The notes beneath the pieces were generated by a model that was given only the letters and a program-made list of their open reading frames with translations, ran no database searches and was not told the DNA's origin. A program made the position numbers and the translations under genes. 45,459 nucleotides of DNA from Parcubacteria group bacterium ADurb.Bin192. Its GTDB lineage: Bacteria > Patescibacteriota > Patescibacteriia > 2-12-FULL-60-25. The stretch is taken from positions 1 through 45,459 of the forward strand of contig MWCR01000011.1 of NCBI GenBank assembly GCA_002070095.1. The letters are read 5' to 3'. Shown piece by piece: positions 1 through 45,459 of this stretch. The first letter of the stretch is position 1. The number at the start of each line of letters is the position of its first letter.

Positions 1-3000
1 GGTTTTATCAGCACTTACTTCATGGGCGGTGTGAAAACCAATGCTTTGGATGCTGATTTGGCCACGGTTGGAGAACTAATGGTTAGGGGCAACGCTAGAT
101 TCAGCAATAAATTGGATGTTGATGGGCTGCTGTCCGTGAGTGGAGCCTATGTTGGCGCGCAGGGCCTTTATGCTTTGGGTAATATAACCACCAATGGAGA
201 TTTAAAAGTTAACGGCGTTGCCACCACCACGCACATTTACCCGGCCGCCAATAATACCTATGATTTGGGCAAGTATGCCAGTTCATGGCGCAATGTTTAT
301 GTTTCCAGCACGGTCTTTACTCAAAACTTGTGGGCCAAAAACATTACATTGGGCTTTAATACACCCACGCTCAAGTGGGGCGTTGACGATGCCTCGGGCA
401 ATGATACCAGATCCATCGACATCGTGAATGATTATGCCTATGTGGCCGGTTATCGGGATATCAGGATTTATAATATTTCAGGTTCCAGCACACCGTCATT
501 GGTCAGTACTATCAATGCAAGCAATTTGGCATATATTCCGGATATAAAGGTTTGGGGCGGATACTTGTATGTCATGCAAGGGACGGCCAATGTTTTCAGG
601 GTATATGATGTGCGCAATCCCGCCTCGCCTGTTTTGGTGGATACGCAGTCACCGGGTGTCAGCGTTTATTCCGTTGCTTTTTCGGGTAATTACGCTTTTG
701 TCGGCACATCCAACGGCAATGTCAGAGTTTATGATGTTTCTGATCCGGACAATTTGGTCTATAAAACTTCGGTTTCTGTCAGCGCCAGTACGGTGAATGA
801 GATCTTTGTGCAGGGCAAATATGCTTATGTCGGCACGCTAAACGGCAGCGGCAATACTGATTTGGTGGTGGTTGATATTTCCAATCCCTTGGCTCCCACC
901 GTGGCCGGCGGTATTGATGTCGGCGCCAGCGCGGTACAGGGTGTACAAGTGGTTGGTCCGTATGCTTATATCACAACTTTAAGCGGTGGACCGGCTGTCA
1001 ATGAAGAATTCATCATTTATAATATTTCCAATCCCGCCTCCATCACTTACGTAGACGGTTATGACATTGATACCAGTTCGGCGGACGCGATTTTTGTGAC
1101 GGATAATTACGCTTATGTGAGTACTTTAAATGCCGCCTCCATAGCAGGTCATACCTCCAGTGATTTGATTATTTTCGATATTTCCAATAAAGCCAGTATA
1201 ACCCTTGCCGGAGGTGTTAATGTGGATGCTTCGTATATACCAAACGATATCTTTGTTAAAGGCCGGTATTTGCATACAATAACTTTTAATGCGGACGCGG
1301 GTACCGGCACATATGAATATCTAATCTATGATTTGGGTGGTGCGGATTTTTATACGGCCCGCATCGGGTCATTAGAAGCAGACAGTGTAACTATAGATGA
1401 CAGCGCCAAGATCAATAATAATTTGTTTGTTGGCTCCGGCATCAGTGCGGGGAATGGCGGTGTGTATACCACCGGAGGCTTGTCTGCCTACAGCCTGTCC
1501 AAGCTTGGTCATACCCAGGCTATAACCAATAATACATACGACCTGGGCGGAGGGGGTTATGCCTGGAGAAATATTTATGCTTCGGGCACGATTATGGCGC
1601 CAACTGTATGGGCTCAAGATGTTGACGCGGATAATCCGACTGTAACACAGGTTAGCTTAACCGCCATATCAAATGCTTATACTTACGGCGCCATGGATTT
1701 AGCCGGCAATTACCTATACGCCGCTCAACTCACTAGCAATCGTATACATATAATCGATGTGTCTGTACCGGGTGCGCCATCCAGTACCGGGTCGGTTGAT
1801 ATTGGTTTTCCATCACGCGACATCAAAGTAAACGGCAAGTATTTGTACGCTAATATAGATTATAATTTCGGCAACGACGGCTTTAGAATAGTGGATATTT
1901 CCAATCCGGCTTCACCGATCTATGTGGGTGAAGCTCGTTTATCAGACTCGTATTATGGCTTGGATGTGGCCGGGCAATATGTATACAAATTAAGGCAGGC
2001 TGATAATTCATTGTATATCTACGATGTTTCCAATCCGGCATCTCCGGCGCTTAAATCAACTATTGCGGTGCAGGGCACGGGCCTGCGTGATGTGATGGTT
2101 CAAGACAGGTATGCCTATGTCTTAAACAATGGCAGTGCCTCCTTGTCGGTGATAGATGTTTCCAATCCCGGCACCCCGGTTTTTGTAGCCACGACTACGG
2201 TGCCCGCGGCCGCGGAAACCATTGTGGTTCAAGGCCGATATGCTTATATCAGCCATTCCAACGCCACCATTAATTTTTCTATCATTGATTTGAAAAATCC
2301 AGCTGCTCCGGTTCAAATCGCGACCTTAAATACCGGTTCTTATCCTTTGGGCGCGACCATGAATACTTTATTCGTAGCCGGCAAATACGTGTATTTAGCT
2401 GGTCAGAGCGGCACGGCTGCTATCAGAGTAATCGATGTAAGCAATCCATATGCACCCAGGGTGGTAGCGACGCAAGCGCGTGTTGACGTACGCGGAGTGG
2501 TGGTCGGCGGTCAGTATATGTACGCGACTTATGGCAATGGATATTTGGGTGTCTACCGGATGTCCGGGGTTGAGACCAGCGCACTGACCGCGCACAGCGC
2601 GCAAATCGGAGATTTGAACATTCTCGGCGACACTACGGTTTATAAACAACTAACGGTTAAGGGCGCTGTCAGCACCGGTCCTTTGTACGCTCTGGGCAGT
2701 ATTACGACGGCCGGTGATCTGACTGTCAGAGGCAATTCGAATTTAGCCGGCACTTTGAACGTGAGCGGCATTTCAACGACCACTCACATTTATCCGGCTA
2801 GCAACAATTTATATAATTTGGGACGTCCCGGCTATGCCTGGAATAATATCTATGCTTCGGGCACGGCTTATTTGGGCGGTTTGAATTTGACCGGCGGATT
2901 TACCCAAGGTTTCGCGCCTAACACCACTCTGACCGCTTATGGTCCGGTGGCTTTACCGGATGATGGAACGGATATCGCGGTGCAAGGGCGTTATGCCTAT

Positions 3001-6000
3001 GTCAATCGTTTGTGGACGCCTGATTATCTGGAAATTTATGATATTACTAACCCCACTGCGCCGGTTAAAGTTTCACAAGTCGGTTATTCAGACGGTTTGA
3101 CCGCTACTACTCATCTAGAGGTTCAGGGGGATTACGTGTATGTAATTGGCGGCAATGCGAACAGGATGTTTATTATTGATGTCTCAGATCCTTCAAAACC
3201 CGTGGAAGTGTCTACTTTAACAGGTTTTAATTCTACTCCGTATGACATCAAGGTCCGCGGTCAATTCGCCTATGTGGCCGAAGGTGCTGCTTCAGGTGGT
3301 TTAAACGTGATCGATATCAGTAATCCGCGCAGTCCGGTTAGAGTAAAGCGTTTGACCTTAAGTACAGGCTCCAACTGGTCGCATATCTATGTGGAAGGTG
3401 ATTATGCGTATATGGTGAGCAATGATGCTAGTCGTTTTGCTATCGTCAATATATCGGATCCGTATAATCCGGTGGAAAAATACAACTCCGCCACTAACAT
3501 CAGCGCGCCCAATGAAATTGTGGTTAAAGGACGTTACGCTTATATCGGTAACAGCACCAGTTTGAGGATTTTTGATATTTCCAGTTCTACGGCTCCGACC
3601 ATGACGGCCAATGTTTCCAATCCAACCTATAGCCCGGCGGCTTTGAGAGTCGAAGGCGATTACGTCTATTCGGTTCAAGGAGCTGGCAGATACAGTATCT
3701 TTAACGTTAAAGACGCGGCCAATGCCTTTTTGGTCACTCAGCAACAGATTCCATCAGCTGCTGAAAGTATGTTAGCCATTGATATTTCCGGTAAATACGC
3801 TTTCATTTCCACTCAAACCGGCTTGCGGGTTTTGGATTTGAAGGGCGCGGAATTTACATCTTTGACCGCGCACAGCGCTGAAACCGGCTCTTTAAATGTA
3901 TTGACTAATGCCATGGTCAACCAAGATTTAAGTGTGCGTGGAGCAATTGTGTCGGGTGCGGGCGGGTTGTATGCCAATGGTATTTTTTCGGCCTATGCCA
4001 CTTCTTCTTTGTTGGGCAGGGTAGGTATCGGTGTTATCAATCCCGTTAATTTCAAACTGCAAGTGGCGGGCAATATCGGACCTAATGCTAATTACACGTA
4101 TAACCTTGGTTCATTGACCAACCAATGGCAGAACGTTTATGCCGGGAACTTTATAGCTCAGCCCGCATTAAATTCCACATTGACATCTTACGGGCCACTG
4201 TCCTTAAGCGACGATGGTTATGATGTGGCCATACAAGGCAGATACGCTTATGTCACTCGTGCAGGCACTTATTTTCAGATTTACGACATTACCAACCAAT
4301 CGTCGCCTGCTTTAATGAGCCAAATACAGTCGTCCCCGACAAATTCGTACTTTAATCATTTGGAAGTGCAGGGCGACTATGCCTATGCTTTGGGTGGTAA
4401 CGTTAACAAATTGTTCGTCATTGATATATCAGATCCGACCAATCCCTATTTCAGGGGGAGTGTGACTTCGTGGAATTCTTCAGTATATGATATTAAAATC
4501 AGGGGCAAATATGCTTATGTGGCTGAAGGAGCTGCCAGCGGTGGTTTGAATATAATTGATATCAGCGACCCTGATAGCCCAGTGAGGATTAAGCGCTTGA
4601 CTTTAAGTACGGGTTCCAATTGGTCTCATATTTATCTCGAGGGTGATTATGCGTATATGGTTAGCAACGATGCTAGTCGTTTTGCCATAGTAGATATTAC
4701 CAATCCCTATAATCCGGTGGAAAAATATAATGCAACAACCAATATAAGCGCTCCTCAGGAGATTCAGGTTAAAGGACGCTATGCCTATATTTTAAATGGT
4801 ACAAGTTTAAGAATTTTTGATATCTCCAGTTCAACCGCACCCACCATGGCAAAAAGCGTTGCCATAACTTCTTCGGCTTACAGCCTAAGAGTGGAGGGTG
4901 ATTATGCATATATAGGTACTAATGGTAATTCTTATGCGATTGTCAATGTAAAAGATGTAGCTAATGCCTATAAGGTGACTGAACAAATAATCTCCGGTTC
5001 AGGCACCATTGATGCCATGGACATCAGCGGAGGATACGGAGTCTTGCTTGGAGGTACAAATTTATATACTTTAGAGTTAAAGGGCGCTGATGTAGCTTCT
5101 CTAACTGCTCACAGCGCGGAAGCCGGTTCTTTGAATGTTTTAAAGAACGCACAGGTTAATCAGGATTTGGTGGTTCGCGGCGGCATTAAAGCGGGTGTGG
5201 GCGGTATTTATACGGACGGCCAGATGACGGCCTATGCTACAACTTCATTACTGGGCAGAGTGGGTATAGGCACGATCAATCCGGTCAACTTTAAGTTGCA
5301 GGTCGCCGGGCATGTTGGGCCTAACGCTAATAATACTTATGACTTAGGTTCGTCTGCTTATAAATGGCGCAATATTTATACCAATGATTTAACCACCGGT
5401 GATTTGAACATTAGTCCGCGCAACCCCACCTATGTGAAGGGTTTAGATTGGGGCTATGTCTATGCGATTGATGTTATGGGTAAATACGCTTACCTTGGTC
5501 ATACGCAAGTTGGAGTCAACGAGTTTACTATTTTTGATGTTTCGGATAATGCCAATCCGCAGGCTTTAGGTGGAGTTGATGTTGGTACCAACCATATTGT
5601 TTATGATGTGGAGGTTGTCGGGCAGTACGCCTATATCGCGCAAACTTCTGATGCCTCTGGCAGTAAGGAGATTCAGTTGATTGATGTGTCCAACCCCAAC
5701 GCGCCTACCAAAGTAAGTGGCGTTAACACGGCTGCCGCTGAATGTAACGATGTGTTGGTTTCCGGTAATTACGTGTACGCGGCTTGTTACAATGTAACGG
5801 ATTCAGTGGCTGATTTGTACATAATTGATTACACGGATAAAAATAATCCAGTTGTAACCACCAGTACCAATATTACGGCTGATAATGCATATTCTTTGGC
5901 TAAATACGGTGATTATCTGATTGTGGGTACGGATGATGCGACTAACTACAATGTGGGTGCGGATATATTAATCTTTAACGTGGCCAATCCCTATTTGGCT

Positions 6001-9000
6001 ACTTATGTGGGTGGCTATAACGTGGGTACCAATCCCATAACGGCCATGGAATTGCTGGGCAACAACTTGTATGTCGGTTCTTTAGCCGGTGTAAACGGTT
6101 ATGAATTCATGATTTTTGATGTGGGTGATCCGGCTAATGTAACCTATAAGGGGGGAGTTGATTTATATACTGATTATGTGCGCGGTATCCAGGCCGGCAC
6201 CGAATATGTGACGGTTTTGCAGGATAACGGAGTAGGCGGCGGAGCTGATTTATATACCATTAACGTTGCCAGCACGACCAATCCCTCGATTAATTCCAGC
6301 ATGGATGTGGGTGCGGGTGGTTTCCATACTCTGAAAGCCGATGGTACCAAGCTCTATATCGGCGGTACCAATGAAACCATTTCCGGGCAATATACTGCTT
6401 TGGAGTTCTTAATCTTCGATCAATCGGGCGTGATTACGCCGTCGGCCGATATCGGTGATTTGTTTGCCGGCAATATGAACGTGAGCCAGGACGCTCGCTT
6501 CAATAAAGATGTTTACATCAACAGCGGATTAACTGTGGGTGATTATGGTATCAATACTTTTGGTCAGTTGTCTGTGGCCAGCACTTCTAAATTCTTGAGC
6601 CTCATGCGCACTTCGGACATTAGACCGCTGACGCATGATACTTATGATTTGGGTACGGATGCCTTCAGATATCAGGATGCGTATTTTTCACGCACGGTAG
6701 AAACAGAACCAACCACGGCTGTCAGATTGGGCGGTTATAACGTGGGCGGCACGGTTACGGCTACTTATGTACAAGGTAAATATTTGTATGTTGGTACTCA
6801 GGACGAGACCGTCACCGGACGCACGGAAGATTTCCAGATCTATGACATCTCGGATCCAAATAATCCGCAGTACATATCGGGCGTGAGTATTGGCGGCAGT
6901 TATAGCGTCAATGCCATTCAGGTCATTGGTTCATATGCTTATCTGACCTATTTCATTAGTGGCAATAATTCCGGGGCTTTATATGTTTACGATGTGTCAG
7001 ACCCCAAGAATATTGTTTATAAAGACCATATTATCAATTCCATCAACAGTAATCCGTATGCTTTGGCCGTGAACGGCGACTACGCTTATTATCTTAGTCA
7101 TGACAGCGGCACCACCAACAGGTTGTCTGTGGTTAATGTTTCCAATCCGGGTGACATCACTTTGCAAAAGACTATTAACATGACAGGCGGCACCTTTCAA
7201 TCAAGTCTAACAGTAGCCAATGGCAATTTGTACGTGGGCAGTACCAATGTTACCACTTACAGCTCGTATGATCTGATAATTTTCAATCTGGATAATCCGG
7301 GTAATCCGGTTTATGCGGGGGGCGCAAATATTGATGCGAGCAATATTTACGAAGTTTATGTTTCCGGCCGTTATGCGTATGTAGGTACTACGGGTGATAA
7401 TATTTATATTGTTGATATTTCCAGCTCTACGGTGCCTGTTATCAAGAGTACAATCGATGCGGGCGGTAATGATATTCAGAAAATCAGGCTGATGGATAAG
7501 TATATGGTGGTTGGAACCGTTAATAATGGCACGGGCGCGGTCAATGAGGTTTTGGTCTATGACGTATCAAGTTCCACCAGCGTAGGTTCACCGATTATGG
7601 AAATTAATGTGGGCGGCTCTACTATTAGAGATATGGTGCTCTACGGCAAGAATTTAATTGTCGGTACTTTGAATGCCACCACCAACGCTGAAGATTTTCA
7701 AATTTATGATCTGGGCGGGATTAGGGCACAGGCTGCGGACATTGGTTCGCTTAGATCCAGTTTATTGAGAGTGACTGAAGATGGTTATATCGGTAATAAT
7801 TTGTATGCCGGACAAGGCGTGTATTCTGATTTGGGCGGCTTGCATACAACCGGTGAATTGTCTGTAAAGGCTACCTCTACTTTCACAAATCTACAAGCTA
7901 CGGGCCGGGTCAATTCTCACTGGCTGCCGTATTTGGACAGCACCTATGATCTAGGCAACGCCACCTACCGCTGGCGCAACCTTTACGGTGTCAACGCGAC
8001 CTTTACCAACCTTTATGTTTCAAATGATTCCAATACCAATGCTTTCATCCAAGATGGTAATAGTTTTGGCGAAATAGCCGTGCTGGGTACCAATGATAAT
8101 TATGCTCTTCACTTTGAAACTAACGGCGTCACCAAGATGAAATTGGGTACTACGGGCAACTTGGATATTGGAGATAGCATGATCGGCACGCCTCGCGGAG
8201 ACACATCTATTTTGTTGACCAAAGATGGAGGTGATGCGTTTTTGGAAACATGGTCATCAGATATGTCAGAAGGTTTGGTGATGCGCGGAGACGGAACGGC
8301 GGATTATGGTGTAGTGCGTCAATTATCCGGAACAGGTTACACCAACGGCTGGGCGCAGGGTTTGCATATTTATACCGGCAACAAAGCAGGTGTTGATGAT
8401 CCGATTATCTTTACCACCGGAGGTTTTGAAAGAATGAGAATCGGTGAGACCGGTAATCTGTATCCTACAGCTGATAACACCTATGACCTTGGTCTGCCAA
8501 CCAATGCTTGGAGAAACGGTTATTTTGATACGGCGGTTAATATTGGTTACCAATCAGGATTATCAAATGTAAAATTCCCAAGAACCGGATTTTTTACAGC
8601 CAGTCCCGCGTATAATGCAAGCGGTTTAGACGGTTTGGGTTTTGTTTTCACTGTAACCAGCACATTGGGCAATGATAATGGCATGTTTGTTGTAACCGAT
8701 AAAGACTATAATTTAGCCATCTTTGCCAAAAACGCTACTAGTGTGGCTCTGGTGGGTGATCACGTGGAAGAATTTAATATCACCTTGGGCGGAGACACGG
8801 GCCCCAGACAGCATAACTCATATAATTTAGGTTCTGACAATCGAGCCTGGAACCATATTTACTCCTCATCAACCTTATATCTTGGCCAGGCTACGGACGG
8901 TACGGCTATCAAATTCACCACTTCGGGTTATATGGCGGCCACGCCTCCGGGCACAGACGGCACCGCGGCTTTTGCCTTCTGGCCAACGGCCTATACACCG

Positions 9001-12000
9001 GGCAGTGCTTTGTTCGCTGTTTTGGACAGGCCCATGGGCGCGGGGGTGGGCGTGCCTTTGTTTATCCAAAACGCCACCAGCGTTGCTTTCGGCGGTACGG
9101 ATACGGAGGATGATTTCTTGATTACAACCTATGGTCATGTCGGACCCAAGACCACGTACACCTATGATTTGGGTTCTCAAGATTTGGCCTGGAGAAATTT
9201 GTACACGCAAAGAGTCTCGAGTACGGCTGTTACCGTCAACGGCTGGTTGTTGCAAACCGCCACCAGCCCGACTTTGGCCTCCAGTATAAATACCAGTGAC
9301 TCCAGCACCTTTAATTTGGGCGTATCCATTTCGGGCAACATGGTGGCCGTGGCTTCGTATAATAACGGGCAGGTCAGGTTGTATAGAATCAACCCGGACG
9401 ATTCATTGACTTATCTGACCAATATCGCATTTTCAGCTCCCAATGCGGTTAAACTGCTGGGCGACAGATTATATGTGTCAACGGAACTGGGGGCGTTTTA
9501 TATCTACGATGTTTCGGACATAAACAATCCGGTGTCTTTAGGATCCATCACGGGTACGGGCAATGGAGGCAAATGGTTTGATATCGTGGGCAGTTATATT
9601 TATCTGACTAAAGACTGGTCCAGTGATGAGTTTGAAATTTATGATATTTCCAATCCGGCCAATATTCAAAACGTCGGAGGTTATGCCACGGGCACCATGG
9701 ATTTTCGTCACATGAAAGTGTCGGGCAAGTATGCATATACGGCATCATATAGTAACAGCAATTGGCATAAAGGCTTAATGAAGTTTGATATCACCAATCC
9801 TAAAAAAGTGACCTATGTGACTAATTATCAGGATGATTATGTGGTGGGTTTTGATATTGTGGGTGATGTGGCCTATACCATCAATACGGCCGGCACTTTG
9901 CGTGCTTTGGATGTGTCCGGCGGTACCATCTCTTTGATCGGTTCAGCCGCCAAAACAGCTTCGGGCTATATCACCAAACTGATTGCGAGGGGCAACATGA
10001 TTTATGTATTGGGTGATAACAATTATCTCTCGATTTATAAGCACTTGGGCGGTTCCAATTTCCAAACCGTTTACACGGCCTCCAATGCCACGTATTGGGC
10101 TTCGGCCAAGGCCATGGATATCAGCGGGAATCGATTGGTGGTGCATGGCGGGAGTACGCGCAATGTGAGTTTGTGGAAATTGAACGGCACGACTTTGGAC
10201 AGCTTGGATGCGGCCAATGCCACGGTCGGGTCATTGCAGGTTTTGGAAGACGTGAACATCACCAGTGACTTGCTGATGGGCGGCAGACTGCATGCCATGG
10301 GCGGGGCTTTGTTTGAGGGGGATTCAGCGTTCAGAGGTGGAATTAAGAATGTTCCGCTTGATCCCAAGTTTAAATATTATTATGGTTCTCTTGGAATCGG
10401 AGGAGAGTCGTTGCGTACTATTGTCAGAGGCGACTATCAGTACACATTGGATTGGGGGGGTACTTACTTGGTTATTCATGATATATCCAATGGGAAAGAA
10501 TCGCCTTATCTAGTGGGAGCATTGTCGCTTGGTTTTACCGGAGGGGATTTATTCATAAACGGTCAGTACGCTTATGTCACGTACAATGCGGGCATTTTGC
10601 CGGGATATAAAGTAAACGTTTACGATATTTCCAATCCCACTAGTATTTCTTTGGTATCAAGCAGGGCGGTAGCGGCCGGAACAAACGGAACAACTAATTC
10701 AATTCTTCAAACGCGCGGCTCTTTGATGTATTTATTGACGAGTTACAGCGACTCCTGTGTTTTGAACACGGTTGATATTTCAGATCCGCGGTCAATGCGT
10801 TCTATAGATACATACACGGTTAGTGCGTCGTATGCTTGTCGTGACATGGCTATCAGAGATAAATATCTTTACGCGCTTACTACGGCTACTATTCATAAAA
10901 TAGACATAACAATACCACGCTCCACCTTTGAAGCGGGGAACGCTGGAACGGTTTCTGTTGATCAGTTGTATTCATTGGATATAAAAGGCAATTATCTCTA
11001 TGTTTGGAAGGCGAATTCAAACACGGGTTATTTGTCTACATACTACATTAACGATACGGAGCTCGAATGGTTTCATACGGCAACGGTGACTGGTGCGGGC
11101 AACGGTGAATTAAGGGTAGCTGGTGATTATGCCTATGTGGTTAATAAAACCACTACCGATGGTGTATCAATGTTGCATATCTTTGAAATTACCGGAAGTT
11201 CAGTCGCCGCTGTTCCTATTTTAAGCAAGAATTTGAGTTCTATGGGTGAGGATGCTTATAGATTCGATATTTCAGGCAATTCTTTATATTTAGCTTCTGA
11301 GGCACGTAGTAGGGTTTACGCTCTAGATTTAGGAGGTATAAATTCACATGCGGCCAGCATTGGCTCTTTGGAAGCCTATAGAGCTAATGTTAAAGGTGAT
11401 GCGAATATTGATAGAGAACTACACGTCTTTGGCGGTACTACTCTGGGCGGCAGAGTTAATATGAACAAAGGCGGTTCAGCCAACATGAACGGTGATACGG
11501 ATGATGATATTACCACCAGCAATCCCTATAATAATTACGTTATTTCCAACGAAGTCTTTTCCGTGATTGACGGACGGAATTTGACTTACTCGGATGCCCT
11601 GGATACGGCTTATATTTACAAAACAGCCTTGTTTGTGGCGGCTACGGGTACTTACTCTTTAGGCGCCGGTGATTATGGCCGTAATGTGGGCGTGGCCGTG
11701 TCCGTACCGGGTTTTGTTAATACGGGCGGCGGCATGTCGGGCGTGGGTGTGTTCAGTTATTTGAACGGCGGCGGCGATCCGAGAACCGGTATACCAAGCA
11801 TGTATTCAGCCTCCGGTCTTTTCGGAGTTGACAGCACGGTCAGCACGGCTCATGGGTTGTATGTATATTCCACTAATAACAGTGGTTTTTCCACCGGTGT
11901 GTTTATAAATAACAGCTCCGGTTCCAGTGCCAGGACTTTGCAGTTGTATCAAGGGTGCACCAGATCTTCAACTCCGATTTTTGAGGTCTATAGCAATTCG

Positions 12001-13872
12001 GGCGGGGATCGCGAGTTCTATGTTACTTGCGGAGGTTCGACCTATGCTGACGGGCCGTATTACAATACGGGTGCTGATTATGCTGAATACATGCGGCATG
12101 ATAATCAAGGGTTGGTTGCCGGCGATGTAGTTGCTTTGGATTTAACGAACGCCAGCTCTGTGACCATGGCTGAATATGGACTGCGTAATCAAACCGTGGG
12201 TGTGGTTTCAAGCAAGGCCAGCGTGGTTGGCAACGTTCCATCAGATAATGATTCCGATGCCCCCGTAGATGAAACGGAGTGGGTCATTGTCGGTATGCTT
12301 GGTCAATTGCCGACAAAGTTTTCAAATATTAACGGATCCATATCAGTTGGAGACAAACTCATGGCCGGTGATAACGGCTACGCGGTCAAAGCCGTGGGTT
12401 CGGGTATGGTCTTGGGCGAAGCTCTGGAGTCTGCGTCGGCCACGGGCACGGTTATGCTTTACCTGCATCCGCATTGGTGGGCCGGAGATTTGTTGGACAG
12501 TGAGGGTTCGGTCAATTACGTGCAAGATGACTTGGCTTTCAAAGCCACGGGTTTGGCCACCACTTCGACTCAAGGTTTTGGCTCAAATAATTTATACTTC
12601 AATGGTTCGGGTTGGAACTCAATCAACGGTCAAGCCGTGGCCACAGGTTTTGCCATGGGCAACCGCACCACCAATGCCACAACTTCTGTCTTTGAGATTA
12701 CTTATGCTACGGGCACGGCTGATTCCATGTTTGGTGCTTCGCGAACGATGTTATCCATCACCAATTCCGGTGACATGAGTGTGACGGGTGATCTAACCGT
12801 AGGCAGACGCTTGTATCTGGGTTCCAAGACCACGGGTCAAGGTTCAACCAGCACTTATCTGTTCGTGGATGATACTTTGTCGCCCACGTCCACCTACATC
12901 TCCACCAACGCGGACGGCTGGCAGACCGAGGATACTTATGATTACGCGGAAAGATACGAGTCTGATCAAGAATTGTCGCCTGGAGACATAGTGACGGCCG
13001 ATGGTTCGGGTATTAATAAAGTTAAAAAAGCCACTTCCATCCACGAACCGGTGCTGGGTATCGTGTCCACCAAACCGGGTTTTGTAACTGGCCGTCATTA
13101 TGAAGGCTGGTACCCGATTGCTTTGGCTGGCCGCGTACCCACCAGAGTTTCCACGCTTAACGGCGCCATCAAAGTCGGCGATCAATTGTCAGCTTCGGAC
13201 ATGCCGGGTGTGGCCGTTAAAGCCTTGGGCGCCGGTAATGTGATTGGTATCGCGCTTGAGTCATACGATAAATATGAAGAGGGGTTGATCAGTGTGTTCG
13301 TGAAGCCCGGTTACATGGGAGGCATGTTGAGCGAGCAGACGACTGCGGGTGGCACCACGATCATCAATCAGACTACCAATACGACCGTGGCCGACAAGGT
13401 AATTGAAGGCTTGGCTCTGATTAAGGCCGGAGCTTCGGAGGTCAACATTTCTTTCGCCACCTTGCAGGCTTATCCCATGATTTATGCCACACCGCATTCT
13501 TCGGTGGACGGCTCTTGGTACATTGCGAACCGCAAAGATAACGGCTTTACCATCATCACCTCCGAACCGCAGACGCATGACGTGGAATTCACTTGGATGG
13601 CCAGACCCATGAAAGCCGGCACCATTAAATTTGTGTCTGATAATACTTATCACGCGGTGGATGATTTAACCGGCCAGATGTATGGACCAATCAATCCTAC
13701 GGATACGGCTACGACCACGGAACCGGTTATTGATCCGGCCGCGACCGGCACCGAGCCACTGATAGTTACGGAAGAACCGCAGATCTTGCCCGAACCGCCC
13801 GAGGAAACGGCGGACACCCCTACTTCAACAACAAACACACAAAACCAAAACTCAACAACCACGCAGACTTAG
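1..13872 (+). CDS. Giant modular surface protein with LVIVD-like propeller repeats (5'-truncated by window edge)
   Basis: The frame is open from base 1, so the Met codon at 22 is internal and the gene begins outside the window. Residues are numbered from that Met. At least eight modules each hold a linker such as TAHSAETGSLNVL, a YDLG...WRNIYASGT motif (near 80, 506, 931, 1360, 1773, 2208, 2642, 2820, 2934, 3048) and a run of 40-50 residue blades of the type YAYV...IYDISNPASP, which resemble the LVIVD family. Modules at about 950-1280 and 1380-1690 are near copies. Two repeats at about 4019-4155 (DYAEYM...GDVVALD) and 4307-4440 (DYAERY...GDIVTADG) resemble the phage tail-fibre G2/IMC-type C-terminal domain. 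The tail is Pro/Thr-rich with no membrane anchor. It is probably a secreted or surface fibre or adhesin; the role is inferred. No terminator hairpin is evident right after the stop. Confidence 0.85.
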   Translation, partial: GFISTYFMGGVKTNALDADLATVGELMVRGNARFSNKLDVDGLLSVSGAYVGAQGLYALGNITTNGDLKVNGVATTTHIYPAANNTYDLGKYASSWRNVYVSSTVFTQNLWAKNITLGFNTPTLKWGVDDASGNDTRSIDIVNDYAYVAGYRDIRIYNISGSSTPSLVSTINASNLAYIPDIKVWGGYLYVMQGTANVFRVYDVRNPASPVLVDTQSPGVSVYSVAFSGNYAFVGTSNGNVRVYDVSDPDNLVYKTSVSVSASTVNEIFVQGKYAYVGTLNGSGNTDLVVVDISNPLAPTVAGGIDVGASAVQGVQVVGPYAYITTLSGGPAVNEEFIIYNISNPASITYVDGYDIDTSSADAIFVTDNYAYVSTLNAASIAGHTSSDLIIFDISNKASITLAGGVNVDASYIPNDIFVKGRYLHTITFNADAGTGTYEYLIYDLGGADFYTARIGSLEADSVTIDDSAKINNNLFVGSGISAGNGGVYTTGGLSAYSLSKLGHTQAITNNTYDLGGGGYAWRNIYASGTIMAPTVWAQDVDADNPTVTQVSLTAISNAYTYGAMDLAGNYLYAAQLTSNRIHIIDVSVPGAPSSTGSVDIGFPSRDIKVNGKYLYANIDYNFGNDGFRIVDISNPASPIYVGEARLSDSYYGLDVAGQYVYKLRQADNSLYIYDVSNPASPALKSTIAVQGTGLRDVMVQDRYAYVLNNGSASLSVIDVSNPGTPVFVATTTVPAAAETIVVQGRYAYISHSNATINFSIIDLKNPAAPVQIATLNTGSYPLGATMNTLFVAGKYVYLAGQSGTAAIRVIDVSNPYAPRVVATQARVDVRGVVVGGQYMYATYGNGYLGVYRMSGVETSALTAHSAQIGDLNILGDTTVYKQLTVKGAVSTGPLYALGSITTAGDLTVRGNSNLAGTLNVSGISTTTHIYPASNNLYNLGRPGYAWNNIYASGTAYLGGLNLTGGFTQGFAPNTTLTAYGPVALPDDGTDIAVQGRYAYVNRLWTPDYLEIYDITNPTAPVKVSQVGYSDGLTATTHLEVQGDYVYVIGGNANRMFIIDVSDPSKPVEVSTLTGFNSTPYDIKVRGQFAYVAEGAASGGLNVIDISNPRSPVRVKRLTLSTGSNWSHIYVEGDYAYMVSNDASRFAIVNISDPYNPVEKYNSATNISAPNEIVVKGRYAYIGNSTSLRIFDISSSTAPTMTANVSNPTYSPAALRVEGDYVYSVQGAGRYSIFNVKDAANAFLVTQQQIPSAAESMLAIDISGKYAFISTQTGLRVLDLKGAEFTSLTAHSAETGSLNVLTNAMVNQDLSVRGAIVSGAGGLYANGIFSAYATSSLLGRVGIGVINPVNFKLQVAGNIGPNANYTYNLGSLTNQWQNVYAGNFIAQPALNSTLTSYGPLSLSDDGYDVAIQGRYAYVTRAGTYFQIYDITNQSSPALMSQIQSSPTNSYFNHLEVQGDYAYALGGNVNKLFVIDISDPTNPYFRGSVTSWNSSVYDIKIRGKYAYVAEGAASGGLNIIDISDPDSPVRIKRLTLSTGSNWSHIYLEGDYAYMVSNDASRFAIVDITNPYNPVEKYNATTNISAPQEIQVKGRYAYILNGTSLRIFDISSSTAPTMAKSVAITSSAYSLRVEGDYAYIGTNGNSYAIVNVKDVANAYKVTEQIISGSGTIDAMDISGGYGVLLGGTNLYTLELKGADVASLTAHSAEAGSLNVLKNAQVNQDLVVRGGIKAGVGGIYTDGQMTAYATTSLLGRVGIGTINPVNFKLQVAGHVGPNANNTYDLGSSAYKWRNIYTNDLTTGDLNISPRNPTYVKGLDWGYVYAIDVMGKYAYLGHTQVGVNEFTIFDVSDNANPQALGGVDVGTNHIVYDVEVVGQYAYIAQTSDASGSKEIQLIDVSNPNAPTKVSGVNTAAAECNDVLVSGNYVYAACYNVTDSVADLYIIDYTDKNNPVVTTSTNITADNAYSLAKYGDYLIVGTDDATNYNVGADILIFNVANPYLATYVGGYNVGTNPITAMELLGNNLYVGSLAGVNGYEFMIFDVGDPANVTYKGGVDLYTDYVRGIQAGTEYVTVLQDNGVGGGADLYTINVASTTNPSINSSMDVGAGGFHTLKADGTKLYIGGTNETISGQYTALEFLIFDQSGVITPSADIGDLFAGNMNVSQDARFNKDVYINSGLTVGDYGINTFGQLSVASTSKFLSLMRTSDIRPLTHDTYDLGTDAFRYQDAYFSRTVETEPTTAVRLGGYNVGGTVTATYVQGKYLYVGTQDETVTGRTEDFQIYDISDPNNPQYISGVSIGGSYSVNAIQVIGSYAYLTYFISGNNSGALYVYDVSDPKNIVYKDHIINSINSNPYALAVNGDYAYYLSHDSGTTNRLSVVNVSNPGDITLQKTINMTGGTFQSSLTVANGNLYVGSTNVTTYSSYDLIIFNLDNPGNPVYAGGANIDASNIYEVYVSGRYAYVGTTGDNIYIVDISSSTVPVIKSTIDAGGNDIQKIRLMDKYMVVGTVNNGTGAVNEVLVYDVSSSTSVGSPIMEINVGGSTIRDMVLYGKNLIVGTLNATTNAEDFQIYDLGGIRAQAADIGSLRSSLLRVTEDGYIGNNLYAGQGVYSDLGGLHTTGELSVKATSTFTNLQATGRVNSHWLPYLDSTYDLGNATYRWRNLYGVNATFTNLYVSNDSNTNAFIQDGNSFGEIAVLGTNDNYALHFETNGVTKMKLGTTGNLDIGDSMIGTPRGDTSILLTKDGGDAFLETWSSDMSEGLVMRGDGTADYGVVRQLSGTGYTNGWAQGLHIYTGNKAGVDDPIIFTTGGFERMRIGETGNLYPTADNTYDLGLPTNAWRNGYFDTAVNIGYQSGLSNVKFPRTGFFTASPAYNASGLDGLGFVFTVTSTLGNDNGMFVVTDKDYNLAIFAKNATSVALVGDHVEEFNITLGGDTGPRQHNSYNLGSDNRAWNHIYSSSTLYLGQATDGTAIKFTTSGYMAATPPGTDGTAAFAFWPTAYTPGSALFAVLDRPMGAGVGVPLFIQNATSVAFGGTDTEDDFLITTYGHVGPKTTYTYDLGSQDLAWRNLYTQRVSSTAVTVNGWLLQTATSPTLASSINTSDSSTFNLGVSISGNMVAVASYNNGQVRLYRINPDDSLTYLTNIAFSAPNAVKLLGDRLYVSTELGAFYIYDVSDINNPVSLGSITGTGNGGKWFDIVGSYIYLTKDWSSDEFEIYDISNPANIQNVGGYATGTMDFRHMKVSGKYAYTASYSNSNWHKGLMKFDITNPKKVTYVTNYQDDYVVGFDIVGDVAYTINTAGTLRALDVSGGTISLIGSAAKTASGYITKLIARGNMIYVLGDNNYLSIYKHLGGSNFQTVYTASNATYWASAKAMDISGNRLVVHGGSTRNVSLWKLNGTTLDSLDAANATVGSLQVLEDVNITSDLLMGGRLHAMGGALFEGDSAFRGGIKNVPLDPKFKYYYGSLGIGGESLRTIVRGDYQYTLDWGGTYLVIHDISNGKESPYLVGALSLGFTGGDLFINGQYAYVTYNAGILPGYKVNVYDISNPTSISLVSSRAVAAGTNGTTNSILQTRGSLMYLLTSYSDSCVLNTVDISDPRSMRSIDTYTVSASYACRDMAIRDKYLYALTTATIHKIDITIPRSTFEAGNAGTVSVDQLYSLDIKGNYLYVWKANSNTGYLSTYYINDTELEWFHTATVTGAGNGELRVAGDYAYVVNKTTTDGVSMLHIFEITGSSVAAVPILSKNLSSMGEDAYRFDISGNSLYLASEARSRVYALDLGGINSHAASIGSLEAYRANVKGDANIDRELHVFGGTTLGGRVNMNKGGSANMNGDTDDDITTSNPYNNYVISNEVFSVIDGRNLTYSDALDTAYIYKTALFVAATGTYSLGAGDYGRNVGVAVSVPGFVNTGGGMSGVGVFSYLNGGGDPRTGIPSMYSASGLFGVDSTVSTAHGLYVYSTNNSGFSTGVFINNSSGSSARTLQLYQGCTRSSTPIFEVYSNSGGDREFYVTCGGSTYADGPYYNTGADYAEYMRHDNQGLVAGDVVALDLTNASSVTMAEYGLRNQTVGVVSSKASVVGNVPSDNDSDAPVDETEWVIVGMLGQLPTKFSNINGSISVGDKLMAGDNGYAVKAVGSGMVLGEALESASATGTVMLYLHPHWWAGDLLDSEGSVNYVQDDLAFKATGLATTSTQGFGSNNLYFNGSGWNSINGQAVATGFAMGNRTTNATTSVFEITYATGTADSMFGASRTMLSITNSGDMSVTGDLTVGRRLYLGSKTTGQGSTSTYLFVDDTLSPTSTYISTNADGWQTEDTYDYAERYESDQELSPGDIVTADGSGINKVKKATSIHEPVLGIVSTKPGFVTGRHYEGWYPIALAGRVPTRVSTLNGAIKVGDQLSASDMPGVAVKALGAGNVIGIALESYDKYEEGLISVFVKPGYMGGMLSEQTTAGGTTIINQTTNTTVADKVIEGLALIKAGASEVNISFATLQAYPMIYATPHSSVDGSWYIANRKDNGFTIITSEPQTHDVEFTWMARPMKAGTIKFVSDNTYHAVDDLTGQMYGPINPTDTATTTEPVIDPAATGTEPLIVTEEPQILPEPPEETADTPTSTTNTQNQNSTTTQT

Positions 13873-13989
13873 TTTGTTCTTCTTCCCTCCCATGAATGGG
13901 AAGAATCGCGCCGTCCCTCATGCGCCGCGAATGACTGCGAAAACAAAACTACCAACCAATCCCGTCATAAAGCGGGATTTGTTGTTATC

Positions 13990-14090
13990 TGTCATTGCGA
14001 GCGAGTCCGACGAGTGTGGCAATCTACTAAGATACCGTGTTAATGAGCGAGATTGCCGCGTCTTCACCTTCGTTCATCCTCGCAATGACA
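13990..14090. repeat. F1 inverted-pair repeat (REPIN/MITE-like)
   Basis: A 101-bp element with perfect terminal inverted repeats TGTCATTGCGAG and CTCGCAATGACA. Inner halves GTGGCAATCT and AGATTGCCGC face each other across a roughly 20-nt loop. The same design recurs at 15944, 17733 and 20337. It lies just upstream of the GIY-YIG element and carries no gene. Confidence 0.85.
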
Positions 14091-14102
14091 TAGTATCAGT
14101 CA

Positions 14103-14505
14103 TGTCATTGCGAGGAGCTTGGCGACGTGGCAATCTACTGATATGCCAAAAACTTATTATGTTTATATTTTGACCAACAAAACCAACAAAGTTCTGTACG
14201 TTGGAGTAACCAATAATCTAGAAAAAAGAGTTTTTGAACATAAGAATAATATATCGGAAAAATCCTTTACGGCCACTTATAATGTACATAAATTGGTTTC
14301 TTTTGAAGAAACATCAGATATCAATAGTGCTTTAAATCGAGAGAAACAGATTAAAGCAGGCTCCAGACAGAAAAAATTAGATTTGATTAATAAGGTTAAT
14401 CCGGAATGGAAGGATTTGTTGGAAGGTTTGGGTTGTTAATAGATTGCCACGGTACGGCGTTCGCGAAAGCCGTACCGCGTCGTGATTACACTCCTCGCAA
14501 GGACA
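14103..14505 (+). mobile_element. GIY-YIG gene bracketed by inverted F1 arms, copy A
   Basis: The left arm (14103-14137) runs from TGTCATTGCGAG to GGCAATCTA. The right arm (14440-14505) begins TAGATTGCCAC directly after the stop codon, contains a TTCGCGAA-core palindrome and ends CTCGCAAGGACA. The only content between the arms is the 98-codon nuclease gene. The layout is that of an F1 pair whose loop has been replaced by a nuclease gene. A second copy lies at 17852-18254. Mobility is inferred; no transposase and no clear target duplication is visible. Confidence 0.6.
14143..14439 (+). CDS. GIY-YIG nuclease domain protein, copy A
   Basis: A 98-residue single-domain GIY-YIG (URI type) endonuclease-like protein. 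YYVYILTNKTNKVLYVGVTN near the N-terminus carries the Y-V-Y...Y-V-G core, followed by the LEKRVFEHK helix with its conserved Arg and the downstream Asn-Arg-Glu-Lys-Gln block. An upstream in-frame ATG at 14119 lies inside the F1 repeat arm, so ATG 14143, which begins MPKTYYVYI, is preferred. There is no extra DNA-binding domain, as is usual for stand-alone members of this family. It differs from the gene at 17892 at only two C-terminal residues. It is flanked on both sides by inverted F1 arms, which suggests the nuclease and repeat travel together. The DNA target is unknown. Confidence 0.88.
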   Translation: MPKTYYVYILTNKTNKVLYVGVTNNLEKRVFEHKNNISEKSFTATYNVHKLVSFEETSDINSALNREKQIKAGSRQKKLDLINKVNPEWKDLLEGLGC

Positions 14506-14516
14506 TGGTTACAGAT

Positions 14517-14567
14517 CGGCGAGTTTGCCACGCTTTATCGAGTTTAGCTCGATTCGCTCGCAATGAC
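14517..14567. repeat. Degenerate F1 half element
   Basis: A GTTTGCCACGC...CTCGCAATGACA arm follows the GIY-YIG element and has the same polarity as its right arm. It is absent at the equivalent position after copy B, so it is an additional insertion or remnant. Confidence 0.6.
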
Positions 14568-14576
14568 AAAATGACA

Positions 14577-14607
14577 AATAAAAAAAGCCCGACTTTCAGA
14601 GTCGAGC
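14577..14607 (-). terminator. Rho-independent terminator of lipoprotein 1
   Basis: Read on the minus strand, a GC-CGACT / AGTCG-GC stem with loop CTGAA is followed by a T run. It lies 7 nt past the stop at 14614. An almost identical terminator sits at 18266-18296 after the third lipoprotein. Confidence 0.85.
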
Positions 14608-14613
14608 GAGGCG

Positions 14614-15828
14614 CTAGAAGGCGCAGCGGCGCGCGTACAGATCGCGCGTGGTCAACAGGTAGGCAATCTCCTGTTCCGCGTCGTAGAGCATTTCCATGGG
14701 GTAGCCCGAGACTTCTTCGAGCAGGCTGGTCTGCTCCGTGAAGAAGCTCTCCTTGGCGTTGTAGCTCAAGCTTTCTTCCAGATGCGTAACCCATAGATTG
14801 GTGTAGTCTCCGTACAGATCCGTGAGGTGCGGGATGCTGTAGCCCGCGGTCATCACTTGGTTCTGTTGGTTGACCAGGAGCGGGCTGTAGCCCTTGGCAT
14901 TGTGGTTCACGAAGGCTCGCCAGTCCTGTAGTTGGCGCACGCGCCAGACAGCGGCGTGTTCATCCGCGAATTGACCGCTCACCCACAGATCGTTCAGATC
15001 CGCTCCGCGCACTTGGTGAATGTCGCGGCAAGACGCCGGTATCTGGGCGCTGTCCCATGTCTGGTCATCCAGATTGAAGATGAACAACAGGCCCTGAGTG
15101 GCCGCATGGTACTCGTCCAACAAACTGCCCGTGACCAAAAGGTGAGTTTCATCGACCGGCCAAAGGCGGTTGACACGGTAATCGGCCGGCTGTGCAGGCA
15201 GGGCGTATTCCGTCACAGTTGTCTGCTCTCTGATGACCAGCCTATGCTCGCCCGATTCGTGCTCGGCCAGCATCAGCAAAGCATCTCCCATGGGCAAGAG
15301 ATCGTTGATTTTTGCCCAGGGCGGCGCGGTGCTGATCTCGCCCCATTGTTCCTGGCGCCAGTGGTAGAGAGCGGGGCGGTCCTGGCTGTCAGCTCCCAGC
15401 ATGACCAACTGTTCTTGCATGACGCGCAGGGTTTTGCCGGTCGTTGCCGTTGGCGGCAGGTTGATTAGTTCCCAGCCTGGGTCAGTTTTTCTGGCCAAAG
15501 CCGAACCCAAGTCGCTGGACACGGTTACATGCAGACGGCCTTGGTAAAGAGCCAGCCCGCCCGTGCGGTTGACCGGCCAATCGTTCAAGATCAGCTGGCG
15601 CAGTTCATCGTCGCGTTGCCAATCCTCGCAGACCGGTTCAGCGTCGGGCGGTACAGCATCAGGCGGAGCTGAATCCGGTTCCGAAGTGCCGCAGGGCGGA
15701 GCGGAATTTTCTTCCACGCTCACATTCCCCCCGCATCCAATCAACACCATCAGACAGACATTACCGCTCAAGCCAAGCGTTATCGGTTTACGTGAGACGC
15801 AGGACGTGCGACGTGCGACGTTTTTCAT
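14614..15828 (-). CDS. Secreted lipoprotein 1, probable beta-propeller, function unknown
   Basis: 404 residues. The signal peptide ends in a lipobox, VLIGC (Cys32), followed by an acidic/Pro linker to about residue 65, then alternating short strands with Trp/Asp turns that suggest a beta-propeller. No catalytic motif is recognised. ATG 15828 is preceded by GAAGAGGTCGTC, a good SD site. The promoter region, SD and first 35 codons closely match the gene at 16170-17618, but the mature proteins do not. The charged start of the signal peptide (residues 4-13) is encoded by an F7 dispersed repeat in reverse. Codons are GC-richer than in ychF or galU nearby, which hints at a different origin. It is probably exported and anchored to the membrane surface. 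Confidence 0.8.
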   Translation of the reverse strand: MKNVARRTSCVSRKPITLGLSGNVCLMVLIGCGGNVSVEENSAPPCGTSEPDSAPPDAVPPDAEPVCEDWQRDDELRQLILNDWPVNRTGGLALYQGRLHVTVSSDLGSALARKTDPGWELINLPPTATTGKTLRVMQEQLVMLGADSQDRPALYHWRQEQWGEISTAPPWAKINDLLPMGDALLMLAEHESGEHRLVIREQTTVTEYALPAQPADYRVNRLWPVDETHLLVTGSLLDEYHAATQGLLFIFNLDDQTWDSAQIPASCRDIHQVRGADLNDLWVSGQFADEHAAVWRVRQLQDWRAFVNHNAKGYSPLLVNQQNQVMTAGYSIPHLTDLYGDYTNLWVTHLEESLSYNAKESFFTEQTSLLEEVSGYPMEMLYDAEQEIAYLLTTRDLYARRCAF

Positions 15829-15856
15829 GACGACCTCTTCAGTTTTGAAAGTGCGG

Positions 15857-15932
15857 TTTAAGCTATACCTCTAGTATAGCCTTGCCCATGGCAATCACCA
15901 AATATGGCAGAATAAAGCCTATGTGTCAACAC
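15857..15932 (-). promoter_or_regulatory. Promoter and inverted repeat upstream of lipoprotein 1
   Basis: Two overlapping candidates on the minus strand: TTGACA (15925-15930), 17 bp, CATATT (15902-15907); and TTGGTG, 17 bp, TATACT. The second -10 lies in a CTATAC...GTATAG inverted repeat (15863-15879) that may be an operator or leader hairpin. All elements are conserved at 17651-17719. Confidence 0.6.
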
Positions 15933-15943
15933 TTTCCTACCCT

Positions 15944-16067
15944 GTCATTGCGAGCGAGTCCGACGAGCACGCCACGGCGTTCGCGAACGCCGTGGCGTGG
16001 CAATCTGCTTAGATGCTAGCTAGATGAGCGAGATTGCCGCGTCGTGATTACACTCCTCGCAATGACA
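15944..16067. repeat. F1 inverted-pair repeat with internal TTCGCGAA palindrome
   Basis: A TGTCATTGCGAG...CTCGCAATGACA element. A CCACGGCGTTCG/CGAACGCCGTGG palindrome is inserted between GACGAG and GTGGCAATCT compared with the copy at 13990. A further degenerate half element with the same palindrome core follows at 16079-16141. Together with the promoter region these fill the 341-bp gap between the two lipoprotein genes. Confidence 0.8.
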
Positions 16068-16152
16068 GAATAACAGTCTTGCCATCACGAGGAGTTATGC
16101 GACGAGATATGGAATTCGCGAACGCCGTGCCGTGGCAATCGGTTTAAATAAC

Positions 16153-16171
16153 AAAAAAGCGCCGAAGCGCT
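16153..16171 (-). terminator. Terminator of lipoprotein 2, overlapping the stop codon
   Basis: On the minus strand AGCGC-ttcg-GCGCT is followed by TTTTTTG. The stem includes the TAG stop at 16170-16172. Confidence 0.8.
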
Positions 16172-17618
16172 AGTCGAAAGAAAGGGCGATGGCCAGAACC
16201 CGGCCGGTCGGATCGCTGGCATAAAGCGTGTTGCACCAGTCGTGGCCAAGATGGAAGAAGGCGCCGAAGGGCAACATGCAGTCCGTGCCTTGGCAGTCGG
16301 CTTGGAAGCCATTGCCGAAGAATTGGGCGAACTCATCATGTCCGGAAAGTTGGTACACGGTTTGCCACGCGGTTCCGTTCCAGGCCACCACGGCCGCGGG
16401 TTCGAGAATGTTGGAGCCCGAGCTGTCCATCGTCATACTGCGCAGACCGTAGACCACGCCGTTCGGAGCCTTGGTCATACCGGTCATGAAGGCCGGCATG
16501 TCTTGGGTGTTCAACAGCTCACCGGCCTGTGACAGGCTGTACATCTTGCGCGCCAATTGGTCGGCGACCAGCAGAGTATCGCCTTGTCCTTGCGAGACGG
16601 CCACACGCAAGCCGTGCGGCAAAACCTCATCAGCTTCCTGCTTGAAGAACGTGATGTTGTCCGCCGGCAGATTCAACTCGCCGGGCAACTCCGTGATCAG
16701 ATCGACTGAACCGTCTTCCGTGTTCACGGAGTAGACGGCCGCGGGTTGCGCGATGCCGGTGATGTTGCAGGGCGTGGGATCGTGACACATGGTGTTCAGC
16801 CTGGGCAGAGTCGTTGCTACCAGAGTTCCGTCGTCCAGGCAGAGCAAGGACGAAACGTTCCCCGGCAGCACGGCCTTGGCCAGCTTTTGCGTGTTCTTGC
16901 GCAGCTGCCAGACAGTATTTCCGCCATTGCTGGCCAAGTAGTAGCCGCCGGCGCATTCTGTCAGAGCGAAGTCCAACCCTGCGTAGTCCAGCAACTCTTG
17001 TCCGTTCACATTCACCGGGCGCTGTTGCCAGGTATTGAGCGCGAAAGCGTCACGCGCTTCCTGCTCCGTGAAGTAGCTGATGGCAACCAGTTGTTGGCCC
17101 GGCTTGGCGATGGTGAACAGCGGAGAGAAGAAGCTCTGTTCATCCACGCCGGTGTAGGGCGCACTCCACATCATCAAGCGGCTGAATCCGGCTTTGAAGT
17201 CCGTGAAGTCGTAGGCAGGCTGGGTGGGATACTGGGGAGTGCTGGCCGGGAACGTTCCTTCGTTGTCCAGCAGTTCCACCTTGGCGACCAGATCGGCAAA
17301 ACCATGGATCGTGCCGGCGCTCGAGGCGAGTGTCTTCACCTCTGCTGTGCGTCCGAGCCGGTCCTGTGTCCAGCAACTCATGCCCGGAGGTTTTTTACCG
17401 GGCGGGTTGGTGTTCAGCCCGCCGGCGTCAGTTTCCGGTGTCCCCGCGTCAGTCGAGGCGGGTTCAGGATTGGACATGGTTGGTTCAGGGCTGGTATCCG
17501 TTTCGAAATTCACATTCCCCCCGCATCCAACCAACACCATCAGACAGACAATACCGCTCAAGTCAAGCGTTATCGGTTTACGCGGGACGCAGGACGAGCG
17601 ACGTGCGACGTTCTTCAT
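16170..17618 (-). CDS. Secreted lipoprotein 2, propeller-like
   Basis: 482 residues from ATG 17618, chosen because the SD (GAAGAGGTC) and first codons match lipoprotein 1; an ATG 66 nt upstream adds a tail with no RBS. The signal peptide starts MKNVARRSSC with lipobox VLVGC (Cys32). A Pro/Thr/Asp linker leads to a soluble domain rich in strand-turn repeats. A central block (VNVNGQELLDYAGLDFAL ... TLVATTLPR) aligns by eye with VNVNGLDLQTYAGVTFDV ... LVVTTLPG of the third lipoprotein, so the two are paralogues. The fold suggests an SMP-30/gluconolactonase-like or NHL-like propeller, without visible metal-site proof. The C-terminus contains paired Cys. It is GC-rich compared with core genes. The ligand is unknown. 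Confidence 0.8.
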   Translation of the reverse strand: MKNVARRSSCVPRKPITLDLSGIVCLMVLVGCGGNVNFETDTSPEPTMSNPEPASTDAGTPETDAGGLNTNPPGKKPPGMSCWTQDRLGRTAEVKTLASSAGTIHGFADLVAKVELLDNEGTFPASTPQYPTQPAYDFTDFKAGFSRLMMWSAPYTGVDEQSFFSPLFTIAKPGQQLVAISYFTEQEARDAFALNTWQQRPVNVNGQELLDYAGLDFALTECAGGYYLASNGGNTVWQLRKNTQKLAKAVLPGNVSSLLCLDDGTLVATTLPRLNTMCHDPTPCNITGIAQPAAVYSVNTEDGSVDLITELPGELNLPADNITFFKQEADEVLPHGLRVAVSQGQGDTLLVADQLARKMYSLSQAGELLNTQDMPAFMTGMTKAPNGVVYGLRSMTMDSSGSNILEPAAVVAWNGTAWQTVYQLSGHDEFAQFFGNGFQADCQGTDCMLPFGAFFHLGHDWCNTLYASDPTGRVLAIALSFD

Positions 17619-17646
17619 GACGACCTCTTCAGTTTTGAGAGTACGT

Positions 17647-17719
17647 TTTAAGCTATACCTATAGTATAGCCTTGCTCGGAGCAATCACCAAATATGGCAG
17701 AAAAAAGCCCATGTGTCAA
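17647..17719 (-). promoter_or_regulatory. Promoter and inverted repeat upstream of lipoprotein 2
   Basis: TTGACA (17714-17719), 17 bp, CATATT (17691-17696). A downstream TATACT lies in the CTATAC...GTATAG inverted repeat 17653-17669. It is near-identical to the region upstream of lipoprotein 1. Confidence 0.6.
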
Positions 17720-17732
17720 CACCCTCCAACCA

Positions 17733-17839
17733 TGTCATTGCGAGGAATGAGTCCGACGAATGACGCGGCAATCTACTTAGACGCTAGCTAGATGAGCGAG
17801 ATTGCCGCGTCTTCACCTTCGTTCATCCTCGCAATGACA
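17733..17839. repeat. F1 inverted-pair repeat
   Basis: TGTCATTGCGAG...CTCGCAATGACA with opposed inner halves. Its right half and the spacer to the next arm are identical to 14046-14102, so the duplicated block extends upstream of the GIY-YIG element. Confidence 0.85.
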
Positions 17840-17851
17840 TAGTATCAGTCA

Positions 17852-18254
17852 TGTCATTGCGAGGAGCTTGGCGACGTGGCAATCTACTGATATGCCAAAA
17901 ACTTATTATGTTTATATTTTGACCAACAAAACCAACAAAGTTCTGTACGTTGGAGTAACCAATAATCTAGAAAAAAGAGTTTTTGAACATAAGAATAATA
18001 TATCGGAAAAATCCTTTACGGCCACTTATAATGTACATAAATTGGTTTCTTTTGAAGAAACATCAGATATCAATAGTGCTTTAAATCGAGAGAAACAGAT
18101 TAAAGCAGGCTCCAGACAGAAAAAATTAGATTTGATTAATAAGGTTAATCCGGAATGGAAGGATTTGTTGGCAGGATTGGGTTATTAATAGATTGCCACG
18201 GTACGGCGTTCGCGAAAGCCGTACCGCGTCGTGATTACACTCCTCGCAATGACA
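17852..18254 (+). mobile_element. GIY-YIG gene bracketed by inverted F1 arms, copy B
   Basis: It has the same organisation as 14103-14505: left arm, nuclease gene, right arm with palindrome, ending CTCGCAATGACA (an intact terminus, where copy A has AGGACA). The sequences are nearly identical, so the duplication is recent. Confidence 0.6.
17892..18188 (+). CDS. GIY-YIG nuclease domain protein, copy B
   Basis: 98 residues, identical to the product at 14143 except near the C-terminus (LLAGLGY against LLEGLGC). GIY-YIG core YYVYI...VLYVGVTN, then the Arg-bearing helix LEKRVFEHK. The start is ATG 17892, because the upstream in-frame ATG is inside the repeat arm. The stop codon is immediately followed by the right inverted arm. 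The near-identity of protein, flanks and spacing suggests recent duplication or gene conversion. It converges on the lipoprotein 3 terminator, as copy A does with the lipoprotein 1 terminator. Confidence 0.88.
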   Translation: MPKTYYVYILTNKTNKVLYVGVTNNLEKRVFEHKNNISEKSFTATYNVHKLVSFEETSDINSALNREKQIKAGSRQKKLDLINKVNPEWKDLLAGLGY

Positions 18255-18265
18255 GAACGGCAAAT

Positions 18266-18296
18266 AAAAAAAAGCCCGACTTTTCAGAGTCGAGCG
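18266..18296 (-). terminator. Terminator of lipoprotein 3
   Basis: On the minus strand, the stem CGACT/AGTCG and its extension are followed by a long T run. Nearly the same sequence as 14577-14607, although the genes it ends are different. Confidence 0.85.
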
Positions 18297-18330
18297 AGTT
18301 CATCCGCCGGCCAGTTCGCTTGGCGGCGGG

Positions 18331-20034
18331 TTACCTGCGGCGCAGACCCAGGCCGGCCAAGGTAGCCGCGCCCAGCGCGCCCAAGAGAGCGAACCAGACC
18401 CAGGGAGAAGTGCCCTCCGGAGTCTCGGCCATGGGTTCGTGAGCCGGAGGATAAGGCGCGCTTTGGGGCGCACTGCCGGCCGCTCCAGAGGTACCGGCCA
18501 TTCCTGCACTGCCGGCCGCTCCGCTGGCACCGGCTGTTCCGGTTTCCGCATCATCACCCGCTTCCGGCAAGCCCGCGTCGGGTTCTTCGCCCATGTCCAG
18601 AGGAATCTCGAACAGGCGGGCGGTGATGGTGTCAGACACGAACAAGAGGGGTGTGACATCGGGTACAACCTTGAAGTAGACGCCGATGGGTTGTTTGCAG
18701 AGGGGGACTCCGGCATCGGCGAACTCATCTGGGCATGGGATGGCGAACTTCCCCCAACTCATGTCGTCTTCATGGCCATCATAACCTGTAAGTTCAACAA
18801 CCTCTTCCCACACCAAGGGGTCTTCGTTCAGGGCGTAAATGGTCACGCCCTTGAGGATGTAATCAGGATCCTCTGGTCCCCCAGCGTTGCCCAAGATGGG
18901 TGGAGTCACCAAATATAGTACGTCGTTGGGCGCACTGATCAGAGCGACTACCAGGAGGGGCATGGAGGTGACTTCTTCCACTGTATCGCCGTCAGACGAG
19001 ATCTTGTACAGTCGTCGGGCGCCAACATCCCCCATCCAGAAACTGCCGTCTGCCTTGAGCGCCACCGGATAGCGAAAGCTGGTTGGCATGGCGTAAGGCG
19101 TGAAGGTGAATTCATAGCAGCTGGAGATGTTCTCATAGTCGCTGGGGATGGGCAGTGAGGCTATCTCGGTAACCGTGTGCGGTTCATCGATGGCGATCTT
19201 GATGAGTTTGGCAGGCAATTCAGGGGGAGGATTCAGGGGTGCGTTCTTGATGTAACCGGGCAAGGTGGTCACGACCAGGAATCCTTGAGGGTGAACCATG
19301 AGGGTCGAAGGGAGACCAAAACCTTCTGCCAGAATTTTTGGTTCCAGCCCCGGCCGCAATTCGTAGACCGCGTCATCAGAGCTGGTGGCGAAGAAGTAGC
19401 GGTTCAGCTTGGTCTCCACGTCAAAGGTAACGCCAGCGTAGGTTTGCAGATCCAGGCCGTTGACGTTGACCGAGTGAGGGATGAAGCAATCGATGGTCCA
19501 GTCCGTGCGCCAGTCAGGGAAGTGTTCATCGACGGTTACGGCCCCATTGGGGCTGTAGGTGACTGCGTACGGAGGCTCGGCTACAACCAATTGCTCGTTT
19601 TCGAGCTTGAGGTAGGGGGGTGTGAAGATGTGGAGGTCTGACGACGGACTGGTTGTTCCGAAGTCCACCTTGGGAATGACCGGTGGGAGAGCCTCCGCGT
19701 CAGATGCGCCTCCGTCCAGTTCGCCGTCCATGGTACGGATCATCGGGTCTTGCAGACTGATGCCCAGGATGGGCCCGCCGTTTTGCATGATGACCCGGGG
19801 TACACCGGCTTTGCCGATGACTCCTTTTTTCCAGACGTTGCCCGGCGTCCCGGCTTCTCCTCCTGATCCACCAACAGAAGTCCCTCCGTTGCCGGCTGTG
19901 CCTCCCATGCCTCCGGTGGCCGTCGTGCCGCCAGTACCTCCTCCCCCAGGTTCATCGCTCCCGCAGCCCAAGGGCAGGGTCAAGGCCAAAATGGCCGCCA
20001 GCAAGTACATCCAAGCGCGGTGCATGTTGTTCAT
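18331..20034 (-). CDS. Lipoprotein 3 with Gly-rich linker, propeller domain and C-terminal membrane tail
   Basis: 567 residues. Signal peptide with lipobox LPLGC (Cys24). A Gly/Thr/Ser-rich linker spans about 29-65. The large soluble domain is paralogous to lipoprotein 2 (VNVNG...YAG...TTLPG block) and probably propeller-like. A second Gly/Ala/Ser-rich spacer is followed by PWVWFALLGALGAATLAGL and a terminal RRR, a short hydrophobic anchor of the type seen in sorted C-terminal tails. There is no Cys or LPxTG motif near it. The start has a strong SD, AAGGAGGAGGAG, before ATG 20034. Carrying both a lipid anchor and a C-terminal helix is unusual. The Gly-Thr linker resembles those of myxobacterial lipoproteins, which hints at transfer but does not prove it. 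Confidence 0.8.
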   Translation of the reverse strand: MNNMHRAWMYLLAAILALTLPLGCGSDEPGGGGTGGTTATGGMGGTAGNGGTSVGGSGGEAGTPGNVWKKGVIGKAGVPRVIMQNGGPILGISLQDPMIRTMDGELDGGASDAEALPPVIPKVDFGTTSPSSDLHIFTPPYLKLENEQLVVAEPPYAVTYSPNGAVTVDEHFPDWRTDWTIDCFIPHSVNVNGLDLQTYAGVTFDVETKLNRYFFATSSDDAVYELRPGLEPKILAEGFGLPSTLMVHPQGFLVVTTLPGYIKNAPLNPPPELPAKLIKIAIDEPHTVTEIASLPIPSDYENISSCYEFTFTPYAMPTSFRYPVALKADGSFWMGDVGARRLYKISSDGDTVEEVTSMPLLVVALISAPNDVLYLVTPPILGNAGGPEDPDYILKGVTIYALNEDPLVWEEVVELTGYDGHEDDMSWGKFAIPCPDEFADAGVPLCKQPIGVYFKVVPDVTPLLFVSDTITARLFEIPLDMGEEPDAGLPEAGDDAETGTAGASGAAGSAGMAGTSGAAGSAPQSAPYPPAHEPMAETPEGTSPWVWFALLGALGAATLAGLGLRRR

Positions 20035-20806
20035 GATCTCCTCCTCCTTAAGAAGGTTGTTCGCTTTTCGAGGTACGAACCTGAGTGTCCGTTATCTTGC
20101 TTTTACCATGGTTAAGCGAAAATGTCCAGACTGCTTCATGAAGCATGTAACATGTAACATGTAGCACATAACATATAACATCGTCTCACATTAAACCTAT
20201 GTACCGCCTTCGGGCTTTCCCTCTCTTGGGTAAGAGAGGGTTAGGGTGAGTTATGCTTAGTGTCCCTCATAATCCCGCTTTCGTCATCCTGAATTCAGTT
20301 CAGGATCTCATCACTAAATCATTAAAACCACAGCCATGTCATTGCGGGCGAGTCCGACGAGCGCGGTACGGAGTTCGCGAGTGCCGTACCGCGGCAATCT
20401 ACATAGTCGACAAGCTTATGAGCGAGATTGCCGCGGCTTCACATCCGTTCATCCTCGCAATGACAGATGGCTTTAGAAACTGGATCCCCGCGTTCGCGAG
20501 GATGACGAAAAGACAGGCGTCATCCTGAATTTATTTCAGGATCTCATTACTCAACCAAGTCATTTCGACTGGAACGAAGGTGTAATGGAGAAATCGCTTT
20601 GGCTCATCGGACTTAAGGAATCTCTCCACAGAGCCTGCCCTGAGCGCAACCGAAGGGGTCGAGATGACAGTAAAGATAATGATTTAGAAAGTGAGATGCT
20701 GAACTGAATTCAGCATGACGGATAAAGTGCCAGGATGACAAAAATAAATGATTGAGTTGCGCTGATAATTGCTTTTTTTGCTTTATTCAGGAATAATTGT
20801 CTGACT
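20035..20806. repeat. Repeat-filled gap (F6, F8, F2, F1, F5, F2, F3, F4)
   Basis: No gene is supported. In order: lipoprotein 3 leader (20035-20130); F6/F8 block 20143-20281; F2 near 20283-20312; F1 pair with palindrome 20337-20465; F5 near 20477-20507; F2 near 20519-20550; F3 20558-20668; F4 20690-20722. The F8-F2-F1 order recurs at 39008-39215. Confidence 0.8.
20769..20797 (+). promoter_or_regulatory. Promoter of ychF (leaderless type)
   Basis: TTGCTT (20769-20774), 17 bp, AATAAT (20792-20797). The -10 ends 9 nt before ATG 20807, so transcription should start within a few bases of the start codon. AGG at 20789-20791 lies upstream of the predicted start site, so no SD would be transcribed. 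Confidence 0.5.
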
Positions 20807-21907
20807 ATGTCACTTCAGATCGGTATCGTTGGGTTGCCCAATGTCGGTAAATCAACTTTGTTTAAAGCTATCACCAAAAAAGCCGTGGATTGCGCTAATT
20901 TTCCATTTTGTACCATCGACCCCAACGTCGGCGTTGTCGAAGTGCCGGATGCGCGGTTGGAGCCTTTGGCTAAAATTTCCAAGTCCGAAAAAATAGTACC
21001 GGCTGTGATTGAATTCGTGGACATCGCGGGTTTGGTGCGCGGAGCCTCTGAAGGCCAGGGTTTGGGTAATGCTTTTTTAACGCATATCAGAAATACGGAT
21101 GCCATCGTGCAAGTTTTGCGCGCTTTTGAAGATGAAAACATCATTCATGTGGATGGCGGTATAGATCCGGCACGTGATATCGAGACTATAAATATTGAAT
21201 TGTCGTTGGCTGACTTGGCCGTGGCGGAAAAAAGACTGGAAACCGCGTCCAAGCAAATGAAGGCCGGCACCAATAAAGAACTGGCTATTTTGATTCCGGC
21301 TCTGGAAAAAGCCAAACAAGCTTTGGAGCAAGCCGTGCCTTTGCGCACTCTAGATTGGAGCGATGAGGAACGTTTAGCCATGAAGTCCTTGTCGTTTTTA
21401 ACGCTAAAACCCATGCTCTATGTCCTGAATGTATCCGAAGAACAATTGCAAAACCTGCCAAAATCCATTATGGACAACGTGGGACGCGTAGGACGTGCGA
21501 CGAGCGACGACATCGTCCCCATCTGCGTTAAAATGGAGGCTGAATTTTTAGATATGAATGATCAGGAAAAGCAAGAATATTTGCAAGTCATGAATCAAGA
21601 CAGCTCCGGACTGGATCGTTTGATTGTCAGTGCCTTTCATTCTCTGAATTTGATTACTTTTCTAACCAGTGGAGAGATAGAAACCAAAGCTTGGACCATT
21701 ACGCGCGGTATGCTGGCTCCGCAAGCCGCGGGTGTGATTCATACGGATTTTGAAAAAGGTTTTATCCGCGCCGAAGTGGCGGCTTTTGATGATTTTGTGG
21801 CCTGTAACGGCTGGGTGGGAGTTAAGGAAAAAGGCAAGATGCGTGTGGAAGGCAAAGAATATGAAGTTAAAGACGGAGACATTGTTTTTTTCAGGATAGC
21901 CACATGA
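20807..21907 (+). CDS. ychF: Ribosome-binding ATPase YchF (OBG-family)
   Basis: 366 residues, the normal YchF length. P-loop GLPNVGKST (about 7-15), switch II VDIAGLVRGASEGQGLG, the NVSE specificity motif that in YchF replaces the NKxD motif of GTPases, and a C-terminal TGS domain ending KEYEVKDGDIVFFRIAT. YchF binds the 70S ribosome and hydrolyses ATP; in other bacteria it influences translation and stress responses. Residues about 224-235 (NVGRVGRATSDD), between the nucleotide-binding and C-terminal parts, are encoded by an F7-type dispersed repeat. The rest of the gene is conventional. ATG 20807 is the only sensible start. Confidence 0.97.
   Translation: MSLQIGIVGLPNVGKSTLFKAITKKAVDCANFPFCTIDPNVGVVEVPDARLEPLAKISKSEKIVPAVIEFVDIAGLVRGASEGQGLGNAFLTHIRNTDAIVQVLRAFEDENIIHVDGGIDPARDIETINIELSLADLAVAEKRLETASKQMKAGTNKELAILIPALEKAKQALEQAVPLRTLDWSDEERLAMKSLSFLTLKPMLYVLNVSEEQLQNLPKSIMDNVGRVGRATSDDIVPICVKMEAEFLDMNDQEKQEYLQVMNQDSSGLDRLIVSAFHSLNLITFLTSGEIETKAWTITRGMLAPQAAGVIHTDFEKGFIRAEVAAFDDFVACNGWVGVKEKGKMRVEGKEYEVKDGDIVFFRIAT
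21478..21510 (+). repeat. F7 repeat inside ychF, in frame
   Basis: GTGGGACGCGTAGGACGTGC and the following GACGAGCGACG match intergenic F7 copies at 17582-17611, 22275-22334 and 41606-41640. It is read as VGRVGRATSD without breaking the frame. Confidence 0.7.
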
Positions 21908-22363
21908 CGGATGGCGTACTTAACGTCCCTAACGTCCATCGCGTCCTCTAACGTATCCCGATAGAATCATCGGGAGAATCCAGTTACTTAGAAACTGGAT
22001 CCCCGCCTACGCGAGGATGACGAAAAAAGAGGGACGTCATCCTGAACTTGTTTCAGGATCTCATTACACAATAACCATTATTTTTCAGTATGATGAGAAG
22101 CGAGATGCTGAACTTAATTCAGCCTGACGGAAGAGCACAGGATTCAGTCATATTATTCTAATACCTCATCAGGTCTTTTTACTATTGAGCAGTTATTATG
22201 GATTTGGATTTATATGTTGTTCGTTATACACTGTGTACTATATGTTCTTTGTTATATGTCGTATGTTTCGTGACGTGGGACGCAGGACGTGGGGTAGTCG
22301 TTCGCGAAACGACACCCCGTGGGACGTGCGACGTTTAATACGTTAAGTCATTAATTGTTAAAT
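21908..22363. repeat. Repeat-filled gap (F5, F2, F4, F7)
   Basis: Contains F7-like cgtccctaacgtcc at 21920-21955, a TCCCGAT...ATCGGGA hairpin (21956-21976), F5 near 21994-22022, F2 22037-22068, F4 22098-22131, and F7 with an inserted TTCGCGAA palindrome 22271-22337. An AT-rich stretch at 22140-22265 shows nothing recognisable. No gene is supported. Confidence 0.75.
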
Positions 22364-23224
22364 ATGATCACCAAAGCAGTTTTACCCGTCGCGGGTTTTG
22401 GCACGCGCTTTTTGCCGGCCACCAAGGCCATGCCTAAAGAAATGCTGCCCATCATTGATAAGCCGGTTATTCAATATGTGGTGGAAGAGGCTGTAGCCTC
22501 GGGCATCACGGAAATATTTTTGGTTACCAGCTCGGCCAAGCGGGCCGTGGAAGATCATTTTGATGATAACCATGAATTGGAATCCTGGCTCAAGCGTCAG
22601 AAAAAGTTCAGGGCTTTGGAACAGATCAAAAATATCGGACGTCTGGCTCGTTTTGTGTATGTCAGGCAAAAAGGTCCGTATGGCAATGCCACGCCCATCC
22701 AGAACGTCCGGCATTTGATTGGAGATGAGCCTTTTGCCGTTTTATTTGGCGACGAGGTGATGACCGGCCGGGTGCCGCGCTTGGCGCAGATGATCAAGAC
22801 TTTTGAAAAATACGGAGACCCTGTTTTAGGTGTTATTCCCACGGATGCGGAAGGCACGGAGAAATACGGCATCATAGACCCGGCGGCCGAAGTGGAAAAA
22901 GGCGTGTTTCAATTAAAAGGCGTGGTGGAAAAACCGGGCCCCAAAAAAGCGCCCTCCAAATACGCGTCCATCGGTTCGTATGTGCTGACGCCCGATATTT
23001 TTGAAGTCATCAGCAAAACCAAGAAAGGCCATGGCGGGGAGATGGTGCTTTTGGATGCCATATTTTTACTCATGAAAAAAAGACCGGTTTACGCCAAGCT
23101 CTTGGAAGGCGAATATTTTGATACGGGCTCCAAGATCGGCTGGCTGGAAGCCAATCTGCGCTTCGCTCTCAACCGTCCGGATCTTAAAGATGACATGCGG
23201 GCTTTGTTGAAGAGGTTGAAATGA
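22364..23224 (+). CDS. galU: UTP--glucose-1-phosphate uridylyltransferase
   Basis: 286 residues from ATG 22364; a TTG nine bases upstream is less likely. The nucleotidyltransferase signature AVLPVAGFGTRFLPATKAMP with its following KEMLPI, the LFGDEVM acidic metal-binding region, KYGII, VVEKP and C-terminal GEYFDTGSKIGWLEA are all present and in the usual order. The enzyme makes UDP-glucose from UTP and glucose-1-phosphate for glycan and surface polysaccharide synthesis. It is single-domain, cytoplasmic and of normal length. It stands alone between repeat-rich gaps, with F7 sequence ending 30 bp before the start, so the promoter lies in or next to the repeat. No SD is visible. Confidence 0.95.
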   Translation: MITKAVLPVAGFGTRFLPATKAMPKEMLPIIDKPVIQYVVEEAVASGITEIFLVTSSAKRAVEDHFDDNHELESWLKRQKKFRALEQIKNIGRLARFVYVRQKGPYGNATPIQNVRHLIGDEPFAVLFGDEVMTGRVPRLAQMIKTFEKYGDPVLGVIPTDAEGTEKYGIIDPAAEVEKGVFQLKGVVEKPGPKKAPSKYASIGSYVLTPDIFEVISKTKKGHGGEMVLLDAIFLLMKKRPVYAKLLEGEYFDTGSKIGWLEANLRFALNRPDLKDDMRALLKRLK

Positions 23225-23383
23225 TTAGACGATCAAACGTACAACGTGCAACGTTACGGCGTTCGCGGGCGATGTTACATGCTACGTGTTACATGTTTCG
23301 TGACGTTATGGACGTTATGTACGTGAGAGGACGCTAGGCGCGCTAGGGACGCAGTTCGTGAGTCGTGTTATAATAGAATAAGT
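23225..23383 (+). promoter_or_regulatory. F7-rich gap with leaderless promoter for the solute-binding gene
   Basis: The gap holds F7/F6 fragments (acgtgcaacg, gttacatgc, gacgttatgg). It ends with an extended -10, TGTTATAAT (23366-23374), 9 nt before ATG 23384. There is no SD, so a nearly leaderless transcript is predicted. Confidence 0.55.
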
Positions 23384-24820
23384 ATGCGTTTCAATAAAAT
23401 GAAATACCTTGTTTTAAGTTCTTTTTTGACTTTGACTTTGTTTGGCGCGAGCTGTACCAAAGGCCCGGACGCGGCCACGCGCGCGGCTCTACAGCCCAAG
23501 ACCTTGAATATTTGGGCCGTGGTGGATGATTCGGATGTTTATGCGCCCATGCTTGAAGCTTACAGTATGGCTCATCCGCACGTTAGCATCAATTACAAGC
23601 GTTTTAGATTGGAGGAGTATGAAGATGCTCTATTAAATGCTTTTGCCGAAGATAAGGGTCCGGATATATTTTTGATTCACAATACTTGGGTGGGCAAATA
23701 TATGTCCAAGATCGAGCCTATGCCGGCTTTTACCAAAATGGCTTACAGGTTTGCCGAAGGACCGTCCACCAATCGTACTTACACTTATGAACTGCGCAAC
23801 GAAAGAAGTATCTTGATTAAAGATGTTAAGGAAGTTTATCCGGATGTGGTGGCCGGCGACGTGCTTCGGCGGATCAATACTTCGGCCGAAGGCAGTCCGG
23901 CTGTTTGGGAGGATAAGGTTGTAGCTTTGCCTATGTCCGTGGATACTTTGGCTTTGTTTGTGAACAAAGATTTGTTGAACGCGGCCGGCATTCCCACCAT
24001 CCCGGACACTTGGGCCAAGTTTCAGGCCACCATTCCCCGTTTGGTTAAAGTGGATAGAGACGGCAAACTTTTACAATCGGGTGCGGCTTTGGGTTTGGCT
24101 TACAACGTAGAGCGGTCGGTTGATATTTTATCCATCTTAATGATGCAAAACGGTACCCAAATGGCTTATGATGACGGCAATCCTTCTTTTGCCATCATAC
24201 CTCCGGGCATGACGCGTGATCGTGGAGACTTGCCGGGCAGACAGGCTTTGCTGTTTTATCTGGATTTTGCCAATCCCGATAAAGAGATCTATACCTGGAA
24301 TGCTGAAATGCCCAATTCATTGGAAGCTTTTATCCAGGGCAGATTAGCCTATTTCTTCGGTTATTCTTATCATCTGCCGACCATTAAAGCGCGCGCTCCC
24401 AAGTTGAATTTGGCCATTTCCAAACTGCCTCAAATAGAAGGCAATCCGGTTTCCAATTATGCCAATTATTGGCTCTGGACCGTGTCTAAAAAATCCGAAA
24501 GCACAGATATAGCCTGGAACTTTTTGAATTATTTGATCAAGCCTGAAAATGAAAAACAATACTTGGATTTGGCTAAACGCCCGCCCGCGCACAAATCTTT
24601 GATTAATGATTATTTGGAAGACGAAGAAATGGGGGTTTTTGCCTCGCAGATTTTAACCTCCCGTTCTTGGTATAAAGGTGCGGATCCCGGCACCATGGAA
24701 ACCGTGCTCAAAGAAATGATTGAAGAGAGTGCCAAGGTTGAGGTTGAAGAGTTGTCCAAAATAATGCTCACCTCCCAAGAAAAAGTCAGGCAGACTATTG
24801 TGCCCAGGGCTAATTACTGA
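23384..24820 (+). CDS. ABC-transporter solute-binding lipoprotein (family 1, sugar type)
   Basis: 478 residues. N-terminal signal with lipobox-like LFGASC (Cys24). The body has the family 1 solute-binding layout: KTLNIWAVVDDSDVYAPMLE at the first strand, GPDIFLIHNTWVGKY, ALPMSVDTLALFVNKDLLNA, GRLAYFFGYSYHLP and a C-terminal helical lobe with WNFLNYLIKPENEKQYLD. Members bind sugars or oligosaccharides outside the membrane and deliver them to an ABC permease. No permease or ATPase gene is adjacent, which is unusual for this family, so it may work with a distant transporter or as a stand-alone binding protein. The TGA stop is immediately continued by F7 sequence (TGACGTACCTAGCG). Confidence 0.88.
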   Translation: MRFNKMKYLVLSSFLTLTLFGASCTKGPDAATRAALQPKTLNIWAVVDDSDVYAPMLEAYSMAHPHVSINYKRFRLEEYEDALLNAFAEDKGPDIFLIHNTWVGKYMSKIEPMPAFTKMAYRFAEGPSTNRTYTYELRNERSILIKDVKEVYPDVVAGDVLRRINTSAEGSPAVWEDKVVALPMSVDTLALFVNKDLLNAAGIPTIPDTWAKFQATIPRLVKVDRDGKLLQSGAALGLAYNVERSVDILSILMMQNGTQMAYDDGNPSFAIIPPGMTRDRGDLPGRQALLFYLDFANPDKEIYTWNAEMPNSLEAFIQGRLAYFFGYSYHLPTIKARAPKLNLAISKLPQIEGNPVSNYANYWLWTVSKKSESTDIAWNFLNYLIKPENEKQYLDLAKRPPAHKSLINDYLEDEEMGVFASQILTSRSWYKGADPGTMETVLKEMIEESAKVEVEELSKIMLTSQEKVRQTIVPRANY

Positions 24821-25435
24821 CGTACCTAGCGTACATAACGTACTTAACGTCCTACGTCGCTCGTCCTACGTCACAAAGCACATAGCACATAGCATGTAGC
24901 AAGCAACCAGACTGTCGTACCGCGGGGTGTCGTTCATGAACGACTGCCACGCGTCCTGCGTCAAAACCAACATTGTCATTGCGAGCGGAGCGTGGCAATC
25001 TCGCTCGTTAGCCAGTTATCTAAGCAGATAGCCACGGTACGGCGTTCGCGAACTCCGTGCCGTGGCAATCTATTAATAACCTCTCCATCATTCTGCACCA
25101 CCCCTTCGTCATCCTGAACTTGTTTCAGGATCTCATTACTCATCCATGTTATTTCGACTGGAACGAAGGTGAAATAGAGAAATCACTTTAGCTTATTGAG
25201 TCCAAGGGATCTCTCCACAGAGCTTGCTCTGAGCGTAGCCGAAGGGGTCTAGATGACAGAGGCGGGTGGGTCTAGATAACAGTAAAGATAATGATTTAGA
25301 AAGCGGGATTATGAGGGACACTAAGCATAACTCACCCTAACCCTCTCTTACCCAAGAGAGGGAAAGCCCGAAGGCGGTACATAGGTTTAATGTGAGACGA
25401 TGTTATATGTTATGTGCTACATGTTACATGTTTTA
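24821..25435. repeat. Repeat-filled gap (F7, F6, F1, F2, F3, F8)
   Basis: F7 begins in the stop codon (24818-24865). Then come F6-like 24870-24905, a degenerate palindrome 24917-24955, F1 pair with palindrome 24973-25074, F2 25109-25142, F3 25147-25260, a spacer gtaaagataatgatttag shared with 20672-20689, and an inverted F8 copy 25299-25431. No gene is supported. Confidence 0.8.
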
Positions 25436-25444
25436 TGCTATAAT
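25436..25444 (+). promoter_or_regulatory. Extended -10 of the pilin cluster
   Basis: TGCTATAAT sits at the edge of the F6 repeat, 14 nt before ATG 25459. The same TGCTATAAT recurs at 28663 and 29917 within the cluster. No SD is seen for the first gene. Confidence 0.5.
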
Positions 25445-25458
25445 CCAATTAATCTATT

Positions 25459-26550
25459 ATGTGGTCATTGAGCGCGCGCGGTTTAAAAATTAAAGGACTG
25501 GTTTTTTTTGTTTTGTTTGGGGGTTTGTTTTTAATAAATACACAGTCGGCGGCCGCTCAATGCTGGACTGATTATCCCAAGGTGGGCGGAGCTGATCAAC
25601 CGCTGTCAGGAGTGGTGGCGGCCGATATAGTGGGGCGGTCATGTGAAGCTGATGGCGCCGCTTGTACTGCTAAGGGCGGCAGTTGGGTTTTTCCGAATAA
25701 AGGTCCTTTGGGTTGCTCTGGAACCAGCGTGTGCTGTATTCAGCTTAAAGATTTAGGCGAGTGCTATGATAATTATGTAGGGTCAGATCGTCCGAATATT
25801 GAAAAAACACAATGTTTTCCCACGGCCGCACAATGCAGCGGTTCCAATAAAAATTTAGGCCTGGGTTATGGCTGCCCTAAAACAGGTACACCATCCGCAG
25901 ATCAAGTGTGTTGCGCGATTATCAAATCAACTTCCGCTTCCGGTTCGACACCTGCAGCCAGCGGACCTTTGCCTGCCGGCGGCAGTACGGCCGAGTGGAA
26001 AAGCGGAGTGCCGGGCGGAGTTCAATTGGTGCCTTGTACGCAAACAGGAGACTGTGAAATAGCTGACTTGGTTCAGCAGGCTGTTAATTTCGCGCGCTGG
26101 CTCATGGGTTTGGCCGGAGCTTTGTTTTTGTTGGTATTTGTTTATGGCGGAGCCATGTATGTCATGTCCTTCGGCCGGTCGGATATGGTCACCAAGGGCA
26201 AGACGGCTTTGACGCGCGGTGCTATCGGTGTGGTTTTGGTGATGGGTGCTTGGACCATCGTCACTTATGTGGCTGATTCTTTGGGTTATGCCAAAGTTTC
26301 TATCCCTGCAACTCCATCAACTTCTCCGACGGAGACCTGTGCCGGAGATCCTGCCTTTGCCGGTCAGTGTACAGCTGGTAAAGCTACTGATCCTGCGACC
26401 ACCCAGGGTACGACGCCGGGTATTTGTTCAAGTTTTTGCGGAACTCAGTGGACAGCGGCCGGTAAACCGCCCGCGGCTGATCATCCGTGCACCAATGCTG
26501 GAGTTATGGATTGCGGGACGGGAAAGGTTTGTTGCCGGTGGAAAAAATAA
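25459..26550 (+). CDS. VirB2/TrbC-like pilin with three Cys-rich modules (pilin 1)
   Basis: 363 residues. Signal peptide (about 10-33, ending AAAQC). Two Cys-rich modules (35-93 and about 100-151) each end in VCC. A Ser/Pro linker follows, then two membrane helices, FARWLMGLAGALFLLVFVYG and AIGVVLVMGAWTIVTYVADSL, joined by a short charged loop (GRSDMVTKGKTAL). A third Cys module ends in KVCC near the C-terminus. The two-helix core matches the T4SS pilin/TrbC-VirB2 family that is common in Patescibacteria. The even Cys spacing suggests disulfide-bonded extracellular domains. It is the first gene of an eight-gene array in one direction. Whether it is assembled into a pilus is unknown. Confidence 0.75.
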   Translation: MWSLSARGLKIKGLVFFVLFGGLFLINTQSAAAQCWTDYPKVGGADQPLSGVVAADIVGRSCEADGAACTAKGGSWVFPNKGPLGCSGTSVCCIQLKDLGECYDNYVGSDRPNIEKTQCFPTAAQCSGSNKNLGLGYGCPKTGTPSADQVCCAIIKSTSASGSTPAASGPLPAGGSTAEWKSGVPGGVQLVPCTQTGDCEIADLVQQAVNFARWLMGLAGALFLLVFVYGGAMYVMSFGRSDMVTKGKTALTRGAIGVVLVMGAWTIVTYVADSLGYAKVSIPATPSTSPTETCAGDPAFAGQCTAGKATDPATTQGTTPGICSSFCGTQWTAAGKPPAADHPCTNAGVMDCGTGKVCCRWKK

Positions 26551-26577
26551 CAGCTTGGGTTAATCAATATTTTCTTT

Positions 26578-28068
26578 ATGTTTCATTTAATAAAAATACG
26601 GCCAATAATTTTAATATGCATGGGTTTTTTGGTAGTGGGGTTGTTGGCTGATAGTGCTCAAGCTCGGACCGGTTCTTATCCGGATCATAATTTTTCACCC
26701 TCTGAACAAGGTTTTTTATGCCCTCAGAAAGTTTCTACTTGTCCGGAAGGGTCTACACCGCGTGTTTTGGATGCTAATGCTGTTGAAGATGACAGTCTGT
26801 TTCAGGGTATGATCTTGAGCAATAAAGGTTGCGGCAGTGGCACCACCAATGTTGGATGTTTAAATTTTATGGGTGTACCGGACGTAATTACAGTATGCTG
26901 TAAATCGCCTACCCCGCCTGTGGTTGGCAGTACACCTGCTCCAACCGCCAGTCCTTCGTCAGCTACGGAAAGTTGTAAAATTGGTCTTAGCCCGGCTGGC
27001 GCTAACGGTATTTGTATTGAACCAAGTGATAATTATACGGAGGCCAGGTGTATGAATTTGCGGGATGTGGCCACCAATCCTTTGCCCGGCGGGCGGGCTG
27101 AAGTTACTTGTCCGGGTACGCCGGTCAAAAAGTGCTGTCTTCAAGATCCTGCTTGGAATGCTCCGGCCGCGCCTACACCCAGCGGTACGACCACCCCCAA
27201 ACCCCCCACCGAATACAAGCTGGCCAATCCTTTGGGTACGACTTCCATCCCGGTTATTTTGGGCAGAATCATCAGAACTTTTTTGGGTATTGTGGGTGCC
27301 ATTGCTTTGGCTGTGTTTGTGTACGGCGGTGTGATGTGGATGACGGCGCGCGGAGATCAGAGCCAGGTTAAAAAAGGGCAGGATGCTTTAAAGAGCGCAG
27401 TCATTGGTTTGTTTATCATTATGTTTTCTTATGCCTTGACCGGTAATTTTATTAAATTTTGGACGGCTGAAGAACGGGATATTGCGGCGGAAGAAGGCCG
27501 GTCTGCGGGTGAGGAGGCTCCTACGCAGGCCGGTAATGATTTATCTACCATTCGATCCGAAGCCGAAGGTGAACAGGGTGAGGTTGCGGCCGGTCAGGCG
27601 GCGGCCCAGGAGGCTGGACAGGAGGCCGGAGTGGCGCCTACGCCTTTGGTCGGCAAATGCAATAATCCCAATTTTACACCTGAACAATGGCAGGAGTGTA
27701 TGGATAACTACGGAGGCACAGATTGGCTGGGGAGTCAATCCACGATTAATAATGATGAACCATCTGGTTTTGGTCAGCCTAATGCTTGCAAATCAGGGGA
27801 CCCGAATTGCAGCAGTGTAGGTTGGAAGACCGTGTGTAATCAAACTATTTTTGATACGGGTTATGGGACGTATAATGATTTGCAATGCCTGCCTTATGCT
27901 GACTGTAATCCGAGTACGGTCGTGTCCAGTGACTGCAGTGCTTTAAGCGCGGCTTTGAATCTCGCTCTCGGAACTCAATTTGTAAACTACGGTTGTGTCA
28001 GCATTCCCGGTGTATCAGGTTTTGGTTTGAATTGCGGGTCAGGCGGAGCGTGTTGCAAACCCAACTAA
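26578..28068 (+). CDS. Large VirB2/TrbC-like pilin with Cys-rich N and C domains (pilin 2)
   Basis: 496 residues. Signal peptide (about 1-29, ...SAQA). Two Cys modules end in VCC (about 107) and KCC (about 187). A Pro/Thr linker follows. Two helices, RTFLGIVGAIALAVFVYGGV and SAVIGLFIIMFSYALTG, are separated by the RGDQSQVKKGQDAL loop. An acidic Glu/Ala-rich, probably helical spacer (about 300-350) leads to a long C-terminal Cys-rich domain ending GGACC. Its organisation parallels pilin 1 but it is larger. The 27-bp gap to pilin 1 and the TAATG junction with the next gene indicate one operon. The Cys modules may be adhesive or structural caps (inference). Confidence 0.75.
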   Translation: MFHLIKIRPIILICMGFLVVGLLADSAQARTGSYPDHNFSPSEQGFLCPQKVSTCPEGSTPRVLDANAVEDDSLFQGMILSNKGCGSGTTNVGCLNFMGVPDVITVCCKSPTPPVVGSTPAPTASPSSATESCKIGLSPAGANGICIEPSDNYTEARCMNLRDVATNPLPGGRAEVTCPGTPVKKCCLQDPAWNAPAAPTPSGTTTPKPPTEYKLANPLGTTSIPVILGRIIRTFLGIVGAIALAVFVYGGVMWMTARGDQSQVKKGQDALKSAVIGLFIIMFSYALTGNFIKFWTAEERDIAAEEGRSAGEEAPTQAGNDLSTIRSEAEGEQGEVAAGQAAAQEAGQEAGVAPTPLVGKCNNPNFTPEQWQECMDNYGGTDWLGSQSTINNDEPSGFGQPNACKSGDPNCSSVGWKTVCNQTIFDTGYGTYNDLQCLPYADCNPSTVVSSDCSALSAALNLALGTQFVNYGCVSIPGVSGFGLNCGSGGACCKPN

Positions 28069-28640
28069 TGCTTATGAAAAAGTTATCTCGATTACTGACG
28101 GTCAGCGCTTGCTTGTTTATTTTTGCGGTTCAAGCCGCACCTGTTTTAGCGGGTCCTCAATGCACGACGGCCGGCGGTGTCTGCAAGGCTAATTGCGATA
28201 CGGTCACGGAAAATAATCAAGGTGCGCTTGACTGTACGGCACCGGACGGAAATTGCTGTGTGCCCAAGGCGGCCACTCCCGCGCCCGCGGTTCAACCTAC
28301 GGCCCAACCAGAAATAACCGTGCCCGAAACCGAAACGGTTAATGTGTCCGGTGATTGCCGGACGGATGTGGGCGGTATCAGTTTTCCTTGTCCGTTGGGT
28401 GAGCGCAATGTTTCGCGCATCATCGGATCCCTTATCAGATGGGTATTGGGTCTGGTGGGAGCTTTATTTTTTGCCATGTTTGTATACGGAGGCTTTATGT
28501 ACATCATCGCGGGCGAAAACGCCAAAAACGCGGAAACCGGACAAAAGACTTTAATCAACGCGGTTATCGGTTTGTCCATTGTAGTGGGAGCTTACATGGT
28601 GCTGGGTTGGCTCTTGGGCATTTTTGAAAAAGCGTTTTAA
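28068..28640 (+). CDS. VirB2/TrbC-like pilin with one Cys module (pilin 3)
   Basis: 190 residues. ATG 28068 overlaps the TAA stop of pilin 2 (TAATG), suggesting translational coupling; ATG 28074 is an alternative start. Signal peptide to about residue 28, one Cys module (CTTAGGVC...DGNCC), a Pro/Thr/Glu linker, then two helices, WVLGLVGALFFAMFVYGG and AVIGLSIVVGAYMVLGWLLG, around a short loop (AGENAKNAETGQKTL). The core is the same as the other pilin-like proteins here. An in-frame ORF extends upstream inside pilin 2 but is not needed. Confidence 0.75.
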   Translation: MLMKKLSRLLTVSACLFIFAVQAAPVLAGPQCTTAGGVCKANCDTVTENNQGALDCTAPDGNCCVPKAATPAPAVQPTAQPEITVPETETVNVSGDCRTDVGGISFPCPLGERNVSRIIGSLIRWVLGLVGALFFAMFVYGGFMYIIAGENAKNAETGQKTLINAVIGLSIVVGAYMVLGWLLGIFEKAF

Positions 28641-28662
28641 TAAAATGGAGGTTGCGCGGGTG

Positions 28663-28698
28663 TGCTATAATAAAACAAATGATTACGAAAGGAGGTGT
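28663..28698 (+). promoter_or_regulatory. Extended -10 and strong SD for pilin 4
   Basis: TGCTATAAT (28663-28671), then AAAGGAGGT, a near-perfect anti-16S match about 10 nt before ATG 28705. The identical signals are copied at 29917-29952. Confidence 0.6.
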
Positions 28699-28704
28699 GC
28701 ACAC

Positions 28705-29094
28705 ATGAACAAAATTACAAAAACAATGGCCGCTTTAGGTTTAACGGCCAGCATGTTATTGCCCGTGGCGGTTTTAGCTCAACAAGGAACTTTGACGGCC
28801 AATGATTTGGGAGTAACGGCCGTAGGCAACACGGTTAAATTGGGCGGAGCCGACGTGCGCCAAACAGCCGCCAATATCATTAACGTGGCTTTGGGTTTCT
28901 TAGGCATCATCGCGGTTATCATTGTTCTTATCGGAGGCTTTAAATACATGATTGCGGGTGGCGATGAGAGCAAGACCAAAGAAGCTCGCGGTTGGATAGT
29001 TTCCGGCATCATCGGTTTGGCTATCATCTTAGCGGGTTGGGCCATCACCAGCTTTGTCATCGGACAATTGATTGAGGCTACGACCAACGTATAA
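28705..29094 (+). CDS. VirB2/TrbC-like pilin (pilin 4, duplicated)
   Basis: 129 residues from ATG 28705, set by the strong SD; longer upstream frames have no RBS. Signal peptide ending VLAQQ (about residue 24), a short mature N-terminus, then helices VALGFLGIIAVIIVLIGGFK and GIIGLAIILAGWAITSFVIG with the AGGDESKTKEARGW loop. This is the classic T4SS-pilin size and layout without Cys modules. The protein is identical to that encoded at 29959-30348. The stop is followed at once by F6 repeat (ACATGTAGCATG). With the strongest SD of the cluster and two gene copies, it may be the major subunit (inference). Confidence 0.8.
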   Translation: MNKITKTMAALGLTASMLLPVAVLAQQGTLTANDLGVTAVGNTVKLGGADVRQTAANIINVALGFLGIIAVIIVLIGGFKYMIAGGDESKTKEARGWIVSGIIGLAIILAGWAITSFVIGQLIEATTNV

Positions 29095-29278
29095 ACATGT
29101 AGCATGTAGCATATAACATGTAGCATGTAGCATGTAGCATGTAGCAAGCGTACATAGCGTCCTGCGTCGCTCGTCCTGCGTCCCGCGTCTATTCAACTTG
29201 ACGTGCGACGACTGGGACGTGCGACGTGTGACGATTGACTCTCCGGCGAGAGTGAGTTGGAAGGGGTTGTGAATTATC
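29095..29278. repeat. F6 and F7 repeats between pilin genes
   Basis: Tandem ACATGTAGCAT-type units (29095-29145) are followed by F7 in both orientations (29150-29235). Then come a GTGAGTTGGAAGGGGTTG stretch and the next ATG. Confidence 0.8.
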
Positions 29279-29857
29279 ATGGCTCCTTCCAGCTATATGC
29301 AAAATTTAAAAAAATATTGGTTAAATAAATGGCTCCGGGTTTCATCTTTGAGCTTGGCTTCTTTTTTGTTGGTGCCGGCAGCCAAGGCTCAAAGTATAGC
29401 CGCGGGCTTGCAGACCGCGGCCGGCACGGCCGGTTTGCCGGGCGGAGCTGACGCTGATTTGGGTCTGATGATTGGCCGTATTATCGGCAGTCTGATGGGT
29501 ATCATTGGCTCGCTTTTATTTTTATACATGTTGTACGGCGGTTTCAGATGGATGACGGCCGGAGGTGACGCGGCGGCTGTTACCAAGGCGGTTAGTATTA
29601 TTAAAAACGCGATCATCGGTATCATGATTATTGTTTTTGCGTACACTCTATCGAATTTCGTGGTCACCAGGCTGGCCAGTGTGGCCGGAGAGCCGCCGGC
29701 TCCACCTTCAGGCTCCGGAGGAGGTGAGACGTGTCCTTATTCATGTGCCACGCAGAGTGATATAGAGGCCGCGCAAGATTTAGGTTTGGTCATATCTTGT
29801 CAAAGTTCTTCCGCCTGTCCCGCAGGAACGCAGTGCTGTGACTTCGCGTCTCCATAG
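29279..29857 (+). CDS. VirB2/TrbC-like pilin with C-terminal Cys tail (pilin 5)
   Basis: 192 residues. Signal peptide ending AKAQS (about residue 38). A Gly/Ala-rich stretch, then helices IGSLMGIIGSLLFLYMLYGG and AIIGIMIIVFAYTLSNFVV linked by RWMTAGGDAAAVTKAV. A C-terminal tail follows a Pro/Ser/Gly linker and has six cysteines ending TQCC. AAGGGG about 14 nt upstream of ATG is a weak SD. It lies between two identical pilin 4 copies. Confidence 0.75.
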   Translation: MAPSSYMQNLKKYWLNKWLRVSSLSLASFLLVPAAKAQSIAAGLQTAAGTAGLPGGADADLGLMIGRIIGSLMGIIGSLLFLYMLYGGFRWMTAGGDAAAVTKAVSIIKNAIIGIMIIVFAYTLSNFVVTRLASVAGEPPAPPSGSGGGETCPYSCATQSDIEAAQDLGLVISCQSSSACPAGTQCCDFASP

Positions 29858-29916
29858 TTTTTTAATTTTTTATAAAATTGTATTTGGTTGAATTTATAGC
29901 TTGAAATTTTGACGTG

Positions 29917-29952
29917 TGCTATAATAAAACAAATGATTACGAAAGGAGGTGT
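29917..29952 (+). promoter_or_regulatory. Duplicated extended -10 and SD for pilin 6
   Basis: TGCTATAAT (29917-29925) and AAAGGAGGT, identical to 28663-28698. Confidence 0.6.
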
Positions 29953-29958
29953 GCACAC

Positions 29959-30348
29959 ATGAACAAAATTACAAAAACAATGGCCGCTTTAGGTTTAACG
30001 GCCAGCATGTTATTGCCCGTGGCGGTTTTAGCTCAACAAGGAACTTTGACGGCCAATGATTTGGGAGTAACGGCCGTAGGCAACACGGTTAAATTGGGCG
30101 GAGCCGACGTGCGCCAAACAGCCGCCAATATCATTAACGTGGCTTTGGGTTTCTTAGGCATCATCGCGGTTATCATTGTTCTTATCGGAGGCTTTAAATA
30201 CATGATTGCGGGTGGCGATGAGAGCAAGACCAAAGAAGCTCGCGGTTGGATAGTTTCCGGCATCATCGGTTTGGCTATCATCTTAGCGGGTTGGGCCATC
30301 ACCAGCTTTGTCATCGGACAATTGATTGAGGCTACGACTAACGTCTAA
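29959..30348 (+). CDS. VirB2/TrbC-like pilin, exact copy of pilin 4 (pilin 6)
   Basis: 129 residues, identical in sequence to the product at 28705. The two genes differ at only two positions that I can see, both in the last few codons. The duplicated block starts a few bases before TGCTATAAT (28660 and 29914) and runs into the F6 repeat past the stop, about 470 bp. The identity implies recent duplication or ongoing gene conversion. The role is as for pilin 4. Confidence 0.8.
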   Translation: MNKITKTMAALGLTASMLLPVAVLAQQGTLTANDLGVTAVGNTVKLGGADVRQTAANIINVALGFLGIIAVIIVLIGGFKYMIAGGDESKTKEARGWIVSGIIGLAIILAGWAITSFVIGQLIEATTNV

Positions 30349-30388
30349 ACATGTAGCATGTAGCATATAACATGTAGCATGTAGTAAT

Positions 30389-30835
30389 ATGTTAAATAAA
30401 CAAATATTTGGACAATTGAGGATTGGGTTGGTGTTGGCTTCGGTGCTGATGTTTTTTGTTTTAGCTGTTTCTTCGGTGCAGGCCGCGGAGCAGGCCGGGG
30501 GGTTATCAGCCATCAAAAAAGGCGTTGATTCCACGGCCCAAGGCGCTCAGCTTAAAGCCGGAGAAGGAGTTACTCTGGAATCAGCTATCGGTAATATCAT
30601 CAATTCAGCCTTGGGCTTGGTAGGCGTAGTCTTGTTCGGCTATCTGCTTTACGGGGGCTATAAGTACATGACGGCCGCCGGAGATTCAGCGGCTGTTACC
30701 AAGGCTTTGGGTATAATCAGAAACGCCATTATCGGCATAGTGATTATTTCCATGTCCTATTTGGCCACCGGCTTCATTTTGGATCAATTGATATTATCTC
30801 AAGGTACAACCACGCAATTGCCCGCAACTCAGTAA
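30389..30835 (+). CDS. VirB2/TrbC-like pilin (pilin 7)
   Basis: 148 residues. Signal peptide ending VQAAE (about residue 33), then a mature N-terminal stretch of about 35 residues. Helices NSALGLVGVVLFGYLLYGGY and AIIGIVIISMSYLATGFILD flank the loop KYMTAAGDSAAVTKAL. There are no cysteines. The start codon sits at the end of an F6 repeat (GCATGTAGTAATATG), so the leader is made of repeat and has no SD. The loop GD(S/A)AAVTKA is shared with pilin 5, marking these as a subgroup. Confidence 0.75.
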   Translation: MLNKQIFGQLRIGLVLASVLMFFVLAVSSVQAAEQAGGLSAIKKGVDSTAQGAQLKAGEGVTLESAIGNIINSALGLVGVVLFGYLLYGGYKYMTAAGDSAAVTKALGIIRNAIIGIVIISMSYLATGFILDQLILSQGTTTQLPATQ

Positions 30836-30850
30836 ATAATTAAAATAATT

Positions 30851-31240
30851 ATGAATTTACGCCTTAAGACATTCTATTATTCGGCGGCAGCCACGGCGTT
30901 AGCATTACCGGCCACGGTCATGGCGGCTGAAAATCCTTTCAACCAGGCCCGTGTCTTAACCAACTCTGTTGGTGACAAAGCCGGTATCAGCACTTCCCAA
31001 ACTTTGCCCGGCATGGCCGGCAGTATCATTAACGTGATACTCGGGTTTTTGGGCATCTTGTTGCTGTTTTACATGCTATATGCCGGTTTTTTGTGGATGA
31101 CAGCCGGAGGTGACGAGAAGAAGGTGACCAAAGCCATTGATATCATCAAACAGTCGATTGTCGGCTTGGTGATCATCGTAGCCGCTTTTGCCATTTCAAA
31201 CTTTGTACTCGGATCTTTGGTCAACGTATCGCAAGTCTAA
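30851..31240 (+). CDS. VirB2/TrbC-like pilin (pilin 8, last of array)
   Basis: 129 residues. Signal peptide ending VMAAE (about residue 26). Helices VILGFLGILLLFYMLYAGFL and SIVGLVIIVAAFAISNFVLG, with the AGGDEKKVTKAIDI loop. No cysteines. It starts 15 bp after pilin 7 ends and is followed by a strong terminator, so it closes the operon. No SD is visible. Confidence 0.75.
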   Translation: MNLRLKTFYYSAAATALALPATVMAAENPFNQARVLTNSVGDKAGISTSQTLPGMAGSIINVILGFLGILLLFYMLYAGFLWMTAGGDEKKVTKAIDIIKQSIVGLVIIVAAFAISNFVLGSLVNVSQV

Positions 31241-31241
31241 A

Positions 31242-31288
31242 ATTCGCTGCGCAGCGAAACAAAAATCTCACCTCGTGGTGAGATTTTT
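31242..31288 (+). terminator. Strong terminator closing the pilin array
   Basis: Palindrome TTCGCTGCGCAGCGAA (31242-31257), then a 12-bp stem AAAAATCTCACC/GGTGAGATTTTT with loop TCGT (31261-31288). It is symmetrical, so it could act in both directions. Confidence 0.9.
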
Positions 31289-31320
31289 GATACTCATAAG
31301 TCCAGTCCGCCCCACGTCAT

Positions 31321-31430
31321 TGTCACTCTGAACCCTGTGAAGAGTCTCCTAATCCCATAACACATAATTGCTTTCAAGTCAGTGAAGTGAAGAGTCTCCC
31401 ATAGCCCATAACACATAATTGCTTCCCGGT
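31321..31430. repeat. Direct repeats of the CTGTGAAGAGTCTC family
   Basis: TGTCACTCTGAACC...GTGAAGAGTCTCC, then two direct copies of about 39 bp sharing CATAACACATAATTGCTT (31336-31374 and 31386-31425). This family differs from F1 and lies upstream of the third GIY-YIG gene. Confidence 0.7.
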
Positions 31431-31495
31431 TAGTAATGATGTTTATGAAGCGATAATTATTGACATATACCTGAATATATGGAACGGGGTAATAT

Positions 31496-31786
31496 ATGCG
31501 AATAAAAAATTATTATGTTTATATCATTACAAATCGATATAATACTGTGTTTTATGTTGGCATGACGAATAATTTACTGAGAAGAATCAGTGAGCATCAA
31601 AAAGGAGTATATCAAGATTCATTCAGCCAGCGTTATAATGTTTATAAGCTGGTTTATTATGAGATTACAACAGATGTTTATAGTGCTATTTCTCGTGAAA
31701 AGCAAATTAAAGGTTGGATGAGGTATAAGAAAGTGGATTTAATATTATCCATGAATCCGAATTTAGATGAGTTGGTTATACAGTGA
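31496..31786 (+). CDS. GIY-YIG nuclease domain protein, divergent paralogue
   Basis: 96 residues. Core YYVYIITNRYNTVFYVGMTN, helix LLRRISEHQKG with the conserved Arg and Glu-His, and SREKQIKGW downstream: the same single-domain URI-type family as the genes at 14143 and 17892 but clearly diverged. It is AT-richer than the flanking lipoprotein genes. It is not bracketed by F1 arms. Instead it lies between repeats of the CTGTGAAG family: forward copies upstream and an inverted copy downstream (GATCCTTCACAG...GAATGACA at 31831-31855). ATG 31496 is preceded by GGAACGGGG, a weak SD. Confidence 0.85.
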   Translation: MRIKNYYVYIITNRYNTVFYVGMTNNLLRRISEHQKGVYQDSFSQRYNVYKLVYYEITTDVYSAISREKQIKGWMRYKKVDLILSMNPNLDELVIQ

Positions 31787-31815
31787 AGCGTCTCATTGCT
31801 ATTAGTTAACCTAAA

Positions 31816-31865
31816 CCGCCACCCACACCAGATCCTTCACAGTTATCAGAATGACAGGGTGGCGG
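31816..31865. repeat. Inverted repeat CCGCCACCC/GGGTGGCGG enclosing another repeat
   Basis: Perfect 9-bp arms at 31816-31824 and 31857-31865. The loop holds GATCCTTCACAG...GAATGACA, an inverted copy of the family upstream of the GIY-YIG gene. Confidence 0.7.
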
Positions 31866-31886
31866 CTCGTTTGAGCTGGACAGACA

Positions 31887-31979
31887 AGGATTCTTCACTC
31901 GCCTGTGCTCGTCAGTTTAGGATTCTTCACTCGCCTGTGCTCGTCAGTTTAGGATTCTTCACTCGCCTGTGCTCGTTCA
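31887..31979. repeat. 32-bp tandem repeat, three copies
   Basis: Units starting AGGATTCTTCACTCGCCTG at 31887, 31919 and 31951, the last one diverging near its end. There are no spacers, so this is not a CRISPR. Confidence 0.9.
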
Positions 31980-31982
31980 GAA

Positions 31983-32017
31983 TAAAACACCCGCTGGCGG
32001 AGAGAATTGCTAGCGGG
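31983..32017 (-). terminator. Terminator of small lipoprotein A, overlapping its stop
   Basis: A 9-bp stem CCCGCTGGC/GCTAGCGGG (one G-T pair), followed on the minus strand by TGTTTTATT. The TAG stop at 32010-32012 is inside the stem. Confidence 0.75.
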
Positions 32018-32456
32018 CGGGCGGAAGGGTGGTGTAGACGGTTGTTCCCCAGCCGGGCGGGACCGTGCTCATGGCGCCGGTCGCTCGGTCGTAGTACACG
32101 TAGCACCGGTTGTGGCCCGGCAGGTGGCATGACACTCCTTGGTTGTAGGGCATCAGGCCGTGGTGGACGTAGCCGAAGCGGCTGTACCCGCCGTAGAGCA
32201 CGTCGTTGTTGCGGCGTTGCTCTTCGAGGTAGATGCGTTGTCGGGCCAGCATGGCGCCTTCGGCGTCCGGCAAGCCCAGTTCGGCCACATAGCGCGGATA
32301 CTTCTGATCGTTCGTGTTGATAACGACCGTCGAGCTGGCGATTCCGCGATGGCTGTAGATGCCGATTTCTTCAATGCCATTGCGTTTGTGTACCACCGAA
32401 CTCGAGCATCCGGTCACCAGTACGATACTTATGAGAACCAAAAGGAGCTTGTTCAT
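32010..32456 (-). CDS. Small lipoprotein A, function unknown
   Basis: 148 residues from ATG 32456, chosen for the SD GGGAGAAAGG just upstream and the good signal peptide; a longer frame to 32504 lacks an RBS. Lipobox VLVTGC (Cys17). The mature part has TVVINTNDQKYPRYV, an Arg/Glu-rich helix (MLARQRIYLEEQRRNN), then a Tyr/Gly/His-rich region with two Cys (VSCHLPGHNRC) that could form a disulfide. The N-terminal half aligns by eye with the gene at 33481, so the two are paralogues. It is GC-rich with its own terminator. No domain is recognised. Confidence 0.75.
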   Translation of the reverse strand: MNKLLLVLISIVLVTGCSSSVVHKRNGIEEIGIYSHRGIASSTVVINTNDQKYPRYVAELGLPDAEGAMLARQRIYLEEQRRNNDVLYGGYSRFGYVHHGLMPYNQGVSCHLPGHNRCYVYYDRATGAMSTVPPGWGTTVYTTLPPAR

Positions 32457-32943
32457 GACCTTTCTCCCTTCTTGTGCTGGGTCATTTAGTAAAACCCTTA
32501 CCATTTTTTTGAATAAAAGTCAATACGCGTACCTGATTAACGTCCCACGTCATGAAGCATATAACATATAACATGTAACAAATAAACCAACGTCCCGCGT
32601 CCTACGTCAAACCCAACGTTGTCATTCCCGGCTAAGCAGCTGATAGGCTTAATGAGCTAAATAATTAAATCGGTCCCGATACTCGCAAAAAATTATACAC
32701 TCGCGGTGCCCACCATCGCCTTAGCGTAGGTGGGATCGGGATCCCGAATCGCAGCATCGGGAGAACTGCCTTAAAAGACAATTTGTCACTAACCATGTTC
32801 ATCATGTTCTATGCTACCGTCTCATCGTCATCCTGAATTCATTTCAGGATCTCAACACTCAAAACTCCTGTCTTCCCGTTAGTGGGAAGCGAGATGCTGA
32901 ACTGAATTCAGCATGACAGATAAAGCACGAGGATAACGACCAT
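32457..32943. repeat. Repeat-filled gap (F7, F6, hairpins, F2, F4)
   Basis: F7/F6 fragments 32540-32615, a CCCACC...GGTGGGATCGGGATCCCG region 32708-32765, F2 32826-32855, F4 32888-32922. Short unassigned stretches lie between. No gene is supported. Confidence 0.7.
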
Positions 32944-32945
32944 TT

Positions 32946-32973
32946 AAAAAACCGCCGCGAGAATCGCGAGCGG
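32946..32973 (-). terminator. Terminator of small lipoprotein B
   Basis: On the minus strand CCGCTCGCGA-ttc-TCGCGGCGG is followed by TTTTTT. It lies 20 bp past the stop at 32993, and directly overlaps the stop of an alternative frame ending at 32944. Confidence 0.8.
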
Positions 32974-32992
32974 AGAGGGTCGGTTTGGCCGG

Positions 32993-33481
32993 TTACGGCC
33001 TGCAGTCCGGAGGCCGGCGGTGAGTCCGGCTGTCAGGCCGGCAAGGCTGGTCATGGCGAGGCTTGGTACGAAGGTGCGGCGGCCGGTGAGGACGAGCCGG
33101 TTGATAACGGTTCGGAGGTCCGGCGCGGTGGGTGGAGCATTGACCGTGCCGGAAGTTGCCTCGGCAAGAATAACGAGGATTTCGGCCGTGCGAGACAGCT
33201 TCTCTCGGGTGAGAAGGCGCGGAGTAATGTATTTGGTGTATGCGCCGATGATGTTCGGCGTAAAACCGTGATCTAGCCAAGCGTTCGGCTTCTCTTTGCC
33301 GGCGCATCTCCGAGTAGTCTTGAATGCGTACATCCTGCGTACTGACCACTAAAGTTGCTCCGGCATAGCCCTGGCTGTGTACGTGGACAACAGGCGGTCC
33401 GGCATACCCTTGAGCCGACCCGCCGGCCACACAACCGCCGGCCAGGAAAATGCTGATCAGAATCAGTACGAGCTTGTACAT
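32993..33481 (-). CDS. Small lipoprotein B, probably frameshifted
   Basis: 162 residues as read, from ATG 33481 with SD GAGGAGGAAGG. Signal peptide with lipobox FLAGGC (Cys17). Residues to about 90 (LVVSTQDVRIQDYSEMRRQREAERLARSRFY) parallel small lipoprotein A. After about residue 90 this frame becomes a His/Arg/Pro-rich string typical of out-of-frame GC-rich DNA, while the +1 frame stays open to 32944 with normal composition, higher third-position GC, and a stop that overlaps the terminator. I therefore suspect a frameshift near 33,200-33,260, with the true product running to 32944. It could be a real mutation, a sequencing error, or a real His/Arg-rich tail. Confidence 0.6.
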   Translation of the reverse strand: MYKLVLILISIFLAGGCVAGGSAQGYAGPPVVHVHSQGYAGATLVVSTQDVRIQDYSEMRRQREAERLARSRFYAEHHRRIHQIHYSAPSHPREAVSHGRNPRYSCRGNFRHGQCSTHRAGPPNRYQPARPHRPPHLRTKPRHDQPCRPDSRTHRRPPDCRP

Positions 33482-34239
33482 GGCCTTCCTCCTCATGTTT
33501 GAGCCTGTTTACATATTATCAGCCGCAGACAATAAGACAAGCCAACTAAAGCCCCTCCTTGGTTAAGGAGGGGTATGGGGTGGTTTGTTGCACATTAGCT
33601 TTTCTCCGTGTCGTGGCAATCTCGCTGATCAACCCAGTGTTTTAAGCAGATTGCCGCGTTGCGCATTCGCTCCACTCGCAATGACATGGATACTGTTATG
33701 TCATTTCGACTGGAACGAAGGTGAAATGGAGAAATCCCTTAAGCTTATTGGCTCAAGGGATCTCTCCACAGAGCCCGCCCTGAGCGTAGTCGAAGGGGTC
33801 GAGATGACAAAAAAAGAATGGTCGAGATGACAGGAGGGGAAGAAGTGAAGCAATAAGTTAAGAGATGCTGAACCCCCATTATGTCTTAAGACTTCGAGGG
33901 GCACGGTGAATTCAGCATGACGATCATTTGTCATTCCCATGAAAATGGGAATCCACAAAACTGTGCGACATGGGCTTCACCCTCTCTTAATCCCTTCGAC
34001 TGCGCTCAGGGCAGGCTTAAGAGAGGGCAGGGCGTAAAGCCCCGTGGGGGCCACGCCCCTTTACGGGGGTGAGTTTATAAACTGGATCCCCGCTTTCGCG
34101 AGGATGACGAATGGATTCGGGGCGATAAATAAAAAAGCCCCGCATACACTTGTATGCGGGACTAAGTAAGCAAAGAACGAATCTGCCTCCTTTCTGCTCT
34201 GCGCCCCTCTCTTGGCGTAAGAGAGGGGATGGGGGTGAG
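33482..34239. repeat. Repeat-filled gap (F1, F3, F4 with insert, F9, F8-like, F5)
   Basis: TA-rich leader to 33550; F1-type halves 33608-33687; F3 33698-33810 and a short second end to 33832; F4 carrying a roughly 34-bp insert 33862-33922; F9 33928-33955; CCCTCTCTTA...TAAGAGAGGG with an insert 33981-34028; F5 34081-34110; a terminator 34131-34160; and an F8 fragment 34204-34242 reaching the next stop codon. No gene is supported. Confidence 0.75.
34131..34160 (-). terminator. Terminator downstream of the 655-aa membrane protein
   Basis: CCCGCATACA/TGTATGCGGG perfect stem, followed on the minus strand by C-TTTTTT. It is separated from the stop at 34240 by an F8 fragment, as if the repeat had inserted between gene and terminator. 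Confidence 0.85.
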
Positions 34240-36207
34240 TTAGAGGCCGTACTCGGGCCCGGCCTCCGTGGTCAACCAATTTCTCATGATAACCTGATAG
34301 TTGCCCTGGGGCCGGGCTTTGACTTCAGGGATCACGATTTGATGGCGGCGGCATCGGTAGCCACCGCAGTCTTCCAGCTCGCTGAAGGTCTGGACCGGAA
34401 CGTCCTGCACGTCCAGGCCGAGCGCGCTGGCCACGTGCGGTTCGAAGCGGACCACGCCCTTGGCCATGCGGGCGCGTGTGGTGAATGAAATCACCAACTT
34501 TTCACGTCCGTTGGGCTGGGGGTAGTAGGCGGCCATCGGAGCCGAGATGTCCACCGGCGGTTCGGCTTGCGGTCCGTGCCGTTGCGGCAGGGTGATGACC
34601 GGGTCGCCGTCCTTGGCCGCGCGGGCGATGGGCGCCAGCACACAAACCAGGGCGACGGCTCCGCAGATGACGGCCGCGGGCTTGAGGACGTAATCCAGCC
34701 AGCTGATGTCCAGCGCCTTCATCACCTTCCAGATAACTCCGCAGAGGACCGAGAAGATGAGAGCTGTCAGCAGGTAGGACTTCCAGTCCCCATCCAGGAT
34801 GAGGATGGGCGTGACACCCGCCAGCCGGTTCATGAGCCCGGACCATTCCACCGAGGCTCCTCCCAGGAAGATGGCGAAGAACGTGATGTACTTGCCATAC
34901 TTCCAGAACCAGCCGATGGTTTTGGTGGTAGACTCATCCACTTCTTCTTTCTTGCCCCGGCTGATGTAGGCCAGGGAGAAGAGAGAGGCGACGAGGGTGA
35001 GCCCCAGCATGGCCAAGGCCACCCAGGGTGTGCACACCCAGAAAACCACGGCCGCGTAGGGCAGCCACATGATGGCGCCCACGTTGATCCATTCCTTGAT
35101 GGCCGTCGCGATCTTCTCCTCCTCGAGGACGTTGATGTCGATCGTGCCACGGACCGACTCCAGCGTGTCGCCGGGCAGGACGGCCACGGCCAGCTGGCTG
35201 GCCTTGGTCAGCAGGAACTCGCCCAGCTTGGTACCCTTGAGCACCAGCCAGGAAAGCACCTCGGCTGAGAACCGGGCCAGGGCGAAGACCATAACCAGCG
35301 GGATGAGGCTCAAGACTACCAGCCCGCGGTCTTCCACGCTGACCGCGTAGATGTGTGTGTACACACCCAGCGTCAGCAGACTGGCCAGTGTGACTCCGGC
35401 CCACCAGTGAGGCAGGCTGAAGCGAGTTGAACCGAAGATAGTCGAGACTCGGAGACCTTCGGCTTGGTCAGCCGCGGCCGCCGCTTGTTCTCCCAATTGG
35501 CACTGCTGGGTGATCTGCTGAAAGTGGTTCAGCAGGATCGGGTCCGAAGGCGCGATGGACAGGATGTTGGCCATCTTTTCCACGCACGACTCCAGAGTTT
35601 CCATGCAGGCCATGGCCACGTCCGCTCGGTAGATGACGCGGTAGGCGTTAGCTGTCGCCGCGCTGAATTGCGCCAGCTGGTTATACAAGCCGGCGGTGCC
35701 TTGGGCCGAAGTCAGCAAGGCAAGCGAAGGCGGAGCCAAGGGGTTTGCTCTGGTCCGCGCCGCTCCCAGCAGTTGTTCAGCCTGAGCCGCTTGTTCAGCC
35801 AGCGACTCGGTCAAGGCCGACAAGCTGATGGCGTATGATTGCCAGGCCGGATCCGCGGGCAGAGCCTGGTTGAATCGCAGGCGCCCGTTGATGAAGTTCC
35901 AGCCTGCGAAGAAGAGCTGGCCGACTGTGGCCACGACGCCGGCCGTCAAGATGACTGTGTCTTGCCACACCAGACCGGGTTCCAATCGGTTCAAGGTGTA
36001 GAGCCAGGCGCCGGTGGCCAGGGCCAGGAAGGCGGACAGGAGCAGAGCCTTGCCCACCAAGAAGCTTTTGATGCGCTTCAGGTGCCAGGGCAGACGCTCT
36101 CCGAGCCAAGCCCGGACGTCCTCTCCGTGGAGGTTGATTTGGTCCCGGACGGCGGCCGGGGGGAAGAACACGAGCCAGAGGCCCGCCAGAAATCCGATGA
36201 AGTCCAT
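34240..36207 (-). CDS. Multi-pass membrane protein, function unknown
   Basis: 655 residues from ATG 36207. AAGGAG ends 8 nt upstream and overlaps the TAA stop of the preceding gene; a GTG at 36216 abuts the SD and is unlikely. About ten hydrophobic segments: near 5-20, 50-73, 82-105, 270-290, 300-318, two at 380-420, 440-458, 480-500 and 510-535. A roughly 110-residue Gln/Ala-rich, probably helical soluble domain lies between segments 3 and 4. A C-terminal soluble domain of about 110 residues contains CGGYRC. I recognise no family. It is GC-rich and translationally coupled to the 295-aa gene upstream. The stop codon TAA is the first base triplet of an F8 fragment. Confidence 0.75.
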   Translation of the reverse strand: MDFIGFLAGLWLVFFPPAAVRDQINLHGEDVRAWLGERLPWHLKRIKSFLVGKALLLSAFLALATGAWLYTLNRLEPGLVWQDTVILTAGVVATVGQLFFAGWNFINGRLRFNQALPADPAWQSYAISLSALTESLAEQAAQAEQLLGAARTRANPLAPPSLALLTSAQGTAGLYNQLAQFSAATANAYRVIYRADVAMACMETLESCVEKMANILSIAPSDPILLNHFQQITQQCQLGEQAAAAADQAEGLRVSTIFGSTRFSLPHWWAGVTLASLLTLGVYTHIYAVSVEDRGLVVLSLIPLVMVFALARFSAEVLSWLVLKGTKLGEFLLTKASQLAVAVLPGDTLESVRGTIDINVLEEEKIATAIKEWINVGAIMWLPYAAVVFWVCTPWVALAMLGLTLVASLFSLAYISRGKKEEVDESTTKTIGWFWKYGKYITFFAIFLGGASVEWSGLMNRLAGVTPILILDGDWKSYLLTALIFSVLCGVIWKVMKALDISWLDYVLKPAAVICGAVALVCVLAPIARAAKDGDPVITLPQRHGPQAEPPVDISAPMAAYYPQPNGREKLVISFTTRARMAKGVVRFEPHVASALGLDVQDVPVQTFSELEDCGGYRCRRHQIVIPEVKARPQGNYQVIMRNWLTTEAGPEYGL

Positions 36208-36219
36208 GTGGTGCACTCC

Positions 36220-37107
36220 TTACAGCTTGTTCCAGCGACTCCGCCGCGCGGCAGTCACCCGTTGTTGGATTGTTCGGACGTTGGCCCCGTGTCGTGATGA
36301 CGTGGCCAGTCCTTTGATGAAGGGGTGCTCGGAGAGCGTCCCCGTGACCGCGGCCTGCGCGATTTCGCCGGCCAGCTCCTTGACTTCCGGTTGCCCGAGG
36401 GCAAACTGGAAGTAGGTGAACCGGTCTTGGGCGTTACCGCTGTAGTCCAGCATGTCCGTGATCACACGGATGCTGGAGATCTTGCCCCGGCGAGCCATCA
36501 CCAGCTGGCGTTGCGCAGGTGTGAGTTCCTGCTGGAGCCACTGGAAGAAGTCCGCTCTGTACGAAACCGGACGCCCGGCGAGCGGTGTGCGTCCTCCGGC
36601 GATGTCCTGATCCGAGAGCTCGGCCATCAGGTTTTGCAGCGAGCTCTTGCTCTTGGCGAGCAGGTGTTCGTTGACTGATGCCTTGAGCTTGGCCTTGGCT
36701 TCTTCGATAGCCTTGGCCTTGTCACCCTCGCTACGGCCGCTGCTCTGGATGGCGATGACGCTGGACATATAGTCCTGCGCCAATTGTCCCAGTTTGGCGT
36801 CGCCCGACGCGTTCGTGACAGACCGGAGCAGTTTTCCGGGCGTGCCGGTCAATTCTTCGGCCTTGGCCTTGTCGTCTTTGGAGCGGTCTCTGCCGAATAG
36901 GCTTTCGAAGAGGTTGCTTTTCAACCCGCGCAGAGCCCCGCTGGCGCCGGCCCGCATGATACTGTGCAAAGCCGAGCCGGCCATGACGCCGGTCGCGAAC
37001 TCTGCGGCTTCTTGCAGAAAACCGATGGCCACGCTCTTTTTGGAGTCGTCGCCTCCGCCTCCGCCGCTTCCGTCTCCACTGCCTCCGCCAGATCCTCGTC
37101 GTTCCAT
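36220..37107 (-). CDS. Gly/Ser-rich N-terminus protein, first gene of GC-rich operon
   Basis: 295 residues from ATG 37107 (SD AAAGG 8 nt upstream). The frame continues upstream to 37275 but would overlap the GT-C gene and its terminator. The N-terminus MERRGSGGGSGDGS plus further glycines is a flexible tail. Two short Gly/Ala-rich hydrophobic stretches follow (about 30-55), then helical, Lys/Ala-rich segments and an Arg-rich C-terminus. There is no signal peptide and no known domain. It lies 12 bp before the multi-pass membrane gene with the SD in its stop codon, so the two are co-translated and probably work together at the membrane (inference). Confidence 0.75.
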   Translation of the reverse strand: MERRGSGGGSGDGSGGGGGDDSKKSVAIGFLQEAAEFATGVMAGSALHSIMRAGASGALRGLKSNLFESLFGRDRSKDDKAKAEELTGTPGKLLRSVTNASGDAKLGQLAQDYMSSVIAIQSSGRSEGDKAKAIEEAKAKLKASVNEHLLAKSKSSLQNLMAELSDQDIAGGRTPLAGRPVSYRADFFQWLQQELTPAQRQLVMARRGKISSIRVITDMLDYSGNAQDRFTYFQFALGQPEVKELAGEIAQAAVTGTLSEHPFIKGLATSSRHGANVRTIQQRVTAARRSRWNKL

Positions 37108-37212
37108 GATCTGAACCTTTCTACTCTCCGGCTCTAAAGCGCGGAGAGATTTGTCTACGAACAGTTGATTTTGTTCGTTCCGGGCCGTGTTTTTCAGCCA
37201 CAAGAACATGTC

Positions 37213-37249
37213 AACGTAGCATAAAATCGAGGATTTGTCAATCCTCGAT
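37213..37249 (-). promoter_or_regulatory. Overlapping terminator hairpin and promoter between two minus-strand genes
   Basis: Stem ATCGAGGATT/AATCCTCGAT (37226-37249) followed on the minus strand by TTTTA ends the GT-C gene; its TGA stop lies in the stem-loop. TTGACA formed by the loop (37236-37241), 17 bp, TACGTT (37213-37218) preceded by TGC could start the next operon. Confidence 0.55.
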
Positions 37250-38860
37250 CCGGTAGGCGACAGCGTCCGGCCCACGGCCTATCTCTATATATCGCTTATC
37301 TTGGGCAAATATTTGAGCCAGCTCCGGCCATCTTTCTGTATCAATGAGCGCGTATTTAGCCTGTAAACGGTCATGCGCCACGCTCCAAACTTGTTCTTGG
37401 GTGGTACTGGCCCGATTAATGGTTAAAGCAAAATAATCCAAGGCCAGAGCACGGTCAGCTTCATAAAAAAAGGTGGGATCCATGCCGGCCACGTATTTGA
37501 ATCTTTGGTCGTGGGCCAATAAAATCGGGAATTCATCCCATTGAGCATGAAATATGCGGTCACCGGGTTGAGCTTGTTGGCTGATGGCCTGCAGAGCCGG
37601 TTGATACTGGTTGTCCATGAACATGGGTTTGCTGTGCATGACGTGATAACCGTTCCAAACACTGCGCGCCAGCAAAGAACCGGACGCGATCAGGATGATA
37701 ACGGGAATTAAAAATCTGCCTTTGGCTCCGCCGTCCAAACTCAACCAAGATAATAATTTTTTCCAATCAATCAGTTGGAATAAAGACGCGACCCAAATTA
37801 CGAGCGCGGGTTGGAAGTATTCAGAAAAGCGTAAACTTTTTAAAGTCAGGGCTCCCAGCACGGCTACCAAGATACCCCAGACAACAGATAGGCGGGCGAA
37901 TTTTTGCAGTTCATCATCAGTCTCAAAAAAATTTATTTTCCGCGCCGCGAAAATCAGTCCGGGTACGGTCAAAATAATAATCAGTAAAAAAACAGAAGAT
38001 GCGGCCAATAGCTCGCCTAAATTGGCCGAGGCCCATTCCTGACCCATGGGGATGGCTTGGCTCGGAGTCATGACGCCGATTTTAATGACTTGCACCCACA
38101 GAAAAGACAGCAGTTCACGCCTGCCCGGATGAAGTAAAATACCGGTGGCCAAACCGAGCAGTCCGGCCAGTAATCCGGCCCAGGGGAGTTTATAAAGAAC
38201 AAGCTTAAAAGGCCCGGGAAATAAGGCTTTTTCGTATAAAACATGCCCCATGAATAAAATCAGTGTGCTTAAGGGCAGGATGATCCAACCGCCGTGAGAT
38301 AGACTGAAGAACAAAGCAAAAATAAAAAATAAAAAATAAAAAATATAGGATGAAGATTTAGATATATTTTTTTTATTGATGAGTATCAGGCTGGTGAGGG
38401 CTAAAGAAATCATCCATAACAAGATGGCTAAGGGTGAAGCTTTGCCTAAAATTAAACGTACGGAAAAAGGATATAAAAGAGAAAGCAGAACGGCCCACAG
38501 CCAAGCGGGTTTGAGTTTTAATAATCTAAAAATAATATAGATCACCATCATGCAGATTAAGGCCAAGGTGATCGAGGATAGGCGTGAGCCTTGAGTTAGG
38601 CCAAAAATATTTACAAAAGGAATTTGTAAAACATGAAATAAAAAATGTTGATCCGCAAAGTGCCGGCCCAGAGTGGTTAGGTCCAGCCAGGGAAAGCTGG
38701 TAATCGCGCCTTGCTCATAAGTCAGCTTGGCTATGGTGGCATGATAAAAAGCATCCGGGTCTGGCAGTTTGTTCCAGGGCATGAGGATGGAAAACCAGGA
38801 TAAGAAAAAAATAAGCAATAAACTTGGTTCCAATAGTTTTTTATAGTTTGGCTTGAGCAT
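37238..38860 (-). CDS. GT-C-like polytopic glycosyltransferase or related membrane protein
   Basis: 540 residues. About 10-12 hydrophobic segments, beginning at residue 12. The first extracellular loop has LPDPDAFYHATIAKL (Asp34/Asp36), an acidic motif at the place where GT-C enzymes and STT3/PMT relatives carry a catalytic Asp, followed by GRHFADQHFLFH. A soluble C-terminal region of about 130 residues includes GDRIFHAQWDEFPILLAHD. Such enzymes use polyprenyl-phosphate-linked sugars at the outer membrane face; here this is inferred, with no exact subfamily. It is AT-richer than the operon that follows, and its promoter is leaderless. The stop overlaps the terminator hairpin. Confidence 0.65.
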   Translation of the reverse strand: MLKPNYKKLLEPSLLLIFFLSWFSILMPWNKLPDPDAFYHATIAKLTYEQGAITSFPWLDLTTLGRHFADQHFLFHVLQIPFVNIFGLTQGSRLSSITLALICMMVIYIIFRLLKLKPAWLWAVLLSLLYPFSVRLILGKASPLAILLWMISLALTSLILINKKNISKSSSYIFYFLFFIFALFFSLSHGGWIILPLSTLILFMGHVLYEKALFPGPFKLVLYKLPWAGLLAGLLGLATGILLHPGRRELLSFLWVQVIKIGVMTPSQAIPMGQEWASANLGELLAASSVFLLIIILTVPGLIFAARKINFFETDDELQKFARLSVVWGILVAVLGALTLKSLRFSEYFQPALVIWVASLFQLIDWKKLLSWLSLDGGAKGRFLIPVIILIASGSLLARSVWNGYHVMHSKPMFMDNQYQPALQAISQQAQPGDRIFHAQWDEFPILLAHDQRFKYVAGMDPTFFYEADRALALDYFALTINRASTTQEQVWSVAHDRLQAKYALIDTERWPELAQIFAQDKRYIEIGRGPDAVAYRIED

Positions 38861-38868
38861 TGACTAAC

Positions 38869-38897
38869 ATGATAAGTGATGCGGAGTATGAAGCCAA
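38869..38897 (-). promoter_or_regulatory. Leaderless-type promoter of the GT-C gene
   Basis: On the minus strand TTGGCT (38892-38897), 17 bp, TATCAT (38869-38874). The -10 ends 8 nt before ATG 38860. No SD. Confidence 0.5.
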
Positions 38898-39750
38898 GAT
38901 CGCGCGGCGAACGTACATCACGTACCTGGCGTCCTCTCACGTACCTAACGTCGCACGTCCCGCGCCTGCCCACCGAAGCTTTAGCGAAGGCGGGTCCTAC
39001 TTCACAAAACATGTAGCACATAACATATAACATCGTCTGACATTAAACCTATGTACCGCCTTCGGGCTTTCCCTCTCTTGGGTAAGAGAGGGTTAGGGTG
39101 AGTTATGCTTAGTGTCCCTCATAATCCCGCTTTCGTCATCCTGAACTTGGTTCAGGATCTCGTAACTAAACCATTTAAGCGACATCCGTGTCATTGCGAG
39201 CGAAGCGCGGCAATCTATTAATAAACCTTCGTCATCCTGAACTTGCCGTGCCCCTCGAAGTCGTAAGACATAGTGGGGTTACAGGATCTCTACACTCAAA
39301 GAACTCCTTTTTTACGTCAATGTGGAAGCGAGATGCTGAACTGAATTCAGCATGACGGATAAAGCGCGAGGATAGCAAAACGCTGTAGATCTCATTGCGA
39401 GGAGCGAGTCAGACGAGTGACGTGGCGCGGCTTTCGCGAACGCCGTACCGTGGCAATCTGCTGAAATTACCGCTTATAAGCAGATTGCCACGTCTTCGCT
39501 ATCGTTCATCCTCGCAATGACATGGTTGTTGTTCTGTCATTTTGAGAAATCCCTTTAGCTTATTAAGTCCAAGGGATCTCTCCACGTTGGTCGAGATGAC
39601 AGGGGTGGAGGGTCTAAAAGACAAAGGAGAGTGTAAAGAATAAGAGTATAAATAGTAAGCCTTAAATGGCTAATTTTAGCCAATTTTTTATATACTTATA
39701 TTTTCGAACAAATGTTACATGCTACGTGCTACATGTTACATGCCCCACGG
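38898..39750. repeat. Repeat-filled gap (F7 with insert, F6, F8, F2, F1, F2 with insert, F4, F1, F3)
   Basis: F7 with a CTGCCCACCGAAGC...GGCGGGT insert 38925-39003; F6/F8 39008-39137; F2 39137-39166; F1 half 39190-39216; F2 with a roughly 36-bp insert 39231-39290; F4 39328-39362; F1 pair with palindrome 39391-39523; F3 remnants 39535-39602; AT-rich 39610-39710; F6 39714-39742. No convincing gene. Confidence 0.75.
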
Positions 39751-39779
39751 TTGACAAAACCGCTAAAATATGCTATATT
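39751..39779 (+). promoter_or_regulatory. Near-consensus sigma-70-type promoter
   Basis: TTGACA (39751-39756), 17 bp, TATATT (39774-39779), preceded by TGC, an extended -10. It faces the lipoprotein pair at 40138-41299, about 350 bp downstream. It is the closest to consensus in the window. Confidence 0.7.
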
Positions 39780-39785
39780 TGTTTG

Positions 39786-40137
39786 TTATTTAGGCTGACA
39801 CAGCCGTGCCTGAATAGCGTTTCCATAACCCAAAAAACGGCTTTTCGGTCCTTGCGGACCTTGGACAATTAACAAAATCTCGTCATTCCCGTGAAAACGG
39901 GAATCCACGAAGCCATGCAACATGGGCTTCACCCTCTCTTAATCCCTTCGACTGCGCTCAGGGCAGGCTTAAGAGAGGGAAGGGGTGAGTTTAGAAACTG
40001 GATCCCCGCCTTCCCACTTCGCTATGGCTTCGTGGGACAAGACGCGAGGATGACGGAAGTAAACAAGGAACAAACCTCGTGCGCGCGAGCGTTCAGAGGT
40101 TGGACAATTTTCGCCCTTACGGGGCAAGGAGATTCCG
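39786..40137 (+). other. Long 5' leader, interrupted by a repeat block
   Basis: The leader starts with GGCT-gacac-AGCC and GGTCC-ttgc-GGACC hairpins. A block of F9, F8-like and F5 repeats (39871-40099) is flanked by 10-bp direct repeats TTGGACAATT (39861-39870 and 40100-40109). After it, GCCC-ttac-GGGGC sits just before the SD AAGGAG. Without the block the leader would be about 120 nt. It could instead encode a small RNA. Confidence 0.5.
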
Positions 40138-40560
40138 ATGAAAGATAGCGTCATGTTTTTGGTGATCGTGTTCTTGGCGATTGTTGCCTCCGGTTGCGCC
40201 AAGCAGCCGAGCTCTGACGTGCGCGTGGTCAAGCGTGGCTCGCTCGAGTGCAAGGTGGTTAAGGTGTACGATCCGACCTCGCGCTCATACGTGGAGGAGG
40301 ATACTTGCAACACGGAGTACGGACTGCGCGGACGCGTGGGTATGCGTGCTGGTTACCCCGTGGTACTTGCCAGTCCGGCCGAAGCAGCCCTCATGACCGC
40401 GACGCACAACCCGGCAGCCCAGCGTTGCCAGAAATTCGTAATTGAGATGTCGGACGGTAGCACTCGTGAAGAAGAAGAGTGCCTGCCAGCCGACGCCCGC
40501 GTCATCACGCGGATGCCAGCACGTTCGCCCGTCAATCTTGGAACAACAAGCAAGCGCTGA
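40138..40560 (+). CDS. Small lipoprotein C, function unknown
   Basis: 140 residues. Signal peptide with lipobox VASGC (Cys20). The mature part starts with an ECKVVKVYDPTSRSYVEED strand region and has further cysteines (about 38, 57, 96, 115) that could pair. Start ATG 40138 has SD AAGGAG. It is GC-rich, like the other lipoprotein genes and unlike the pilin array. The next lipoprotein gene begins 19 bp after it ends, so the two form an operon driven by the promoter at 39751. No family is recognised. Confidence 0.75.
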   Translation: MKDSVMFLVIVFLAIVASGCAKQPSSDVRVVKRGSLECKVVKVYDPTSRSYVEEDTCNTEYGLRGRVGMRAGYPVVLASPAEAALMTATHNPAAQRCQKFVIEMSDGSTREEEECLPADARVITRMPARSPVNLGTTSKR

Positions 40561-40579
40561 AAGGCGCAGGAGAACGATC

Positions 40580-41299
40580 ATGAAGAACTGGAATTTCGCG
40601 ATTCTCTGCGTCGTTATCTCGGCGCTTGTCACCGGCTGCATCATCAACAAGCCTGCGCCGTCGGCGCCTCTCTCGGCCAGCGAACCGCTGCCGTGGGAAA
40701 CCGGCGCGACCGTGCAGGTCGAGGCTGGTGGTCCGGGCACACCTGCGGCTAGCGCGTCCGCCCCGGTCGTGGCCACCCCGCCCTCCGCCCCGGTTGTTGC
40801 CACCGCTATCGCCCTCCCGATCCCGTACATTCCGCCCACCCCTCCGGCCCCGCCCCACGTGGTCAGCCGGCGACCGGTCGGTCAAGCCTATCTGCAGACC
40901 ACGGTCGACACCGAGGCGCCGGACATCATGTCCGTCCGCCTGGTCAACGACAAGCCCTTCTACGCTTGTCTGATCTCACCGACCCTCATGAGCGGCGAGC
41001 CGGTGTTCAAGCCTCGGGCCGGAGCCTTCGCTCAGGATTTCATGCCCCCCGAGGCTGGAGTCCCGTGTATGGCCGTGTTGGCCCCGCGCCTCCCGGGCAT
41101 GCCCGGTGACGGTCCGACCGCGGACTTGGCCGTGACCGCCCCGGGTACATATACTCTGCGTGTGATTTACTACACGCACAGTACCAACCCGGTGCGTGTG
41201 CGCATGGGGAACGTCCGCACGTTCTCGTTCCCCAACGTCCCCGGGGCTGGGACTCAATGCTCGTTTCCGCAGGGGTGCCTGTACAAGCACCACCTGTAA
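40580..41299 (+). CDS. Proline/alanine-rich lipoprotein D
   Basis: 239 residues from ATG 40580 (SD AGGAGA 7 nt upstream); the frame is open upstream but only inside lipoprotein C. Lipobox ALVTGC (Cys20). A Pro/Ala/Val-rich linker spans about 25-100, followed by a compact domain of about 135 residues with strand-like segments (TEAPDIMSVRLVNDKPFYAC, TYTLRVIYYTHS) that looks like an immunoglobulin-like or jelly-roll fold. It has four Cys in the folded part. The linker could span a surface layer. Second gene of the operon and followed by a strong terminator. Confidence 0.75.
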   Translation: MKNWNFAILCVVISALVTGCIINKPAPSAPLSASEPLPWETGATVQVEAGGPGTPAASASAPVVATPPSAPVVATAIALPIPYIPPTPPAPPHVVSRRPVGQAYLQTTVDTEAPDIMSVRLVNDKPFYACLISPTLMSGEPVFKPRAGAFAQDFMPPEAGVPCMAVLAPRLPGMPGDGPTADLAVTAPGTYTLRVIYYTHSTNPVRVRMGNVRTFSFPNVPGAGTQCSFPQGCLYKHHL

Positions 41300-41371
41300 T
41301 CGTCGGCCGCGGTTGTTTCCGTTGCGAGACGACCGTTCTTAACGGCTCGCGAGTTCTTCGCTGGAGCCGTG

Positions 41372-41432
41372 CCACCCGTGTTCTCACGTGTTCAGCCTTA
41401 AGCTGACATGCTCGAGACACGGGTGGTTTTTG
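41372..41432 (+). terminator. Terminator of the lipoprotein C-D operon
   Basis: A 10-bp stem CCACCCGTGT/ACACGGGTGG enclosing an inner hairpin (TCAGC...GCTGA), followed by TTTTTG. It lies 72 bp beyond the stop; the spacer includes other short inverted sequences but nothing I can name. Confidence 0.85.
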
Positions 41433-41800
41433 TTTAACTAAATAAACGTACTTAACGTACCTAGCGTCCATAACGTCCTATCACGTACATAACGTCCTAC
41501 GTCGTTATTCCCTCTCTTGGGTAAGAGAGGGTTAGGGCGAGTTAGGCTCTCGCGTATCCAACGTACTACGTCACAAAACACATAACATGTAGCATGTAAC
41601 AAACGTAGACGTCCCGCGTCGCTCGTCCTGCGTCCCACGTCAGGAACATTCCACGCCTTCGGGCTTTCCTTCCCTCTCTTGGGTAAGAGAGGGTTAGGGT
41701 GAGTTAGGCTCTCGCGTACCCAACGTACTACGTCACAAAACACATAACATGTAGCATGTAACAAACGTAGACGTCCTACGTCCGCGAGGATGACGAAGGT
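41433..41800. repeat. F7/F8/F6 repeats in tandem blocks
   Basis: F7 (41450-41505), F8 fragment CCCTCTCTTGGGTAAGAG (41511 on), F6 (41578-41602), F7 (41605-41640), then a second F8-F6-F7 run (41673-41785). Two tandem copies of about 170 bp share GGCTCTCGCGTA and CAACGTACTACGTCACAAAA. No gene. Confidence 0.75.
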
Positions 41801-41807
41801 AAATCCA

Positions 41808-41891
41808 ATGCGTTTTAAAAAGAAATCCCCTCGAATGGTATTCAAGGGGATTCCTCCTACGTGCGTCGCTGCCAAGCATGGGTGCAGCGAC
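41808..41891 (-). ncRNA. Candidate small structured RNA
   Basis: On the minus strand, TTGACT (41922-41927), 18 bp, AAAAAT (41898-41903) could start a transcript near 41891. It would fold into GTCGCTGC...GCAGCGAC, then AATCCCCT...AGGGGATT followed by TTCTTTTT, a terminator. The predicted RNA is about 80 nt. No known RNA family is recognised. An open frame (41438-41908) crosses it but looks spurious. Confidence 0.4.
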
Positions 41892-41943
41892 TGCGTAATT
41901 TTTCTCATGCCGCACGTTAACAGTCAATAGATGAGTGGTGGAT

Positions 41944-41980
41944 AAAAAAAGAAGTACGAAATTTCGTACTTCAATTTTTT
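41944..41980. terminator. Bidirectional terminator
   Basis: Perfect palindrome GAAGTACGAAA/TTTCGTACTTC (41951-41972) with an A run before and a T run after. It lies 8 bp past the stop of the 590-aa gene. Confidence 0.88.
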
Positions 41981-43752
41981 TAAATTCTGAACGTGGGTTT
42001 TTCGTCCGGTAATTTTTTTTGTTCATTTTGTTCACGCTCTTGCTCCTTTGGTGCGGGTTCTGATTTTTTTGGTTCAGCGGGCATCCAAGGCGGAGTGGAA
42101 ATTTTTTCAGACTCGGTTTTTTTCGGTTCCCAGGGGATGATGGGTTTTTCAGCCGGAGTATTTTGGTGTTTGGTGACAGAAACGGGTGGGACAATCGGAG
42201 CGGGCGGAGGGTTTTGGGTTTTGGGAGACAGTCCTTGTCCGGTTAAGGGTACCGTGGGCGGTTTGGGTTTAAAATCCGCAGGCCTTTCCGGCAGTTTGGG
42301 ATTCTCTTGCCACTTAAAAACTATCAAACCGATAATAATGATGACGATCAAAGCAATGATGCCGAACAAAATCATTTGCGTGCCAAAAGACAGGCGCGGA
42401 AGTTTGTCTAACAAATTATTGAGAGTAGAAGAAACGTTTTGCGTGAAAGAGGTTTTATCTTGAGTGGGTGCGGTACCTGCGGTGCCGGTGGGCGGAGCCT
42501 GGACGTCCGGCACGGGAGAAGCAAAACGCTGGTCCCATTGGCTTAACATTAAACGATCAGCTTCTGATAATTTGAGATCTCCCAGCGGATCGGCGGACGG
42601 AATGTTGTTCGGATTATCGCCCAAGCTGTTTTCGCCCGTGTAGGCCACGAGTTTGCGCAAAAATTTGTAGTGATTGTCCAGGGCCTGGCGCATGTCGGCC
42701 GATCTTTGATCTACAGGCACTTCCAATAGCTGTTTAACGCTCAAAGCATAGCGCGCCGGGCGCCATTGTTTGGCCGTGCATTCATTGTCAGTTCTCATTA
42801 CAGTCCAGCCCGCACTCCATCTTTCCATGGATTTCATCCATTGTTCTTGTCCCTCTGGCACCTCGGTGGCGATCAGGCCTGTGGTAATGGTTTCATACAT
42901 GCTGTCCCACCAACTGACTAAGGGCATGGTCCGGCCAGCACAAGGGATCATGTCCAAGAGCGCGCGATGAAGCATGGCATAAGCTTCCGGATCATTGTTG
43001 TCCATCTTCCATTTGGCATGTCCTTGATCAAAATAAGTGATGGCGCTGATATTGGCATAGGTCCAATAAATATCAGGGGCTGTGCGCGCGTCCAAGTTAT
43101 TAAATTCCCATTTGGCTGACTGGCCGGAATAGGTTAAGGGAATCAAAGTTTGTTCATTGTCCATGCGACGCAGAGTCACGTTCCAGTTGGCCGCTGTGTA
43201 TGGGAAAATCGCTTCCAAACTGCCGGCTGTGATGGTGCCGGACCAGGCCTTGCCGGTTTGAAAGGCAAAGCGGAGGGTTTCTTGGTCAACGGGTTGCAGA
43301 GCTCGAATGTCCACTATTTGATCAGCTCCCGGGGCCATGGACAAGTTTAAGACCATGGAAGGCGCGTTCAGATTGGTGGAGGCGTAAGTGTGATTGACCG
43401 CGCCGGACAAGGGTTGTTCCATGCCATTGATAAAAACAGCGGTGATGGCCGGCTGCATGTCTTGTTGGCCGGCTAAAGGTATGGCCAGTTCAAAGCTTTG
43501 GGCAGATCCCGGATTGTGCAAGCGGTAAGTCATCTGCACGGGCACGGAGTTGTGAGTTTTGCCCGCGTCCATTTGATCGAAACGGTAAGTGACCCGCAGT
43601 TCGTTGATTTGCACGGGCGTTTCCGCGCTCGCGCCGATCAGGCCGAGCTGCCAAGCGGGTGCTTGGGCGGCGGCTCCGGCCAGAGGCAGAACCAGCATGG
43701 CCGCGCACAGGAGTACCAGATATTTTCCGGCTTTAAACATGGATTGAAACAT
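41980..43752 (-). CDS. Secreted single-span membrane protein with Pro-rich tail
   Basis: 590 residues from ATG 43752 (ATG 43740 is an alternative start). Signal peptide to about residue 30 (AGAAAQA). A large extracellular part has beta-rich strands (ELRVTYRFDQMD, VPVQMTYRLHNP), like a repeat-interface or DUF-type adhesin domain, then a helical region with Trp- and Cys-containing segments. A Thr/Pro linker precedes one transmembrane helix (about 456-480, GIIALIVIIIIGLIVF). The cytoplasmic tail of about 110 residues is Pro/Lys/Glu-rich. No known family is identified. It is likely a surface receptor, anchor or envelope component (inference). No clear SD. Confidence 0.7.
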   Translation of the reverse strand: MFQSMFKAGKYLVLLCAAMLVLPLAGAAAQAPAWQLGLIGASAETPVQINELRVTYRFDQMDAGKTHNSVPVQMTYRLHNPGSAQSFELAIPLAGQQDMQPAITAVFINGMEQPLSGAVNHTYASTNLNAPSMVLNLSMAPGADQIVDIRALQPVDQETLRFAFQTGKAWSGTITAGSLEAIFPYTAANWNVTLRRMDNEQTLIPLTYSGQSAKWEFNNLDARTAPDIYWTYANISAITYFDQGHAKWKMDNNDPEAYAMLHRALLDMIPCAGRTMPLVSWWDSMYETITTGLIATEVPEGQEQWMKSMERWSAGWTVMRTDNECTAKQWRPARYALSVKQLLEVPVDQRSADMRQALDNHYKFLRKLVAYTGENSLGDNPNNIPSADPLGDLKLSEADRLMLSQWDQRFASPVPDVQAPPTGTAGTAPTQDKTSFTQNVSSTLNNLLDKLPRLSFGTQMILFGIIALIVIIIIGLIVFKWQENPKLPERPADFKPKPPTVPLTGQGLSPKTQNPPPAPIVPPVSVTKHQNTPAEKPIIPWEPKKTESEKISTPPWMPAEPKKSEPAPKEQEREQNEQKKLPDEKPTFRI

Positions 43753-43821
43753 AAGTTTGAAAGCTAAGTGAATTAACTACACTTTAGGCCAAAAGCATTG
43801 ATTTTGTCCACTTTTAATCAT

Positions 43822-43856
43822 AAAAAAAACCGAACCCGATAATCGGGCCGGGTTAA
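43822..43856 (-). terminator. Terminator of the 72-aa gene
   Basis: On the minus strand AACCCGGCCCGATTATCGGGTT-type stems (CCCGAT/ATCGGG and outer AACC/GGTT) are followed by eight T residues. Confidence 0.8.
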
Positions 43857-43880
43857 TGTTTGTCTATTTAAAAACGGGGT

Positions 43881-44099
43881 TTAAGCCGAGGCTTCGGGCT
43901 TAGCCGGTTCCGGTGTTTCTTCTTCAACCCAGAGATTGAGCAATTGCAGGGTTTTTTCAGCCGTATCTTCGGCTTCATCGATGTCCAACATCTCTTCCAA
44001 GATCATGTGATTGATCATGGCCGCCCGGCACTCGGGTTTGGTTTTAAGCGTACCCAGTTCGTCGTAACACAATTGTTTTAAAGTCTCGTGGTTTGGCAT
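43881..44099 (-). CDS. Small acidic helical protein, function unknown
   Basis: 72 residues. No signal peptide. It appears mainly alpha-helical and acidic (EEMLDIDEAEDTAEKTLQLL), with Cys11 and Cys24, and an Ala/Pro/Glu tail. ATG 44099 is preceded by a strong promoter with the -10 box 8 nt upstream, so the mRNA is probably leaderless. It is followed by a good hairpin terminator, which together with its length and regular composition supports a real single-gene unit. I recognise no family. Confidence 0.7.
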   Translation of the reverse strand: MPNHETLKQLCYDELGTLKTKPECRAAMINHMILEEMLDIDEAEDTAEKTLQLLNLWVEEETPEPAKPEASA

Positions 44100-44107
44100 A
44101 CGTGGAA

Positions 44108-44136
44108 ATTATAAAGGCTTGGCCGGTAATTTACAA
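44108..44136 (-). promoter_or_regulatory. Leaderless promoter of the 72-aa gene
   Basis: On the minus strand TTGTAA (44131-44136), 17 bp, TATAAT (44108-44113). It ends 8 nt before ATG 44099. Confidence 0.65.
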
Positions 44137-44204
44137 TATTTGGCAAACGAGGCAATAATCATCAAATTAAAAAATCAAAATAAATAAATATAAATTCAGG
44201 ATGT

Positions 44205-45050
44205 CTAATCGGAGATTTTTTTAAGGGAGATGATGTTGGGGATGGAGGCGGATGGGATGTCCAGGGTTAGGTTTTGGTCAGCGTAAGACAGGCCGGTGGA
44301 AGGTCCGCCATCCAGGTTGATGGCCGTGTTGAATTGCTCGGGTTGCGCGGCCAGCCAGTTGGCCAGTTCGTATAAAGAGATAACGCCCGATTCGGTTAGG
44401 ATGATGTATTGAATGTTATTCGAATCTTGCGCCAAAACGGTTCGGCGAGCGTATTTTTGAGAATCTTCTTTGACCAAGGCTTGGCCGTCAAAAAGCAAAG
44501 TTGGAAAACTTAAAAAAGCTTGAGTCGCGGAGCTTGGTTCTAGACCAGGTTGTTGGGGCAGATAATTCAGTTTCAAATTTCCATCCGTGATGGTGATTGA
44601 GCCCGTGTAGCTGTTGGGATTTTTTTGCGAATCCGCGTCCGGCCAGCCAATGGAGCTTGTTTGGTCGTCGCTCTGATAAAAGCCCGTGGGAGTTTGAGAC
44701 TCGTTAAAATACGAACCATTGATCACCAGATGACTGTTCAGATCTTCTCTCCAGCGTTTAACGGTTTTGGGTTCTTGGGGTTGGTTCTCCAGGCTCCATT
44801 GCCACTCATCAGCCGGCAGTTTGACCAGGATAAAATTTATTGTTCGTCCGTCTGCAAACTCAAGGCTTCTGCGCTCCATATTGGCGGGCAAGGGCTGGGT
44901 TTGATCGATAGCCGGCTCGGATGGCTGTTGGTTTAAAATTTGTCCCAAAGGCTTGGGTTCAGGCTGGGAAGGTTTTTCCAAGGTCAAACAACCGGCTCCG
45001 GCCAAAGACAGCCAGCTTATGAGTAATAGAGGTAAAGCTTTAGACAGCAT
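44205..45050 (-). CDS. Phosphodiester glycosidase (NAGPA-like) domain lipoprotein
   Basis: 281 residues from ATG 45050; the frame continues upstream to 45125, but that part has no RBS and the promoter overlaps it. Lipobox SLAGAGC. After a Pro/Gln linker, the domain has the NAGPA/exopolysaccharide family signature: HLVINGSYF (Asn-Gly core), RRTVLAQ, and the terminal NLDGGPSTGL motif that carries the Asp-Gly-Gly active-site loop. Family members cleave phosphodiester or glycosidic bonds in cell-surface carbohydrates, and bacterial ones often act on the cell wall. It is surface-anchored by a lipid. Leaderless-type promoter. Confidence 0.85.
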   Translation of the reverse strand: MLSKALPLLLISWLSLAGAGCLTLEKPSQPEPKPLGQILNQQPSEPAIDQTQPLPANMERRSLEFADGRTINFILVKLPADEWQWSLENQPQEPKTVKRWREDLNSHLVINGSYFNESQTPTGFYQSDDQTSSIGWPDADSQKNPNSYTGSITITDGNLKLNYLPQQPGLEPSSATQAFLSFPTLLFDGQALVKEDSQKYARRTVLAQDSNNIQYIILTESGVISLYELANWLAAQPEQFNTAINLDGGPSTGLSYADQNLTLDIPSASIPNIISLKKISD

Positions 45051-45056
45051 ATTTGA

Positions 45057-45085
45057 ATTATCAGCATACAACAAATAATATTTAA
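45057..45085 (-). promoter_or_regulatory. Leaderless promoter of the glycosidase gene
   Basis: On the minus strand TTAAAT (45080-45085), 17 bp, GATAAT (45057-45062). It ends 6 nt before ATG 45050. No SD. Confidence 0.5.
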
Positions 45086-45208
45086 GGCCAAACCAACAGG
45101 GCAGGTGACGACCTCGACAAAACAATTCATTTTCGTTAAACTTGGCTGGAATTAAAGATTAAACCCAGACACCGGTAATTCGTAATTTTTAATTCGTAAT
45201 TGAATCCG

Positions 45209-45298
45209 GGAGGGGTGACAGAGTGGTCGAATGTGCCGGACTCGAAATCCGGTGTAGCCGCAAGGTTACCGCGAGTTCGAATCTCGCCCCCTCCGCCA
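45209..45298 (+). tRNA. tRNA-Ser (anticodon CGA)
   Basis: Acceptor GGAGGGG pairs with CCCCTCC. The anticodon stem-loop CCGGACTCGAAATCCGG has anticodon CGA. A long variable arm (GTAGCCGCAAGGTTAC) marks the Ser class. The T arm is GCGAG-TTCGAAT-CTCGC, the discriminator is G and CCA is encoded. 90 nt including CCA. Confidence 0.96.
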
Positions 45299-45330
45299 CG
45301 GCGTTCGCGAACGCCGTGGCGGTGTTTTTT
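45293..45330 (+). terminator. Terminator of tRNA-Ser made from a TTCGCGAA palindrome
   Basis: A perfect 15-bp inverted repeat, CCGCCACGGCGTTCG/CGAACGCCGTGGCGG (45293-45322), is followed by TG and a T run. Its left arm contains the encoded CCA of the tRNA. The same palindrome occurs inside dispersed F1 elements. Confidence 0.85.
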
Positions 45331-45459
45331 GAACGAAGTTCGAACATTTTTTGAGCAAAACCCCCAATAAGGAAGCCAGCCCCACCGTCGCTCGGAAACC
45401 TCGCCACCCCGCAAAAAAGTTTTCTTCACATTTTTTAATTTGCGCGCGCCGATTTTTTT
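45331..45459. other. Window end, nothing recognised
   Basis: Contains the short palindrome GAACGAAGTTC and T-rich stretches. No supported gene or repeat family. Confidence 0.5.

Follow-up and report, generated by a model that had tools for sequence, protein, structure and literature searches.

Palindrome-bracketed GIY-YIG nuclease genes as a likely autonomous mobile unit and candidate driver of tagged bacterial repeats

Why should a short nuclease gene lie exactly between two inverted copies of a dispersed repeat? The question is raised by a 45,459-nucleotide stretch of Parcubacteria group bacterium ADurb.Bin192 (contig MWCR01000011.1; hereafter the window), in which both copies of a GIY-YIG gene, at 14143-14439 and 17892-18188 on the plus strand, are enclosed by inverted TGTC-tagged arms. 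The translations have 98 residues each and differ at two. The left repeats (14103-14137 and 17852-17886, plus strand) end 6 bp from the ATG of their genes, and the right repeats (14440-14505 and 18189-18254, minus strand), which read TAGATTGCC...CTCGCAA(G/T)GACA, follow immediately after the TAA stops at 14437 and 18186. Both left repeats and the second right repeat were delimited by sequence reading and block alignment; the first right repeat is a long-loop form whose tagged arm carries one mismatch. The repeat, F1, has a TGTC tag, a stem of 5 bp, a loop that is long and variable, and the tail CTA. With up to one mismatch allowed, TGTCATTGCGAG occurs 19 times in the window compared to 0.22 expected, and GTCATTGCGAG has 95 copies in the genome compared to none for the reversed pattern.

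The window also holds gene-less F1 pairs, inverted with their tags outward, at 13990-14090, 17733-17839 and 20337-20465 (pattern scan and block alignment) and at a paralogous intergenic site, 15943-16067 (alignment to the second gene-bearing site). Alignment of the two gene-bearing regions gave 96% identity over 524 columns between 13990-14505 and 17733-18254, both on the plus strand. Each copied block consists of a gene-less pair, a spacer and a repeat-gene-repeat unit, and is bounded at both ends precisely by the outer tags, TGTC and GACA, outside which the two blocks share no homology except a nearby arm and terminator. An initial annotation had located these arms and genes from the sequence alone, and its positions held apart from small corrections (the pair placed at 15944 starts at 15943). 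The two gene copies do not represent separate arm-gene-arm insertions, as the copied block is longer and includes the gene-less pair. The paralogous site aligns to the second gene-bearing site (15781-16104 to 17571-17876, 78% over 332 columns) as far as into the left repeat of the second gene unit, where homology ends; there is no gene at this site, and a degenerate repeat was read by eye at about 16080-16141. A further member of this GIY-YIG clade, the third in the window (L005, 31496-31786, plus strand), is a counter-example, with no tagged palindrome detected within 200 bp. Other short repeats lie close to this gene. Elsewhere in the same genome, arm families other than F1 adjoin such genes (L002/L003, L004 and L009).

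The window protein belongs to the GIY-YIG superfamily. Its Pfam matches were to GIY-YIG (PF01541, E 2.6e-16) and, weakly, to T5orf172, with nothing else found, and the fold of its structure model (pLDDT 92.3) was nearest to UPF0213 and next to the branched-DNA nuclease Slx1. The conserved Tyr, Gly, Arg and Glu were invariant in all 126 aligned proteins and the second Tyr of Tyr-x-Gly was present in 125; we take the invariant Tyr, the Tyr-x-Gly, the Arg and the Glu to be the catalytic residues of the family, and nuclease activity itself is inferred. The clade gene is patchily distributed, occurring in 58 of 192 genomes with up to eight matches per genome, some containing internal stops. A phage origin was rejected as far as one tblastn search allows (L009 protein against 50,697 phage records, no match at 1e-5).

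The initial annotation had proposed flank enrichment as a check, and this came out in its favour. Repeats bracketed the gene on both sides at 46 of 80 named loci compared to 2 of 612 other ORFs of the same loci (Fisher p 2.6e-47), and such brackets were found in 19 of 24 phylum-rank groups (72 of the 80 loci had a phylum assigned). These loci were the best 80 of at least 576 confirmed. Chance was rejected both by these counts and by the 19 F1 occurrences in the window. The link was specific to one GIY-YIG clade: among 100 GIY-YIG genes sampled in 30 genomes belonging to the class, a repeat adjoined 29 of 36 clade members and none of 64 other GIY-YIG genes (p 6.7e-19), which rules out a repeat link common to all GIY-YIG genes. 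The seed alignment was composed mostly of repeat-flanked proteins; without the ten seed proteins, 20 of 26 clade genes in genomes of the class still had an adjoining repeat. The class sample was drawn from 30 of 38 genomes searched (40 initial loci plus 60 taken down the list, the remainder being left out). The 64 non-clade genes include a UvrC-like gene and a fragment, and three genes passed over in the list, which lie outside the clade (29-51 bits) and lack a repeat, were excluded from the counts.

No repeat was detected beside 7 of 36 clade genes among the class relatives and 12 of 80 at the named loci, although a strong inverted repeat with a different sequence is present at five of the latter 12. 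The detector was tuned to GTCAT...ATCY, and it found nothing at seven of the 12 plasmid loci. All seven proved to have palindromes, at distances up to about 220 bp, in a relaxed scan, with tags outward on both sides at only four (L121, L123, L124 and L131); both palindromes at L130 point in the same direction, and L122 and L132 have one palindrome on one side. The relaxed scan in turn found none at L127, a locus counted by the main detector. Both arms were of the same class in 63 of 65 cases, and the base preceding GTC was T or C in 375 of 393 detections at the 80 loci (overlapping detections counted separately); outside the tags no clear base preference was seen other than this Y of YGTC. Neighbouring repeats within 80 bp of each other at the 80 loci were not overwhelmingly outward (65 tags-out, 49 tags-in and 22 tandem). 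An association with F1 arms in the literal sense held for only part of the family; what these genes go with is a superfamily of tagged palindromes.

Whole units are present in some relatives and missing in others. The unit was missing together with its arms from the orthologous sites of six congeners at one locus of the source genome (C4), of four congeners at another (C14), and of three Azospirillum plasmids at sufB-sufC, so that the empty-site check was also favourable. On the Sphingobium plasmids TomTYG64 and TomTYG74, a single palindrome with tags at both ends occupies the position where relatives carry repeat-gene-repeat. At C4 and C14 the relatives' identity is only about 65-80%, too low for an exact insertion junction or a target duplication to be made out. 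When 50-kb stretches from two Sphingobium plasmids were compared in search of newly inserted repeats, a single repeat differed and no junction was clean, and the divergence between Shinella plasmids carrying and lacking the gene was too great for a clean empty site to be recognized. As in a pair of insertion sequence and MITE, copies with and without the gene are alike in their ends, and relatives either have the complete unit or lack it altogether.

Gene presence was associated with repeat load. At least four copies of one repeat pattern were found in 32 of 58 gene-bearing genomes compared to 4 of 134 gene-less genomes (192 genomes, p 2.3e-16, relatedness not removed); the pattern searched was absent from 15 of the 58. 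Within families containing both states the direction agreed 8:2 with three ties (p 0.055). These per-genome and per-family counts were transcribed by hand. Samples of 20 kb from twenty gene-bearing genomes ('same phylum' rows) and twenty listed gene-less genomes gave 20 repeats compared to 3, significant only at p 0.024 (3 compared to 4 when shuffled). Nuclease lineages also accompany repeat classes. On a tree of 126 of 192 proteins (score at least 90; 78 of the 80 named, 12 plasmid and 36 relatives, with L099 and L112 left out for stops inside the match), 100 of which had a repeat label, long-stem and short-stem classes required 9 changes compared to about 33 after shuffling (minimum 27). Mapped on host phylum, the class required 37 changes compared to 48 shuffled; the numbers of states differ, and this value is not directly comparable to that for the nuclease tree. 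Of 113 repeats lying over 300 bp away from the gene, 99 were of its class, and the majority class matched at 26 of 29 loci.

What explains these data best, and in our judgement is likely, is a mobile unit that is autonomous and encodes a structure-specific nuclease, which also disperses the gene-less pairs; DNA cutting, strand chemistry and insertion junctions are all inferred. The element would take the form of a YGTC-palindrome, a GIY-YIG gene and a palindrome-GACR, of which the window would hold two copies. Its 98-residue product, a putative stand-alone Slx1-like nuclease, would recognize the tagged palindromes of its element, most probably folded into hairpins or cruciforms where DNA is single-stranded or branched at replication forks. 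It is predicted to cut at or beside the YGTC tag, which would allow the DNA between two outward tags to be copied or relocated to another intergenic position. The same enzyme would also carry along the gene-less inverted pairs, which have ends of the same kind, in the way that RAYTs mobilize non-autonomous REPINs. Hairpin recognition, the cut site and the role of this protein as driver of movement are inferences throughout. The initial annotation had suggested an autonomous element with gene-less derivatives, and this is supported and widened, the association of gene presence with repeat load adding support for the link between gene-less repeats and nuclease, while nuclease activity, hairpin cutting and transposition chemistry remain inferred.

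An unlikely alternative that nevertheless survives best is homing, in which the nuclease cuts gene-less repeats or pairs and recombination copies the gene between pre-existing arms, making the repeats the target and not the vehicle. GIY-YIG domains are classic homing nucleases (PMC1564403), and a homing-type route is not excluded because of the doubly tagged palindromes at the gene-less Sphingobium sites and the paralogous gene-less site in the window, whose homology to the gene-bearing site extends into the same left repeat and ends there. Against homing, the empty sites at three loci (C4, C14 and Azospirillum) have no detected repeat, the multiplication of gene-less pairs is left unexplained, and deletion within an inverted pair can also give a doubly tagged palindrome, as reported for GTAG REPs (PMC6006769). 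Clade genes resemble GIY-YIG homing endonucleases in nuclease superfamily and patchy distribution, but they are intergenic, encode the domain and little else, and are delimited by inverted palindromes; none was seen in an intron or intein among the loci examined.

It is very unlikely that the gene is merely cargo among many repeats that are moved by a RAYT, another transposase or host recombination. HUH enzymes are known to cut REPs (PMC6006769), and the source genome has one IS200-type Y1 transposase gene, adjoining an F1 pair. However, this gene is not enclosed by F1 arms (Y1 was the only transposase family searched), the bracket is orientation-specific and confined to one GIY-YIG clade, and repeat class tracks the nuclease tree closely (9 against 33 shuffled) and host phylum loosely (37 against 48, with the caveat on comparability given above). 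Among named species bearing CGTC repeats, no tyrosine transposase gene was CGTC-flanked (PMC3733652). A RAYT as driver in the source genome was rejected, the single Y1 transposase being without F1 brackets. A host function, as a domesticated hairpin-processing or repair enzyme that stabilizes palindromes and is flanked by regulatory repeats, is consistent with the Slx1-like fold, and repeats adjoining a gene can serve as terminators, but the patchy, multicopy and partly decayed distribution of the gene (58 of 192 genomes, up to eight matches, internal stops) and loci present or absent between relatives speak against it, and it is the least likely of the readings.

The mobile-unit reading places these loci beside REPINs and their RAYTs (TnpA-REP, 'REPtrons'), which share short tagged palindromes in inverted pairs, a flanked cognate enzyme gene, dispersed gene-less copies and a repeat type that tracks enzyme lineage. 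They differ in having an HUH Y1 enzyme and a GTAG tag where a GIY-YIG enzyme and YGTC are found here, and the GIY-YIG gene often lies directly between two repeats with several copies per genome possible. REPtrons reportedly do not seem to move as one unit (PMC6006769), whereas the GIY-YIG unit is missing with its arms from empty sites. UPF0213 and prokaryotic Slx1-like stand-alone GIY-YIG proteins have the same fold, similar size and related sequence; unlike the clade genes, none of the 64 other GIY-YIG genes in the class genomes, UPF0213-like ones among them by our own sequence reading, has such a repeat beside it.

The arms belong to a tagged-palindrome superfamily resembling the CGTC-tagged REPs of Di Nocera (2013), which include Neisseria dRS3 and Rickettsia RPE-4 and RPE-6 and are defined by a CGTC, TGTC or CCTC tag, an 8-9 bp stem beginning AT, a 4-5 nt loop and a CCA-fitting tail, mostly as inverted dimers with tags outward (PMC3733652). 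Many members match: the long-stem repeats beside many clade genes fit, with 8-bp stems at L009, L031 and others and a common CCA tail. The TGTC of F1 satisfies the tag definition, but its 5-bp stem, long loop and CTA tail do not fit the criteria for stem, loop and tail. The same survey reports CGTC-type palindromes from five phyla. It left their mover open, with apparently no dedicated transposase, and suggested that the repeats' own elements may have died out early; it found no enzyme for them and does not mention GIY-YIG (PMC3733652). In the literature searched we found no paper linking this nuclease to these repeats.

The bracketing suggests that this nuclease is the hitherto missing enzyme behind the spread of a common type of bacterial repeat, movement by it being inferred. 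If the clade is the CGTC-repeat enzyme, the question of the mover could be put to the test with a protein of 100 residues and a hairpin of 30 bases. One more nuclease fold would then join the drivers of small DNA elements, and REPIN-type systems of repeat plus enzyme would have arisen with an unrelated enzyme too. A bolder reading, which we would neither favour nor discount, is of a new mobile-element class present in many phyla, whose sole protein, a minimal GIY-YIG nuclease, would be a hairpin-specific transposase and dedicated CGTC-type mobilizer, with a short C-terminal motif helping to choose the repeat class. On only 2-3 supported independent changes, and with independent-pair tests of low power, R-x-W-K accompanied long-stem and R-x-K/R-K short-stem repeats. 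Were the clade the CGTC-repeat enzyme, this would also give a function to genes that databases now label 'GIY-YIG nuclease family protein', 'excinuclease ABC subunit C' or 'hypothetical protein'.

The two GIY-YIG genes of the window (14143-14439 and 17892-18188) each translate into 98 residues, differ from one another at two of them, and match the GIY-YIG domain PF01541 (E 2.6e-16). As the initial annotation had claimed, both lie between outward-tagged arms of F1, the dispersed TGTC-tagged palindrome; the left arm starts TGTCATTGCGAG and the right arm ends GACA. The 1.44-Mb genome of this organism contains GTCATTGCGAG 95 times and its reversed control pattern not once. The two genes are not separate arm-gene-arm insertions; they were duplicated within a longer block (13990-14505 and 17733-18254; 96% identity, 524 columns) in which a gene-less pair of inverted repeats precedes the gene unit and whose ends are both outer tags. 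On the 5' side no likeness is seen from the block edge on, and on the 3' side the renewed match is limited to a nearby arm and terminator. The intergenic stretch 15781-16104, paralogous to 17571-17876 (78% over 332 columns), contains a gene-less pair and no gene, and the homology stops inside the left repeat.

Three consecutive long minus-strand ORFs occupy 14614-15828, 16170-17684 and 18331-20034. The gaps between them hold repeat pairs and the sequences preceding the first two resemble each other (again 78% over 332 columns), so a tandem duplication may have carried repeats along. From 22 to 13872, about a third of the window is taken up by a single ORF of 4616 codons.

We examined the flanks of homologues using a profile built from ten proteins, taking the best 80 of 576 loci in named genomes (72 with an assigned phylum, in 24 phylum-rank groups) and detecting GTCAT...ATCY palindromes with tags facing outward within 200 bp of the gene. 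Such repeats lay on both sides of 46 genes, upstream only of 13, downstream only of 9 and on neither side of 12, with both-side brackets in 19 of the 24 groups. Other ORFs at the same loci were bracketed on both sides in 2/612 cases (Fisher p 2.6e-47 against 46/80) and had a repeat on any side in 32/612, compared with 68/80 clade genes. Among the 12 detector-negative genes, five had a strong inverted repeat of a different kind across the gene (score at least 19); 13/612 other ORFs reached 18. The profile score also cleanly divided 100 GIY-YIG genes from 30 genomes of the same class: the 36 scoring at least 112 bits had repeats on both sides (15), one side (14) or neither (7), whereas none of the 64 scoring 84 bits or less had any tagged repeat by the same detector. 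With the ten seed proteins left out, 20/26 class-relative clade genes still had a repeat. The expected enrichment around homologues thus held (29/36 vs 0/64), and the repeat link is a property of one clade and not of GIY-YIG genes generally. A third clade gene in the window (31496-31786) has no tagged palindrome within 200 bp; by eye it is flanked on both sides by short GTGAAG-AGTCTC-like repeats, possibly a further family. On Planktothrix agardhii plasmid p1, a GIY-YIG unit with short-stem (5-6 bp) repeats has a type IIL restriction gene on one side and the DISARM gene drmA on the other.

F1 as the arm was only partly upheld, since clade genes elsewhere in this genome adjoin different palindromes: L002/L003 are flanked on each side by CGTCATCCTGAAC...TTCAGGATCTC and L009 by GTCATTCC...GGAATCC, while L004 has GTCATTCCC...GGGAATCC repeats in a single orientation. 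Their common form, GTC-AT-stem-loop-stem-AT-CY, has the same anatomy as the CGTC-tagged REPs described by Di Nocera et al. (PMC3733652), in which the tag is CGTC, TGTC or CCTC, AT nearly always opens the stem, the tail approximates CCA and dimers are mostly tags-out; these were said to 'apparently lack a dedicated transposase'. Because F1 differs by its 5-bp stem, long loop and CTA tail, we class it as a short-stem relative rather than a strict member. T or C precedes GTC at 44/46 left and 45/45 readable right ends, and bases beyond it show no strong preference, so YGTC probably marks the element boundary. In clade genes L002, L029 and L033 the reading frame enters the right-hand repeat, which itself encodes the last residues (e.g. 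DPETSSG, DPSLRSG). Several plasmid-collection records of 2-3.7 Mb (L129, CP090106.1, NZ_CP104131.1) resemble chromosomes misfiled as plasmids; among such entries, a Neisseria gonorrhoeae record has a clade gene amid GTCATTCCC palindromes, in agreement with the published dRS3/CGTC-1 equivalence.

Repeat class followed the enzyme lineage. In a tree built from 126 proteins of the clade, 100 of them labelled by flanking stem (at least 7 bp vs 5-6 bp), class changed 9 times, compared with a mean of 33 and minimum of 27 in 300 shuffles; dropping the motif columns again gave 9 (shuffled mean 33, minimum 25 of 200). Three-base repeat type tracked the tree less closely (47 changes vs 60 shuffled), and host phylum loosely (37 vs 48; 70 rows). 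Left and right arms shared a class in 63/65 cases, and repeats more than 300 bp from the gene matched its flanking class in 99/113. A C-terminal R-x-W-K motif occurs in 43/47 long-stem genes and R-x-K/R-K in 47/53 short-stem genes. As independent changes are few (2-3 supported pairs), the W/K residue may offer a lead to repeat specificity but is not proof.

Numbered as in L009, Tyr10, Gly23, Thr25, Arg31, His35, Glu56, Glu68 and Lys72 are shared by all 126 proteins, and Tyr21 is kept in 125. The nearest Foldseek match to an AlphaFold model (pLDDT 92.3), and the only one below 0.001, was UPF0213 protein BH0048 (E 3e-4), also the top match in a PDB sequence search (E 3e-7). Slx1 structures followed (E from 5e-3), some holding branched or 5'-flap DNA. 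Slx1-type enzymes cut branched DNA, according to the titles of the matched entries, so by analogy a hairpin or fork is a natural guess for the substrate, and no more than that. Asn87 in NPxWxDL is invariant in the 122 rows with a letter there; it might correspond to the C-terminal Asn reported to mark the UvrC/homing lineage and to be absent from Slx1-like proteins (PMC1564403).

Sites lacking the gene bear on the mobility that had been inferred for the unit. At L009, six of eight congeners match both flanks with neither gene nor detected repeat between; in the others, a match was limited to the right flank (G008) or proper on neither (G006). At L004, four of these eight congeners were examined (G002, G003, G005, G006), and in all four the corresponding neighbours have no gene or repeats between them. 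In Azospirillum lipoferum 4B, sufB and sufC are separated by repeat-repeat-gene-repeat-repeat (one repeat identified by eye); neither gene nor repeats occur there in A. oryzae, A. ramasamyi or strain B510. These three sites, where the whole unit is absent, probably reflect its gain or loss, with junctions not readable to the base; we favour gain, as several relatives agree in lacking the unit. Sphingobium was ambiguous. In three plasmids repeat-gene-repeat separates fnrL from a regulator gene (in TomTYG73 the nuclease gene is unannotated and has a one-base gap), TomTYG64 and TomTYG74 have one palindrome tagged at both ends, TomTYG72 has a different palindrome and TomTYG65 none.

Gene presence was associated with repeat load. 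We compared 192 genomes from the phylum, each with completeness of 90% or more; 58 carried the clade gene (E 1e-25). At least four copies of the one pattern counted, GTCATYCYG...CRGRATCY, were found in 32/58 gene-bearing vs 4/134 gene-less genomes (p 2.3e-16, relatedness not removed), and at least one in 43/58 vs 15/134. The pattern was absent from 15 gene-bearing genomes, one of which (G020) has other repeat families. Within 13 families having both states, mean load was higher with the gene in 8, lower in 2 and tied in 3 (p 0.055); blind 20-kb samples from 20 genomes of each kind contained 20 vs 3 repeats (p 0.024). This statistical association agrees with the proposed dependence of gene-less repeats on the nuclease, which, like cutting, remains inferred.

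In the mechanism we propose, the nuclease would recognise tagged hairpins and cut at their YGTC foot, and the DNA enclosed by two outward tags would be copied to a new intergenic site, aided by host repair; a stretch with the gene would be autonomous and one without it a gene-less pair. The main rival is homing, in which the gene enters existing repeats. The doubly tagged palindrome of TomTYG64 and TomTYG74 fits such entry, but also fits loss through a deletion within an inverted pair, as noted for 'double foot' GTAG REPs (PMC6006769); either is possible. Passenger and host-function readings are weaker than homing.

The suggested analogy to RAYT/REPIN held as likeness and not membership: the copying mechanism would work in a similar way, but the enzyme is GIY-YIG, the tag is different, and units are absent, arms included, from empty sites, whereas REPtrons reportedly do not seem to move as one unit (PMC6006769). 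Titles, abstracts and term counts of top-ranked open-access literature yielded no link between GIY-YIG and REP-type repeats, nor did passages of a 2006 superfamily survey (PMC1564403) or term searches of RepRanger (2025; PMC12306157) and a 2024 MITE review (PMC10969869); PMC9465073, alone in containing terms of both kinds, lists RayT and a GIY-YIG gene, unlinked, in a pangenome table. The link is thus likely, though not certain, to be new, subscription papers and preprints being outside the search. We regard the system as most likely a variant not met before of an already known repeat-plus-enzyme type; were GIY-YIG transposition shown, it would be a new class. The only Y1 transposase of this genome, IS200-type (L208, C5:1-2107), is not bracketed by F1 arms; it lies close to the end of a contig, next to an F1 pair, and may have inserted beside an F1 repeat.

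Follow-up and report, generated by a model that had tools for sequence, protein, structure and literature searches.

The heptamer CGTCNNR, a degenerate unit that forms the tandem repeat family F7, is dispersed across the genome of Parcubacteria group bacterium ADurb.Bin192 (GCA_002070095.1; here G000), where F7 copies lie in frame in conserved genes and as the leader codons of two lipoprotein genes. The corresponding sites in sister species are empty or differently filled, and longer composites recur in unrelated genes. F7 is very probably one of several dispersed tandem-heptamer families in the genus, spread within the genome by copying, with frame-keeping survivors in tolerant places. The preliminary description had proposed that a dispersed repeat became coding sequence in the lipoprotein leaders; this was borne out, and it holds for about 20 further sites, some of them with empty sites in sister species. 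Below, the window is the whole 45,459-nucleotide stretch analysed (contig MWCR01000011.1).

Both lipoprotein genes lie on the minus strand and open with ATGAARAAC, followed by a four-unit CGTCNNR array, so that codons 4-13 of each are an F7 copy, as originally proposed. With AAGAGG 5 bases upstream, the position of the start codon is good. The features of the pair are:

14614..15828, minus strand: lipoprotein 1 gene, 404 aa, lipobox MVLIGC
15793..15823, minus strand: F7 array of four CGTC units, codons 4-13 of lipoprotein 1
15720..15954, minus strand: 5' block copy A (leader, start and upstream region), direct repeat D2
16170..17618, minus strand: lipoprotein 2 gene, 482 aa, lipobox MVLVGC
17583..17613, minus strand: F7 array of four CGTC units, codons 4-13 of lipoprotein 2
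17510..17744, minus strand: 5' block copy B, 91% identical to copy A, direct repeat D2

The 235-nt 5' block that the two genes have in common spans the start codon and the lipobox. At the protein level the match between lipoproteins 1 and 2 is confined to residues 1-64, which indicates that duplication placed a copy of the leader cassette in front of a different mature protein. The two separate adoptions of F7 implied earlier thus reduce to one event, followed by duplication of the 235-bp block. Lipoprotein 1 had no Pfam match, and its mature part has weak homologues in 8 other genomes of the family. A single-sequence fold of lipoprotein 2 reached a pLDDT of 35 and was discarded. The F7-bearing leader had no homologues outside the source genome, and for this reason it has no empty site.

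The 20-mer on which the preliminary description was based, GTCGCACGTCGCACGTCCTG, has five matches in the window with up to 3 mismatches versus none in 100 shuffles. The copies that had been called the same sequence, at 22269, 29155 and 41607, do belong to the same heptamer family; their sequences are not identical, and the exact 20-mer occurs once. The intergenic copies in the window are:

22269..22336, minus strand: F7 plus hairpin GGGGTGTCGTTTCGCGAACGACTACCCC, the first part of the trmD/O-antigen-ligase composite
24845..24875, plus strand: F7 array, 4 units
29155..29236, no strand assigned: inverted F7 pair, strong hairpin, z -5.7
32588..32611, plus strand: F7 array, 3 units
41607..41644, plus strand: F7 array, 5 units

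Genome-wide, the three-unit pattern CGTCNNNCGTCNNNCGTC gave 132 matches (58 + 74) in 1.44 Mb, and the reversed control gave 0. Nearly all units come from six heptamers, in which CGTC is followed by GCT, GCA, CCG, CCA, CTA or CTG. Their order is mosaic, with neighbours of the same class avoided (p = 0.008), and arrays of 3 to 5 units, mostly in copies of 24-85 nt, are mosaics and no exact copies of one master. A stricter F7 pattern was found 121 times in G000, 75 in G035, 50 in G031 and 26 in G032, with 0-10 copies in the rest of the genus; outside the genus there were at most 4 per genome, and 3 genomes had any in a 286-genome sample of the class. An Rfam search of the window returned tRNA only. 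Arrays of another heptamer type (ATGTAGC/ATGTAAC) were also seen in the window at 20136-20166, 24872-24901, 29107-29150 and 32558-32585, several of them adjoining F7 copies.

In a sample of 58 F7 clusters, taken from the draft genome around the listed pattern matches and from the window, 22 lay in frame inside long ORFs, the majority of which belong to named Pfam families. The genes concerned include pheT (twice), leuS, cysS, hflX, ychF, dnaE, trmD, truB, rpiB, tkt, asnB and dinB, among others. Pfam confirmed RpiB, transketolase, HflX, DnaE, PheT (both sites), CysS, TrmD, TruB, LeuS and DinB as carriers, as well as asparagine synthase, glycosyltransferases and an O-antigen ligase. The carrier in the window is ychF, whose named database matches come from mixed phyla and reach no more than 55% identity:

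20807..21907, plus strand: ychF gene with in-frame F7 array (PF06071 and PF01926)
21489..21512, minus strand: F7 array in ychF, read as GRVGRATSDD, replacing loop residues with length nearly unchanged

The arrays affect their proteins in different ways. In TrmD two matched stretches are 34 residues apart, versus 2 in the best solved chain; in YchF and TruB the array overwrites loop residues at almost unchanged length. The F7-filled loop of HflX reads SPDVGRRTSDAGRS, and predicted tryptic peptides include LYLPPSPDVGR (HflX) and YRPASHVPRPASLK (PheT). An HflX model built on 7 sequences (mean pLDDT 58, pTM 0.46) places the insert between two predicted strands, 239-243 and 260-264, and its pLDDT drops under 50 at residues 251-256; it is weakly consistent with a loop. 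Avoidance of stop codons in the coding copies was not significant (p = 0.11). Two carriers showed further peculiarities. In LeuS (L116, G000:C10:12100-15200) the editing-domain match is followed by a NUDIX domain (Pfam 439-557), and a NYELRIKN stretch resembles another repeat-derived insert. A glycosyltransferase (L107, G000:C5:29700-33700) has ~40 residues of serial repeat-like pieces between its two domains, namely LPRNDNVSFD, PFAKGGRTLG, LLHATCYMF and F7.

The same loops were compared in sister species; they were chosen for F7 in G000, and any rate taken from them depends on this selection. The HflX loop after LWLP holds F7 in G000, is empty in G029, G030 and G033, and carries non-F7 inserts in G031, G032, G034 and G035. 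The PheT, YchF and CysS loops behave in the same way, with other heptamer arrays in sister species. Many of the non-F7 inserts are heptamer arrays too, unrelated in sequence: CGAAGCT in G034, CTCGMAA and TCCGACY in G031, CGCGACA and TACCACA in G032, CGAAATW in G035 and GTACGAW in G028. In stretches of at most 20 kb picked without regard to repeats, the genus has 17.3 period-7 arrays per 100 kb; the density falls to 3.7 elsewhere in the family, to 1.0 elsewhere in the class and to 0.3 in other phyla. Other periods were rare in the same samples, except 14, a multiple of 7. With tandem 7-nt units and an excess of period 7, the arrays agree in this respect with heptameric simple sequence repeats. 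In the wider family, too, some period-7 arrays are located within long ORFs; in G036, from another genus of the family, two heptamer arrays were seen in one DNA-primase-like ORF of 662 aa (L258, ~1724-2423, minus strand).

Longer units were found in more than one gene. In G000 the trmD and O-antigen-ligase copies have in common a composite of ~110 nt, made up of the hairpin GGGGTGTCGTTNCGCGAACGACNACNCC, then F7 and then inverted F7, and the hairpin with part of F7 is also present in the window between ychF and a nucleotidyl transferase gene. A ~80-nt composite of G034 occurs in frame and almost unchanged in pheT and in two further ORFs, between flanks that are unrelated. Slippage alone would not yield composites common to unrelated genes, whereas copying would. 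Inverted pairs, present in 10 of the 58 clusters, and composites showed strong RNA folding (z -3.1 to -5.7). Single arms did not fold (z about 0 in the two tested), and the lipoprotein copy, a single arm, has z -0.1. No mover of F7 was found. The Y1 transposase (PF01797) was considered and rejected: it does not correlate with F7 copy number, the single copy in G000 has no flanking F7 arrays, and the family is absent from the F7-rich genomes G031 and G035, so that RAYT-type mobilisation is not supported. No target duplication was seen between filled and empty hflX sites, which are too diverged between species to exclude one.

On the preferred reading, F7 copies would spread through the genome by a copying process, and those landing in genes would survive only if the frame is kept and the place, a loop or a terminus, is tolerant. 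The lipoprotein leader would be one such survivor, copied once more by local duplication. The copies themselves would be selfish or neutral, with selection filtering them after insertion. Tolerance of the arrays may rest on their frame-proof reading. Translating a sequence of period 7 nt yields one and the same cyclic heptapeptide whichever frame is used, R-x-x-S-x-V-x on one strand (RRSSLVA or RPASRVP, for example) versus D-x-x-R-x-T-x on the other (SDERRAT or RDAGRGT). The CGTC strand has stops in no frame, and on the opposite strand 63-79% of simulated five-unit arrays are open. The same would hold for any period not divisible by three, and it therefore helps to explain the tolerance, not the choice of seven. 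Several observations count against this account. The lipoprotein leader itself has no empty site, overwriting at near-constant length in YchF and TruB is not explained by plain insertion, coding copies show no significant avoidance of stops, inverted pairs are scarce, the arrays are mosaics lacking a single master, and neither a target duplication nor a mover was found.

On a rival account there was no dispersal, and replication slippage would have created every array on the spot, in a weakly constrained loop. Tandem units varying in number from 3 to 5, the loops overwritten without a change in length, and the unequal heptamer families held by the same loops in different species would all fit such an origin. 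It is nevertheless unlikely, since the same six heptamers reappear at over 50 unrelated loci, on either strand and in coding as well as non-coding DNA, the composites of ~80 and ~110 nt, which include non-tandem parts, are common to unrelated genes, and slippage does not produce inverted pairs with matched arms. Slippage may trim and grow arrays after their arrival. The strong folding of inverted pairs and composites, together with the location of most clusters outside genes, could instead mean that F7 is mainly an RNA or DNA structure, a terminator or REP-like stabiliser, whose coding copies are kept for transcript effects. We regard this as improbable: most coding copies, including those of the lipoproteins, are single arms without folding, and the same genes in sister species either lack F7 or carry unrelated repeats.

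A functional role was the preliminary description's own suggestion, according to which the repeat supplies the positively charged N-region needed for export. The homologues of lipoprotein 2 provide the comparison, one of them within the window as an internal control:

18331..20034, minus strand: lipoprotein 2 homologue with an F7-free leader, 24% identity over 427 aa, E 3e-22

Lipoprotein 2 shares homology in its mature part with this adjacent gene, whose leader reads MNNMHRAWMYLLAA...LGCGSDE, and with proteins in G035 (MNTKHFALFLL...CGSDE), G031 (MNTKRLLAVSCC...ACSDD) and G032 (MKTAHAIAVWF...LACSS), all of them with short, normal leaders that lack F7. Minus three heptamers (21 nt), the F7-bearing leader itself would read MKNVSRKPITL..., with K and R kept and the charge still positive. 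As read from these leaders, a need for the array in export is not supported. The form of this idea in which the arginines of F7 improve the N-region and are maintained by selection, draws on the several arginines that the array puts at the right place and on its retention in both duplicates with conservative changes only. It too appears quite improbable, given the working-looking leaders of the F7-free homologues, the K and R that remain once the array is taken away, and the many F7-bearing proteins in which N-terminal charge is irrelevant; moreover, conservation of the array says little after a single event. That the coding copies appear in frame only through chimeric assembly or dead genes is very hard to sustain. 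Every genome used is a draft, and repeats form the ends of several contigs (contig C8 of G000, for example, begins in F7), but ~20 genes stay open through their arrays with full-length family matches, several species show in-frame arrays independently, and no second intact copy of the essential genes was found at the score limits used.

A broader and more tentative proposal, which we hold to be rather doubtful, is that one machinery in the family makes and disperses heptamer arrays whatever their sequence, writing them into the loops of core proteins, sometimes as replacements. If so, aminoacyl-tRNA synthetase and GTPase surfaces would be rewritten species by species.

Among known repeats, F7 most resembles in behaviour the Rickettsia palindromic elements (RPEs), palindromes of 100-150 bp that are found in dnaE and pheT, with different groups alternating at the same site between species (PMC3767692). 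RPEs and their Wolbachia counterparts are, like F7, dispersed and in frame in conserved genes, dnaE and pheT among them in both cases. Of their palindromic build, paired and composite F7 copies show strong hairpins, but pairs make up 10 of the 58 clusters and the lipoprotein copy does not fold. The in-frame share of F7 (22 of 58 clusters) agrees with the many coding copies expected of an RPE. In contrast, F7 has a tandem heptamer unit, comes with several unrelated heptamers, has coding copies mostly of 24-85 nt and belongs to a distant host lineage; the RPE length is reached only by the trmD and O-antigen-ligase composites (~110 nt). F7 may therefore be viewed as a heptamer-built variant that works like RPEs, a likeness of behaviour and not of compared RPE sequences. 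CGTC-tagged REPs, which have a single stem of 8-9 bp, a loop of 4-5 nt and a CCA tail (PMC3733652), have in common with F7 the CGTC tetranucleotide, head-to-head pairs, the lack of a dedicated transposase and some intragenic copies (PMC3733652). F7 differs in having CGTC every 7 nt and in departing from the single stem. Dispersed seven-base tandem units are also known as GGGAATC in Xanthomonas and GGGGA(C/T)T in Nostoc, reported to lie mostly between genes and to be under-represented in coding regions (PMC4692102), and as TAACTGA in Beggiatoaceae (PMC4679880). Unlike these, F7 lies in frame in essential genes and forms inverted pairs and composites. We found no earlier report of coding heptamer arrays in Patescibacteria in the open-access literature.

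In-frame repeats in essential genes are known in bulk from Rickettsia and Wolbachia, and if a distant, streamlined lineage has its own independent version built of heptamers, there would be more than one way of reshaping core proteins by repeat invasion. That the period is strictly seven in coding and non-coding arrays alike points to an undescribed generating mechanism. Because empty, F7-filled and differently filled versions of one loop coexist, the origin of new sequence and the tolerance of the fold become directly testable. The lineage-specific inserts also sit in conserved proteins commonly used for phylogeny.

Several other features of the window were recorded. The lipoprotein at 18331-20034 (minus strand) has a Gly/Ala-rich region and a C-terminal PWVWFALLGALGAATLAGLGLRRR resembling a MYXO-CTERM sorting tail, and Gly/Ser/Ala-rich tails are also present in its G035 homologues. 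A pair of almost identical ORFs for GIY-YIG endonucleases (PF01541, E 3e-16) at 14119-14439 and 17868-18188 (plus strand) flanks the lipoprotein pair; the two ORFs overlap 97%-identical direct repeats of 300 nt and lie beside palindromic repeats, GTCATTGCGAG...GGCAATCT, of which, as a second repeat family, they are possibly the carrier. Finally, two T4SS pilin genes (PF18895), which together with the genome size point to a Patescibacteria-type host, are identical over 144 residues; they lie at 28624-29094 and 29914-30348 (plus strand), with another pilin-like gene between them.
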